Shown here piece after piece: positions 1 to 64,000 of a DNA stretch of 64,000 nucleotides. The stretch covers positions 186,001-250,000 of the forward strand of contig WFMF01000184.1 of assembly GCA_011033025.1 (NCBI GenBank), read 5' to 3'. The position numbers and the translations under genes are program-made. Every line of letters starts with the position of its first letter. Position 1 is the stretch's first letter. This DNA comes from Beroe forskalii. Lineage: Eukaryota; Ctenophora; Nuda; Beroida; Beroidae. The notes below the pieces were generated by a model. That model was not told the DNA's origin. It was given only the letters and a program-made list of their open reading frames with translations, and did no database searches.

Positions 1-39
1 ATTCTGAATTATTGAATTAAGTTGTTAATTTTAACTCTG

Positions 40-440
40 ACTCCTGCTACCTCTGAGACCAGCCATCTTTGTCTCTCATCGTCTCTGACTCTCGTCACTT
101 CTGGTCCCAGTCACCTCAAAATTTCTTTGCCTTTGAATCCAGTCACTTCCGAGTCCACTCCATTCATTTCTCACTTCTAAAGTTCTAATTTCAGTCACTC
201 TGACTTCTTTCAGAGTCCAGCACTGACATCTAATCCTCGTCACCACTAACTCATGTACATCTGAGCCATTAGTCCAGTAAATCGTGTGACCAGTGACCTC
301 TAACTCAACTAAATAACACTGTGTCCAACTTTAATCTCAAAGGTTTTACTTCTATTTCTACAGCTGTACAGCCAATGACAGGGATCGAAGGATCCAAGTA
401 ATCAAGCCAGTGACGGTTAAGGAAGTGTAATCCATACTTA
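40..440. repeat. degenerate GAGTCA/TGACTC minisatellite, left block
   Basis: Loose tandem repeat of about 17-20 bp built on 'tcacctctgactc' and its variants. Order has decayed but the tgactc, cacctctg and gtcac words recur throughout. The same array type reappears at 3260-3960 and, on the opposite strand, at 52600-53275 and 55930-56230, always flanking a LINE copy. No coding potential seen. Confidence 0.6.
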
Positions 441-442
441 AT

Positions 443-928
443 TTGCCCGAGACTTCGCTGCAATCACCCCTTCATATTTGTTCCAATCTCATCCCCATCT
501 GGGAAGATAAGGCTCAGACCGAAGATAAGTTTTCAAATTTCTCATACAAAAATATGAATCCAATCACCTTCGCTTTTGAGTTTGATCCATTACTTTTCCA
601 GGTGCAGCTAATCAGAAATATTTCTCTTATTTTGAGAAAATAAGTAACAGAAAATATCCGAAGATTATCATCACTTAGGGTCATACATTGATTGATACTC
701 GGCTTAAAAAGAAGCATGGATTAAGCATGTGTTTTGATAAACAAACTACAGGAGTCCGAAGATAATCATCTCTTCTAATCTTAGCGAAGATAAATTGAAA
801 TATTGTAGACATGGTAGTTGAGCCAAAAATCTGTCTCCACATGTTTGAAAGGCAACTCCAAAAATTGAATGCAGTACAGAACGTTGAAATCTAACAAAGT
901 AACAACAATGAGTCACAAAATCATATCA
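443..928. other. unassigned spacer left of LINE copy A
   Basis: About 490 bases between the degenerate array and the point near 929 where LINE copy A stops matching copy B. It holds only short chance reading frames and no repeat or RNA gene I recognise. It could be an insertion or the flank of a deletion that removed the last 60 or so codons of the reverse transcriptase frame. Confidence 0.4.
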
Positions 929-3128
929 GGGTGTTTAACTTTGCTCCCGTCACAGCAGAAGATGCATCATACAGCGTTTTAGCAGATGATTTTGCTCTCC
1001 CATGTAGCTTAGGTAGTTTTGCTTTCCAGCCTAGTCTTTCGTTGTAGCTGAACTCCATATTGATGTCATTGGGTACTTTGTTGTTAAGGAGTTTCCACAC
1101 GTGTATGGTGATGAATCTCTCACGTCTTCTTTGAAGTGATTGTAATCCAAGGACTTGTAACCGTGCCCAGTAACTCATGTCCTTTAGGCCACAGATGTGC
1201 CTTATGAAGAAGCGTTGTAAATCCTCTATAGCTTTGATGTCCCCCAGCTTGTGAGGGTGCCACAAGGGGCTGCAGTATTCCAGCTTGCATCGAATTAGAG
1301 ATTTCCACAGTGTTAGCATCACCGGTGTACTTCGGTCTCTAAATACTCCAAGAACCCATCCTTCCAGTTTTCTAGCTCCAGCAACCATCGAGTTTATGTG
1401 GGTGGACCAATGATACTTGGAAGACAGTGAAACTCCCAAGTCCTTCACAACATCCTTGGAATCAAGGCTAAAACCCGCTGGAGTGTTGTAGTTGAACGTG
1501 CTAAATGGTAGTTCGTCCAGCCAATTGGGTCTCCCTGCTCTGTACAGTAACACAGGTACCCAAACTTACCCTCGTGCAAGACCATATTGTTTTGTATCGA
1601 CCAGTCCACAACCTTGTTGAGATCGCTTTGTAGGAGGGTCATTTCAGTCTCCTGGGTGATTGGTGCTGTGAGTCGAGTATCGTCAGCAAAACTTGCAGAG
1701 GATGCAAAGTCCACGACTTCTTCAAGGTCATTCACGTCAAGGAGGAAAAGCAAGGGGCCCAGAACAGTCCCCTGTGGTACTCCACTGGTAACATCTTCAG
1801 CTACAGAGTGTTGTCCATCAACAGTTACAATCTGTCTCCTGCCTGAAAGAAAGTCCTTAATCCATTGGTAGAGGCGACCTCCTATGCCATAGAACCGGAG
1901 CTTCTTCAGAAGTAAACTGTGATCGACCTTGTCAAACGCTTTGGAGAAATCCAGGTAAATCACGTCTGTTTCTATACCCATGGTCATGTTCTGGACTATG
2001 TTGTCGTAGTGAGCTAGAAGCTGGGTGAGGCAGCTGCGCCCTTTTCGGAATCCATGTTGTTTCTTGGATATCAGGGAGTTACCTTCTAGGAAGTCAACCA
2101 GCCTGTTCCTTATAACCCGTTCAAACACCTTTATGATGTGTGATGTAAGGGAAACTGGGCAATAGTTTTGTGGATCAGCTTTACTGTCTTTTTTGTGGAT
2201 AGGAGTTATAAATTGCTCTTTGAGCATGCTGGGTATTTTCCCGTTGGCAAAAGAATGATCCCAAAGCATGTGAATGGGGATGCAGAGATATTGCTTGAGT
2301 ATACATGTAGGGATACATTCGTGGGATGTGGAGGAGTAGGCATCAATCTCGTCAATGGCTTCTGCTACGTCGTCCAGTGTAAATTCCATGTCGGTGATAC
2401 TACACGTTGGGGGAGTGAGGTTCTCTGTTGTGTCGCATATGTCGCATATGTCGCATATTTGATGGGTCACTAAACACCGAAACATAATGCTTCTGAAGGA
2501 TGTCCGCTATTGTCTTTGGGTCTGTCTGGAGTTCGTTGTTATCATCCCTCAGCGGCATAATATTGCTTTTCAGCTTCGAGAACTTCTTAGCATAACTGAA
2601 GAAAAACTTTGGATTTTTCTTCACTGCAGTTACAGCCTTTACTTCCTTCCTAGTGAACTCAGTGTCGATTGCATCTCTGATATCGATGCAAAGAAGGCTG
2701 ATACTGTCCCTGGTTTGCTGTATTAGAGGAGAGTTGGGGTCACTGGCTTCAATGGCCCTGAGTCTGCATTTCTGTTTTCTCATCCTCCGTTTGAGGACCT
2801 GCTTCTTCCTGTTCCTAGGCTTGGGTTTGGCAGTATTGGAGGTGCTGGTTTGCGACTTTTTAGGACAGTGTTGTAAGGAAATTTGGAGAATGGTTAGCCT
2901 TATGAGTTCCATGAACATTGCACCATCGTCATCACCCTCTAGTAAACATGACTTCTGTAGTCCGTTCCAGTCGATGCCCTGCAAGTCCTCATTCATCTTG
3001 TCGAAGTCGCCCTTAAAGCAGTTGAGGGATTTGAATGAGTAGGGGTCAATATGTAGAACCCCCTGTGATGACTTGGTAGGTGCCCAGTCGATGGCAGATG
3101 TCACAGTCACTATGTCATGGTCAGAGTT
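929..3128 (-). pseudogene. CR1-like LINE reverse transcriptase, copy A, 5'-truncated and frameshifted
   Basis: Non-LTR retrotransposon pol remnant. On the minus strand it starts with the end of an APE-type endonuclease domain (SDHD, about 3114-3125), then a linker, then reverse transcriptase with motif A (LDFSKAFDKVDH), motif B (SGVPQGTVLGP) and the catalytic FADD (SFADDTRL), then a C-terminal region. The reading is split over three frames, with shifts near 2440 and 1550; both shifts are shared with copy B, so the element was already dead before duplication. A stop lies just upstream of SDHD and the rest of the endonuclease is missing. The 3' end is cut at about 929, losing roughly 60 residues that copy B retains. 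A CDICDIC stretch marks a local 9-bp triplication. The clade (CR1/L2-like within the jockey group) is inferred from the motifs. Confidence 0.85.
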
Positions 3129-3259
3129 GGAGCAACGATTTTATGTGCTCAAGCAAAAATAAATCGTATACAATCATATTGGTTGAAATTTGTGATCAAA
3201 GGGAGCAGACCTCAAAAAAGTCACAAAATATTACTGTATGATTTGGATTTAATTTTTTT

Positions 3260-3990
3260 TTGGATATGGGACGTCTGACTCCCGTCTCACCTGAGTCCAG
3301 CCAAATCTGTTTCCCGTTGAACCACTGACTTCAGTCACCTCTGAGCCTTGTCATCTTTGACTCTCATTAATTCTGAAACCTGTCACCACTGAGTTTACCA
3401 ACCTAGTCTGAGTCCTGAAACCTTTGGTCCAGTTAAGCAGTTACTCCTGACACTCGCCACCTCTGACTCCTTATCTTTAATAAGCCCATTCACTCTGGTC
3501 TCTTGTTATCGCTGAGTCAGGTCATTTATTTCTCCAGTACTCCAATGACCTATGGCTTAATTCATCTAATTCTAAGCATCTTTGAGTTCAGAGATGTCCG
3601 GGTACAATCACCTCTGACTCTCTTCACATTTCACTTCAGAATTTTGTCCCCTCTGACTTTTTCACCTCTGAGTCCAGACTTCAGTCGCCTCACTGCCTCA
3701 TACTCGAGACTTATTATCTCTCAACTCTCAAGCCACTTCTTAATACCTAGCCTCTTACACTGGTCAACTCTGGGCCCCAATTGTAACATGATGTTACCTC
3801 TTGTCACCCCAAAGCCCAGTCACATTTGACTCTCGTCAACTCTAAATCTAAAAGTCCAGTGACAGCTATTCTGACTGTCCTCACCTCTACTCCTCTAATT
3901 TCATTCTCCTCTGACTCTTGTATCGTCTGAGTCCTTTACTCACCCATGACTCTTGTCTCCTCTGATTGTGATTCAGTTGCATTACGCCAG
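3260..3990. repeat. degenerate TGACTC minisatellite, right block of copy A
   Basis: Same family as the block at 40-440: repeated ctctgactc, gagtccag and tcacc words with a ~17-20 bp spacing. It directly abuts the 5' end of LINE copy A. The reverse complement of this block flanks copy B at 52600-53275 with near-identical content, so array plus LINE were duplicated together. Confidence 0.65.
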
Positions 3991-4017
3991 TATATCACTT
4001 TTAAATTCGTTGATATA

Positions 4018-5870
4018 CGGGTATTTGACCCACAAAATATATACGATTTTTCAAATAGCTCTAATCCAGAGAAATTGAGTTGGATTGGTCTAATAAGGAT
4101 TGATTATTGTAACAAAAGGCTTAAAAAAGTTTTCCACATCGATTGTAACCAAAAAGTAAGCCCTTTAGTGGTCGAAAATTTTCTGTGAAAACACCCTTCA
4201 TTTTTGCCATGACCCACAAAATATACAACATGAAAAATATGAAATTGTTTCAAAAGCATTAACCTTAATAACAAAAATTTTTGTTTGATTATACTATTTT
4301 GATACTATTTTGATCACCGAAATAAAAAATTTGGGATCTCATCATCTTTGCGGTTGATCTTCTGATCCATGAAAGTTGTAAGAGCCCCACAAAATGACAC
4401 TCAAATCAAGGAAAAGGGTTATATTTTTTTGAAATTATGATTTAGAAGAAATTTCTCTTTGATGAATTAGTCCCTCATCAGCTCAAATAACATAAACTGC
4501 AAGCCATATGCACTATGCCAACTCAGAGTTTTTCTAAAATTGATTTTTTGGATTATATTATATTTTGTGGGGCAATACCTCATAAGCTTCAAATCTTGTG
4601 TATTCATACACTCAAAACTACTTTAGACGTTGGTCTGAAAAGTTTATGAAGACAGAAAATCATTGTTTGAGGGTTTATTAAGGGCTTTATTGTGAAAAAT
4701 TATGATTTTTTTTTTTCGGGGGTATCTATGGATGATAGCCAATTGGATATTGCTCAGGTGCATTTTGTCCTTTGATTAAAGTTCAGACTATTATTTCCCC
4801 GTCAATTAATGGACAGGAATTAGATGTTTTGTTGACATACGACTTTTTAACAAGTTAAGATGGATTTTCTCCAATTGATAATGCCTTTTTGTGGTTTTTG
4901 GTCAGGAACATCTATCATAATTTGCAATCATTGAATGTGAAAAAGTGGAAACAATGCAGTAGGTCATGGAACCAGATGAACATGAGAATCAATAAATAAT
5001 AATTGTTAAGTTTATTATTAATTTAGTTGTAGTGAAAGATTCACATTCAATCATATTGATTTGAGTTTCAAAGTTCGAACTCAAACTCAACCACTGCACT
5101 GATTTTGATGAAACTCATCAGTCACCTGTCGATAAATTTGCTAAAATTCAAGAAAATTGATGGTTAAAGCAAACAATCTTCTGCTTTTTGATATGTGAAC
5201 AACCTTCACTTAGTGGTCCTTACATGATTCATCTTTATTTCACTGCATTTGCTTCAAACACAACTTTTTACAGAAATCATATAAATTTTGTGGGGCATAT
5301 TTGAAATATAGTGTTATTTTGTGGGGCATTGTAAATATCGGTTTTTTACACTCTCTTCAGAAACTTTCAGCCTCATTGTGAATTAAATGCTTCTTCAATA
5401 GTATTCATCCTATAATGAAGTCAAATGAGCATAATAGACGTGTTGAGGTTCATGAAAACCTTGAATTTAGCTTTGTTATTTTGTGGGGCATTCCATGTTA
5501 TTTTGTGGGGCATAGTCAATTTTTTTGAATAATTCTTATATTTTACAAAATTTGATCATGGAATTGCTTATATCAATTTGAAATTGATGGAGAATTATTC
5601 AACTATTCGATTTATAACAGATTTCTCAAAGATATTGAGGATATATGCAAATCAATTTTCCTAATCATCAACATTTTCCCTTTCAAGGGAAAATTTGGAA
5701 GGAAAAAAAATCACCTAAAGCAATGATATTGATCAGGAAATCTTCACATATGACACTATTTTATGTTTCATTAGCTTTAACAGTATGAAAAATCATATTT
5801 ATTTACTTATATGATGAAAAAGAAAATTATATATTTTGTGGGGCGTGTTATTTTGTGGGGCATATACCCG
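4018..5870. mobile_element. 1,853-bp TIR element with TA target duplication
   Basis: Ends read CGGGTATTTGACCC at the left and, reversed, CGGGTATATGCCCC at the right, each followed by ACAAAATA. It is flanked by TA (4016-4017 and 5871-5872). The inverted copy B at about 52530 has the uninterrupted sequence with a single TA, so boundaries and target duplication are directly demonstrated. The interior is AT-rich with no transposase-like frame and many dispersed copies of TTTTGTGGGGCA, clustered toward the right end. A TA duplication fits the Tc1/mariner group or a similar family; the element is non-autonomous. Confidence 0.9.
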
Positions 5871-5936
5871 TAGCAGCAAGGTTTACACCGTTACTCTGTG
5901 CTTATGTGAACAAGTAAAAGTGATGCCCAGCACCAG

Positions 5937-6860
5937 CCCAGATCAATATCATAATTAATTGGTCGCCCCCGAAAGTGAATTTGGTCTCCCTATTTTGGCC
6001 ACGTAATTTAATTAAGAAATTTTGTTAATATGATGTCAAATTAAAATCGAAAGTTCATGGCAAAATCTGAAGACTGAAACCTATGCATCAAACGCGCACC
6101 TGAAATCCTATTCACTAGGTATAATTTATGTTCAATCATGTCAGTACCTATAGTACCTACTCAGTACTCGACGTGAAAAATCCAACACAATCAGCGGAAA
6201 CGGATCAATGAATATCTCCTGAATTCCCGTCTGAACGTGAAAGCGTTGTAACGTGTGAACCAAATTAACTCCTAGGTCATAGGTGCAAATCGCCGTTACA
6301 TTTATTTCATCATTCAGCTCGGTTCAGCTATGTAAAATTATATCTGCTTGGCTCAAAAGTCTCGAAGTAACGTATCGGATTACTCATCTTGATATAGCAA
6401 CAATCATACTCTCCTCCTCACTGCGTTGAGGCTCCAAATCTAATTTGATTAGGGTCCAAATCGAATGAAACCAAGAGATATTATTCAAACTAAATTACGA
6501 CCAACGTTGAAGTAACATTTTCGTTCGTTTGGGGGTCAGATTCATGAAACCTGCGAACGCGTTCGTCTTGAGCTCGCTATTAATAAGATTACGACAAGGA
6601 ACAGGAATTGCTATCACCTAGCACAAGCTGCACATTAAACAATAGATGATTCCGATATAGAGTAGTAAGTATCAAGTAGGTAGGTACTGGCTTTCTAGGT
6701 ATTATAAAAATTGATTGAATGAATAAAATGATGCATTGTTGTTAATGGAGTTAAGTATTAAACTAAAGAACTAATTGATAAAACAGTAAATTTTTTGATT
6801 AATCCACTCAAATTTGGTCGCCCCCATATGAACCTTCGTTCGCCATGATATTGATTAGGG
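5937..6860. mobile_element. 924-bp TIR element with 8-bp target duplication
   Basis: Flanked by a perfect duplication AGCACCAG (5929-5936 and 6861-6868). Terminal repeats are CCCAGATCAATATCAT and, reversed from the right end, CCCTAATCAATATCAT. Copy B (about 52462-52470) has one AGCACCAG and no insert, which proves the boundaries. A GGTCGCCCCC word occurs near both ends in direct orientation. No protein is encoded. An 8-bp duplication fits hAT, P or Merlin-type elements; the CCC start does not let me choose. Confidence 0.88.
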
Positions 6861-7041
6861 AGCACCAGGAAGTGCAAGAATTGGTAAAGCGAAATTGTGT
6901 TCCATTCCTCGATAGCTCGATAAAGCTTTCAACAGACTAGGGATTACCAGCACGGGACTGCTGAACATGGCTGTTGTATAAGAGCAAAGCAGGACGAAAC
7001 TGCAGTGCTGTTGCGTGAACCAGTGTGCTTGATGAGCAGTC
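6861..7041. other. bridge segment shared with inverted copy B
   Basis: This stretch matches the reverse complement of about 52290-52470 with only scattered differences. It joins the ORF1-like fragment to the arrayed LINE unit in both copies. No gene seen. Confidence 0.6.
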
Positions 7042-7731
7042 TTGTGCAGACTACAAGACCACAATATCTCACAGTATTGCTGCACGGCAGCGGAGTCGAT
7101 TGATGCTCAGAAGACCATCATCAAACTCTGGTCAGAACTGATATCAGTGAAGGAAGAGCAGCTAGAAGGGATCGGGACTACCGTTAAGACGTCACTGTTA
7201 AGGAAGAGATCAAATCTTTCAGCGCAGCTGTTCAGGGCAACGTTATGGAGAAGCCTGTCGGCCAGACAATACTGGAAAAGGTCGTTGAAGATGTCATTCA
7301 GGAAGAAGATTGCGCCAAGAATGTGATGATCTTTGTTCTCGAAGAAGAAAGTGAAGAATATTTGGGTGGCAAGGTAAACGAGCTTCTACATTCATTGGGA
7401 GAGAAACCCCGTGTTGAAGGTTGTCGTGTTGGAAACCCAGTGGCGGAACTGAAAGGCCTGTTTAGGCAACAAAAGCTTCGTCCTCAGTTGCAAATCAGAT
7501 ACTCGTCAAGTCTAGGAAACTTTCTTAGATAAGTACTGTGAGAAAGTGTTTATCAACCCGGACAGATCTCCAGAGGAGAAAGAACTGCGGAGGGAGCTGG
7601 TGAAGGAAGTGAAACGCTTGTCAGAAGAAGACAAAGAAAAGAGCACTATCTCAAGAACAGGCATGTTTGCAGTTTTCAAAGGAGTAAGGGAGGACAACAT
7701 AGGGATTAGGGTCATGTGTACCATAATATGA
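7042..7731 (+). pseudogene. LINE ORF1-like protein fragment, broken
   Basis: Three overlapping pieces in different frames give a recognisable order: a coiled-coil-like stretch (SELISVKEEQLEGI), an RRM-like stretch (NVMIFVLEEESEEY, then GEKPRVEGCRVG) and a basic tail (VFINPDRSPEEKELRREL). This combination is common in ORF1 proteins of invertebrate LINEs. The first ~210 bases match copy B at 52055-52300 in inverted orientation; beyond about 7255 the two diverge. It lies on the opposite strand from the LINE pol in both copies, so it is not the ORF1 of that same insertion in normal order. Frameshifts and stops make it a pseudogene. Confidence 0.65.
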
Positions 7732-7834
7732 CAATCAGCTGGAGACTCGCACGGTGTCATATTCTGGTTTTGAATCTGGTTGACTCAGTTTGTTTGTGTT
7801 TTTAAGTTTTTAGTTTCTCGGTGTGAGTAAACAA

Positions 7835-8855
7835 CTTTAAAGGTAGAAAGGCGATGTCAAGACTCAAGGTATTATGGCGATGTCAGGTAGTAAAGCGACG
7901 TCAAGGAAGTAAAGCAGTGTCAAATAAGTAGAATGTATTAAAGCGACGCCAAGATATTAAAGTGATGTCAAGCATGTAAGACGGTGTCTAGGAAGTAAGG
8001 CGGTATGATGGTAGTTTAGCGGTGCAAGCAGCCAAGTTAGTAAAGGTAGTACCGTGATATTAGGGCAGTTAACTTAATTTAGAGCGGTGTCAAGGAAGTG
8101 AGGCAGTGGCAAGGCGATGAGGTGGTATCAGGTAGTAAACCGACGCCAAGAAAGTGGATTTATAGTGTTATTAAATAGTGTTATTTGATAGTAATATTTA
8201 CAGTAAAACACAAAAACTGTGTCAACGGAGTAAAACGGTGTCAACGTAGTAGAGTAGCTTTAAGGACGTATGTCGTGAGACGGTGTCAAGGAAGTATAAA
8301 GGAATTGTCACGAGAGTTAAGTGGTTCCAGCAGTCACGGTAGTAAAGTTTTAAAGTGGTAGTAAGGTGAGTAAGGTGGTATCAGGGCAGTTAACTTATTA
8401 AAGCGGTGTCTAGTAAGTGAGGCAGTTTCACGGTAGTAAGGCGGTGCCAGGTAGTAAAGCATAGTCAGAGAGTAAAGCGGTGTCAAATAAGTATTTTGTA
8501 CACTGAAACGGTGTCAAGGTAGTACTAGTAAGGCGATTCAAAGGTAGTAAGGCGGTGCCACGCGGTAGTTAAGCATTGCTGCAGCCAAGGAAGTAAAGCG
8601 GTGTGAAGGTAGTTATTTGTCAATGAAGTAAAAATAAAATGGTGTCAAGGTAGTCAGTCGGTGGCAAGACAGTAAGGGAGCACTTAGGTATTAGTAAAAG
8701 CGGTTCCAAGGTATTAGAGTAGTGTCAAGGTAGCGAACTTGTTAAGCAGTGTTAAGGTTGTAAAGCAATGACAAGGTAGCAAAGTGGTGTCAAAGAAATA
8801 AAGCAGTGTCAAGGTATTAAAACAGTTAAAAAAGGTGTCAAGGTTCAGGTGGGTA
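7835..8855. repeat. degenerate ~20-bp minisatellite, AAGCGGTGTCAAGGTAGT type
   Basis: About 1 kb of tandem units with the core 'gtagtaaagcggtgtcaagg' and many point changes and indels, in one orientation. Spacing is about 18-21 bp. No reading frame survives. It starts about 100 bp after the ORF1-like fragment. Confidence 0.8.
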
Positions 8856-9345
8856 CAGGTAGATGTACCTGATGGAAATTCACATTTTTGTTACATGACT
8901 GGAATAAAGTCTCCTTGAGTTCCCGACGGGAACTGAAAAATGAATAATCGAACTGAAATTTTTGGGGAAATCTGAAACTAAACAAACTCTGGCAATGGTA
9001 CCTGATTAATGGAGTAAAACAAAGTAGGCAAATAGGGGTTAAATTTTTCGGGCTTGCCCCCCCCATATAATTGGGCTTAATGCTTATCCAGGGTATTTCA
9101 ATTGATCTCCTTTTCTGCCCGTAAAAACCCGTAATATAATTGTGGTTTTAGCCGTGTTGAGTTACTCAAGTTATGTGTTGCAGTGATAAGTAGAAATTTC
9201 TTACTGTATTCATTGAATATTAGTTGAAATTTTGAAATTCAAGAAAAATAATGATCGGCATTTTCTTCCGAATGACCAGAAACTTGAAAGTATATCATTT
9301 TGTTCACAATGTTACTTGTGTGTACAGTGTAGTTTATAATTAATT
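8856..9345. other. spacer with a poly-C tract
   Basis: Unassigned sequence. A C-run near 9057-9064 is followed by CATATAATT, a combination that returns near 40188-40208. No gene recognised. Confidence 0.4.
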
Positions 9346-9374
9346 AAAGTGTATAATTTGATAATTGATGACGT

Positions 9375-9815
9375 CATACGGGTTTCCACCGTTTTTTATG
9401 GGTTTGAACGGGCCTTCACGGTTTTTTTGCGGGTTTTCGTGGATTTTTATGGATTTTCACGTGTTCTTACGGTCTTTGCGAGCTCTTGCGGTTTTTCGCG
9501 GGTTTTAACAAGTTCTTGCGGATTTTCTACGGGTTTTTACGAGCTAATGCGGGTTTTCACGGGTTTTGACGAGCTATTGCGGGTTTTTACGGGTTTTGAC
9601 GAGCTATTGCGGGTTTTTACGGGTTTTGACGAGCTTTTGCGGGTTTTTACGGGTTTTGACGAGCTATTGCGGGTTTTTGCGGGTTTTTCGCGAGTTATTG
9701 CGGGTTTTCTCGGGTTTTAACGAGCTAATGCGGTTTTTGCGGGGTATGACGGTTTTTTCGGGTTATTGCGGGTTATTGCGGTTTATTACGAGTTCAGTAC
9801 GGGTTTTTTCCTAGT
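9375..9815 (+). repeat. ACGGGTTTT minisatellite (10-bp and 30-bp higher-order units)
   Basis: Decamers of the form RCGGGTTTTT are tandemly repeated; between about 9545 and 9680 they form a 30-bp higher unit (gcgggtttttacgggttttg plus acgagctatt). The period keeps long frames open, giving false proteins rich in FTGFDELLRV. A related array in opposite orientation is at 58310-58680. Confidence 0.88.
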
Positions 9816-10340
9816 TGTCACTTTTTATTTCGAGACACATGCGCTTTTTTGAGATAATTTGTTCAAAAATCCCGGTGTCCGACGTTACTTGGGGCCTTAA
9901 TAACTGACTTCATGCTTGTTTCGCGATTTCGCTACGGATTTGTTTACTTAATACCGTACATGTTCCAGAGAAATACTTTCTCAGTGTCAATACCAATTTC
10001 AAGATCTCTTTTTGATTTATTATTTTCAAAAGCTTGGCTCCTAGTATATAATAAAAATCTAACTGTGCTCGGTGACCTCCGTAATCTCTGCCCACCACTC
10101 ATGCTCTCATGCGATACCGCTGGTATTTTTAAATTTGACAAACGTCACTGACATGATTATTTCGATCTTTGTCAAGGTTTATTGGTGATGTCGGACAAAT
10201 GCACGCTGAACTGGTGCCCTGTCTGTAATAAACATTACCCTTCCCTCATCGTACTCGAGATTTACCTTGTTATTATAATCTATGGGGGTTATATCTACGA
10301 GGATTATATTTTTATATATTCTACCGCATAATAGAATTAA
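9816..10340. other. unassigned spacer
   Basis: No convincing exon, RNA gene or repeat seen; only short overlapping frames on both strands. Confidence 0.35.
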
Positions 10341-10351
10341 ATTACGAACCA

Positions 10352-10964
10352 ACCTTTTTCCCAATGTTCTCTGCATTGAGTGATTTTCTCGGAAGTTGTG
10401 TATGCATTTGATGCTCTCACGTTCTCGAACCATCGTGGAAAGCTAATGGCTGGCTTCGTGATGGTGGTTTTCACCAGCTTTTCGTTGGTAGATTTGTAGC
10501 CTGTAAATTGGAATGTCTTGATATCAGGGCGCTGGCAAGCGCCCGCAGCCACGGAAAAGCCCCTATATATATTATATATCTTGTCTACAAGATCAGTTGA
10601 TATTTCTAACACAGTAAAAACTAGAACGAATGAGACCTTCGCATGAATGAATAGAAGAAATGGTGGGTAAGCAATGATGAAGGAAATCCAAAGCATATAT
10701 ACGTTATCAATTATCGATAAAAAATACCCCAAAATACTCAAATAGCCCGGTCACCACTCACCAACAATAAACTTGCCAGCAACAATTTTTACCTGGTAAA
10801 AATTTTGCTTCTCCTATCAGCATTCCAGTATTTTCTATAATGATCCATCCTCCGACTTGTATCTCTCCGGCGAGGAACTTGACCATGCATAGCAGTAGTA
10901 GCATGAACATTGCTATTATGTTAATGATAATTTGACTAGGTGATAGTGGATCACAATTATTCAA
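10352..10964 (-). CDS. possible exons of an unrecognised gene
   Basis: Two coding-like pieces on the minus strand. 10561-10352 encodes about 70 residues (FQFTGYKSTNEKL, ISFPRWFENV) and ends at AAAAAG|GTTGGT. 10964-10797 starts with ATG, has a hydrophobic run (IIAMFMLLLLCMVKFL) that could be a signal anchor, and ends at CCAG|GTAAAA. The reading phases of the two pieces do not match directly, so an exon may be missing or one piece may be chance. No family recognised. It lies just past the end of the DUF6589-like gene. Confidence 0.25.
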
Positions 10965-11513
10965 TTGCTTATTGCATTATTATAATTACTCGAAAACGGA
11001 ACTCTATCAATTGTCTCCGTCTTACTGCTAACTGCCTTTAGATAATCTCAAATTTTGCCAAGAAGTATTCTACCAATGTAACAACAAACATTATCAACCA
11101 ATGGCCATTCTTCCGAGCAGTGTCACAAAATTCAAAAGTGAAAGAGCACTAAGCATTAAGCAACTGGTATTCGTCCATTGAATGTCGTTTGAAAAGTTTA
11201 ATGTTTTTTGTTGCATTGTTAGACAAGAAAGAATGATTCATAAAAATGATATGATATAACATAAAATATTATATTCAGCACCAAGACTGATTCAAAATTT
11301 TTAAGTCAGTGAAAAAACAACCTTAAAACAACGTCTTTATAGCTTTATAGACTAATAAAATTTCGAGTGCGCATGTATAAAGTAAAATTTCATTTCAAGC
11401 AAGTTTGTACTGCTAATTAGGTATAATTTCGTGGTACCAGTTTAGTGTTTATCGCAGCTTACTCAGGAACATGGTCGATAATATGAGCCTGATAGGGGTA
11501 TAATCTTATAATG
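10965..11513. other. 3' flank of the DUF6589-like gene
   Basis: AT-rich sequence with no gene seen. It would contain the cleavage site of the gene that ends at 11516. Confidence 0.35.
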
Positions 11514-11519
11514 ATTTAT
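11514..11519 (-). terminator. polyadenylation signal overlapping the stop codon
   Basis: On the minus strand the frame ends CCTCAATAA and continues ATCATT, so AATAAA overlaps the TAA stop. If used, it would give an extremely short 3' UTR; a later signal cannot be excluded. Confidence 0.35.
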
Positions 11520-14500
11520 TGAGGGGCTGGATTTCTTGGAATGAGACGTGATCTTAATTCTACAACAAACTCATCGTCTGCATCAAGTGCTTCTTCTGCT
11601 TCGAGGGATTTCTGTGAAACACCCATGTTGCTGTCTGTGTGCAGAAATTTGTGCTTCTTGAAACTGTCAATATGTTTCCGTGCCCAAGTGTCAATATCTT
11701 TGGTATTTCGATGCAGGTATATATTTTCAGGCACTTCTTCAAATCCTTTGAATCCACATCTACCCTCGACCCATTTAAACAAGTCAGCTTTCTCCATGGT
11801 CTCGAGCAAAAGCTGAAACTCATTTTCCATTTTTGGGACTGAGTTCCGAGATGAGTACACCTCCTTTAACTCCTTCATCAGAGAAATCTTCACTTGATGC
11901 ACAAAGTGAAGGGATTTGCTGTGTGACTCAATCACACTTTCTGTTGTGTTTTCTGCTGATAAACTTCTGGCCAGAGCATTGTTAAGGAGTTCATTAAAGT
12001 AATCGTCGGCCACACGACTCCCTTTCTGATCACGGATTCCTAAAGGTTTATGAGTGAATAACTGAATGCATGACTGTATACATACAAAAATATTGAGATA
12101 ATATTTCAATATCATGTCCTACGAATATTCAAGATAGTTTTTCGTAACTTAAAACTGAAAAATCGACATATGGTAACACTTTTTCTCTAGTTGCTGAGAA
12201 GACACGCTAGTGTCGGGTAGATACGGATGTGTAGTGTGTACGTCGTACGCGGTGTCAGTGGAAATCAAAATATCAGTGTATTTTTGGCATTGTGTCATAA
12301 TATAGTTATTAGTTATACAAAGTCATAGGATTCCTAGAAATGCTATTATGGAAATAATTGCACGAGAAGTAGACGAGTGCACTTAATTCTATAATTGCGT
12401 ACCTTCGAAACCTATTCCGGTTAATAAAAATGACCGGTTTAAGTGGGGCCGATTAAATTAAAGGCCAGTTGAAAAGTTGATTTAGGTCAAATGAATCTTT
12501 TAGTATTTGGCTTATGTACCGTAAAGTTCATTTTATAACACAGATAATGACCCAAATCATGATATTAGACTAGGATATGAGTTTTTAATGATATTTACTG
12601 ATAATGTTATTTACTGATTTGCCATGTTCTAAGTTTATAAATTGGACATGTGAGGAGTGCAATGTTGTACGCTAAGCTAACGTCCCGTAGTGGTATTATT
12701 GCTAAAATTGTACGAGGCATTGCCGAGTGCTAACTACACTTACAGCACTATTCACACGAAGAGAAGCCGAGTTTGATTATTGCACTTATTTCACGAGACG
12801 ACGCCGAGTGCAACATTACCACTAGGGGAGTTAGATCAGCGTATTATACCACGACACAAAATGGTATAGTAGTCTCACGATAAGTTTTGACCGATTTAAA
12901 GGGTAGTACTATATGCGTAGAGTCGTGTTCTACACGCGTTTTATATCGTGTGTTTGTTATGACTTACAACTTTAAATGTAAATCTATGCGACCTTTGTAT
13001 TTGCGTTACAAAAATGTGCATATCTCCGAGGTTTTTTTGAGCAAACTTGATGAAACTTTCAGGATATTTAGAGCTAGATATAAGCAACATCTCAATGAAG
13101 TTTAGATTCATTTTTGAGCCCCAGAAGCGGAGTAATGACCGAAAAGCCACTTATTAAGCGGGAACTTTAAAACAAAACACCAGTTTATTTGTCATATCTC
13201 AATTTCTGGAGGTCAACATTGTTAGCTACTCCAGGATTATATTGGTCATATCTTGCCCGTAATATCCTGAAAGTTTGATCAAAATTGCTCAAAAAACGGC
13301 TGAGTTATGCGCTTTTTTGTTTTGTGTAAACAAGCATTTTTTATTATTACCATATAAGGTAATGTGTGCTTGTTGTGTACAGGGTGTGTCTTGTGTACAC
13401 CGTTCGACTACTATAGTACTTTAGAGGCTCAAACTCACCGCAGAAATATGATTTAGAGCACTCGGCTCAGCTTCGCTTCGCCTCGCACTCTAAATTATTT
13501 AAATGTCTCCAGCTTCGCTGTCGACATTTAAATATTATATAGAGCCCTGCTCGCGCAGGGCTCTATATTGTCTGCGTGTTCGTCTTACGCCTCTAAAGTA
13601 CATATAATAATCGCTTAGAGGATGGCTGGGACTGCGCTAATATACGCTAATCTAACGACTCATAGTGGTATTGTTGCACTTATTGCACGAGGCGAAGCCG
13701 AGTGCCAATAAGTGTACTAATCACACGAGGCGAAGCCGAGTGTTGATTAGTACACTAATGTGCACGGGGCGTCAGCCGAGTGCATATTAGTGCAACAATA
13801 TCACTTCTGGGGAGTTAGATTAGCGTATAATACCACGACCAATGCAATATGCCCTGATATTGCACTGTGGTTATTTGCACTGGAGTGGTATTATAAGAAT
13901 TATTGAATTAATGTACACTTACAACTTTGCAAGCACCCTTAAAATTGGATAATTGATTGTAATTGATTGTGTCATCTATATCATGAAAACATGAACCAAT
14001 GACCCTGAGACAGCACCCACGGTTACATGAATTATGATCACCTTTTTACTGTAAATCACCTGTCGTGCGGTTCCAGATAAGCTTTTGCGCCTCACGTTGG
14101 GTCAATAGGCTTTCCAATGCAATCAGAAGTTGTATGCCCGCAAAGGCATATTTACTGCTGTTCTGCTGCCTGTAGAAAGACACGAGAAACCGCCACACCA
14201 AGACAATCCGATCTCCATCACCTGAGTGAAAATTAATGAAACGTGAAAAATTGTGCAGTACGTAATGGTGAAAAAAGAAATGCTTCAATTGATTAAGCGA
14301 AAAATTGTTATATATACAGGGGAAAAGTTAGGGAAATATATGTCTTCTTGTTATTTTGATATGAGGGCTCCAGCTTGAAAGTATAAATCAAGGTTAATAA
14401 GATATAGTAAGATAATACACGGCACTCCTATTTTCACGGCTCACGCTTCATGGTACGGTTGAAAATAAAATATCAACTAGTGGTACCGGAAGGCTTATAA

Positions 14501-17500
14501 GCTAGCGGCCACTGGTTCATTCAATTTTACAGTTCGATTTTGCAGTAAAAATCACTTTTGAATGATGATTGAAGGGACTTTTAAAAAATTCGAAATTTTT
14601 CTGGAAAAAGGGCGTGGCCCCCACGCTCCTCAGTGTGACCCAATATTGCGGACAAAATTCTCAAAATTTTTATTCACCATAAGCAAATCAATGGCGTGCG
14701 TTATTTATAAGAAAAAAAGATTAATGTACATAGGTAATAAGAACAAAAACTGTTCTTTGTTATTATTAATCATTTGAGAATACTTTTTGGAATTATAGAA
14801 CACGGCGTGGCAGTGATTAATCTACATCAGTAAAGGGAACAAAAAATGGGCCCTTTTTTGTTATTTATCTTTTGAGACCCCTTTTTGATTAATATAAATT
14901 AATAAATTATATAAATATTACGCTGCAAGCATTGCCATTGCATATCATGGGGCACGAATATTTCATTGAAGTTAAGAAGTTACACTACTATTCGTGTAAA
15001 ATGAATTTTTAAAAACAGTTTAAATTGAAAGAGTCAGCCGGAGTATTTTCCTAAATTATTTGGGTTACCTTCTTTAATAGCATCCTCAAAAACCATCAAT
15101 AAAAGTCCTCCAAACAAAACCATCCTCTGATAGTTGAACCTAAAAAAGGTATTTAAAGGGTTGAGCTCAAACCAGGGGTACTGAATAGCTCAGTGATGAA
15201 TGAGTGCTGAATGACTTAATCTGCATGCTAACTGTCTACATCATAAATAATTGCATGACATATAATTGTTTGATTGACTGGGAAATGAATGTAGTCGTAA
15301 ATACCGACTGACTGCGTAAATAACTGAACGATAGATAATTCGTTTGATTTTTTAAAAATCAGATTATACATAAGGGGACAGGGGGTCTTCAGGGTGTCGA
15401 TGGCCAGGCTTGAAATGATAGAGGAGCATCGTAGCTGGCAAAAACCTTACAGAATGAAAAATCTTGTTCCTAGCCTGTGTTATTCGATTTAGAACATCAG
15501 AATTACAGTACCTACGTACCCAAACTTCTAAGTTCTATCGAGATCAACTTAATCGCGATACTTTAAATTTGCCTACATATTGTATTACGAGAGTACGAGG
15601 TAAATCCAGATTTTCAAAATCGAATAACTCAGACTAGGAACAAGACTTTTCCATTCCGTATAATAAAGGAATGGAAAAATCTTGTTTTTGCAATTTTGAA
15701 AATCTGAAAAACTTTAAAACTTTAATGGTAGCCACGATGCACCTCTAGATTCATTTCTAGCCAAAAACTCCATTTTGACGACCCCCCTGCCCCCGTAATG
15801 ATTAAGGCCGGCAATAATCACGTACTTCACATCACTTTCTGGTCTTCCCCTCAGCAATTTTTCTTGGCCTAAATGCTGCCTTCCAATATGGTAGTTCATC
15901 GCCCCAAGTGTTGCAGCAGTATGATCACAGGATCGGGATGGGCACCTGAACAAGTTTTCTGTCCGTAGCAGCTCATCATAATCCTTAGTTTCTAAGATGT
16001 TGGTCAACATCTTATGCACCAACGCCCTGAAATAATATGTTCCCTCTTTTAATCACTCGTTAAACCATCTTAGTGATCACAAAAAAATAGAATGAGCAAA
16101 TTAATGAGTGAGTCGTTTATAAATGTAATAATAATAATAAATTCAAGTTATTTGTTACACGCTTAGACATCGTTATTAAATATAACCCGAAAGCAATATT
16201 TTAGCCATTAAATGCTTTAATGTTTGATTTAGAAGCACGAAGGAAAGTAGCATGAAAGTTTTTAAAATTTAATTCATGCACTTACGAAAGCCTTGCAACT
16301 TCCAGCTTTTCTTCGCCTTTCTTCACTCCTTTGCTGTATCGATAGCCTTCATCTGTAAGCATCTGTTTTACAAATCCCACGATCACTACCTCAGTATTCA
16401 GGATAAACATTCTCCTGCATACAGCATTGTTCTCTTTCACTCGATGCGTCGCAGCCTGAGTGAAATATTATGTCTGCCGATATTAATTATCTATCAATTT
16501 TTTGAATAGCCCATGTCATGTATATTAAAAGCATTTCATATTTCCTCGAATTATGATCAATAGACAAAAGTGACCATTTTTGATTTTTTTCAGAGAAAAA
16601 TTAATACTATTATTATGCATCGGTCTTGTCCTCAGTAAAAACGTGACCTAAGTCTCAATTCATCAGAATTACCCTCTTGTTATTGATCAGGTAGCAATTG
16701 CCTGTAAATGTCCCCTTTTCTGCAATCGCCGTGTCTTTATGGATCAATTGAAACATCCTCTGTAACAGTTTAAAGATTGCATTATAATTGATACTTTGAT
16801 AGAAAAATGTGTGAATGGTGTCCAATAGATCTATTGAAATGTTATTAAAAGCCCTGGACGTAATGGACTAGGTATAATGCATATTCTAGGCTTTTTGACA
16901 AAAATTTGAATAGCAAAATCTTACGGAAGAAGCTCAAACTGGAACCTAATCAATCCATTTTTTGATAATTAAAACATTAATTATCCTTATTCAAAACATA
17001 ATTTTAGCTACAGTATTCGTACCCTACGGAGTAAAAATAGCATTTTTCGATTTAAATGAAAACTTTTATGCCCACGGAAAATTATATAGAAGGGACCTAT
17101 GTAAGGATGTATTTGATCTGCGTGTGCAAGTACGTGGTGACCATAGCTCCGTACGCCTTTCAATTTCATTATTCCCTATTGTAGGTATTACCTATGACAA
17201 CGACGTGTGACACGCCAACAAAGATTATCTCTAAAACTCTAAGATATTTATAGTAAGTCTAATGCTCATTGCCCAACCACAAAAATCCACATACCTACAG
17301 TATGACAAGCCCTTACACATAAAAATTTCAACGATTCATACATCTGTCGAGTATGATGATGCTGCTTGGGCTATTCTTCTTTCTACGTTTATACGATATT
17401 GAAGTTTTACAAACTCACTTGTAAGTAGACAATCTTTGCGTGCCAATCGGAACACGTTGGGTGGTAACGGTTAAGGATGTTATCCTCCATATGGGACTGT

Positions 17501-20500
17501 GCTAAGATTGCACTACTGTAACGGCTTTTGGTGAGCTGAAGAAGATTTATTGAAGTTAGCCTGGAACGAAGAGCGCTTTTTTACTTTCCTCCCCAGCTGT
17601 CATTTTAATCTGTAAAAGTGTGGTATAATGGAAATTTTCTATTACTAACATTAGTAATCGTTCCGCAGTCGATTGCTGTACTGTATTGTGTATTGCAAAA
17701 TTTTTATTATTAATCCTCGCCTAAAGTCTCTAGGTATAGATAATGAATATCTTGCTGAGATTGTCCAGCCCGAACTTAAATACCAAAGCATAGATTAATA
17801 GATTTTGGTGCACTGATTGCAGACTTGTAAAGGAAAAGTCATGTTTTGTGGTATTACCGGAGGTTACTCGGCCCCGCTTGTAAGTATAATTGATGGTTGG
17901 CATTCAAGAATTAGTCAAGTTAAGATATTTTGTACATTACGCACGATAGATATCTATTACGACGAGCAAGATCTCTCCAAAACCTCTATGTCAATGGATT
18001 TTTTGTATATTTTTTATCTTGAGACAAGAAAGCGATTGAGGATAAAGTAGGCAGGTAGCTTAGTAGCAATCCAACAGATGAAAACATGTACCCACTCGAT
18101 TATGATGCTTATACTGTATTAAAATGTTAATTTTTATTTGTATCATCAACTTATCGATTCTGGCTTCAGCGAAAATTACGGCAGTAGCATTTATCGTACC
18201 TCATCTCCATCGATGATTATCTGAAAGAAGTGACATATTATGATAATTGCAATTGAAACTGTGACAATTGCAAATGAATCCGTCTTAGATCGAAATGTTT
18301 GAAATTTGAAATTCTTGATCGGCAACGATTGGCAAAAATGCCATAATAAATTTATGGATTTATGGATCTGCTCGCTAATTTTTTACCACTCATTCGCCTC
18401 ATTCGCTGGAATAGAAGTGTCAAAGAAAATTCAAATTTTGCGGGCATAACTCGGTTCTAGCAATCACTGATTGGGTATTACTGTTGGAACTTATCAGGAA
18501 ATAGTTTCAGGAGTAAGGCATGCTTTTGTGACAAAACTGTTACAGCTGCAGTTGATTTTGGTATTGGACATTGATAATCATTAGTGATCATGGACGCCAT
18601 AACCTTTAATAATATAGTCCTTCACACTTCCTGGCGCTCAACATAGTATGAAGTTTGAAGCCTTGAAATGAATTTATTTCTGATCAGCCATCAGAGCGCA
18701 AAATGCAAATTTTCCGCCACACATATCTACATATATTGTGCTGTACACGGTGTACGTTTAAGTACATTTAAACATTGAATGACAATGTATAAATTAGGTA
18801 GTAATATCTTAGTGAAGTTGTCAGTTACGTGCTGAGTGTTGTGACATATCAATAACCTTATCATGGTCAGCCTTCTTCATCTCTTCTGAAATCCAGTTAG
18901 GATATATATCCCTCAGTATTTGTACCATCTCAGCCGTTTTCTGTTCGTACTTGTTGTAACACCCCAAAGGTACCTGCATAATATAACTGAATTTGACCGT
19001 GGTCGTGGCAACCTTGATGGTCAATATGTTTTCGTCATGATAGCGTACCATTTGAATGTGTATTCAATTTAGGACTATGCCATAATTTTTACCATTAGGT
19101 ATACAATTAAACCGCATTTGAGGACTGATTTCACGGATCGGGTCGTTGAGTAAGAGTCGCATGGTTCTATGAAAATATTGAATAATTTATCCTTAATCCT
19201 CAATATAAAGTACGAATAGTTATATTTACAGAACTGAAGATGACGTTGAACCACGACATTGATTGCCAGTACGGAATACCATAGTTTATCTTGTACCAGT
19301 ACATCCGAGCCAAAAGAGAATAAATTAATAATTATTTCCGCCGAAAATCGAAACGTTTCGACACGTCTTTATAAAATACTGTAGAATTCACAGAAACTAC
19401 GTTCCAAAAGTACATGATTACCGTAACAGATGCGTGACTCAGATCCTCAGAGTATTTATGTTCCACATGTTGCGGTAAGTATTTACCAAACTTTTGAAGC
19501 TCCGGCATTCTCTTAGTTATGACTCTCATGCATTCTATCACGAAATATGCTGTCAGAGATTCGAAATGGTTTTTATTAGGCAAGATGTCAGACGGCTGCA
19601 GGGTTTTGATATCAACCCTTGGAGTAGCAGGTATCGATTCATCTGGAACGACCTCAAGAACTTTTGCAAATATATTGAACATGTGGATGTCTTTGTTACT
19701 GTTCTTCAATCCTGGATTTTTAGCTTTGATCGACTTATCGTAGTTATCACCTGGAGAATAATATAGAGTTACAACACACCATCGAGCTGTGAATTGGTGA
19801 ATATTCCTCGAGGCAAAACCGAGTGGAATATGGGAAATCCACTACAAAATAGTATGTGGTAGCCGTATTATTTATAGCGATCCAAGCAAAAGTTACGAGG
19901 CCGCTCCGTAAACTGGATTTCAAACTCGGCGAACGGGCCGTGAGTTAAATGATAATTCCTATGTATGAATGAGAAAATAAAAGTAAGAATTTCTCCAAGT
20001 TGACTCACGTGTTACTATCCACGTGTTATTTTGAGCCAATCTCCTAATAACCTACCTACTATCTTCCAACAAATGTTCTTGTGCTTATAGATGTGATTTT
20101 CAGAGGCACCATCTTTCACTTGTCGCAAGCAGAGCCCTCCCGAACTATTAACCGAAAACACAACATTCTTCGTGCCTTCGGTAAGAAGAAACTTCGGATC
20201 GTCGGTTAACTGGGTAACATGATAATATTTTAGTGCGACTTACTTCACGGCAGCAAATAGGCTTTAAAATTTGGAGTTTTTTAACTGCAGGGAAATGCAA
20301 CCCACATATAAGATCGTGACTATTACATTTTATTTGGCCAGTACATGACAGTATCTACTTATCTACTTATCTAACGTAATCCATGCAAACTGCAAAACTT
20401 GACATTGAATTGGGTGAACATTTCGCATGCAGTCATAGCAATATTTCATAAGTGCCATGTCATATTGAATATCCAGTATATAATTATTATTCGTAGGTAT

Positions 20501-23500
20501 TGATATAATGACTCGTACACTTGACTTTCCTGAATTCCTGATATTTAGGACTTACATCCTTGGTTTGCACATCTTTCTTCTCATCGACGCTTGTCATCAA
20601 TTTCTTAATCAGACTATCAAAGTTTTTTTCGGCCGATTTCATGGCCCTCCATACTGATACTGAGCTGATTGACATTCCCTCCTTGCACAAACAATCCAAA
20701 GCAAGATTAGTCGTGCCTTGAAATATAAAATAAACAATTCAGATGATGAAGCTACCCAGGCTGATTTGTCCAATCAGAGATACAATGTCTCTCTTACTTA
20801 GGCAGGTATTAAACCTGACAATCTTGTTAAAATTAATGTGAAGCCATCATTCTTACTGCCCAGTGGACACCGATGAAAATGCTAGATTAGCCAGTAAAGT
20901 TGTGACGAGCATTCTTTAATTGTAGATCACATTGAAGAACGCCGGCATAAGACGCCGGCATCAATATTACATAAGACGTATTACAAGAAACACGACGTCT
21001 TAATTTTTATCATTAATGAATGTTTGTCACGCCTTCACTCGTCAAAAAATTATACTATAGATACCTTGTGTTTCGAGGAAAATTCCAATTTTAGCAGCTC
21101 GTGCTACCAGCACGTTGGGATATCTTAGCTTGAGCATATGGCAAAGCACTAAGTAGGTATGATTCTCTCCAATTGTTGGAAGGCTTTTCCTGTAATCCTC
21201 TGACATGTGGTAGTGATCTTCAGGAGTGGTGATGCCTTTCAACAGCTTCCACAGTATCGGCACTCGTTGTTTCAGTTCTTTCACTATTGTATCTTTGTCA
21301 CATTTCAATATACTCTTGACTGCCTCTGAAAGGATGTAACTTTCTGGGCTTATTGCAGTCAGTGGGGGAACTAGAATGGGGTTGTGGCGAGGTTGTAACC
21401 CCGCCATTCTTTTTCAAATTTTCACTTCAAGAAATCAGGAGAAAAGTTTATGATCTGTTATCACGAATCAATAATACAGTAAATGAATAACTCAGAAAAC
21501 AATATTGCCTATGAACGTACCATTTTCATCCGGTATTCACGCAGATTATGGAAAAAGTCCAAATGATATTGAACTTTTGGGGTTCATACGAGGTACCATA
21601 GTATGAGCCCGGGTGGCTATTGTTTAAACACTATGCATCAAATACAGAGTAGTTTACTGTTTAACTACTGAAATCTGGACTAAGGCGTAGTTACGAGGGT
21701 GACGACAGCCATTGCTTAAGAAACCAACCTTCATTCTGGAGTCCCCCTGGTGGCAGTTTGAGGATGCTAGAAGTTTCGGGTTTTCTTAAAGTCTGCATTT
21801 CCTGTTTGACTTCCTTTACAATCATTTCTACTGAATCATCTTTCCGCACAGTCTCCTGCATATAATAACGAAATATGCATGAAAATACCGACAACTTAGT
21901 TGATGCAAGATGAGACTCTTATAGTAAACAAGTTTATAACCATTAAGAGGGTAGTATCTGTTTCGTTTATCATCGCAAATTTCAGAATGCTATTTCAGGA
22001 ATTTGTTTCCACTTTTAATACTTTCATGGCTATAATACCGGGTGTTCACGGCAGTTGTTCCTAACTTTGGGCGACGATTGTGGGAGAACCAAAGCAGATA
22101 GGCTTACCAAACTTTGAAAAATGGTTCAAAATGGCTATAAAATAGTGACTAGCTATCCCAGCTGATTTTTTTGATGATTTTTTCAATATTGCCATACTGG
22201 ACGTAAGAAGTTCGACATGTTCCCGGTCACCTAGGGCCTTGAAATTTTGGTTGGATGAACTCTGACATCTAATTAACACTGGTCACTGTGTAAAAATTTC
22301 AGAAAGATCCAATAAGTCGTTTTGATTTTATGACCAATTATGTAAACAGCATAAACTCGCCGTACGCGTACTGCAGCACAAGTCACAACAAAACATAAAC
22401 AACAAGGCCCTAGGTGAACGGGGACAAAATCATCAAAAAAATTCAGCTGGGATAGCTAGTCATGATTTTATAGCCATTTTGAACCATTTTTCAAAGTTTG
22501 GTAAGCCTATCTGCTTGGTTCTCCCACAATCGTCGCTCAAAGCTAGGAACAACTGCCGTGAACACCCGGTAGAGCTAAAAGATGAACATTTGATATATTT
22601 CACTAATTTCATATTGGCTTGGTCATTATCACACTGTATATTCAAAGTCATAAAAACTTAAAAACCATACATTCAGTGAGTAGATTTTATCATGAACAGT
22701 TATGCAATCGTTTCGACACCTCCAAAGCTTCCAAAATGAAAACTTGGCCCTGATTTTGACTCTTGGGATAATATAGAATAGATTTGATGTCTATCGGATG
22801 CTAGTGAATCGTTGTGAGGACATGATAGCTCCCATTTGGCCAAAAACTTACTCTAACCTTACTGTTGCACCAAAAAGGTGCCAATATGGCCTCAATCACT
22901 GCCAATATATTGGCAAGGAGGGACTTGGTCAACTCTCAAGGACCTGTCCTGATCAATCGTTAATCAGTACAGAGTAACTCACAATACCACGTTTTAAAAC
23001 ATTAAAACAATTCAAGTGATTCTTAAGACAGAGTGGAGGGTAAAAAGTTGCCCATTTCATCGCCTCTCTACAGGCCTGAACTCATCCCTATCAGTCCCTG
23101 ACTATGGCAAACGTTTAGGAGGACCATATTGAAGAAGACTGGCTAGCTCTCATCATTAATTGCGGCCTTGGAGAGTATTGGCACCATCAAAATCTACAGG
23201 AAGTAATCTATATTAATAATTTCAAAGTGTTCGTGCGTCTGTGTATGTATGTATGTGTGTATGTGTGTGAAATGCGTTTATAAGAAGTGCATTTAATATT
23301 TTTGATCGGTTTTTTCGGGAAAATCTTCACCCAATTAAGAGGATTATTCATATCTATGATAAATTTGAATTGAACTTTCCGTTAATTAGTTATTAGTATA
23401 ATAACTATCATGCGATTACTAATGCTAATATATGCTGTGTATATATATAGGTGATCTCAAATTACAAAGTATGTTGTACGGTGCATTTCTGCGAATATCT

Positions 23501-26500
23501 GTAATCCTCGGTAAGCGGTAGCATGTTAAAGTGATACCTAGGTGATCAAATCACTTTACACATTCCAAGATGACGTCATGAAGCAAGTTGCTTTTGGCTG
23601 CTGGATACAAAACGAACCGCAGGTTGATTGTTTCCGCGAATCTTCGCGGGCAAACGCTTACAATATAATAAAAGTGAAATTTGGACTTTTTTATTCCAGC
23701 AGTTATTGAGCGCCTGGGGCTAGCCCAAATAATTAAAGGCTTTACACCATGGATTTTCATAAATGTTCATCTATTTCGACAATTTGGAGCACAATTTCAA
23801 TCTTTAATAAATGGTTCCCAATTACCTCTGAAAGCCGAATGAAAGCGATGATAAACGTCACATAATATTCTATGTGTTTATGTGTATTTGTTAAAAGTTG
23901 TATACAAGACGCTTTCTATAGCAAGCAACACAGTCCTATTATGTATTACGTGGCACTGGCACGTACAATAAAAAGAAATGTTGGAATCAAAACTGACCCC
24001 CCCCCCCCCAAAAAAAATATGATCATTACTCACGTAGGTTTTTCTCGCTATTTCTGAGCCATGTCTGTAAAACAGTATAGAAAATAAAACCGTTGCAGTA
24101 TGCTTTTCAGTGAGTGAATTCTGCTCTGCGATTATCTGCTTCTTTCTGTGCTTTGTTTTAATTCTTAGAGTTTCGAAGATGAAACCCCACATAGTTGGAC
24201 AGTTCCTTTTAGCAAGCGAACGAAATTCACCTAAATTTTAATACTAATTATTACTAAATTTAAATCAATTCTTATAAGATATAATAATATGATAAATATT
24301 GTTTAATTTGTAAATCTGGCCCAAAATCGGAACAAATTCTACACCAAGCGATTTTGACTGTTTTCTATAGCTTTTTTGTCTAAACAAAAGATCTAAAAAC
24401 TTTTCAGAACATTCCTGGTTGGGGAAAGTGCCGCAAAATCGATTTTTAGTTGAGGTGCAGCAGACTGATCTGTGAAAATTCGTAATCTGTGAAAATTCAT
24501 AATTTCATATACAACTTGATGATAATTGTAAGCCTTGAAATGCTGAGGAACCGAGCTATGGGCTGAAAACCGATTTATTGAACACTTGCAAGGCATTGTC
24601 GAGGCGATTTATGTATCTCGACTCAGGAAGCCTGTAGAGATTTCAGTGTGGGCCTCGGGTCATTGGCAACAGCCCGATTTTTGGTCAACCATGGGCCATG
24701 AGACCAATCTGAAACAATTTTATATCTTAGCAGTATGAAATAAATTTCAAATATCGCCCACCTACAGGTCGTAGAGCCAGGTGTCATTAATGATTCATCA
24801 ATCATTATCAGATCATCTTAACATGAGCCTCCTAATAGTCTACACCATTGAGCCCTTCTTGGCAGCTGTGATTTTAAAATCGCGTTTGCTCGAAAAGCAA
24901 AAATCAGTTTTATTAAACATTATATCTATAGGTACGAGTCACATGTAAACATGGCAATTGCTTTATTTTAATAAGTGTCAGCGACCTTCCTGGGCTGAAG
25001 TACAGCCCAGGAAAATTACCTCCGCTCAGAAGAAAAACTAAAATTTCATTGCTATTTTAGTATATTAGGAGCTATCTATAAAGGACGTCCGAAAAATTTC
25101 GGCCGTTTAAGACCACTGCCTCCCCCCTTGTGCGCAAACGTCTGCATTCCAGAAACCCCTCCCCGATCCTGGAAGCCCGGACGTCCGCATTTGTCTTGAA
25201 AATCTTCTTGTTCATCATTTTTGGGCCGAAAATTTCTCGATTTTCTAGTGAAATACCCTTCAAATCATAAACTGTGGACGTCTGCATTTGGTCAAAACTC
25301 ACCCCCCCCCCCCATATGTCCGCAAACGTCCGCATCGGCCAGACTCTCCCCTCATTATGGACGTCCTTTATGGATGACCCCTTAGGAAAACCGGACAGAC
25401 AGATTATATAACATATACATTATATGTTATATTATATTGTATCAGTATGCTTTACTAATTTGTTACTTTGTCTTTTAGCTATAATGATCCACAGAAGATT
25501 GCACAATTCGAAGTTACAGACATCCTAAATGTTGTTTCATTTGAGTACTGATGAAAATTAAAACATTATATGTATTTATATAATATATAAATACATATAA
25601 TGTTTTAATTTTCATTATATTATAAACAATATACGAGGAAGAATCATTATAAGTAGTAAGATATACCTTACTTAATAAGAACAAGCTGCAATTTATGAAA
25701 ATCTTACTGGCCGTGGCAGTTAAAGACGGTGATGAGTTGGCAAGAGCTTTGGACAACTTTTCCAGCTCATCCTGTGCATTCTGAAGGTGTTACTTAGGTG
25801 TTATCTAAAAAAAATTGCACTCCATTTCTAGCTGTTTTGCAAGGCAGCAACATCTTACAGATGAGGCTTCTTGCATTCAATATTATTTCATTAGGTTTTT
25901 CAAACCAATCCCATGAATTTTGAATGATATAAATATATATAATATATATTATATTCGGTATTACGACATCACTTACTTGTTGTAAATCTGATATGTGGCT
26001 ACCGCAGCTCTGCATTGAAACGTCATCGATCTGAAATGATTCCTATAGTACTGTATCATGATTCATGACAGGTCGGGGGAGATTCAGGTACTAAGTTGCA
26101 GACACAGGGCCGACGATCCTGCATTTTAGCCTTTTTTTGAGTTGAGACCACCCACCTGTATTTTGGTACCTGGGTACTAAGTGGTTTTGGCATAAAAAAT
26201 TAAGACACCCACCCTAAATTTAAGTTTTTGGAGCAGTTCCAGAATAGACAATTTAATTCCAGACTCTGGTAGTACAAAGGAATCTGAAAAAAGTGCTATT
26301 TGAGTATTTGATATTGAAATAGGCACAATTACAATAGTTTCAATCATCATACAACTGAACTCCTCATTTATTTTGTGCCAGGCAAAGTTGAAATTCGTGC
26401 CCACTGCCCTGCAAAATAACCTTGTGGGAAAACATCTTCCCACAGTTATAAGCATTTTTTATGCTCTTCGGTATATTTTGGATTTATTTTGTCCATTGAA

Positions 26501-29500
26501 GGCTTACTCATAACCAATTGACCCAAGCTCTCCCTCCATTTCATTCCCTTCATTCCTTTTTTTATAAAGCCCTAGCCCCTACATTTGGGTGCGTCGATTA
26601 TTGTTGTTTTTGAGATAATCATGATGGTGGAATGTTTTTGTTGCTTCATCTGTATTCTGGTTCTAAAATGACTCTGGTAGCAGTTTTTGAGAACAAAACT
26701 GAAGTTTCATGGTTGAACCAGTCATATGATACTAGGGCGTTCGGAAATGATTGTCACTTCAGGCATAAAATGAAAAATATGGTCAAATATGTCAAAATTT
26801 CGACATATTCGAGTACAAGGGTCTCTACCAGACTGAATTGCAAATTTTCAGCGTTAACGAAGATTTTTGAGTGGGTCATTTAGCTTGTTTTTGATTGTTT
26901 TCAGGTGCTCTGCTGTATGGCGAATTCTACATCTTCTAGGCCATGTTTTTATGGCCTGATTTCACTATTCAGGACATATTCAGGGCGTTCAGGTCCAAAA
27001 CTAAAGAATAGGATGATTGGTTGACATTCGGGGCAAATTTCTGTACAATTTAACCCTGTATGATTGATACAGATTGGAGCTAAATGTGGCAAATTTAACA
27101 GTTCAGTAACCGATAATGCAGTACACATCTTGCACACACGTTTCTGAAGTAAAGACAATAACTCAAAATCTTAAAAATGGTTGTCCCGTGTACGGAAGGG
27201 TCTGAACTAATAGCCTAACACGATAACCGAAGGTTTTAAGTTATTTAAATGTTGTTTTTCTAGACAAAATCCAGAGCAAAAGTTGCAACTGCCCTATCTG
27301 GAGCAAATCCTTTTTGAGGTGAAAGCACCCTTTAGGATTATTTCATCTCGACGAAAACAGTCCATTTGTTCCGGTTAGCATCCACGTGTGCTGCAACAGC
27401 CTCATTTTGATTCTCTCTCACTTCTTTGGTCCGTTGATAGCACGTTTTCTTTGACAACGAAATTTGTGGTCAGTTTCGTACAGCGGAGCAAATAATTAGA
27501 AATTTGAATCTGCTGTAGAATGGGCTAAGAAAACTTAGTTATCGGTAAAACCCGATTATCTTAATCCAAAAATGTCTGAAAAACCGAATATCACATCAAA
27601 AGTTATTCCCGGCAGCCGTTTCTCCAGAAAATTCCAAGTGACATTCTTTTCCGAACGCACTATTATTTTAGCACGTCATGCTTTTCCAAGTGAAGTTGGA
27701 GGTGATTCTTTATCTTTACCTACAATCTTTCGAAATAGAGGGTATTCCAGCTTGTTTTATAGCTCTGAAAACCCTAACAGTATCCGAAAACTTTGATTGG
27801 GCCCAAGTCAAAAAGCATAGAATCAAAATTTCGGATTTTGATCGCGTGACTTAGATCGCATGATCATGAAAATTAATAAAATGCGTTTTTAATGTTTACA
27901 TATTATGAACTTTAGATACTGCAATCGTTTTGTCAAAAATATATAAAAATTAATTTGCGACCTGATAGTGATGAAGTTAAATTTTCCATTTCGGCTAAGG
28001 GACGAGAACTAAAATGCTTAATATGGTCACGTGACTAGCTAAGAATTGCCCTAAAATCGCCACTTTAATGATTCCACTCGAAACTTTTGGATCTTTATCA
28101 AGGTTTCATAACCATTTAACACTTAGGTGTGTTGGTAAAAGTACCTACGTCCTAACCCCTTACAGGATTTATGGGTGACTACACCATGTTCGAAGTTTTG
28201 TGACCATCTTTGTAGCTTGCACAGGTCATTACACATTGAAAAAGTAAGTTTCAATTCATGTGAGCACTCGCCATACGAAAGCACTAGGTATTCGTAAGAG
28301 TGAGATATTACAGAATACCTTAGTACCAGAAGTATAGGCGACTAATACCTAATTAAGGCGCAAGATATTAAGGCGACAAGATATTAAGGCGATTTTTTCC
28401 TGGAGTTTAAATTGAAGTTTTTTTTTTCGAAAATAAACGATTTTTCCATTTAAAATGGCTATAAAATGAATTTAAAATTGAACAAAAATGCAAAAAATCT
28501 TGTTACAGTGGGCATTCAAAATACAGTACATCAGATCCTGAGCTTTTCAAACGGGTCAATCAACATTCCAGAGTCAATACCGGCATCTTTACATCGTGCG
28601 ATAGCGTTAGTGATACCAGAAGTTGCACTGGCTATTAAGTTATTTATCATGTTGCTAAATTGAAAAAGTCGATTGTGGAGGAAAAATAACTGAAAATAAA
28701 ATATCTTATTAAGAAATTAAGACGACCAGATATTTAGACGACCAGATATTAAGGCGATTTTTCCAAAATCGCCTTAATTTCTTGTCGCCTATATTTCTGG
28801 TACTATAAGGTTTTTTATAAGGTATGTTCATTGTACAAACAAAATTGCGAAATGTTTACAGAATGTCTGGTGGCCAGGTAGCTCAGTCAGTCATTAATAA
28901 GCGTCGGATTTAGCAATCGAGAAGTTGCTGTTCCCCGCCCATTCTAATTTTGTGCTAACGTGCGTGTTATTTGGCTCCAAAATGTATTGCATTATCTAAT
29001 TAATGTGTGATCAGGCAGAAAATTAAATTTTGGAGATGAATTTCCCGCAGTTTACGGGGAAAAGTAAATATTTCACACTCTGATACTACGAAATCAGTAG
29101 ATATCGACGTATTTTAGTACCAAGGTACCAACTGATTTTTCAAATTCCAGCTGATGACCACGTATTTTAGTACCCAGGTACTAAACGACATTCGAGGGAA
29201 AAATAGACCCACCCACCGGCCCTGTGTCTGCAACTTAGTACCCGAATCTCCCCCGGACAGGTATAGACTATAGAGTATAGAGACTACGTTCGCAAATGTA
29301 CACAGTAATTACAATGTACTGATTGGTATTTGGTGTTCGTTATTGTGCATGTGTACATTTGCTAAATAGTAAATTCAGCAAATTATATACACATGCACAA
29401 ATACAGTAAATGGGTCAGCTAAAACAGGGTAAATGAAAGTTGTTAATAAACAGGGTAAACAGTTTAAAAGCATGTTGAATTAAGTTTTGTAACATTCGGT

Positions 29501-29790
29501 AATTCAGCGTGTCGGAATCCAAATATCAAAATTAAAGATGAACTTTCAAAAACTGGATATGAACTTTTGAAAACTACTGATGGACTTTTGAAAACTCCAT
29601 CAATGAACTTAGGTAAAGTTGAACTTACCTGAGGGGAGTAGGACATAGCGTTGGAGCTGAAGGAAGCATCATCCACATCTGAAGCTCTTTGTGGATTAAC
29701 TAGATTCTGTTCAACAGACATTGCAGCTGAGTGTATGGACGTCGAAGGACTTGATTCTTGAAACCTTTCACTTGATGAAGGTCCAGCCAT
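11516..29790 (-). CDS. DUF6589-family protein, 17-exon gene model
   Basis: Exons: 29790-29629, 26030-25977, 25780-25667, 21855-21729, 21370-21065, 20716-20556, 20209-20056, 19750-19422, 18973-18857, 18220-18200, 17535-17419, 16759-16673, 16455-16286, 16026-15826, 15139-15069, 14221-14060, 12039-11516. All junctions are GT-AG, phases match throughout, and the total is 2,877 nt (958 codons plus TAA). Marks in order: basic/coiled N-terminus (73-152), helical region (153-308), GDNYDKSIK (360-368), KYSEDL then VPLGCYNKYEQK (470-481), GDE (513-515), DWHAK (545-549), a C-x4-C-x12-H-x4-H zinc finger (668-691), FNYQ, DGDR, YAF and WNR (780-782), and an acidic C-terminus. This order fits proteins annotated DUF6589 in animals and fungi; that name is from memory. 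Function is unknown; an ancient transposon origin is possible. The first exon and the end of exon 3 are the least certain. Confidence 0.78.
12670..12841. mobile_element. foldback MITE copy 1 (TA target duplication)
   Basis: Ends are CGCTAAGCTAAC and, reversed, CGCTGATCTAAC; flanks are TA (12668-12669 and 12842-12843). The body holds three short hairpins of the form CGAGG-loop-CCGAGTG. It lies in the last intron of the DUF6589-like gene and is homologous, in the same orientation, to 13645-13825. Confidence 0.72.
13440..13572. repeat. three consecutive hairpins
   Basis: A cluster of inverted repeats: ATTTAGAG...CTCTAAAT enclosing CACTCGGC and GCCTCG words; ATTTAAATGTC...GACATTTAAAT; and TATAGAGCCCTGC, a 4-nt loop, then GCAGGGCTCTATA. 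They sit between the two foldback MITEs, so the whole interval may be one composite element. Confidence 0.6.
13645..13825. mobile_element. foldback MITE copy 2 (TA target duplication)
   Basis: Ends CGCTAATCTAAC and, reversed, CGCTAATCTAAC are a perfect inverted pair, flanked by TA (13643-13644, 13826-13827). Three CGAGG...CCGAGTG hairpins are inside, two of them with the GGCGAAGCC core. Sister of 12670-12841. Confidence 0.75.
14568..14700 (-). repeat. isolated inverted copy of the 60.0-kb GGCCACGCCC repeat unit
   Basis: The reverse complement contains TTGCTTATGGTGAATAAAAA, GAGAATTTTGTCCGCAATA, TTGGGTCAC and GGCCACGCCCTTTTT, in the same order as the ~133-bp tandem units at 60010-60475. It lies in intron 15 of the DUF6589-like gene. 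Confidence 0.6.
15069..16759 (-). CDS. exons 12-15 of the DUF6589-like gene, with zinc finger
   Basis: Exon 12 (16759-16673) encodes RMFQLIHKDT and EKGTFTG, matching the family's 'W..ly...s....GTl' region. Exon 13 (16455-16286) is a basic helical piece ending LEVARL in phase 2. Exon 14 (16026-15826) contains the C2H2-like finger (CPSRSC ... HIGRQH). Exon 15 (15139-15069) encodes FNYQRMVLFGGLL and FEDAIKE, which runs into DGDRIV of exon 16. Donors TCGTAAGT and GAAGTACGT give phase 2 exactly where the next acceptor needs one base. Confidence 0.72.
17419..18220 (-). CDS. 21-nt micro-exon and DWH exon of the DUF6589-like gene
   Basis: Exon 10 (18220-18200) is 21 nt between TTCTTTCAG and GTACGA and encodes IIIDGDE. 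Exon 11 (17535-17419) begins LTKSRY and ends with DWHAKIVYLQ at CAA|GTGAGT. Joined they read GDE-LTKS, where family members usually have GDQ-LT. Both exons are phase 0. The micro-exon is supported by splice sites and by the motif it completes, but its short length makes it the weakest internal call. Confidence 0.6.
19422..20209 (-). CDS. core exons 7-8 of the DUF6589-like gene (GDN motif)
   Basis: Exon 7 (20209-20056, 51 codons plus one base) opens after CCCAG and ends ATAGTAG|GTAGG. Exon 8 (19750-19422) follows after TTCTCCAG. The split codon regenerates the G of GDNYDK, giving WKIVGDNYDKSIK, the most diagnostic block of the family. Exon 8 ends SHASVT at ACG|GTAATC, although the raw frame continues to a stop at 19332 as intron read-through. 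Exon 7 has no start codon of its own and is easy to miss. Confidence 0.75.
22038..22569. mobile_element. 532-bp TIR element with long arms and TA duplication
   Basis: Left end CCGGGTGTTCACGGCAGTTG pairs with the right end over about 130 bases (up to the AGCTGGGATAGCTAGTCA block), with weaker pairing further in. Flanks are TA (22036-22037 and 22570-22571). Small frames on both strands are mirror translations of the arms. Non-autonomous, in intron 3 of the DUF6589-like gene; Tc1/mariner-like by target site only. Confidence 0.82.
23225..23272. repeat. TG/TATG microsatellite
   Basis: Short run of tgtatg and gtgtg units in intron 3 of the DUF6589-like gene. Confidence 0.6.
25068..25381. mobile_element. 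314-bp PIF/Harbinger-like MITE
   Basis: Ends GGAGCTATCTATAAAGGAC and, reversed, GGGGTCATCCATAAAGGAC, each continuing GTCC, flanked by TTA on both sides (25065-25067, 25382-25384). A 3-bp TTA duplication with G-rich TIR ends fits PIF/Harbinger. The interior repeats GGACGTCYGCATTTG-like words and a long C-run. No protein encoded. Confidence 0.68.
25551..25615. repeat. perfect 65-bp palindrome with 32-bp arms
   Basis: Thirty-two bases starting ATGAAAATTAAAACATTATA are repeated exactly in reverse complement around a single central A. It lies 52 bases past the donor of exon 3 in the DUF6589-like gene. Confidence 0.9.
26074..29255. mobile_element. 3,182-bp TIR element filling intron 1 of the DUF6589-like gene
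   Basis: Terminal repeats of about 38 bp (CGGGGGAGATTC, then GGTACTAAGTTGCAGACACA, then GGGCCG) are inverted at the two ends, with further shared sub-terminal words (GGTACCTGGGTACTAA-like). Flanks are a perfect 7-bp duplication GACAGGT (26067-26073 and 29256-29262). The interior has no transposase frame I recognise and carries a nested TA element at 28318-28822. The right end of this plus-strand interval is about 370 bases from exon 1 and the left end about 44 bases from the exon 2 acceptor. Confidence 0.82.
28318..28822. mobile_element. TA-flanked MITE, copy 1 (nested)
   Basis: Starts CCTTAGTACCAGAAGTATAG and ends with the inverse CTATATTTCTGGTACTA...AAGG, flanked by TA (28316-28317, 28823-28824). 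It is almost identical to 47642-48130 in the same orientation. The right end has a small extra TAAGG-type insert. AAGGCGACAAGATATT words repeat inside both ends. A 65-codon frame at 28466-28663 is preserved with few changes in the other copy, but identity is as high outside it. Confidence 0.85.
29629..29790 (-). CDS. first exon (54 codons) of the DUF6589-like gene
   Basis: ATG at 29790 opens a serine-rich stretch (MAGPSSSERFQESSPSTS) that ends at CCTCAG|GTAAGT, a textbook donor, in phase 0. Upstream in the same frame there is only a TTG codon and then a stop, so the ATG is the best start. Low-complexity Ser/Pro residues suggest a disordered N-terminus. It joins exon 2 (26030-25977) in phase. 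An alternative first exon is the cysteine-rich piece at 30428-30709. Confidence 0.55.
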
Positions 29791-30427
29791 TACGTCACGC
29801 GCGCTGCTTGTCAATCTCTCTTTTCCGGCTGAATAAGTTCATTGTGATATTGTGCAACTTGTCTATTGAATGCTCAAGAAAATCTCTGTTCACGCAATCA
29901 AGTAGGAAAGTAGGAGTTCATGCCGATATTTATAATAGTGCCAAATAATTGATCGTAGCTTTCAGAATCGATATTCGCAAATACCTGTGTTATCTCCCTT
30001 GGTGCTTGCTCCGTGTTTTAAAATGATTGGTCTTGTCTCTTCGACCTGGCATGAATAATTATTGCTATCTAAGTTTCCAAGATATTTGTTGGGCAGCGTT
30101 CGGCTGCATATAAAGATATAACGATAGATTAAATCACGAATGAAAGTGTGCTAACAATAATCGATCTATCACGATATCGAATCTTCATATTTTATTCCAA
30201 ATATACAGCAGTTGCAGTATTATAGTGGTAAATGAACTACAGGCCATAAAAAATTTAGCTATCACCTCCTGGTTACCCCTTACTGACTCCCTTATGCCCT
30301 TACTGACCTGCATTAACTTTCTTCATACAATTACAAAATAATTGGCAGCGAAAATTAAAAATGACACAAGAATAATGATTAAAAATATTCAATTATATGT
30401 TTTACGATAGCAATATTAAAGCATTAC

Positions 30428-30709
30428 CTTATGATGGACTTTAGTCCAAAAAAGAGCGCAAGAGTTACAAATGAAAGCGTCCTGGGTAACAGTTACTTCA
30501 AAAATCGACTTTAGAATCGTCCTGATGCCAATGTCATCTTTAATGTTCTTGCGATTGCCCTTTATATTGGTTTTAGAACACGTCATGCAACTCGTATCAT
30601 CTGAGATATAAGTGCAAAAGTAATTCGATCCGCCCATTTTTTTGTTATAAAATGATGAATTTTGCAAATTCGTGTTATCATAATTTTTTAATGTGGTAAA
30701 AATATTCAT
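30428..30709 (-). CDS. possible alternative first exon with two CxxC pairs
   Basis: 94 codons ending HHK at AAG|GTAATG, phase 0, which fits exon 2 of the DUF6589-like gene but not its serine-rich first exon. It carries CMTC and, about 45 residues later, CNSC, resembling a ZAD-like four-cysteine zinc module that I recall at the N-terminus of several animal DUF6589 proteins. Starts are possible at 30709 or at ATG 30637; an acceptor-like TCTCAG inside could instead make it an internal exon. The spliced product would be 998 residues. Confidence 0.45.
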
Positions 30710-30918
30710 TCTTAGCGAAAAATATCATGGGTCAAAATATCGAAAAATCAAAATGGCCCAATAGTTATGACTCTAGAGATCGTCGCAACAACTTCTAGGG
30801 CCCGTTTAGTGTTTAGGCCATCCATATAATGTAAATACTGCGAATTAGCCTCAGAGACCATTTAGATACTTAATTTCTAAGCATTGAAAGTATTTGCGTA
30901 CTATTTAGAATCGAAATC

Positions 30919-31836
30919 TTATTTATGTTGAGACTTGAGATCTCCAAGCACAGCACTGAGTACACGCATAACAATACCGGACCCCCTACCAAATTCATAA
31001 TTGGGCACTACGCAGTAATAAATTGTATTAAATTGTAAAATCTTGATTCCTTTCAATTCACCTTGTATGTATTTGAACCTGCACAACGATTCTCTGAGCA
31101 TTTCCTTTATTTTTTTAGCATCAGCGGCATCTAAAATTGAACTTGCTACTTGGTAGTCAAAACTTCCACTTCCTGAAACATCGATCATTGTAGTACCGCT
31201 AAAGAATTGAAAACTGCGATCTTCTATCGGACTCAAAACGTACTTAATTACTTGCCAGATAAAGGTTATGAAGTCATCTGAAGGCCAACTGAAATGTAAA
31301 ACAGTGAGCTCAAATATATCTTTAAACTTTTAAATTATGTTCTGTATGAAGATTTTGAATTGATGGAGTCAAACTACACCCTTTACATGTGACAAAAAGG
31401 TGATATTGTTATAATTTTTGACTTCGAATTAGTCGGGAATTTTAGACTAGGTACAGCACCGACAGAACTATTAAACTTGATCTTAAACTATTTCCAAATC
31501 TAACTTTGAAGGTTCCAGGTTTGAACTCATGGCCTAATTAAGCTCAAGAATCTGGCACCTTGGATCGCTAAACTAATCATAAGCGTACTTTCATAATCCT
31601 AGAAATCCTGAATAGAGATGGTATTTCATTAGATTATTACCAAAAGTTTCCACATTGTTTGCCCAGATGTCTTTCAAAACTTCTAATTGCTTATCACCGG
31701 ACAAATCTGTCCATGTTTTCATTATCTTCTCATTTTCTTCACCCTTTTGACGACGACGGAGGAGTTTCTTTTTCAGAACACTGATAAGAAACGTCATAAC
31801 TTTGTCAAACTCACTTTTCAACGATACATTTTGCAC
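30919..31836 (-). CDS. two exons of an unrecognised gene (3' end)
   Basis: A lysine/arginine-rich helical exon (about 31830-31642; VLKKKLLRRRQ, LKDIWANNVETF) ends TTTG|GTAATA in phase 1. An acceptor at CCTTCAG near 31278 restores the frame as DDFITFIWQV and continues to a stop at 30919 (SPIEDRSFQFF, GSGSFDYQVAS, GRGSGIVMRVL). I recognise no family. The upstream exons are not found, and the left edge of the first exon is uncertain because a stop lies just before it. It ends about 200 bases before the cysteine-rich exon, on the same strand. Confidence 0.35.
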
Positions 31837-31839
31837 TTT

Positions 31840-32970
31840 TCACCTCAGAAGAAAAATAAAGGGAAACTTTTGGAGCCAGAAAGTCAGAACACCAACAAAA
31901 TCGACTCAATTCAGAATAATAACTGACTGATGATTACGGATGGTCTATATCAGTTCCAGCTTATCTCCGGTGTCTGGCGGCAATAATTTATGTTACATTG
32001 TAAGAAATATCTTTAGCACTTTGAGACAACGAAGGGCTGCAATTGAAAGATAAAGAATTACAATCAGCTCCATTTGTTTACTGTAACACGAAGCTCCTTG
32101 TACATCACTTATAATCCGCATTGCCTAATTACTGAGTGCCGGATAATTTTCGAGAAAAATGTAACAGCTCGGTTCGCAAATTTAAATGATCTGTTTAACG
32201 GAAGAGTGAAGACTGAAATTTGGAAATCCCAACCCCATTTATTTGTACTGCAATGTATCCTTAAACTTACGACACTGAAATCATATAAATGTTTTCACTT
32301 ATCATTTATCTTCCCGAGTCAATTCCCTTTCTACGGTTGACTGATTTAAGGACATTTTTGATACTTTGAAGTGAATAAACATTATACACCGATGCTGACA
32401 AATTCAAAACTGTACAACTATATAACAGACTACAATTTTCAGAAAGGATTTTGGCCAACGAGAGTCAGCCATGATTTGGGAAGCTAAGATTGGAATCATG
32501 CAGCTTCACCACCTGATCCCCCACAGACTTCTTGAACTTTAATTTAGGATGATTTTTTATGAATTGTAACTAAGTTGTTTGATAATATGATACTATGCGA
32601 AACCTTATCTTATTAATGACCAATTGTTTCTATATTGAGTAATTTTTAATCTTATTGCTGTTATAAAATTTTTAAGTATAACGTTCGTATTTTTTTAAAA
32701 TTTCTATTTGTCATTTAGCACATTTTGTTTTATGCTTTAGGTAATTGTTGATATTTTAATTGTTTAAATGATATTTTAATTGTTTTAATGATAGTTCAAA
32801 AGTTTTGAGTTGAAATTGATTAGATATCTTATTATTTCATTATATGCGGGCTGAAATTTTTGAATAAGTATCGTTGTAATCTAGTGATCATGTGACTTTA
32901 CGATAGATTTAAAACTATACACTGATATATTCATCCAGGCTTGCAATGCAATGATCGTTGCTATTGTTTA
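31840..32970. other. unassigned AT-rich spacer
   Basis: One 88-codon plus-strand frame (32074-32340) has no recognisable motif and no clear splice context. No other gene seen. Confidence 0.35.
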
Positions 32971-32974
32971 TTAA

Positions 32975-34449
32975 AGGTGCATGACGCGAAAAAAACAACT
33001 TTGCTTAAAATAGTAGCAGATCACTAGAGGATCACGCCTATGTATATCTTGCGGCGTGTGCTTAATTGCATCACCCTAATTAGAGCCCCCAAAGATTCCG
33101 CTTTCTGCAGCAATACAGCACCCTGCGCTGCATATCAATATCAATAACAGTACGCTAGCGATACAGCGAGGCTAATTGTATTATAATTACAGTCTTGGTA
33201 CTACGTTTCGCTTTTCACCCGCATAACTATGACATAAATTAATATCATTCGATTCACCAACCAAAAAATTTCAAAAAAACAGATGCTATATGCGACAAAA
33301 TGAACAGTTTAAACAGTAAATTCAATCTATATGGACTGGATCACTGTAGCCAGTGTAAATCTTAGTACTGTGACTGGGCTTTCAGGTCATCAGGTCCCTC
33401 TTCATTATTTTGACCCAGTTTTTCTTGTTTGAGGATCTTTTGGCAGGAATATGTACCGTAAAAGTCTCTCCCAGTATGTGCACTGTATCCCAATTGTCCC
33501 AAGCTCAAGATTGGGACAGGGACAAATGCGACAGACTAAATTGGACAAATGGGACTCAAAAAGTGAATTAGCACTTGGACAATTGGGACAATTGGGACAG
33601 AGAAAAATGTGACCCAAACAGTGAATTGGACAGGGACATTTGGGACAACTAGAGACTAATGGAACTCAAATGGTTGTTGGTGAGCGGCAGTTTGGCACTT
33701 TGACATTCTTAACCACGATCTGTCTGTTTTGAAGCAAAAAGTTACAGTGTAGTGACAGTGTAGCGGCAGTTGCTGCGGTGCAACTGCCACGTTCTTTTCT
33801 ATGATAGGTTTCGAAAGAAAGAAAGCTTAGTTAACGAAGACAACCAAACAAAGACAGCCAAACGTAGGTATTGAGTATAGTAGTATGGAAAAATAATAAA
33901 AAAGCCTCGAATCAATTTTAAAATTACCCTATTTTTTCACTTCTTTGTTTGTCCCAAATGTCCCAAAAGACAGTCCCAAACTCAAAAAGTGACACCCACC
34001 GCTATTACAAGTAAGAGCTGCTATCAACAAAGCAGAACGTAGTGTTGCCAGAACGCTGAGGATTCTTTATTGATGAAACTTTTAATGCATAGTTTAATTC
34101 GTCAATTTAACTATTATTAGGGCAATTAAAAATTTCGAAAAAACCTAATAAAAGTGTGTTAACAAGATTACATGATTAGCCAAAGCGTCTAAGACGAGAA
34201 ATATGTATTTTGCAGCACAACATGACACTAAACACGAAAAGAAACATGGAACGTAATGTAAACAATACATGTGCAGAAGCTAAGGTGCTGTATTGCTGAA
34301 TCCGGAACAAATTAGTTTATCCAATTAGACCGGTAATACATGAAATTTACACGCCCATACTTACCACAAGTTTTTGTTATGATATAAGGATCACATTAAG
34401 CCAATAAAATGTATATGTTAATTTTTCATGATTATCGCGTCATGCACCT
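32975..34449. mobile_element. 1,475-bp TTAA-flanked TIR element
   Basis: Ends AGGTGCATGACGCG and, reversed, AGGTGCATGACGCG are identical, flanked by TTAA (32971-32974 and 34450-34453). Sub-terminal homology continues imperfectly (CAGCAATACAGCACC near 33110 and, inverted, near 34290). Inside, 33470-33650 repeats TTGGGACAAATGGGAC words and 33950-34000 carries their inverse. No transposase. A TTAA duplication fits piggyBac or Kolobok-type elements. Confidence 0.78.
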
Positions 34450-34453
34450 TTAA

Positions 34454-35195
34454 GGTAGGTATCTATATCTTATACTACCTGTCACGAATTCTGTAAACTC
34501 CGTTCCAGATAATTTATGATTAGATTGCTATTGAGACATGGCTATTGAGATTATTTGAAGATATAAATTATATCTACCTTATCGTCCCTTAATCGGCCCT
34601 AAGACCAGAATCAGAGTATAGCAAATTTCAATAGAATTCAACACATTTTTGGGCCAATAAGGTTAATATGGTTTTATTTTGAATTAATGGGTTTAGATAT
34701 CTTAAACCATTTTGCTCTCATTAATTCTTGTTGAAATTTGTATTAAATATGATTACACCGTAGTTGTACGTTGCATCGTGCATTTTGTTTTGATTACTAG
34801 GTGAGAAATACATTTTTTGAAAATGCTTTTACTGAAAATAAAGAACACCTAAAAAGTACCTTGAAATTTTATAATAATGATAAATTAATAATAAATTTCT
34901 CCCGTATTAAGGTACTGTAACCCGATTTCTTCCATCATTTTCTACTGGTATAATTGTGTTTCATCACGACTATATGGAAATAATGTAAATTGAATGCTCC
35001 ATATTGAAAATCTTTGCATTGGAATCGTAAGGGATTGTTAAATAACTGAATAAGTCACGAAATTAGCGTTAACACTATTTTAATTAAAGAAGCATTATTT
35101 GATGGTTTCATTTAGTATCATTTATGAAATAAATACAGCAGTTTCTCATAATGATGTTTGTGTCTAATTGAATACCTACTTATTTTTGAGCCTTC
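34454..35195. other. unassigned spacer
   Basis: AT-rich, no gene, RNA or repeat recognised. Confidence 0.35.
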
Positions 35196-35475
35196 ATATG
35201 ATTTGGGAGGGGGCAACCTCCTCACTTTTGGTGAATATAAAAAATCGCCAATGAGGGGTTGAAATTCAAGGGGTCTTGGGGGGGGGGGGCTTAATTTTGT
35301 TCTTGATTTTTCACCCTTTTGTGAAATGGTAGCTACCATTTTTATGGAATGGTACCTTATTCCCGTGATTTTGACTCTTTTTTGCAAATGGTACCTTTTT
35401 TGTTTCTGAATTTTAGCATCTTTTTTAAATGGACCATTTTTGTTTATGGTTTCTAGCACTTTTTTAAAGGGGTAA
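35196..35475 (+). repeat. poly-G tract plus AAATGGTACC-type short repeats
   Basis: A G-run at about 35278-35289 is followed by about five loose ~36-bp units (tttttgcaaatggtaccttttttgtttctgaatttt). Similar units in the same orientation occupy 39700-40030. Confidence 0.6.
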
Positions 35476-35555
35476 CTATACTATAGAATCGACTTCCAAC
35501 AGCATGCAAAAAATTATGATTTTATGATTTCTCACACTTCACGTTTTAAAATGGT

Positions 35556-35645
35556 GAAATCCCCATGCCTCTACCTCAATTAGTTCGCGAGTTATTGCGG
35601 TTTATAGATATCAGCGCGATGACGTCACTTGGGCAGGACAGGTTG
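35556..35645 (+). repeat. left arm of a distant inverted repeat
   Basis: Begins GTGAAATCCCCATG and continues through GCGCGATGACGTCACTTGGG. The reverse complement of 39545-39630 begins identically and stays alignable with changes, so the two form arms about 4 kb apart. They enclose the satellite and the P2X7-like fragment. Confidence 0.55.
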
Positions 35646-35962
35646 CCGCGCAGCGTTACAATACGTGTGAAATCTATGTGTTGGTGTGAATTCAATGTGC
35701 TAAATCGGGAACAATTGTCGGGATTTTTATTTTTCAGACAATTAGGTTTTAGATTGTATTTTTACCGTTTGCTATTTATATCTCTAGCTATTTTCTCTAG
35801 CCATGATAAGAATTGATATTGTCATGTCTTAGGACGATCATAATAAACTTTTGAGTAATGAAAGTACCTTTATCATCATTAGCAGCAGTTTAAAGATTTC
35901 CAAATAAACTATTTCGTCCATATGCAATATTACTGATACCAACTACTAAATTCGACTACTAT

Positions 35963-37170
35963 CTTACTTATAATTTCGCATTCTCTGTTTTTCTGTTTGT
36001 ACGTAACGGCGGAAACATCTTCGGAACGCGCGCGCAATACGATTTGTGCGGGTAACCATGGTGACACGTGCACGGAGAATTGCGCGCGCTCATTTCTGTT
36101 AACGGTGTTTTGATTACGTTGCGATCTCTAATAACTTTTGAACGGATCGGAGTTTTTTGATGCGGTAAAAAATTTTTAGTTGATTTGAATTTTGCGAACG
36201 AGGTGCTGCGTAGCAGCGCCGAGTGAGCTTTTTATTTGAGGGTCCAACGGGCCTTCTAGTCTTACTTATAATTTCGCATTTCGTGTTTTTTCTCCGTACG
36301 TCACGCCCCATGGCAACGCGCACGCAATGGGGGAAATGCACGTGCAGATTAATTGCGCGCGCGTTCATTTCGGTTTAATGCTGTTTTGATTTCGGAGCTT
36401 CATAACTTTTGATGTGGTTGGAATTTTTTGATGCGGTAAAAAGTATTTATTTGATTTAAAATGTGCGAACGAGGTGCTGCGTAGCAGCGCCGAGTGAGCT
36501 GTGTATTTGCAGGCCCGACGGGCCTGCTAGTCTCTAATATAATTTCGCAACCTCTGTAATATTATTTTGTACGTCCGTCACGTTTTTTGTCCTTTTGTAG
36601 ACACATTTTGGAGCGCCCACGTGCAGTTTTGGTATATGCGCTCGCGTTGCTATGGTAACATATTGCGCGCGCGTTCATTTCTGTTTAATGCTGTTTTGAA
36701 TACGTTGCTTCATAACTTTTGATGATGATCTGATTGGAATTTTTTGATGCTGTAAAAAGTATATAGTTGGTTTGAATTTTGCGAACGAGGTGCTGCTTAG
36801 CAGCACCGAGTGAGCTTTGTATTAGCAGGCCCAACGGGCCTGCTAGTCTCTTATATAATTTCGCAACCTCTGTAATATTATTATTTTGTACCTCCGTCAC
36901 GTTTTTTGTCCTTTTGTAGACACATTTTGGGGTGCCCACGTGCAGCATGGATATATGCGCGCGCGTTGCTATGGTTACATATTGCGTGCGCGCGTTCATT
37001 TCTGTTTAAGGCTGTTTTGAATACGTTGCTTGATAACTTATGATCTGATTGGAATTTTTTGATGCGGTTAAAAGTATTTAGTTGATTTGAATTTTGCGAA
37101 CGAGGTGCTGCGTAGCAGCGCCGAGTGAGCTATGTATTAGCAATAGCAGGACCAACGGGCCTGCTAGTCT
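35963..37170 (+). repeat. ~300-bp satellite, four units, with conserved hairpins
   Basis: Units begin with TATAATTTCGCA at about 35963, 36261, 36531 and 36847 (spacings 298, 270 and 316-320), with a fifth start near 37166. Each contains a GCGCGC block, TTTTTTGATGCGGTAAAAA, then GCGAACGAGG, a hairpin (GGTGCTGC-NTA-GCAGCRCC), CCGAGTGAGC, and a second hairpin (GCAGGCCC-loop-GGGCCTGC) followed by TAGT. No protein is encoded; frames in the units are arginine-rich shadows. Confidence 0.88.
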
Positions 37171-38159
37171 TATATATAATTTCGTAAGAGCACGTGAATT
37201 ATGTCTGTGCTTCCGTACACAATTAAATTTGAGCTTGCCAAGAAAATATCAAGAGAAACGAATGCAAAAGGGAGAAATGAGGCGCCGTTGCTATGGAGAT
37301 TGGATATTTGCGCACGTGCAACATAAAGTAGTTCGTAAAGTAGTGTTACTATTACGTTAGTGATTAAAGCTGTCGAGATGTTGCTTTTGAATGCTGATTT
37401 TTTTTAAATTCGTAGTTCATGAGGCATGTAGGGTTATTTTGGACGACAGTTATTGGAAGTTTAGGAAAGTAGGAAGTTATTACAAAAAATATCTAAGCAG
37501 TAGACTTAGAGTTCAACCGATAAAATAAATTCGCATCGAACGATGTTCCTACGTCTCGGCGTGTCTCAAAATTAATGAGAAGTTCACGAAGTTCGATTCA
37601 GAGCACTTCACGTAAACGTAAGGGAAAACAAAATTGCTGAACTAACAAAACGCGACGCGCGCGCATTTTAATCTTGCGCGCAACGCAGAAACTCTGCGCG
37701 CGTTGCAAAGTTATTTCAGATATAGTTACGAACTTACAAGACGAAATGCGCGGCGTAAAAATCATGAATTTGATTTTGCGATTAGTCTGAGCGCGCACCA
37801 GACCTAAAATTAATCTTTAATTTATTTACATTTCTTACGCAGCTTTATTCAGTATACAAATGAAGGAAAAATAATAATTCACGGTAAGACCAGTCGAACA
37901 ATGCGTTAGTGTCCCCTAATGCCTAACCACGCACGCGTTGCAACTTCATTCCGTCATTTGCTCCTTTGACATCAACATTCACCTTTGTGCCATTATACAA
38001 CGCACTTCGGCAACTTCAGTTCCTTTCAACCTATCTTTTTACTTACTTCATTCTGCTGTCCTTTGGTTTCATCTAACCAGATGCTTACGTGCGCACAGGC
38101 CACAGCCAGCCGCACAGAATAGGACGCGGGTTAGGGCAAGCTGTTGGTAACTTGGTCAG

Positions 38160-38240
38160 AAATCGCGAACGAGGCGGCGCGTAGCGCCGCCGAGTGAGCA
38201 ATGTAAGTATGTAATAGCAGGCCCACCGGGCCTGCTAGTA
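38160..38240 (+). repeat. satellite-unit tail with altered hairpin
   Basis: Same end as the satellite units: GCGAACGAGG, hairpin, CCGAGTGAGC, then AGCAGGCCC-acc-GGGCCTGCT. The first hairpin is GGCGGCGC-GTA-GCGCCGCC, changed on both sides of the stem compared with 36.2-37.1 kb. The interval 37170-38160 is a diverged interior without a gene. Confidence 0.7.
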
Positions 38241-38380
38241 AAGCTATAATTTGGATACGGCGATTTGGATTCAGAATTTGTTGTTTAGTGTTTACTTTGT
38301 AATACTACTTTATTGGCTTAGAGCAGTTAGATAACCAATAGATCCATCTTTAAAGCATATAAAAAAAAAACCTTGTACGA

Positions 38381-39040
38381 TTATACAGAAGCATTTCCAG
38401 CTTTGAAGCCAGTGTACTCGTGTTTCTCATCAGGATATTGCTGCCTGATATGCTGTACAACACAGGCGGTTACTATGTATCGGGCCATATGCACTGTAAA
38501 GTGACAATTTATCAGGAAAACAAAGAATTTGTAGCACAAATGGCGATAGCCTTTATTGTCCACCTCTTTGCTCAAATATGATTTACTACCTTTACTGTAT
38601 GTCAATCGTAATAATTTCAATATAGTCATTATGTCCGGGTTCTCTATCACATCAAGTTAAACTTTAGTCTCCGTAATACAATTTTACCCTCTTTGTCCAT
38701 AACACTATAGAAAGAGTCACTGATACGACAACAGTAGTCATCATCAGGCCCGTGGACAGCTTCACATCGTGAAAAGGAACACCAATCCATCGGTAAACTG
38801 CCATCCTTGTTACTCTCACCAATGTAAGATATCTCATTCTGTGAACCGCCAATTAAGTTTCCATTTGTATCCAATGAGAATAGGCTTCTTCATCACAATC
38901 ATGGTCACTAATTTCTATATTTAGGATCACATAGCACAGACAACCTCGTCGATACAAAACCTGCACTGTTTTTCGTGGCTGACTGAATTTGTTTCTGTCT
39001 TCAAGTTCAACCTCAGTGTAGAAAACAATATCAAACCTCC
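38381..39040 (-). pseudogene. P2X7 C-terminal-like domain fragment, frameshifted
   Basis: Reads in three consecutive frames: 39040 to about 38880 (FDIVFYTEVELEDR), 38874-38650 (MDWCSFSRC, then DDDYCCR) and 38650-38381 (NPDIMTILKLLRL, YRHLCYKFFVFL, ACVVQHIRQQYPD, YTGFKAG). The W-C...C...CC cysteine pattern and the YR..Y..F, CVV..IR..(Y/F)P, Y.GFK string match the cysteine-rich 'P2X7 intracellular' domain seen in many invertebrate orphan proteins; this assignment is from memory. Two frame breaks argue for a pseudogene. A 44-nt intron at GAGG|GTAAAA...GATAG would heal one of them and cannot be excluded. Confidence 0.5.
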
Positions 39041-39099
39041 GCTAGAAAGCCGTGATAATTTGTTTCGTCCCATTCCTAATAATTTTCATGGACAGTCAA

Positions 39100-39540
39100 T
39101 TTGCACAATGCTAGAGCTAACTCAGAGATATGCAAGTCATGAAAACGGATGTAGAGGATAGAAGTGCAACAGCAAACAAATTCTATTTGAGTATTAGGGT
39201 GTACAATCTATAACTTCAAGATTAAGAATTATTATCATACATTGGTGTCCTAAGAGAATCGTTTTTAAAACTCATTTGCAAGTATCGCAAGAATACATAT
39301 TTTTACCAATTTTCTATTATAATTCGCAAATATTCATATTACTTCCAGTAGGTATATCCCTTTCTAATTTGTAATTCCCTATTTTAATTTCATCGTGACA
39401 GATCGTGTAATTGATAGCATGGACTCAAGCAATTGCATTGATCATAGAAGGTAGAGAAGCACATAATTTATGCGATTGAAAATGCATGAGTAAAAAAGAG
39501 GTAGGTATAGGAGAATACACTATATTTCACACAGCGCGCA
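39100..39540. other. unassigned spacer
   Basis: No gene or repeat recognised. Confidence 0.35.
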
Positions 39541-39544
39541 CAGC

Positions 39545-40210
39545 GTCAGCTAAGGTGAGCTGCCCGAGTGATGTAATCGCGCCAAAACATATAGGTGCGA
39601 TATCTCGCGATTGGGAGTAAGTAGAAACATGGGGATTTCACTAAAATTATTTTCGCAGTACTGGTTAGTAAATTAGATCATAAAAAGTGGTACTTTTTCT
39701 GGAGTGTACTACCCCTTTAAATGGTACAATTTTTTCATAATTTTTAGCACTTTTGAGATGGTACCATTTTTTCCAGTTTTTGGCACATTTTTCAAATCGT
39801 ACCGTTGTTTGTTTCTGATTTATGCACCTTTTTGAAATGGTACCTTTTTCGATTCAGGTTTTCAGCCCTTTTATTAAATGGTAGGTACCAATTTTGTTTT
39901 TGATTTTTTGCATCATTGTCAAATGGCACCATTTTCGTTTCCGATTTTTAAGGTACCAAATTTGTGTTGGTTTTTGCGCCTTTTCAGAATGGTACTTTTT
40001 TGTTCGTGATTCTTGGCAATTCTTTTCAAATTTTTTGTTTTGGTGCTTTTTTGAACCATGCTATGAATGATCGCCCATCCAGACACATTTTTCTGTCGAT
40101 AGGAGGTTTAATTGGGGGGTAATTTGACCCCCACGTTGATATAAAATTTGCCAATAGTGGGCTCAATTTGAGGGGGTTTGAGAAAGTTGCCCCCCCCCCC
40201 CATATAATTT
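39545..40210. repeat. right inverted arm, AAATGGTACC repeats and poly-C tract
   Basis: 39545-39630 is the inverted partner of 35556-35645. 39700-40030 holds about eight loose ~36-bp units with AAATGGTACC. A C-run near 40188-40201 is followed by CATATAATT. Confidence 0.55.
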
Positions 40211-42425
40211 CATTTCTTTTATCGAATGTACGAAAAAAAAAAACAAAAAAACTATAATTTAAAAGTATCCCACTTTTGACGTAAAATTACAAAAGTACAA
40301 AAACTGACCTGTCACTTCTGTCATCAGGCAATGACTTGAGGTGCATGCTCGCAGATACTCAGACATATCAAAGAATCACTGATTGGTGAGTGAAACTGCA
40401 AGTTTCCCTGATTTTTAATCAAAAACTACTCTATAGTCCATATTAAATGCAAAAGTGTATGAACTCTCGGAGTCTCGGGTTTATAAACGATAAACCACTC
40501 GGGCTAATAACTGCTTGAGATACGCCCTCGGGATTACCATCGAAGCATCGAATATAATCGAGTTAACTATATAATAAGATAATGGACCCACACATAGTTT
40601 TCCGAGGATATAAGCGCAGATTGAAATTAATTCAAGTGAACCGAAATAATTATATTTATGAAGGAGCACAATTGATGAAATTCGTCTATCAATCTTTAAG
40701 TTATCTGCGCCTGCTGAATCTTTGAGAGGCTCTAGGGGGATCCGCCGGGCTTTCATAAAACGTACATGGAAAATTAGTGACACAGACATAAAATGATTGA
40801 CAATAAAGACTCTGATATCATGGTTTACAATGATTTTTGATTCATTGCGAGACATATTTTCATATCATTTTATGACTAATTTTGTCATAATATGTTGGAT
40901 ACATAATTAGTACGGACACTAGGTTTAATCTCCACGATTTCTACGTTCCGCTAATGTAGTTAAGTTGAGTATATCCAGTCGCTGAGAATAAGGGAGGGTT
41001 CCTATCTCATCAATTAACCTGGTAAATCTTCTTTGTACACTTTCCAGCGCTAAAATCAAGTAATATGTAATAAATATTATATAGATAATAAACTAGGTAC
41101 TTATCAAGTGAAACTTTTATACCTAACTTGGTTTTCAATGCTTTGTTACTCGACTGAATTGATAATTATAGTAATATAATATAGTGGTTGTCTTATGAAA
41201 TTCACTGTTGCACTTCTGAATTACCTGTGCATGACACAGTGTGTACTGAGTTTTTCTGAAAATACATAGATTTTTTTCTGAAAGTACATAGATTGTCCGA
41301 CGTCATTTGACCCCCTCACAGGGATCAGACAACGTCTGACAATACAAAGGAGAGTATTCCATAACTAAGCCCATTGCCAAATTATCCCAATTTAAGAACA
41401 ACAAAAAAAACCGCCCCTACACTTGGTACATTATACTAACAGTTTTTGGACCAAAAAGTGGGGACCACCCTTTAATTACATCAAATCAGTGAAGAAATGG
41501 GTATCTTTTGAGTAGTAGGAGTAATCGATGGTGCATATAGTTAAATTTACATAAACCTAATTTATTTCATTCACTTTCTTGCCTTTCGTCCCTCATCTTG
41601 TTTCATATTTTCAAATGTTATTTCAGACGAGCTTTGAACTTCAGAAGTTCAAGCGAGCAAGTGGACATCCTTCCCTTTCGTTACACTTGATAAGAGAAAA
41701 AGAGGAGTTATCTGCAGATCTGATCACATCGAGTGCTCGGTACCCCGCCTCACTTCACTCCCTGAATCCGTGACAATTCTCGAGAACCTAAAATTTCAAA
41801 CGTGAGCTGAATGTTTGGGTTTCTTGTGACAAAACTTCATGACTTCATGTTTTTATTGGCAGAGTACATTTCACCGTGTGTCCCAATACTCGTTTTAAAA
41901 TTTTATGAAATCGTAAAAACCCACAAGAATTTGGCTGCACTTCAGTATAACATTCATGTTTGTCACAAAACTCGGTAGCCGTATGTATATCACGTGATTG
42001 TACAGTGTACACAACTAATTATGTGATGTAATTATGTAAATTAACTTATTAACATTTTCAGGGCAACTGAAATCAGCGGGAATTCAACAGCAACGTGGTG
42101 ACTCGAATGTATATAATATACTATATACACAAGTCATATCCAAGAACAAGATTACCTACAGAGCAGAAGCTTATACACTACACTCTAAACAAGGTGAGCG
42201 AATGTATACACCTATAATCTATATACAAGCATGCTGATCACATGATTACTTCCCGCACACCATATATAATATTTATTACATACTCACAGATAGGTATACA
42301 ATATGAATATATGGACCAATCCCATATGCATGGGCAAACTGGTAGGCAACGGCTGAATATTTGCATGTACAATTATGATTATATACACAGTGCTGGTCAC
42401 ATGGTACTATTGTGGCACTGACTAC
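40211..42425. other. unassigned intergenic stretch
   Basis: About 2.2 kb without a convincing exon. A local duplication of 'ttttctgaaaatacatagat' is near 41250. The longest frame (40855-40481, minus) shows no known motif and mostly overlaps AT-rich sequence. Confidence 0.35.
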
Positions 42426-42910
42426 ATTTGTGTGTACGTCATCGATGGATGGCGATGCATTGAACATGGCATACATTTTACAGTGATAAAGTGTGTCAGT
42501 ACAACATTCGCGCTGTACACAAACCACAATGTAATGTACATCACCTGACTGCTTAATTGCACCATGTGATCATTGTCAGCATTCGCGCGCATGTATATAC
42601 ACATTGGTTCGTACGGTTCATTGTTCATTTCTTACACATATTTTCTTTACGTGTGAAAGTTGTTCCGTCATTAATTCGTTGATTTGTGTGTACGTCATCG
42701 ATGGATGGCGATGCATTGAACATGGCATACATTTTACAGTGATAAAGTGTGTCAGTACAACATTCGCGCTGTACACAAACCACAATGTAATGTACATCAC
42801 CTGACTGCTTAATTGCACCATGTGATCATTGTCAGCATTCGCGCGCATGTATATACACATTGGTTCGTACGGTTCATTGTTCATTTCTTACACATATTTT
42901 CTTTACGTGT
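42426..42910. repeat. exact 229-bp tandem duplication
   Basis: 42426-42654 and 42682-42910 are identical base for base as read, separated by 27 bases. The unit has no TIR or LTR-like TG...CA ends and no primer-binding-like site between the copies. The duplicated short frames are shadows. Confidence 0.92.
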
Positions 42911-43780
42911 ACCGATCTGTTTTATATTAATTGCCATAAATGGTTAGCATTAGTTTATCTGTTATCTATCCATCGTCATCAAACAGATCGAAATGTTGAA
43001 ACTTTGAAATAGATGATGATAGTAATATCACTAGATTGTTGCTTTTAATACGTACGTAAGCTATTATTTGTAAAATATATTATGTCTGTTCCACCCGGGC
43101 CATTTTAAATTATCATCATCAAATCCATTTCATGAAGTGTTGATTCCAGACATGGGAGAGATGTTATAATTCGTCGTCAAATTTCGCCCGTCAGTCACAA
43201 TATTTACCTGCATATCTAGGTTCTTACAAACCACTGGACAGAAGTGCTGTGATTTTATATCTTTGTGTTCGTGAGTTAACGTTTATAATCATTGCTTGAT
43301 TACATTGAAACATGTTTGTTTGCGAATCTTGTTCAAAGTCATACCAGAGCAGGCGAGCCTACCGGAAGGTGAATGCTACTTAATAGCATATACCTATAAC
43401 TTACATACTGTGTGCTGTTTTATCTTCGTTTCAGACTTGAGATTATACGATATTGGCCGATTTGGCAAGTTTTTAATTCTTGCATAAACATCTGCCGATC
43501 TAAAGACCGTGAAATTGGAACTATATATATATTTCTCTGAATGCCTTGATCGAAGGCTCCGCCTTAACGTGCGGTAATGAAAACAGATCAGAGAGATCTA
43601 ACAAAAAGCAGATACCCTTCAAACTTCTAATACTGCTCTAAGACACATAGTTAGACTGTCCATTGTTCAGTGTGTCAACTATGACGATCATTCATGAATT
43701 GACATCATCAGATACCATTTTGCTGATCTAATTTAAAACTTTAATATATAAACCATTAAATCTATTAGTCCTGAGTTATA
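42911..43780. other. unassigned spacer
   Basis: No gene or structured repeat recognised. Confidence 0.35.
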
Positions 43781-43785
43781 AACTT

Positions 43786-44170
43786 TTAATTACAGTCTGA
43801 GCTTTCTATTTCAGACTCAGAGGTAATATGCCTTTTAACATGGGGTTTCTTCAAGTGAGGTGGCCTCCACTGAGGTTTCTTTTCAGATGAAGTCCCCTGG
43901 TCAGATGACACCACTTCTCCTTCACTTTCCTCTGCATGGCAAATTTCACGGTCCTTTCTAATTAGAAACTTTTTTCCTGGGTTTTCAGCAATTTTTCTCT
44001 TCAACTCCTGAACCAGTTTACGTCTCTCAGCACGTTCTTCTGGGCTTTTGTCTAAGCCAATGAATACAGTCCCATACTGTGAGTGTCCCTTAAGATTCTT
44101 GGCCACTTTCAGTGCCTCAAATACAGTTTCTCTATTTTCCAGTGTGACACGGATTGGTCTTTTTTCTGCA
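43786..44170 (-). pseudogene. LINE ORF1-like C-terminal fragment
   Basis: Minus-strand frame with RPIRVTLENRETV, AKNLKGHSQYGTVFIGL and KSPEERAERRKLVQELKRK, then a charged tail to a stop at 43786. The 'VFI..D.SPEERAERR' block matches the ORF1-like fragment at 7546-7731. The N-terminal coiled coil is missing, so it is a truncated relic, perhaps of a different subfamily. Confidence 0.6.
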
Positions 44171-44269
44171 GTTCTACCAAATTGGAACTAGCTAAATGAT
44201 TTACTATTTGCAAATTTCAACCCTTGGAGCTTACACCCCTTTGAAAATTGCACTCTTTCAGCACGATCG

Positions 44270-45132
44270 TAATTCTCGCACCTCCGATGACCCACATCAT
44301 TTGTGTACAGAGTGCGGGGCGAAGTTCAGTGAGAAATGAAGTACGTTTTTCACCTCATTTTGAAGCTCATCGCGTGTCAATTCGAATTGCTCGCATTCGT
44401 TTTATCATCATTCTGAGATTTTACTTGAGGACGAAATATTTTGTGAAGGAGCCAGTCAATATGTGAACCTTTAATCTTATCTTTTTCGCAGAGCTGGCTA
44501 TATGGAGTGACAATTTCGAACATACCTTGTGATATAGATGTTTTTAGGTACAAACGTTTCTGACTGATTTCGCCAAAAACATTTCGCATCACCTCGCTCG
44601 TAAACACTACAATTCAAATTAATTGAATCATTTTTATCGCATTGAAAATTTTTCTAATCACTAATAAGATAATAAGTTTTCAGCAACGAAACGATATCAT
44701 TCAACAGAAATGAAGGCGCGCACAAATCAACTTGCACGTGTTGCCATAGCAACGCGCACATAACTCGAATTGCTTGCAAATCTCCACGTGGGCACTGTTC
44801 ACTCTTCACAGATCTAGTAAAACCTACCATCACCGCCGTTTGCAGTGACGGTATCATGATAATGTTAATCGATTGAATTGTTGACGGAAAGCAGCGTTCG
44901 TTGTCAACAATTCAAGCGATTTCATACTTAAATTGAAAATAATATGAGTTCAATGCATTTGCTTATTCATCAAACACACTCTGTCTATGAAAACAAATTC
45001 TTTGAACTCAAATTATTTTCAATTTCAAGACTGAGCAGGCACGTTTCAGAGGTCCACGAGGAAAAACAGTTCAAATGTAGTTTCTGCAACAATACTTTTG
45101 CTCGTGGTGCTTACTGTTTTGTGCTTTGTTAA
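44270..45132 (+). pseudogene. C2H2 zinc-finger gene remnants
   Basis: Two plus-strand pieces. One near 44275-44336 encodes HHLCTECGAKFSEK, the first half of a finger, then a stop. The other, after a TTTCAAG acceptor-like site near 45030, encodes RLSRHVSEVHEEKQ followed by FKCSFCNNTFARGAY. Together they resemble a split finger, a linker and the start of the next finger. Reading phases of the visible splice sites do not match, so it may be decayed or missing an exon. A hairpin (TTGAATTGTTGAC...GTCAACAATTCAA) lies between them at about 44874-44912. Confidence 0.45.
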
Positions 45133-45601
45133 GAGCTCATACCGGAGTGTACTGTTAATAAAATTTTACTGTTTTGTGCTTTCTTAATGTATGAAGGAAT
45201 GTTAGACTGTATTTCGTATGATTAGATATTATGTACTTATGTATATGACCTTGTGGCGAGTGCATGGTCAATTGCACGTGATACCTATCCACATGTATTC
45301 GAATAGATGTTCGGTCCTAAAATTTACCAGGTTCTGTTACAGTCGTGATATTCATTGGAGAATCTAGCACATCTCAACCACCTATCATGCTGGCATGTGA
45401 TCTATCGCTAGGATCTATTCAGTTTATTTTGGATCCTTATCACGGTACAGAATCATAAAACCTCTTACTCTCTTATTCTGGGGACCTTCTCAGGCAGAAC
45501 TACGTATATAAGTATATTAAATAAAAGTATCAAGTCCACGTCAATGACTGAAGACCAGTTCCTTTTATTCTTTTATTGATTCTATCAATTTCAATTCAGT
45601 C

Positions 45602-46165
45602 ATGAGTTCCCAAGAAGACCTTTTCTGCTCTAACCCAGACTCTCAAGAGGATTTATTTGGTTCCCTCCCCTCGAGCCCAGAAGCAAAGCCAGACCCTCAT
45701 TCCCAATCCAGTGATGAGCTCCCCAGCTGCCAGATACAGGAGCAGAAGGATAACTTCCACGACGTCATGCAGCAGCCAACATCGTCCCTGGACCTCGACG
45801 AACTCCTCCGTGAAGTCAAACTTCCTGCACCACAGAACATTCCTGGACCTTCAGCAAAGAAGCGACCTTTGAAGTTTCTTCCCGCAGCAGTGAGAGGCAA
45901 AAAGGCAAGGAAGAAGCTGGAGGCCGAAACCTGTAAAACCTGTGAAGGCTACTGGGCGGCCACAGGCTTGACTGAAGAGGAGATAAAGGAGGAGCTGAAG
46001 ACGATTTGCAAGCACAGGCGTCACCCTGGTCGCAGCACAACTCCCCCTGGGATATGGGACTTAGAAATTGTTGGCGAGGTCCATGAAGAAGAGGAGGCAA
46101 CACCTGCTTTAAGGGGACCTAATAAGTACCTCCAAAAGAGCACGCTGTATGACGGTGAAGATTAG
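45602..46165 (+). CDS. compact CtIP/Sae2/Ctp1-like DNA end-resection protein
   Basis: Intact intronless frame of 187 codons. The C-terminal half carries the hallmarks of the CtIP/Sae2/Ctp1 family: CxxC (C111, C114), CKHR (136-139) and TPPGIWDLE (147-155). In known members this region contacts DNA, and the TP site is a CDK target that licenses resection with Mre11-Rad50. The N-terminus has a direct repeat SQEDLF (3-8, 14-19) and several SQ sites, typical ATM/ATR-type targets. The protein is far shorter than vertebrate CtIP and lacks the N-terminal tetramerising coiled coil. TTCAATTCAG directly before the ATG could be a splice acceptor, so upstream exons may supply it. An AATAAA lies at 46349-46354. 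Family assignment is from motifs. Confidence 0.72.
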   Translation: MSSQEDLFCSNPDSQEDLFGSLPSSPEAKPDPHSQSSDELPSCQIQEQKDNFHDVMQQPTSSLDLDELLREVKLPAPQNIPGPSAKKRPLKFLPAAVRGKKARKKLEAETCKTCEGYWAATGLTEEEIKEELKTICKHRRHPGRSTTPPGIWDLEIVGEVHEEEEATPALRGPNKYLQKSTLYDGED

Positions 46166-46545
46166 ACGATTTAAACAAATCATGAAACTATCATGATAAC
46201 ACTTATTATGACCACAGCTCAATTCGTTTACTTGTTAACATAGGTACTTCCTGATCAGCCATATTTATCGTTAGTAGGCAAAATTTCAAAATCATGCCCA
46301 TATTATGCTCATAAATTTATGCAAGTGTGTGACATACTCGGATAAATGAATAAAAAGGAGCCAATGGTGTTACTTAAAATTTCTTGCTATTACAAAAGTA
46401 CAGACTGCTCAGTGCTATTACATGATCAATTTGTAATTGATTATAGGAAATGTTATAGTTTAATTCGACTCAAATTACAGAGTGCATAATCTGCATATCA
46501 ATGAACCTTGCCCAAATTATATCTCATATTATAAATATTTCAGAC

Positions 46546-46986
46546 GCCAACCGTCAGAGCCATGAGCAGAGGGCTCATCAGACAGAGATTGATGAGATGT
46601 TGAAAAGGGTAGCCAACGAGATCGAGAGGTATGCGAATTAAACAGTAACACCTATTTCAGCTTTGCATCTCTCAAAATTTGTTGTTCATGGACCCTTCGA
46701 TCTTCATGCTACAGGTCGTATTGATGTATTGAAGTATGGAGAAAATAGCATGGTCCAGGCTAGACAAAAGAAGGTAAATACCACTTTTTCAGAGAGGAGG
46801 CCTGGGTGCGAGAAAATGTCAGCAACAATAACTCTGCTGTTCTTGAGTGAGCTGGTCGTGTTGATGTCGGCTGTGACTGGAGAATGCGTAAGTGACTGTA
46901 TTTGTGAGAATAGTTGGCTTGTAAACAATGCATGTTACGATGTTGACCCCTTTTTAATCAGACCTGACTGTGGAATATTTTCTTGA
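46546..46986 (+). CDS. possible exons of an unrecognised gene
   Basis: 46546-46626 lies between ATATTTCAG and GAG|GTATGC and encodes a helical stretch (EQRAHQTEIDEMLKR). A second candidate, roughly 46716-46773, encodes GRIDVLKYGENSMVQARQKK before GTAAAT. A 46815-46986 frame starts with a signal-peptide-like segment (MSATITLLFLSELVVLMSA) followed by cysteines. Phases between the pieces do not agree well. Whether any belong to the CtIP-like gene is unknown. Confidence 0.28.
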
Positions 46987-46989
46987 AGG

Positions 46990-47640
46990 GACAAATAATC
47001 CAGCATTGTCTATCTCATGAACTTACCAATGTATAAATGAGTTATCCTCTGCTAAGTCTGTGCAAATAATAGAATCGGCAGAGGATAAGCCTGTTAAATC
47101 TATGTACATTGTACCCTGTCAATAATGGCATTCACTTTGATTCATAATCAATATTAAATGCATATCCTATGGCCTTCATAAACCAGCACGTTTGTTAAAA
47201 CTAGGTACTAACTTTATTTGATTTCTCGATGCTTATCTATTAATTTTGGAAATCTTAATCGATAACCAGTACCTTCTCCGATTGTAAACGTGAAATTTCT
47301 AGTTTTAAGTGTTGAACACAATATATTATTGCTATAATAATTAAATTAACTTTGAATCATTGTTGGACATGTTCACGAGGGGGTGAGGAAATTTTGCAAT
47401 ATTCTAGGAGTCTTATACATGCATAAATACTTTGATCTAAATAGAAATCAGTTAAATTATGAAATTCTGATAACTTAATTATGATCAGTTATTTCCTGAT
47501 GGTCAGTTGAACTGCAGCTGTTGAATAATATTGATATAAGTTCCTCTCAGATGATTGTGTTGATCCTGTTGAAAGAAGAGTGGTCCTGTTTTAGTCCGAG
47601 TTTCCCAGATTGACAGACGGCAGATTCAGAATGATGATCT
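46990..47640. other. unassigned spacer
   Basis: No gene or repeat recognised. Confidence 0.35.
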
Positions 47641-47641
47641 A

Positions 47642-48130
47642 CCTTAGTACCAGAAATATAGGCGACTAATAATTAAGGCGCAAGATATTAAGGCGACAAG
47701 ATATTAAGGCGATTTTTTCCTGGAGTTTAAATTGAAGTTTTTTTTTTTCGAAAATAAACGATTTTTTCATTTAAAATGGCTATAAAATGAATTTAAAATT
47801 GAACAAAAATGCAAAAAATCTTGTTACAGTGGGCATTCAAAATACAGTACATCAGATCCTGAGCTTACCAAACGGGTCAATCAACATTCCAGAGTCAATA
47901 ACGGCATCTTTACATCGTGCGATAGCGTTAGTGATACCAGAAGTTGCACTGGCTATTAAGTTATTTATCATGTTGCTAAATTGAAAAAGTCGATTGGGGA
48001 GGAAAAATAACTGAAAATAAAATATCTTATTAAGAAATTAAGACGACCAGATATTTAGACGACCAGATATTAAGGCGATTTTTTCCAAAATCGCCTTAAT
48101 TTCTTGTCGCCTATATTTCTGGTACTAAGG
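47642..48130. mobile_element. TA-flanked MITE, copy 2
   Basis: 489 bp, ends CCTTAGTACCAGAAATATAG and its inverse, flanked by TA (47640-47641 and 48131-48132). It has only a few differences from 28318-28822, which points to recent mobility. The 65-codon frame 47787-47984 differs from its partner by a few residues. Confidence 0.9.
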
Positions 48131-48254
48131 TATTCTGGGCTTGAGGATGGCGCTTTACAATTTACTTAACTAAAGCACACTATGGTTCAGCAATTCAAAC
48201 ATTTTAGATTCAGCGCAGCGCAGCTAGCTGTGAATTGATCAAATTCATTGAACA

Positions 48255-48696
48255 ATGATGCTCTGTTCCATCGGCTCCTGTGGATTTCCCTGTGGATTGC
48301 CCCACTGGTCACAGGAAATATATACTTATATGGAGGGCGCCGAACAGCTTATCCTTGACCAACTCCACTACCTTACGCAAAAATCTGGCAGTGCTCCAGT
48401 GTGGTGGATTCTGCTACCAGTCCCTTCTTCCCTCTCAGTCCTCCTACGGAGAAGAAGGCAAAGCCAGGCACACCCACTCGGTGTTTCCCATGATTACTAC
48501 CTTTCATTGAAACTTGATTCAACTGGGCATGCAGGCACCCCCGTTCTCTATGGAACAATTGCTTTATCCGATGACTCGTTGGCACTGCCTGTCTTGGATG
48601 GTGTCTCATTCCCTTTTCATTGTTTTCTTGTTTCTGTATTTCACTAATTTGGAATCTCAGAGTCTGTTCGAGCTTCTTGTTGACAATATGATGTAG
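48255..48696 (+). other. GC-richer open region, coding status unclear
   Basis: Several overlapping plus-strand frames are open here (130 codons from 48255; 60 codons from 48514). Base composition is more balanced than the surroundings, which can indicate decayed coding DNA, but no domain or splice structure is recognisable. Confidence 0.25.
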
Positions 48697-48949
48697 TCAA
48701 AAAACCTTCATTACACTCATTAAACTATTATCGGTGTGTGATATCCTGAGCAAGTGCTGTAAGTGTAAAGCTTAATATATGATTACTTTATATTTGATTA
48801 CTTTGGGAATCCATATTTTAGTTTTCAATTTGTAAATTATCAATCAGAATCGACATTTCCATGTCTGCACAAGTGCGATGAGAATTTTCAATGAATACGC
48901 GTATTTTCTCAAAATCTAGTTTTCCGATCTGTTTTGTTAATTTGCGGCG

Positions 48950-49350
48950 CGGCGTAACGCCGCGCACGTACTCAAGAAAGCTTGGTCAGAAATAGGGGTG
49001 TCGTTACGCGACACCCCTGGTTAGGGGAACCTGGCCCCCTCCGCGCGCTCACGCGCGCACAGACTCGAAGAGTCTGTATTTTGAAAAAATATGGGGCAGA
49101 CAACGTCTGGCAAACGCGCACGGAGCTGAGTCCGCGGCGCGGCAATTAGCGTTTCGCGATGCCCCTGGTTGTTCCCCCAACTTGGGGCGTCGCGCTTACT
49201 TCAGCGCTTGCCGCGCCGCGCACTCCATGCGCGTAACCAGGGTTTTGTGTCCCGCACTATAGGCCAGTTTCGCGAGGTGCGGCACCAGGCAGATTTTACG
49301 ACCGCGACGCGCGTCAATTTGAAAAGTGTCCCCTGTTCAGTGACACCCCA
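48950..49350. repeat. GC-rich block with short palindromes
   Basis: Contains GGCGCGGCGTAACGCCGCGC, GGGTGTCG-ttac-GCGACACCCC, GACTC-gaa-GAGTC and CAGAC-aacg-GTCTG. These look like a compact set of hairpins. No gene seen. Confidence 0.55.
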
Positions 49351-49364
49351 CACTACGGCGTGTT

Positions 49365-49960
49365 CTAAAAGGGCCAAATTGAAAATAGTCATATGGAATT
49401 ATATTTACTATTCGATACCTATTCGATACCTATTCGATACCTATTTTTTCGTTTGGCCCTTTTGGAACAGTATCCGTGTTCCAAAAGGGCCAAATTGGCC
49501 CTTTTTAGAATCTGCAATACACTTAGAACGGCGTCACTTAATTAGTGCAGTTTGAAAAACCGCACTAATTAAGAATATGCAATAATTAAGTGCATGAAAG
49601 TAAGTGAACAATTTCGTGAATTTTGCGTTTTCGAATTCGTTTTTATACATATTTCGGTTCTCAATTCCATATCGATTATCGTTTTCGATCTCAAGTACGG
49701 TGGCCGAGCAGGCTCACTTTTTTTTACATAAAAAATTTTTCATAAAAAATTTTTTTATAAAAAATTTTACTCGAAAAATTTTTTATATGAAATTTTGATC
49801 CTTTTGTCAACCCCGTGGCCGAGGAGGATCACTTTTTTACTATAAAAATTTTTCAAGAAAAAAAAAACATGAAAAAAATTTTAGGCTCACTTTTTTCATG
49901 TAAAAAAAAGTGAGCCTCTTCGTCCATGCCGTGGCCGAGGCTCACTCCAGGGCATCACTT
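49365..49960. repeat. short tandem and inverted repeats
   Basis: TTCGATACCTA is repeated three times near 49410-49442, flanked by AAAGGGCCAAA and its inverse. 49537-49548 and 49562-49573 form a perfect 12-bp stem (CTTAATTAGTGC). GTGGCCGAG-type words with TCACTTTTTT occur three times at 49702, 49810 and 49930 with AT foldbacks between them. Confidence 0.55.
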
Positions 49961-50057
49961 TTTCAATAAAAACTCGTGCGCTATCAAATCCGCGCTGAAG
50001 TGCTCGTAAGAGAATGGTAGCGTGTTCCATAATATACGAAATTCATGCACATTAATG

Positions 50058-50505
50058 GGGGGCGGGGAATTTTAGTTTGGGCGGTTTGGGGGGGCCGGGG
50101 GGGGGGCCAGTGGAGGCTGGTGTCCCCACCTCGGGGCTCCACCCTCCACTACTTTAACGTAGGGGGCCTGTGGGGGTGGGGACCCCAATGAAGGCTTTGT
50201 GGGACCCTAGTGGAGGCTAGTGGGCTAGTGGGGGCTCTGTGGACCCTGGTGGGGGCCGGGGGGCCTTGGGGGCTCTGGGGCCTAGTGGAGGCTCGGGGGC
50301 CCCGTGGAGGGGGTAATGGGGCTGGGGGCCAAGTAAAGGGCTGAGTGGGCCTGGGGGAGGCGGACCCTGTGGAGGCTGTGGGCCTAGTGGAGGCTGGGGG
50401 GGTAGTAGGGGGCAGGACCTAGTGGGGGGAGGGTGGCCTGAGGGGGCCTAGTGGGCTCCCGGCCTAGTAGTCTTTTGGGGAGGCTGAGGGAGCCAGGGGG
50501 CCCAT
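50058..50505 (+). repeat. G-rich minisatellite
   Basis: About 450 bases of runs of G separated by CCTAGTGGAGGCT-like words on the plus strand, with very strong strand asymmetry and many GGGG runs that could form quadruplexes. No frame. Confidence 0.8.
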
Positions 50506-51540
50506 GAAAAATTTACTTTTCAGTTTGGGGACAGCCCCCACTTATCCTCAGCCTCCATGGATGCTAAATAGTACCATTTGCCCAAGACACGTTAGCAGAT
50601 GAACTGGTAAAGAGATAAGTAGATAGTAGATACATGGATCCATGCCCTGAGATTATAAATCTCTTTTCTCGAACCAAAATATTTCTCGAAATTTCTAAAC
50701 CTGGTCCTTTAGCCACAGGATACCTTTTGAAAACAAACTTGGTGCTTGGAGGAAAGGTTTCAGGCGTAAAACCTCCGAAGGGAAGGTCTGAATGAGATTA
50801 TCATTGGAAATCGGTCAGCTCCTTGAAAACCATTATGCACATGTCACCATGCACTGTGGATAACAAATCAGAAATTAAAAAATTTTTAGATATTTTTGGC
50901 AAACTTTGGCAAATTTTGCAGCGACTTTGGCAAACTATGGCAAACTTTGGCAAACACTTTTTTTAACAAACTCAAAAAAGTGGAAGCATTGCAAAGTTTG
51001 CAAAGTTTGCCTTACCCCGAAATAATATATTTTACGTGTCTCATACAGCTCTCTCCGATGTTCAGTGCTCACAGCTTACATCTCCATCATATTCTCCTAG
51101 ATCGTTCTTCTACAGCAGTGAAGTCAGCGTTCTACTAGTACTTCACGGATTCTTCCCATCATTTCACGGTATTTTCCTCAAAACTTGTTAATCACCGGTA
51201 AAAATCACGGTTTTACTTCAAAATACTTCAAAAGTGGATCGGAAGTTTAATTAACTGCCACTTGTGACATTTAAAAAGCGTGCTAGGCCCACTGCCACTT
51301 GTGACATTTAAAAAGTTTAATCAGATAATCAGAGTTGAGCAATTTGTACAGGAAGTTACACGCAAAAAAAAAACTTTGAATTTTTAAAAAGTAATTTCTC
51401 AAAAAGACGTCACGGCGAACATTTATTGGAAAGTTTTTAGCATTCTTAATGCCTTAGATTCCCTTTTGTGCTTGCCCGAATGCGCGTTCCCGCCTTAGTT
51501 TTTGGACTATAGGTAATCACACAACAACCTGGATCAGAGA
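50506..51540. other. unassigned spacer with TTTGGCAAAC repeats
   Basis: 50898-50960 repeats TTTGGCAAAC about five times. CTGCCACTTGTGACATTTAA appears twice near 51257 and 51292. Otherwise nothing recognised. Confidence 0.45.
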
Positions 51541-51715
51541 TAGGAGGTTTGCCTTTGAACAGATGGGGTCTAATCAGTTAGACTGAGGAAAGGTTTGCAC
51601 CGGAAATGAGGGGTCTGTCGGTCAGAAGGATAGGTTTGCCCCCGGAACAGATGGGGTCTGTCCAGTCAGAAGGGATAGGTTTGCCCCGGAAAGGATGGGG
51701 TCTGTCTGCGTAGTG
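51541..51715 (+). repeat. ~55-bp tandem repeat, about 3 units
   Basis: Units contain GGTTTGCCCCGGAA, then GATGGGGTCTGTC, then AGTCAGAAGGAT. Copies are imperfect. Confidence 0.7.
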
Positions 51716-52005
51716 ACGATGATTGGAAGGATCAAGTTTGTTGTGCTGATCAGTAATTCAGTTTTTCAGAAAAGAGGAGAGGGAAATGTCGCATGAAAGA
51801 CTTTCAGTTAAAGGAAAAAGCGGGGAAGTCTGTTTCACCTGATACTAACCAGACACATCCCCTATAGGATGCCCTTATGATATAGTTACACCTACCTGAG
51901 AGAATCAAGCTACACCTTCGGTTCCATCTAGCTGCAGATATCTCTGAGACTATTCTATAAGTATCATATTTGCTATTTAGTTTATTCCCCTTTAACTCCG
52001 TTTTA

Positions 52006-52305
52006 TCATTTGTCTACATCGGGTAGGGGTGATATCATTCGGGAAGTGGGACAAACAGGCTTCTCCATGACGTTGCCCTGAACAGCTGCGCTGTAAGATT
52101 TGACCTCTTCCTTAACAGTGCTTGCCACTGACGTCTGAACGGTAGTCTTGATCCCTTCCAGCTGCTCTTCCTTCACTGATATCAGTTCTGACCGGAGTTT
52201 GATGATGGTCTTCTGAGCATCAATCGACTCCGCTGCCGTGCAGCAATACTGTGAGATGTGGTCTTGTAGTCTGTCATGTGCCGCACAAGACTGCTGATCA
52301 AGCAC
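52006..52305 (-). pseudogene. LINE ORF1-like N-terminal fragment, copy B
   Basis: 99 codons on the minus strand; the first ~75 match 7042-7255 of copy A (SELISVKEEQLEGI, then TVKEEVKSYSAAVQGN). After VMEKPV it diverges and stops, so the remainder of ORF1 is missing here. It lies divergent to the LINE pol, as in copy A. Confidence 0.6.
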
Positions 52306-52559
52306 ACTGGTTCACGCAAAGGCACTGCAGTTTCGTCCTGCTTTGCTCTTATACAACAGCCATGTTCAGCAGTCCCCTGCTGGTAATCCCTAGTCTGTTG
52401 AAAGCTTTATCGAGCTATCGAGGAATGGAACACAATTTCGCTTTACCAATTCTTGCACTTCCTGGTGCTGGGCATCACTTTTACTTGTTCACATAAGCAC
52501 AGAGTAACGGTGTAAACCTTGCTGCTATATCAACGAATTTAAAAGTGATATACTGGCGT

Positions 52560-53275
52560 AATGCAACTGAATCACAATCAGAGGAGACAAGAGTCATGGG
52601 TGAGTAAAGGACTCAGACGATACAAGAGTCAGAGGAGAATGAAATTAGAGTAGTAGTAAGGTGAGGACAGTCAGAATAGCTGTCACTGGACTTTAGATTT
52701 AGAGTTGACGAGAGTCAAATGTGACTTGCTTTTTGGGGTGACAAGAGGTAACATCATGTTACGATTGGGAATTTAGGGTTGACAGAGTAAGAGGCTAGGT
52801 ATTAAGAAGTGGCTTGAGGAGTTGAGAGATAATAAGTCTCGAGTATGAGGCAGTGAGGCGACTGAAGTCTGGACTCAGAGGTGAAAAAGTCAGAGGGGAC
52901 AAGATTCTGAAGTGAAATGTGAAGAGAGTCAAAGGTGATTGTACCTGGACATCTCTGAACTCGAAGATGATTAGAATTAGATGAATTAAGCCATGGAATC
53001 ATTGGGTACTGGAGAAATGACCAGACTCAGCGATAACAAGAGACCAGAGTGAATGAACTACCAAAAGATAATAAAAAGGAGTCAGAGGTGGCGAGTGTCA
53101 GGAGTAACTGCTTAACTGGACCAAAGGTTTCAGGACTCAGACTAGGTTGGTGAACTCAGTGGTGACAGGTTTCAGAATTAATGAGAGTCAAAGATGACAA
53201 GGCTCAGAGGTGACTGAAGTCAGTGGTTCAACGGGAAACAGATTTGGCTGGACTCAGGTGAGACGGAGTCAGAGG
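52560..53275. repeat. degenerate GAGTCAGAGGTGAC minisatellite, left of LINE copy B
   Basis: Reverse complement of the block at 3260-3960, with the same irregular order of units. The match over irregular sequence shows common descent by duplication. Confidence 0.65.
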
Positions 53276-53460
53276 GCACTCATTAAGGTCCCATATCCAA
53301 AAAAAATTTAAATCCGAATCATACAGTAATATTTTGTGACTTTTTTGAGGTCTGCTCCCTTTGATCACAAATTTCAACCAATATGATTGTATGATTTCAA
53401 CCAATATGATTGTATACTGTTCGATTTATTTTTGCTTGAGCACATAAAATCGTTGCTCCA

Positions 53461-55825
53461 ACTCTGACCATGACTTAGTGACTGTGACATCTGCCATCGA
53501 CTGGGCACCTACCAACTCATCACAGGGGGTTCTACATATTGACCCCTACACATTCAAATCCCTCAACTGCTTTAAGGGCGACTTCGACAAGATGAATGAG
53601 GACTTGCAGGGCATCGACTAGAACGGACTACAGAAGTCATGTTTACTAGAGGGTGATGACGATGGTGCAATGTTCATGGAACTCATAAGGCTAACCATTC
53701 TCCAAATTTCCTTACAACACTGTCCTAAAAAGTCACAAACCAGTACCTCCAATACTGCCAAACCCAAGCCTAGGAACAGGAAAAAGCAGGTCCTCAAACG
53801 GAGGATGAGAAAACAGAAATGCAGACTCGGGCCATTGAAGCCAGTGACCCCAACTCTCCTCTAATACAGCAAACCAGGGACAGTATCAGCCTTCTTTGCA
53901 TCGATATCAGAGATGCAATCGACACTGAGTTCACTAGGAAGGAAGTAAAGGCTGTAACTGCAGTGAAGAAAAATCCAAAGTTTTTCTTCAGTTATGCTAA
54001 GAGGTTCTCGAAGCTGAAAAGCAATATTATGCCGCTGAGGGATGATAACAACGAACTCCAGACAGACCCAAAGACAATGGCGGACATCCTTCAGAAGCAT
54101 TATGTTTCGGTGTTTAGTGACCCATCAAATCCCGACATACGCGACACAACTGACAACAGAGAACCTCACTCCCCCAACGTGTAGTATCACCGACATGGAA
54201 TTTACACTGGACGACGTAGCAGAAGCCATTGACGAGATTGATGCCTACTCCTCCACATCCCACGAATGTATCCCTACATGTATACTCAAGGCATGTAAGC
54301 AATATCTCTGCATCCCCATTCACATGCTTTGCGATCATTCTTTTGCCAACGGGAAAATACCCAGCATGCTCAAAGAGCAATTTATAACTCCTATCCACAA
54401 AAAAGACAGTAAAGCTGATCCACAAAACTATTGCCCAGTTTTTCTTACATCACACATCATAAAGGTGTTTGAACGGGTTATAAGGAACAGGCTGGTTGAC
54501 TACCTAGAAGGTAACTCCCTGATATCCAAGAAACAACATGGATTCCGAAAAGGGCGCAGCTGCCTCACCCAGCTTCTAGCTCACTACGACAACATAGTCC
54601 GGAACATGACCATGGGTATAGAAACAGACGTGATTCACCTGGATTTCTCCAAAGCGTTTGACAAGGTCGATCACAGTTTACTTCTGAAGAAGCTCCGGTT
54701 CTATGGCATAGGAGGTCACCTCTACCGATGGATTAAGGACTTTCTTTCAGGCAGGAGACAGATTGTAACTGTTGATGGACAACACTCTGTAGCTGAAGAT
54801 GTTACCAGTGGAGTACCACAGGGGACTGTTCTGGGCCCCTTGCTTTTCCTCCTTGACGTGAATGACCTTGAAGAAGTCGTGGACTTTGCATCCTCTGCAA
54901 GTTTTGCTGACGATACTCGACTCACAGCACCTATCACCCAGGAGACTGAAATGACCCTCCTACAAAGCGATCTCAACAAGGTTGTGGACTGGTCAATACA
55001 AAACAATATGGTCTTGCACGAGGGTAAGTTTGAGTACCTGTGTTACTGTACAGAGCAGGGAGACCCAACTGGCTGGACGAACTACCATTTAGCACGTTCA
55101 ACTACAACACTCCAGCGGGTTTTAGCCTTGATTCCAAGGATGTTGTGAAGGACTTGGGAGTTTCACTGTCTTCCAACTATCATTGGTCCACCCACATAAA
55201 CTCGATGGTTGCTGGAGCTAGAAAACTGGAAGGATGGGTTCTTGGAGTATTTAGAGACCGAAGTACACCGGTGATGCTAACACTGTGGAAATCTCTCATT
55301 CGATGCAAGCTGGAATACTGCAGCCCCTTGTGGCACCCTCACAAGCTGGAGGACATCAAAGCTATAGAGGATGTACAACACTTCTTCATAAGGCACATCT
55401 GTTGCCTAAAGGACATGAGTTACTGGGCACGGTTACAAGTCCTTGGATTACAATCACTTCAAAGAAGACGTGAGAGATTCATCACCATACACGTGTGGAA
55501 ACTCCTTAACAACAAAGTACCCAATGACATCAATATGGAGTTCAGCTACAACGAAAGACTAGGCTAGAAAGCAAAACTACCTAAGCTACATGGGAGAGCA
55601 AAATCATCTGCTAAAACGCTGTATGATGCATCTTTTGCTGTGACGGGAGCAAAGTTAAACACAATATCTGACGACTTGGGTGCATTCAAAGTTCGCCTTG
55701 GTAACTTCCTCAAGACTATCCCTGACCATCCTCCTGTAACTAGCTACACTGCAACTAACAACAACTCTGTATTGGATTGGTCAAGCCAGTCGGGTGGCCT
55801 TTGGAAGAAGTTGACGACCCTGTAG
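53461..55825 (+). pseudogene. CR1-like LINE reverse transcriptase, copy B
   Basis: Inverted relative of copy A. SDHD of the endonuclease is at 53463-53474; RT motifs LDFSKAFDKVDH, GVPQGTVLGP and SFADDTRL follow; the 3' end reaches a terminal stop (WKKLTTL) near 55823. It shares the two old frameshifts with copy A and adds its own lesions: a TAG near 53620, a one-base loss near 53828 and a stop near 55566. The 3' tail has an AATAAGGTTCAATAAGG repeat, typical of short 3' repeats in CR1-like elements. 5'-truncated at the same position as copy A. Confidence 0.85.
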
Positions 55826-55929
55826 GATCCTACTAAACAGATCAATAAGGTTCAATAAGGCAAGGTAAGTATGACCGAGACTCATTTTTAGAATAGAATG
55901 ACAAGCAGGGGTCTGGGGCAGCAGCCCAG

Positions 55930-56230
55930 CCCCAGAGCTGACGAGAGTCTGAAATGACTGGTCTCAGAGGTGGCTGTAGTCAGAGAATCACGGGTGCCTT
56001 GATTCATAGCCAGAGTTAACTGGACTTAGACATCTTTGAACTCAGAAATGACTTGATTCAGAGGTGAATTGAGCCATATGTAACTTGACTTCGAGTTGAC
56101 TTGAAGTAGAGGTGACGAAACTCAGAGGTGACTGGCCTCCGTGGTGACTAGAGTCAGAGGTGACAGGAGTTAGAGGTGAATGGACTCTGAGGTAACAAGA
56201 GTTGCAGGTCACTGTTTGACTTGGAGAAAG
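55930..56230. repeat. degenerate GAGTCAGAGGTGAC minisatellite, right of LINE copy B
   Basis: GACTGG, ACTCAGAGGTGA and AGTCAGAGGTGAC words at ~17-20 bp spacing. The LINE therefore lies inside the array on this side too. Confidence 0.65.
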
Positions 56231-57450
56231 TCAGGGTGATGAAGCTCTTTGTCTTCACAAGAAAGAAAAGGAAAGGAAACACCAGGATCTCGGTCATGAC
56301 TGATGATCAGTCGAACAAATTGATGGAGAGACTATAACAGAAACTTGTCGACACCCAGGATACTGTCACTCAGGATATGCTCAGTAATTTTGAAAGTTGG
56401 GAGTTTGCAAGCGGCCAGCCATATATTCAGTAGGCAGGGAAAGCTAAAGAAAAGTCTAAAAGTGCTTCCAATTCAAAGCTTCACTAGAAATCTTCCTACT
56501 TTCCTGGTCATCAGAAATCTTCCTTGACACAGGGAATTTTCGGCGTTCTGTCACATTTACTGTAAGGAATTCTCAAAGAATTCCATTTCCCGGCTTCATT
56601 TTTTGCAATCAGCAGGCTACTGGAATTTACGAGCTACAGGATCCCTTGCAACCTGCAAGAGTTTGCAGACGATATTTCAGTTGTGAGAACCCCGCCCAAA
56701 CCACCTGATAGTAACTGTAAGGACTTTGATGAGGTGACCTCTCTAGAGAAACCTTGAGAGAGGTGATCCAGCAAGCCGCAACATTATCAACCAATGGTGC
56801 AAACCTCATGGACTCATATTCAGCCAAGGGAAACCACACTGGGCCTGGAACTCATCCTCTGAAAAAAGACGGTGTAGAAATCGATGTGACATCGTCTTTT
56901 GGAATCCCTTGATTCCAAGATCTCTTGGAATGAGCATGTATCGAACAAGTGTGCAAGAAATCCAGAACCATCATAATGCAGTGCAGGAAGGCAGGTGGCC
57001 TCACCTTGGGTTTCAAACCAGTCACCATAATATTATTGTGCTAAATCTATGAGGTGATGTTAAATAATAAATGGTAGACGGCTACGGCCTCTCAAAACAT
57101 ATGGGTCAGCCTTGTATGGATTACTGGTGTCTGGTACACAGAAAAAACACAACCAGCAGCTACTGATCATGGGATTTCAGAGGCTGGAAAGCGTTCTGAT
57201 AGCGGGAGCCATGCGTTTGACCCCCAATTTATTACGGTGAACTAGATGTGTTGTTGTTGAAGAAAGCAGCTACGAAGGAGTGACCCTGGAGAATCAGGGT
57301 CACTGGGTCTTTGCAGTTTGCAGCTTGCACTGTCTGGAAAACCTTCAGTGCGTATCTCCATTCTCCAGCCACATTTTATGTACTAAAGTAACAAAGTAAC
57401 AAAGATCATCAACGCACTGTCCAGAGTGATAATTTCACTTGGCCACGATC
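56231..57450 (+). pseudogene. strongly decayed I/R1-like LINE reverse transcriptase
   Basis: Reading across frames gives the typical order of an I/R1/jockey-type pol C-terminal half: LQEFADDISVV, NQWCKPHGLIFSQGK, LGMSMY (decayed LGV), an SWNEH-like word, TWGFKPV-like (WGL.P), YGALVWITG-like (YG..VW) and RLESVLIAGAMRLTPN (R....ITGAMR..P). Stops and frame shifts are frequent. It is a different and older LINE than the neighbouring CR1-like copy. Confidence 0.6.
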
Positions 57451-58290
57451 TATGCCGACAGATCACGAATCAAAGACCAGGCTGAGGCAGAAATTTTGAT
57501 TTGAAGCAGACTAGAGATGGTGCACTTGAATTATAGCCAATCTTTCCAACCGAGCATCAGTGGCCTCGTAGCATGGTGTTCCAGGCAGATGTATTTGTAG
57601 TCGCCAATCTATCAGAGAAACTACAGGAAAACTCACTCAACAGTTTGCAAATCGTGATCAATTGTAGTTACAGCAAATCAGCTATCAAACCGATTGTTTC
57701 TTTAATTATCTATTTATTTATTGCGACCATCCCTTGGCAGCCAGCATAAGAGCCGAATACATCATAACTTCTGTACTGGGACAAGCATATTTGAGTGGTT
57801 CAAGATCAGTTGAATTGTGAGCTTCGTCCATAGGATCCTAAGAAGCAGGGTAATGAAGCTGCCTATACCCAGGACCCAGCCACTCAGGGCCTCGGTAAGG
57901 ATCCTTACCAAGAGGACTGTCATCGTTCTTCCCAGCAAGAGAGTAGTATCATGGGGTTCTGAAATCCCAGAATCAGTTATATTCTATGAAATGCTGATGC
58001 AAACTGCCTTATTTTAACAAATTAAGTAATCGAATCATGAATTCATAGTCAGAAAAAATATAAGAAAGCATGAAATTAAGAAACTTTTTATGGCGAAAAA
58101 TGAATTACAGTAAGAAACTTTTTAAGGTCAGAAAACGAGAATGAAAATATTTACGGTAGACTATTTTTCTCAGACGAGCAATTAAGCAATATAATAGATA
58201 ACGAGATAATAAATAAATAAGTACAGTATGAAATAATATTTGCTGAATAATGAAATTCAAAAAAATTCATTATCAAAACTCAGTATTATG
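57451..58290. other. unassigned spacer
   Basis: May include more decayed LINE sequence at the left; toward 58000-58290 it becomes AT-rich. No gene recognised. Confidence 0.35.
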
Positions 58291-58309
58291 AAAGATACAC
58301 ACATTTTAC

Positions 58310-58685
58310 ACGCAGCCCACAAAAGCCCTTAAAACCCGCAAAAGCCCGTAAAACCCGCAAAAGCCCGTAAAAACCCGCAAAAAGCCCGTAAAAACCCGTG
58401 AAAGCCCGTAAAAAACCGCAATAGCCCGTAAAAACCCGCAAAAGCCCGTAAAACCCGCAAAAGCCCGTAAAAACCCGCGAAAGCCCGTAAAAACCCGCAA
58501 AACCCATTAAAACACGCAAAAGCCCGTAAAAACCCGCAAAAAGCCCGTAAAAACCCGCAAAAAGCCCGTAAAAACCCGTGAAAGCCCGTGAAACCCGTAA
58601 AAACCCGCAAAACCCGTGAAAGCGCGCAAAAACCGTGAAAGCCCGAGACAACTTGGAAAAACACCGTACGAGCTCCGACGTTGGG
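58310..58685 (-). repeat. GCGGGCTTTTACGGGTTTT minisatellite
   Basis: Plus strand reads CCCGTAAAAACCCGCAAAAAG in ~10-bp steps for about 370 bases. The minus strand matches the array type at 9375-9815. Frames rich in FYGLLRV/AFAGF are artefacts of the repeat. Confidence 0.9.
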
Positions 58686-58714
58686 GAGGGCCTGTTTAAA
58701 CTTGACAAAGGACA

Positions 58715-59062
58715 GTGTTTAGTTTACTGATCGGATTTCTCATGCTGGGTCCATCGAAAAGCCAAGCAATCCAACAGCTAATGCACTATGTAGAATGTAG
58801 ATTGAAGCTGAGGGAGACATTGCTATTTTTTGTTAATTGGGAAGATAAATCAGGTAAACTGCCACGTCCGCGTCTACAGCTGAACGAAAAATACCGAGTA
58901 TTTAATTTAAGCATTTTAAGCAAGCAGGTAAGAAGTTTTAGGAATGTTATTTGTCTGGAAAAAAGAGGTTTTACGCATATTTCCGACATTAAGCGAGTAT
59001 TGCAGTTAATAGAGGCAAAGAAAGTAAGTAGGTTTCACAGACTGCAAAGGTTAAAAAATTAA
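58715..59062 (+). other. 115-codon open frame, unrecognised
   Basis: Begins MFSLLIGFLML and is lysine/arginine-rich later (RFHRLQRLKN). No motif, no clear splice sites, and it starts right beside a tandem array. Probably chance. Confidence 0.2.
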
Positions 59063-59525
59063 AGCAGAAATAGAAAGGTACAAAATAGCCATACTCCAAT
59101 ACAGGAGTTGGAGCACGGGGTGCTGGGTTCGGTCAAGCTCTAATCCGAGTCTGAGCTTTTGCTTGTCCCGTGTCCCTGGGCACGGGTTGTTCGATCTTTT
59201 CATGACTCTAGTCTGAGTCCTGTGTCCTGATTTAGCGTGGGTACACACAACAAAACAAAACAATTCTATCAAAGGCAAGTCTGAAATGAGAGGATGTAAT
59301 ACTGTTCATATCACAGAACACCTCTTATTCATAACAATGTCATATATCATGTACTAACATGTAACACGATTGAAGAGCTCTTTAATGTGACGTAATTATT
59401 ATAGACTAGAATGTAGTATTGGTGATACAAAAGTGCCTATTGAACGAACATGTGGTAGTAACAAAATAGAAACAGGCAACCGGTGTAATGATGATATTTT
59501 AATTACGGAATACCATTCGGATCAG
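59051..59525. other. unassigned spacer between arrays
   Basis: No gene recognised. Contains an imperfect inverted pair around GTGTCCCTGGGCACGGG near 59170. Confidence 0.3.
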
Positions 59526-59720
59526 AGACGTGATTTCAGATCACGTCTGCGCGCTCAGATCAGCATTTTGCCACGCTCAGCGCGGAGACGTGATTTTCAG
59601 ATCACGTCTGCGCGCTCAGATCAGCATTTTGCCACGCTCAGCGCGAAGACGTGATTTTACATCACGTCTGCCCTCAGAGATCATCATTTCGCATTTCTTA
59701 GCTCAGAGACGTGATTTTCT
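59526..59720. repeat. 60/61-bp tandem repeat with internal hairpins
   Basis: Unit starts AGACGTGATTTT at 59526, 59586, 59647 and 59707. Each contains the inverted pair GACGTGAT...ATCACGTC and then TCAGATCAGCATTTTGCCAC, decaying toward the right. Confidence 0.85.
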
Positions 59721-60009
59721 TTACGTTTTCACTTCAGATTGATTTCAGCTTATGCTTGCCGCTGAAATATCGTTACCATAGCCGAGCCTTCAATCTGAAC
59801 CATGATTAAATGCGTTCAAATTTGTTATCAGCACGAGTTTTATTTGATGGCATGAATATTCAAGTTCTCAACCGCATATTTAATGCTTCTGTGATTTTAT
59901 GATAGTTTTCAAAAACATCGTCAATTTATACAACTTTATGGTCAATTTTTCACCAAAATCACGTCTCGAGAGGCCGACTTCTCGCCACGCTGAGCGTGGC
60001 AGATCAGCA

Positions 60010-60475
60010 GTGTTCTGTCACTGGGGTGAGGGGCCACGCCCTTTTTTCCGTCAAAATTAAACTTTCGAATTTTTTCAAAATTCCTTCGCCATCGAGTTGC
60101 TTATGATGAATAAAAATTTGAAGAATTTTGTCCGAATTATTGGGTCACCCTGAGGGGCGTGGGAGGCCACGCCCTTTTTTTCGCAAAAATTAAAGTTTCG
60201 AATTTTTTCGAAATTCCTTCGCCATCAAGTTGCTTATGATCAGTTAAGCTTTTGAGAATTTTGTCCGCATGATTGGGTCGCCCTGAGGGGCGTGGGAGGC
60301 CACGCCCTTTTTTCCGCGAAAAATTAAAATTCGAATTTTTTTCAAAATTCTTCAGCCATTGAGTTGCTTATGATGAGTAAAGGTTTTGAGAATATTGTCG
60401 GCAATATTGGGTTACCGTTGGGGGCGTGGGAAGCTTTTTTTCGCAGAAATTAAAGTTTCGAATTTCCCCTCCAAA
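60010..60475 (+). repeat. ~133-bp tandem repeat, about 3.5 units
   Basis: Units carry GGCCACGCCCTTTTTTCC (60032, 60165, 60298), then TTTCGAATTTTTT, CTTCGCCAT, GTTGCTTATGAT, TTTTGTCCG and GGGTCACCCTGAGGGGCGTG. A solitary inverted unit is at 14568-14700. Confidence 0.85.
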
Positions 60476-60660
60476 CTCGCACAGTCAAATCACTGTCAAA
60501 GGGACATGTGGCCGTTAGCTCATGCGGCGGCCATCATTCGCCGTCCGTAGGACGGGAACCGACTAGTGTTAATAACTGACCATGACCATTTCCCTAAATT
60601 GTTAATTAGAAAATCAGAATCATCGGTTTCGGTTTAGGTTGGCTTGAACGCCCATTTTAC

Positions 60661-60746
60661 CGGTATTTCGGTTAACCGGTATTTCGGTTAACCGGTATTT
60701 CGGTTAACCGGTATTTCGGTTAACCGGTATTTCGGTATCGGTTAAC
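60661..60746. repeat. 16-bp tandem repeat CGGTATTTCGGTTAAC, five units
   Basis: Exact units start at 60661, 60677, 60693, 60709 and 60725 (the last is slightly altered). Each junction forms the palindrome GGTTAACC. It lies 16 bases beyond the donor of the last visible TRIM exon. Confidence 0.92.
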
Positions 60747-60761
60747 TATTCATTTCCTCAC

Positions 60762-63700
60762 CTCTGGACGGTAGGCGGTGATTTCAGCTATACGGGTCCG
60801 GATGGTTGGGGCCATGGATACCAGGTCCTTCATGTCACCTGAGGGCATAGAGTTTTCGCTATTTGTGGGTGCTTTACCCATATTGTGTGTGTACATGTTT
60901 CACTTGATGATAAAGACACGCATTTTTACGGTGCGTGCAGTTTACTTTTCAAAGATTTTCTGTCGAAAAATACAGTATTTTTACACGTTTTTAATTTCAT
61001 CGATTGATTCATGCGCACAAATGATATGGGTTAAGTTTAGGAAGAGTATTGGGAGATGGATCAAGGATATTATTTCGACTCATTGAAGAATAGAAGATTG
61101 TGTGGAATGATGTCAAAAATGCTATCATTTCTTGGGTGGTGTCGGGGTTTCTAGTGTAAAGAAGTAGTGCTAGCAGTTGCGGGGGAGGAGGATTTGGGAA
61201 AATAATTTGCCATTCAAATTTTTCAGGAAACTCATCCGGAAACGTAAAAAAATTGAAAAAAAGATAGTGATAACTTCATTTATTGAACAATACCATACTG
61301 TGCATGTAATGAAATTTAATAGTTTCAGACTAAAACAATATGTTTCATATAATAAGTACCATTTAATCGAATTCGACCCATTATATTTAACCTCGCGGAA
61401 TAATGAAGAATAGACTAAGTTTCACATTTGCAATATGATAACAATGTATTAGGACCATGATTTGATACACCCCAAGTATCAAACTATCAAACTACTATCT
61501 CAGATCATGAATACTAAACATTGAGTGCTGATAAATAAATCATTAATATTATTCTAACCGACCTTAGGTTTAATATCACAGATCAGCACTAAAAGCTTTT
61601 CAGACCTATGCTACAGAGTTCTTTTTGCCTGGCTTTCTTACCATAGGGAAACATTTCCTTGCGTTCGAAAAAGCAATATTTCTGTTCGAAGGACGAAGAT
61701 TAAGCTGGAATTACCTTGTCTAATAAGGGCACAGAGGTAGTCGAGTGAGCACTGGGATGAGTTGACTGCGTACTGCAGTTCCTTGTACTTCCCTCGCAGC
61801 TTGTCTGACCGTTCCCCAGAGTGGGTACCCAGCTGGTCCAGCAGCTCTTTCTCCTGAGCCCGAACATGGAGAACAGGAGGTTGTTTAATACCTATTTTTT
61901 CAAAATGCGGCAAAATACGACACGTTATTTTTTGGTGGGAACTGCTGTATTTTTTCAATCCAAAATGTTAATTCAATACCTCTATGTCCCCGAGGAGAGA
62001 AAAATAAAGCTCCGGCAAAACGAGGCAAGGGGCACAATCATTTTTCAATTTTCATGGTTCATCATATTCAAAGCATGGTCCCAATCCTCATTGTTGATCT
62101 AACTATAGACTTACATGGGCAATGACTGCCTCAGTTGTACTCTTGATCTGCTGCTTAACAACTTCATCATTGTCAGTGTCCTTAATGTCTTCTTCCACTG
62201 CTGAGATCAGCTTTTTCAGAGGACCCAGTTTTGCTCTCCCACGCTCAATCTGTAATATTTAATTTAAACTGAGTTATATTTATATCTACATACATCTCTA
62301 AAGTTAATAGCTTTAGAGATGTTAAGTGTGGATTTAATTTTATTCATTTTAATAAAACTCATTTTGATACCAATGCAGCTCCATTATTGTAACATACAAC
62401 GATGATAATTTAGGCAGTAGATTTAAACCTAGAGAACTATGCCAAATCTCCTCTTGAAGTTTCCTCCTCTTAGCAGCAACACACTCCTGAAGGAAACCGT
62501 AGGTGTGGACTTTGTGGTCGATGAGAGTACAGTCCCTGGGGTTAAGATATCAGGAATGAGAATACTGGAACGATATAATGTAAGGAAATATAACTACATA
62601 GTATTGTATCTGCTGCATTAATTGTTCATAGGTATCTACTACTAAAAGGGGCCAGGGGATAGATCTGCAAGAGCCTGGTTAATGCTTTGCTGTAGGTTTC
62701 AATTCTTAAAGTAGAAAAACGCAGTAAAACAAGAATCTGACTCTAAAACACACATTTTCAGCTCACCTACAAATGAGTTCATCACAAGTCTCGCAGTACA
62801 AGTTGAGATCATTGTCCTTGTGTTCACTGCAATGCTCCACCTTGTTGTACACCAACCCCACATTCTCCTGAACCTCATCACGTGTTAGGAGCTTGTGGTT
62901 GCTGACTGCTTTGATGTTCAGGTGAACCTTCTTACACTTCTCACAGAAATCAGTCTGACACTCAACACACCTGACAATAGAATAAGATATTGGAGTCTTG
63001 CAATGATTATACACACAGGTTTCAGAAAATAATGTTCCAATTTTAAGCATGTAGACAGATTATGAAACAAAACACATTCTTAATTCTGGATTATTTACTC
63101 CACACACCAGAACAAAGCAGGTTCTTCACAAGTGCTACAATTCTTAGTTTCCTTTTCTGTACTCTCACCAGCCTCAACCAACTTTACAAATTTATCTAGG
63201 ATGTCATTGGTAGGGAGCAGGTCAACTGTTGGCAGGGATAGCTTGATCTGTCTCAGACATATGGGACAGCTTACTCTGTTATCTTCATTGATCTGGAAAT
63301 GTCAGGAATGAATGATATTATGATCATAATCATTTTGGAACTAAAATAACTAACTGATACTTCATAATCAAATCCCAAGTATAATGAAAGGAAATACATG
63401 TGCTCATATTATTGGTAACCATATGTTGTATAATAAATTCATGAGTCCAGTCTTCATTATCAAGAGTGTAAATTAATGTAAGACACAAAGACTTACTCTC
63501 TTCTGAATGCATGAACTGCAAAATGAGTGGAGACATGTGAGCATTCGTGGATGCTGAAATCTTTCACTACAAAGAGGACAATCAAGAGATTTGACACTTT
63601 TCACAGCTTCCATTGCTAGCTGTTTATTCACTTCCATCACATTTTCTTCCTCAATTTCCATACCATCTGAAAAAAGTGATGGCATGGAAAACTATAATAA

Positions 63701-63920
63701 TTATTGACCGGTACATTATACCATAACTATACAAAAAATTTCTAGAACTAGTGAATATATTTACCATCAGTGAATATATTTACCATCAGAATTTTCTTCG
63801 ATTGATTCATTTTCCTTGTTCTTTTCAGGATAAACTTCTCTGATATCTGCAAGCTGCTTCTCTATTGATATCACTCGTGGAAAATGACTGGCACTTCTTT
63901 GTATTTCAATCTTCTTGCCT
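60762..63920 (-). CDS. TRIM protein (RING, B-box1, B-box2, coiled coil), partial
   Basis: Probable E3 ubiquitin ligase. Exons: 63920-63784, 63666-63497, 63292-63108, 62970-62767, 62535-about 62425, 62249-62115, 61853-61715, 60838-60762. RING C3HC4: CPLC, CLHSFCSSC, then after a phase-0 intron CPIC. B-box1: CSTC...CVECQTDFCEKC. B-box2: CSEH...YCETCDELICR, then DCTLIDHKVH after the next intron. The coiled coil covers the last three exons (LKKLISAVEE, EKELLDQLG, MKDLVSMAPTIRTRI). Phases match at every junction checked except between the 62535 and 62249 exons, where a small exon or another donor may be missing. A repeated GTGTGTxGAG leaves two possible donors near 63100; the one used restores normal B-box spacing. 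The N-terminal acidic exon continues a frame from beyond the window, and C-terminal domains were not found. Confidence 0.85.
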
Positions 63921-64000
63921 CTGAAAGAGATAAATTCAAAAATTAAATGGTATTTTATATGTAAGTTGCCATCATACAACCAAGCCAATGACAATCTTGC

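Follow-up and report, generated by a model that had tools for sequence, protein, structure and literature searches.

A spliced 17-exon gene of the DUF6589 family in Beroe forskalii and its possible origin from a DDE-type transposase

We identified a 17-exon gene on the minus strand of a 64-kb window of Beroe forskalii DNA (the window being the whole stretch that was analyzed), encoding a protein of 958 residues that is a new member of DUF6589 (PF20231), a known but functionally undescribed family. The exons, joined from 29790 down to 11516, form a chain of 2,877 nt with phase kept across 16 introns, all 16 of them GT-AG, and with a single, terminal stop codon (Table 1), and the remaining two frames of the chain contain 61 and 78 stops. 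We consider it somewhat probable that this spliced locus belongs to the host as a member of the family and that DUF6589 represents a portion of a DDE-type DNA transposase core; among the leads opened by the analysis, such an origin is the most useful.

An earlier note on this DNA had described 17 exons, 2,877 nt, and 958 residues at 11516..29790. Our rebuilding of the chain, carried out with these end points, exon count, length, and motifs known beforehand, reproduced the exact numbers and confirmed the observation of a spliced 17-exon gene. Successive models of our own, preceding the final chain, encoded 923, 914, 920, and 929 residues. Exon 3 was added last, because it exactly fills the 114 nt missing from the 920-residue model relative to the 2,877-nt chain, and it is optional. 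A shorter candidate for the same place, 25780-25708, was out of phase and was dropped, the longer form being taken instead. An extra 27-nt exon at 17343-17317 kept the frame yet lowered the DUF6589 score by ~10 bits and was rejected, as was an acceptor at 17560 for exon 11, which broke the frame.

The donors of the chain had a mean score of 5.06 of 7, compared with 2.30 for 962 GTs in the region, and the acceptors a mean of 9.4 of 14, compared with 6.8 for 988 AGs. The donor or acceptor mean of the chain was reached by none of 20,000 random draws. As the sites were picked by eye, these scores serve as a consistency check only, and the profile match reported below is stronger evidence for the gene. 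Exons 8 to 17 are well supported; exons 1 to 7, lying outside the DUF6589 profile match, are placed by reading frame and splice sites. The gene also illustrates that raw sequence can suffice for reading out a large, many-exon gene, even one in which an exon measures 21 nt.

Table 1. Exons of the DUF6589 gene in the window (positions in the 64-kb window) and inverted-repeat arms of three intronless elements on other contigs
Feature	Positions or arm length	Strand	Remarks
Exon 1	29629..29790	-	ATG at 29790; frame and GT site; no family support
Exon 2	25977..26030	-	GT-AG and phase; no family support
Exon 3 (optional)	25667..25780	-	required for 2,877 nt; frame open with or without it
Exon 4	21729..21855	-	GT-AG and phase; no family support
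Exon 5	21065..21370	-	ahead of core; GT-AG and phase
Exon 6	20556..20716	-	carries G-M-S-I-S
Exon 7	20056..20209	-	GT-AG and phase
Exon 8	19422..19750	-	GDN-D (D361, codon 19748-19746), KYSED
Exon 9	18857..18973	-	VPLG..NK.E
Exon 10	18200..18220	-	21-nt microexon, IIIDGDE; D514 (18205-18203)
Exon 11	17419..17535	-	LT...DWHAK (H547); acceptor 17535 holds GDE-LT in frame
Exon 12	16673..16759	-	EKGTF; within profile match
Exon 13	16286..16455	-	within profile match
Exon 14	15826..16026	-	C2H2-type finger C668-C673-H686-H691 (15944-15873), by pattern only
Exon 15	15069..15139	-	FNYQRM...DAIKEG
Exon 16	14060..14221	-	DGDR, YA, WNR
Exon 17	11516..12039	-	D797-x3-E801-x2-N804 (12004-11981); stop codon at end
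C441 inverted-repeat arms	341 nt		93%
C237 inverted-repeat arms	240 nt		99%
C703 inverted-repeat arms	351 nt		95%; several overlapping, left arm cut by end of stretch

The spliced core matched the Pfam profile of DUF6589 over nearly its full length (positions 6-401 of 410) with 81.7 bits and an E-value of 5.9e-23, against a curated cut-off of 27 bits, and the earlier interpretation of the locus as a DUF6589 family gene is thereby supported. The first full model, of 923 residues, scored 61.5 bits (E 8e-17), with DUF6589 as its sole Pfam match at E up to 10. We scored the core in four variants: with the first exon 14/15 boundary, the score was 63.7 bits including the 27-nt exon and 73.6 bits excluding it, and with the better boundary, it was 71.5 bits including the 27-nt exon and 81.7 bits in the best variant, which is the core of the 958-residue model. 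The exon 14 donor combined with the exon 15 acceptor at 15139 raised the score by ~8 bits.

Two non-overlapping parts of the protein each exceeded the DUF6589 cut-off, in the correct order, namely exons 8-11 plus three exon 7 residues (profile 6-149, 31.3 bits) and everything from exon 15 onward (profile 276-403, 33.7 bits). No DUF6589 match was obtained for a middle piece alone (from an earlier version of the chain with an extra exon) or for a piece reaching from exon 4 into exon 8. The GDN-D of exon 8 precedes the start of the profile match. All motifs named in the earlier note were found in the order given there along the spliced sequence; of its zinc finger, the pattern C-x4-C-x12-H-x4-H is present in exon 14, whereas no Pfam finger model matches it. 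In the literature searched, DUF6589 is mentioned nowhere and PF20231 in an optics paper only, which agrees with the description of the family as lacking a described function.

The window also holds several repeats. At 931-4017 and 52526-55662, an element carrying a reverse-transcriptase ORF is present in two opposite orientations (95.6%), and a 1.5-kb piece of it had 45 genomic matches, counting these two. Another inverted pair, 6861-7258 and 52055-52469 (~92% alike), is also repeated elsewhere in the genome, where no other full-length copy is more than 77% alike to the query; the copy at 52055-52469 adjoins the reverse-transcriptase element. A giant mobile element spanning the window was considered and rejected, these outer inverted pairs being repeats found elsewhere in the genome. 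Arrays of 10-base units lie in opposite orientation at 9424-9781 and 58316-58645. A direct repeat of ~490 bases (28316-28805 and 47640-48127, 97.6% alike) has one copy in intron 1, and its ends appear inverted by eye, like those of a small non-autonomous transposon. The intron ahead of exon 4 holds an inverted repeat of 150 bases (22036-22184 and 22423-22571, 95% alike), and a perfect tandem duplication with a period of 256 bases and 1.9 copies occupies 42426-42910. On the plus strand, a 204-aa ORF at 45551-46165 matches the C-terminal domain of SAE2/CtIP (Pfam 5.1e-6), a DNA-end repair factor. No Rfam family matched the 64-kb window at gathering scores.

We searched the genome of the species (216 Mb, 1,134 contigs) for further copies. 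With the window protein as query, at least 22 matches were obtained at E up to 10, comprising the gene itself and fragments on contigs C208 and C325. The C208 fragment (L025 9604-9678) is a single 25-residue tblastn match to exon 16, 80% identical in protein, while C325 (L022, L023, and L024) carries 11 tblastn matches to the start of exon 17 within the 30 kb searched, 9 of them with GIRD-x-x-GS-x-VADD; the C325 fragments may be relics of lost paralogues. Genome searches without exon joining, which divergent spliced paralogues may escape, revealed no second full copy, and a search with a hand-written DUF6589-like bait sequence hit the window gene twice, with a single further place at E 4.4. 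Over the 25 codons shared with the C208 fragment, synonymous codons differ at 12 bases and the 5 changed codons at 11, with a dN of 0.12 and a dS that was not computable, a pattern that in so short a piece hints at past selection on the protein. Beyond the own genome, searches for relatives in the viral_contigs and genome_contigs sets confirmed none, a PDB sequence search with the core returned nothing, and the best match in PHROGs had an E-value of 0.018.

A DUF6589 search of the genome exon by exon did not detect the window gene; its one hit was an intronless 1,297-aa ORF on contig C441. Searching with this ORF listed 29 matches on 13 contigs, C441 itself counted, and its relatives were studied in 12 further stretches of at most 10 kb each. 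These were mixed, some being split or interrupted by stops and others open over 900-1,500 aa, and they make up a diverse family in which intronless ORFs combine a transposase-like, an XPG-like, and a cysteine-rich part (C441, C237, C703, C180, C274, C392, C536, and others). Long inverted repeats flank the ORFs at 3 of the 10 loci examined (Table 1), and the stretches searched at the other 7, outside which the element ends may lie, held no convincing ones. The flanks of the three elements showed no clean target-site duplication, the arm ends being uncertain and the left arm of C703 incomplete.

Among seven aligned ORFs, D284-N285, D524, H561, D745-x3-E749, and K756 are invariant (numbering of the first row). 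An alignment of nine C-terminal parts, from which the broken C237 part and the C36, C304, and C614 parts were left out, has a conserved cysteine-rich tail and invariant A-D, D-x-D, and G-x-D, which we take to be XPG-like nuclease motifs. The label "XPG-like" is based on these motifs, since Pfam names no XPG domain: neither Pfam nor PDB sequences gave an XPG match in the relatives, and the nearest nuclease model was NYN (E 0.017, 1 of 9 parts). The Pfam CXC model was found in 3 of 9 C-terminal parts at E up to 5 (best 3.8e-7), the C392 ORF lying above its cut-off, and the C-terminal alignment matched LIN54 in the PDB through its cysteine-rich part (E 0.0053), along with one defensin (E 9.5). 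The profile of the seven ORFs found nothing in the PDB, two further alignments gave one chance-level match each, and an RNase H fold was indicated by none of the sequence matches in Pfam or the PDB. The Pfam scan covered ORFs of at least 250 aa in the stretches studied except L042 2388-3926, L048 4975-6420, L040 6518-7360, L044 7085-7852, and L038 3993-5597.

DUF6589 was matched by 2 of 12 transposase-part ORFs scanned with Pfam (from 11 loci), one of them below the cut-off, and the other 10 had no match. The C441 ORF scored 28.5 and 28.1 bits over profile positions 139-360 (E about 1e-6), and the C703 ORF 21.8 bits, below the cut-off, over positions 136-359 (E 8.7e-5). ORFs resembling DUF6589 are located within elements that have long inverted repeats (Table 1). 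Both matches start just ahead of G-x-F-H and stop 1-2 residues past the E of D-x3-E (D658/E662 in C441; D373/E377 in C703), excluding the first two acidic residues. Counted along the 3' match, D797-x3-E801 of the window gene corresponds to profile positions near 358-360. Its GDN-x-D, GD, H, and D-x3-E-x2-N follow the order of the seven aligned ORFs, and by eye the G-M-S-I-S of exon 6 resembles a G-x-S-x-S that precedes DN-x-D in some transposon ORFs. D361, D514, and E801 occur in order in the window protein, their assignment as a triad being made by eye.

Compared directly with the transposon profile, the window protein gave P 0.25, and a second comparison was no better than shuffles. In a third, the core reached P 0.22 and the C-terminal part P 0.08, the best of 100 shuffles scoring above the latter. 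A profile of the window protein together with the hand-written bait matched the transposons in the expected register with P 0.0017 and a probability of 15%. Because the direct comparison is not significant, the link stands via the Pfam profile, for the region from the H to the E.

These results bear on how the family and the locus are to be read. DUF6589 could be an old host family unrelated to transposases, the matches in transposon ORFs being captured or due to chance, and both the direct comparison and the small share of matching ORFs, one of two below the cut-off, are in keeping with this. The C441 match, however, extends across >220 profile positions at its low E-value, and a second ORF matches the same interval, both ending at D-x3-E; this shared end point makes the explanation slightly less probable, and we regard it as unlikely. 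The location of DUF6589-like ORFs between inverted repeats, and the pieces similar to exons 16 and 17 that lie on C208 (1 match) and C325 (11), would favor reading the locus instead as the transposase of a still or recently mobile element whose ends went unrecognized. That reading is very unlikely in our view, given that one full copy was found, with 16 introns over 18 kb, whereas the relatives on other contigs are long intronless ORFs, and that no inverted-repeat pair with arms near the gene ends was found within the 64-kb window.

Decay offers a further explanation, in which the chain is a pseudogene of a former DUF6589 gene. A single copy and exon fragments elsewhere in the genome would suit it, but 2,877 nt free of internal stops, canonical sites at 16 of 16 introns, and the C208 comparison, with its hint of past selection from a short piece, speak against it, and we hold it to be the least probable of the explanations weighed here. 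The single full copy, the many introns, and the codon differences from C208 lean towards a host gene.

We prefer the reading of the locus as a spliced host gene with a transposase in its ancestry. Related proteins are found in apparent jumping genes, and the window gene may therefore descend from a DNA-cutting transposase. The ancestor would have resembled the intronless transposons that this genome carries, with an XPG-like part, a cysteine-rich tail, and inverted repeats that the window gene appears to lack. DDE transposases cut and transfer DNA strands with the help of two metal ions bound by an acidic triad. By analogy, the window protein would bind two such ions through D361, D514, and E801, with H547 nearby, and would contact DNA with its finger and its N-terminal part; it may still cut or join DNA. 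The fold, the catalytic triad, and any activity, as well as expression and use by the host, are inferred.

In its strongest form, the proposal would make the whole of DUF6589 an unrecognized DDE domain, kin to the transposases with XPG-like and cysteine-rich parts, and the window gene a single-copy transposase captured by the host, with its triad intact and possibly cutting DNA or rearranging the genome. We advance this form tentatively, as a possibility that is less likely than the proposed origin of the window gene. If DUF6589 is a transposase core, the whole family would gain a function, and the gene would add to the transposases known to have been retained by hosts.

The window gene resembles PF20231 by its nearly full-length profile match and differs from it by the finger and by extra residues in the middle; its protein is 27% identical to the hand-written DUF6589-like bait. 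With the intronless ORFs of the same genome (C441, C703, C237, and others), it has the order D, D, H, D-x3-E in common, and two of these ORFs match DUF6589 as well, over the profile interval 136/139 to 359/360. The ORFs carry a nuclease-like part and a cysteine-rich tail, some with inverted repeats, whereas the window gene has many introns, and no nuclease, cysteine-rich tail, or, within the window, inverted repeats near its ends were found.

Among described transposons, the nuclease of AcademX is of XPG type. PMC10045372 describes AcademX with a nuclease and AcademH with a helicase, along with target-site duplications of 3-4 or 9-10 bp. Academ transposons are also treated in PMC10799480, PMC9004415, and PMC9783078, and Academ together with DDE elements in PMC10294476. 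In the literature searched, no match was obtained for Academ and XPG named together or for combined transposase and domain terms. Judged by description, Academ transposons are similar to the elements found here in joining a transposase to an additional nuclease and in bearing inverted repeats. The window gene is no such element: flanking inverted repeats were not found within the 64-kb window, and Pfam matched no nuclease or helicase beside the transposase-like core in the 923-residue protein. FHY3/FAR1, presented in PMC13306707 as transposase-derived host genes, are MULE-derived plant genes, and the analogy, drawn from that description, is that of a transposase turned host gene.
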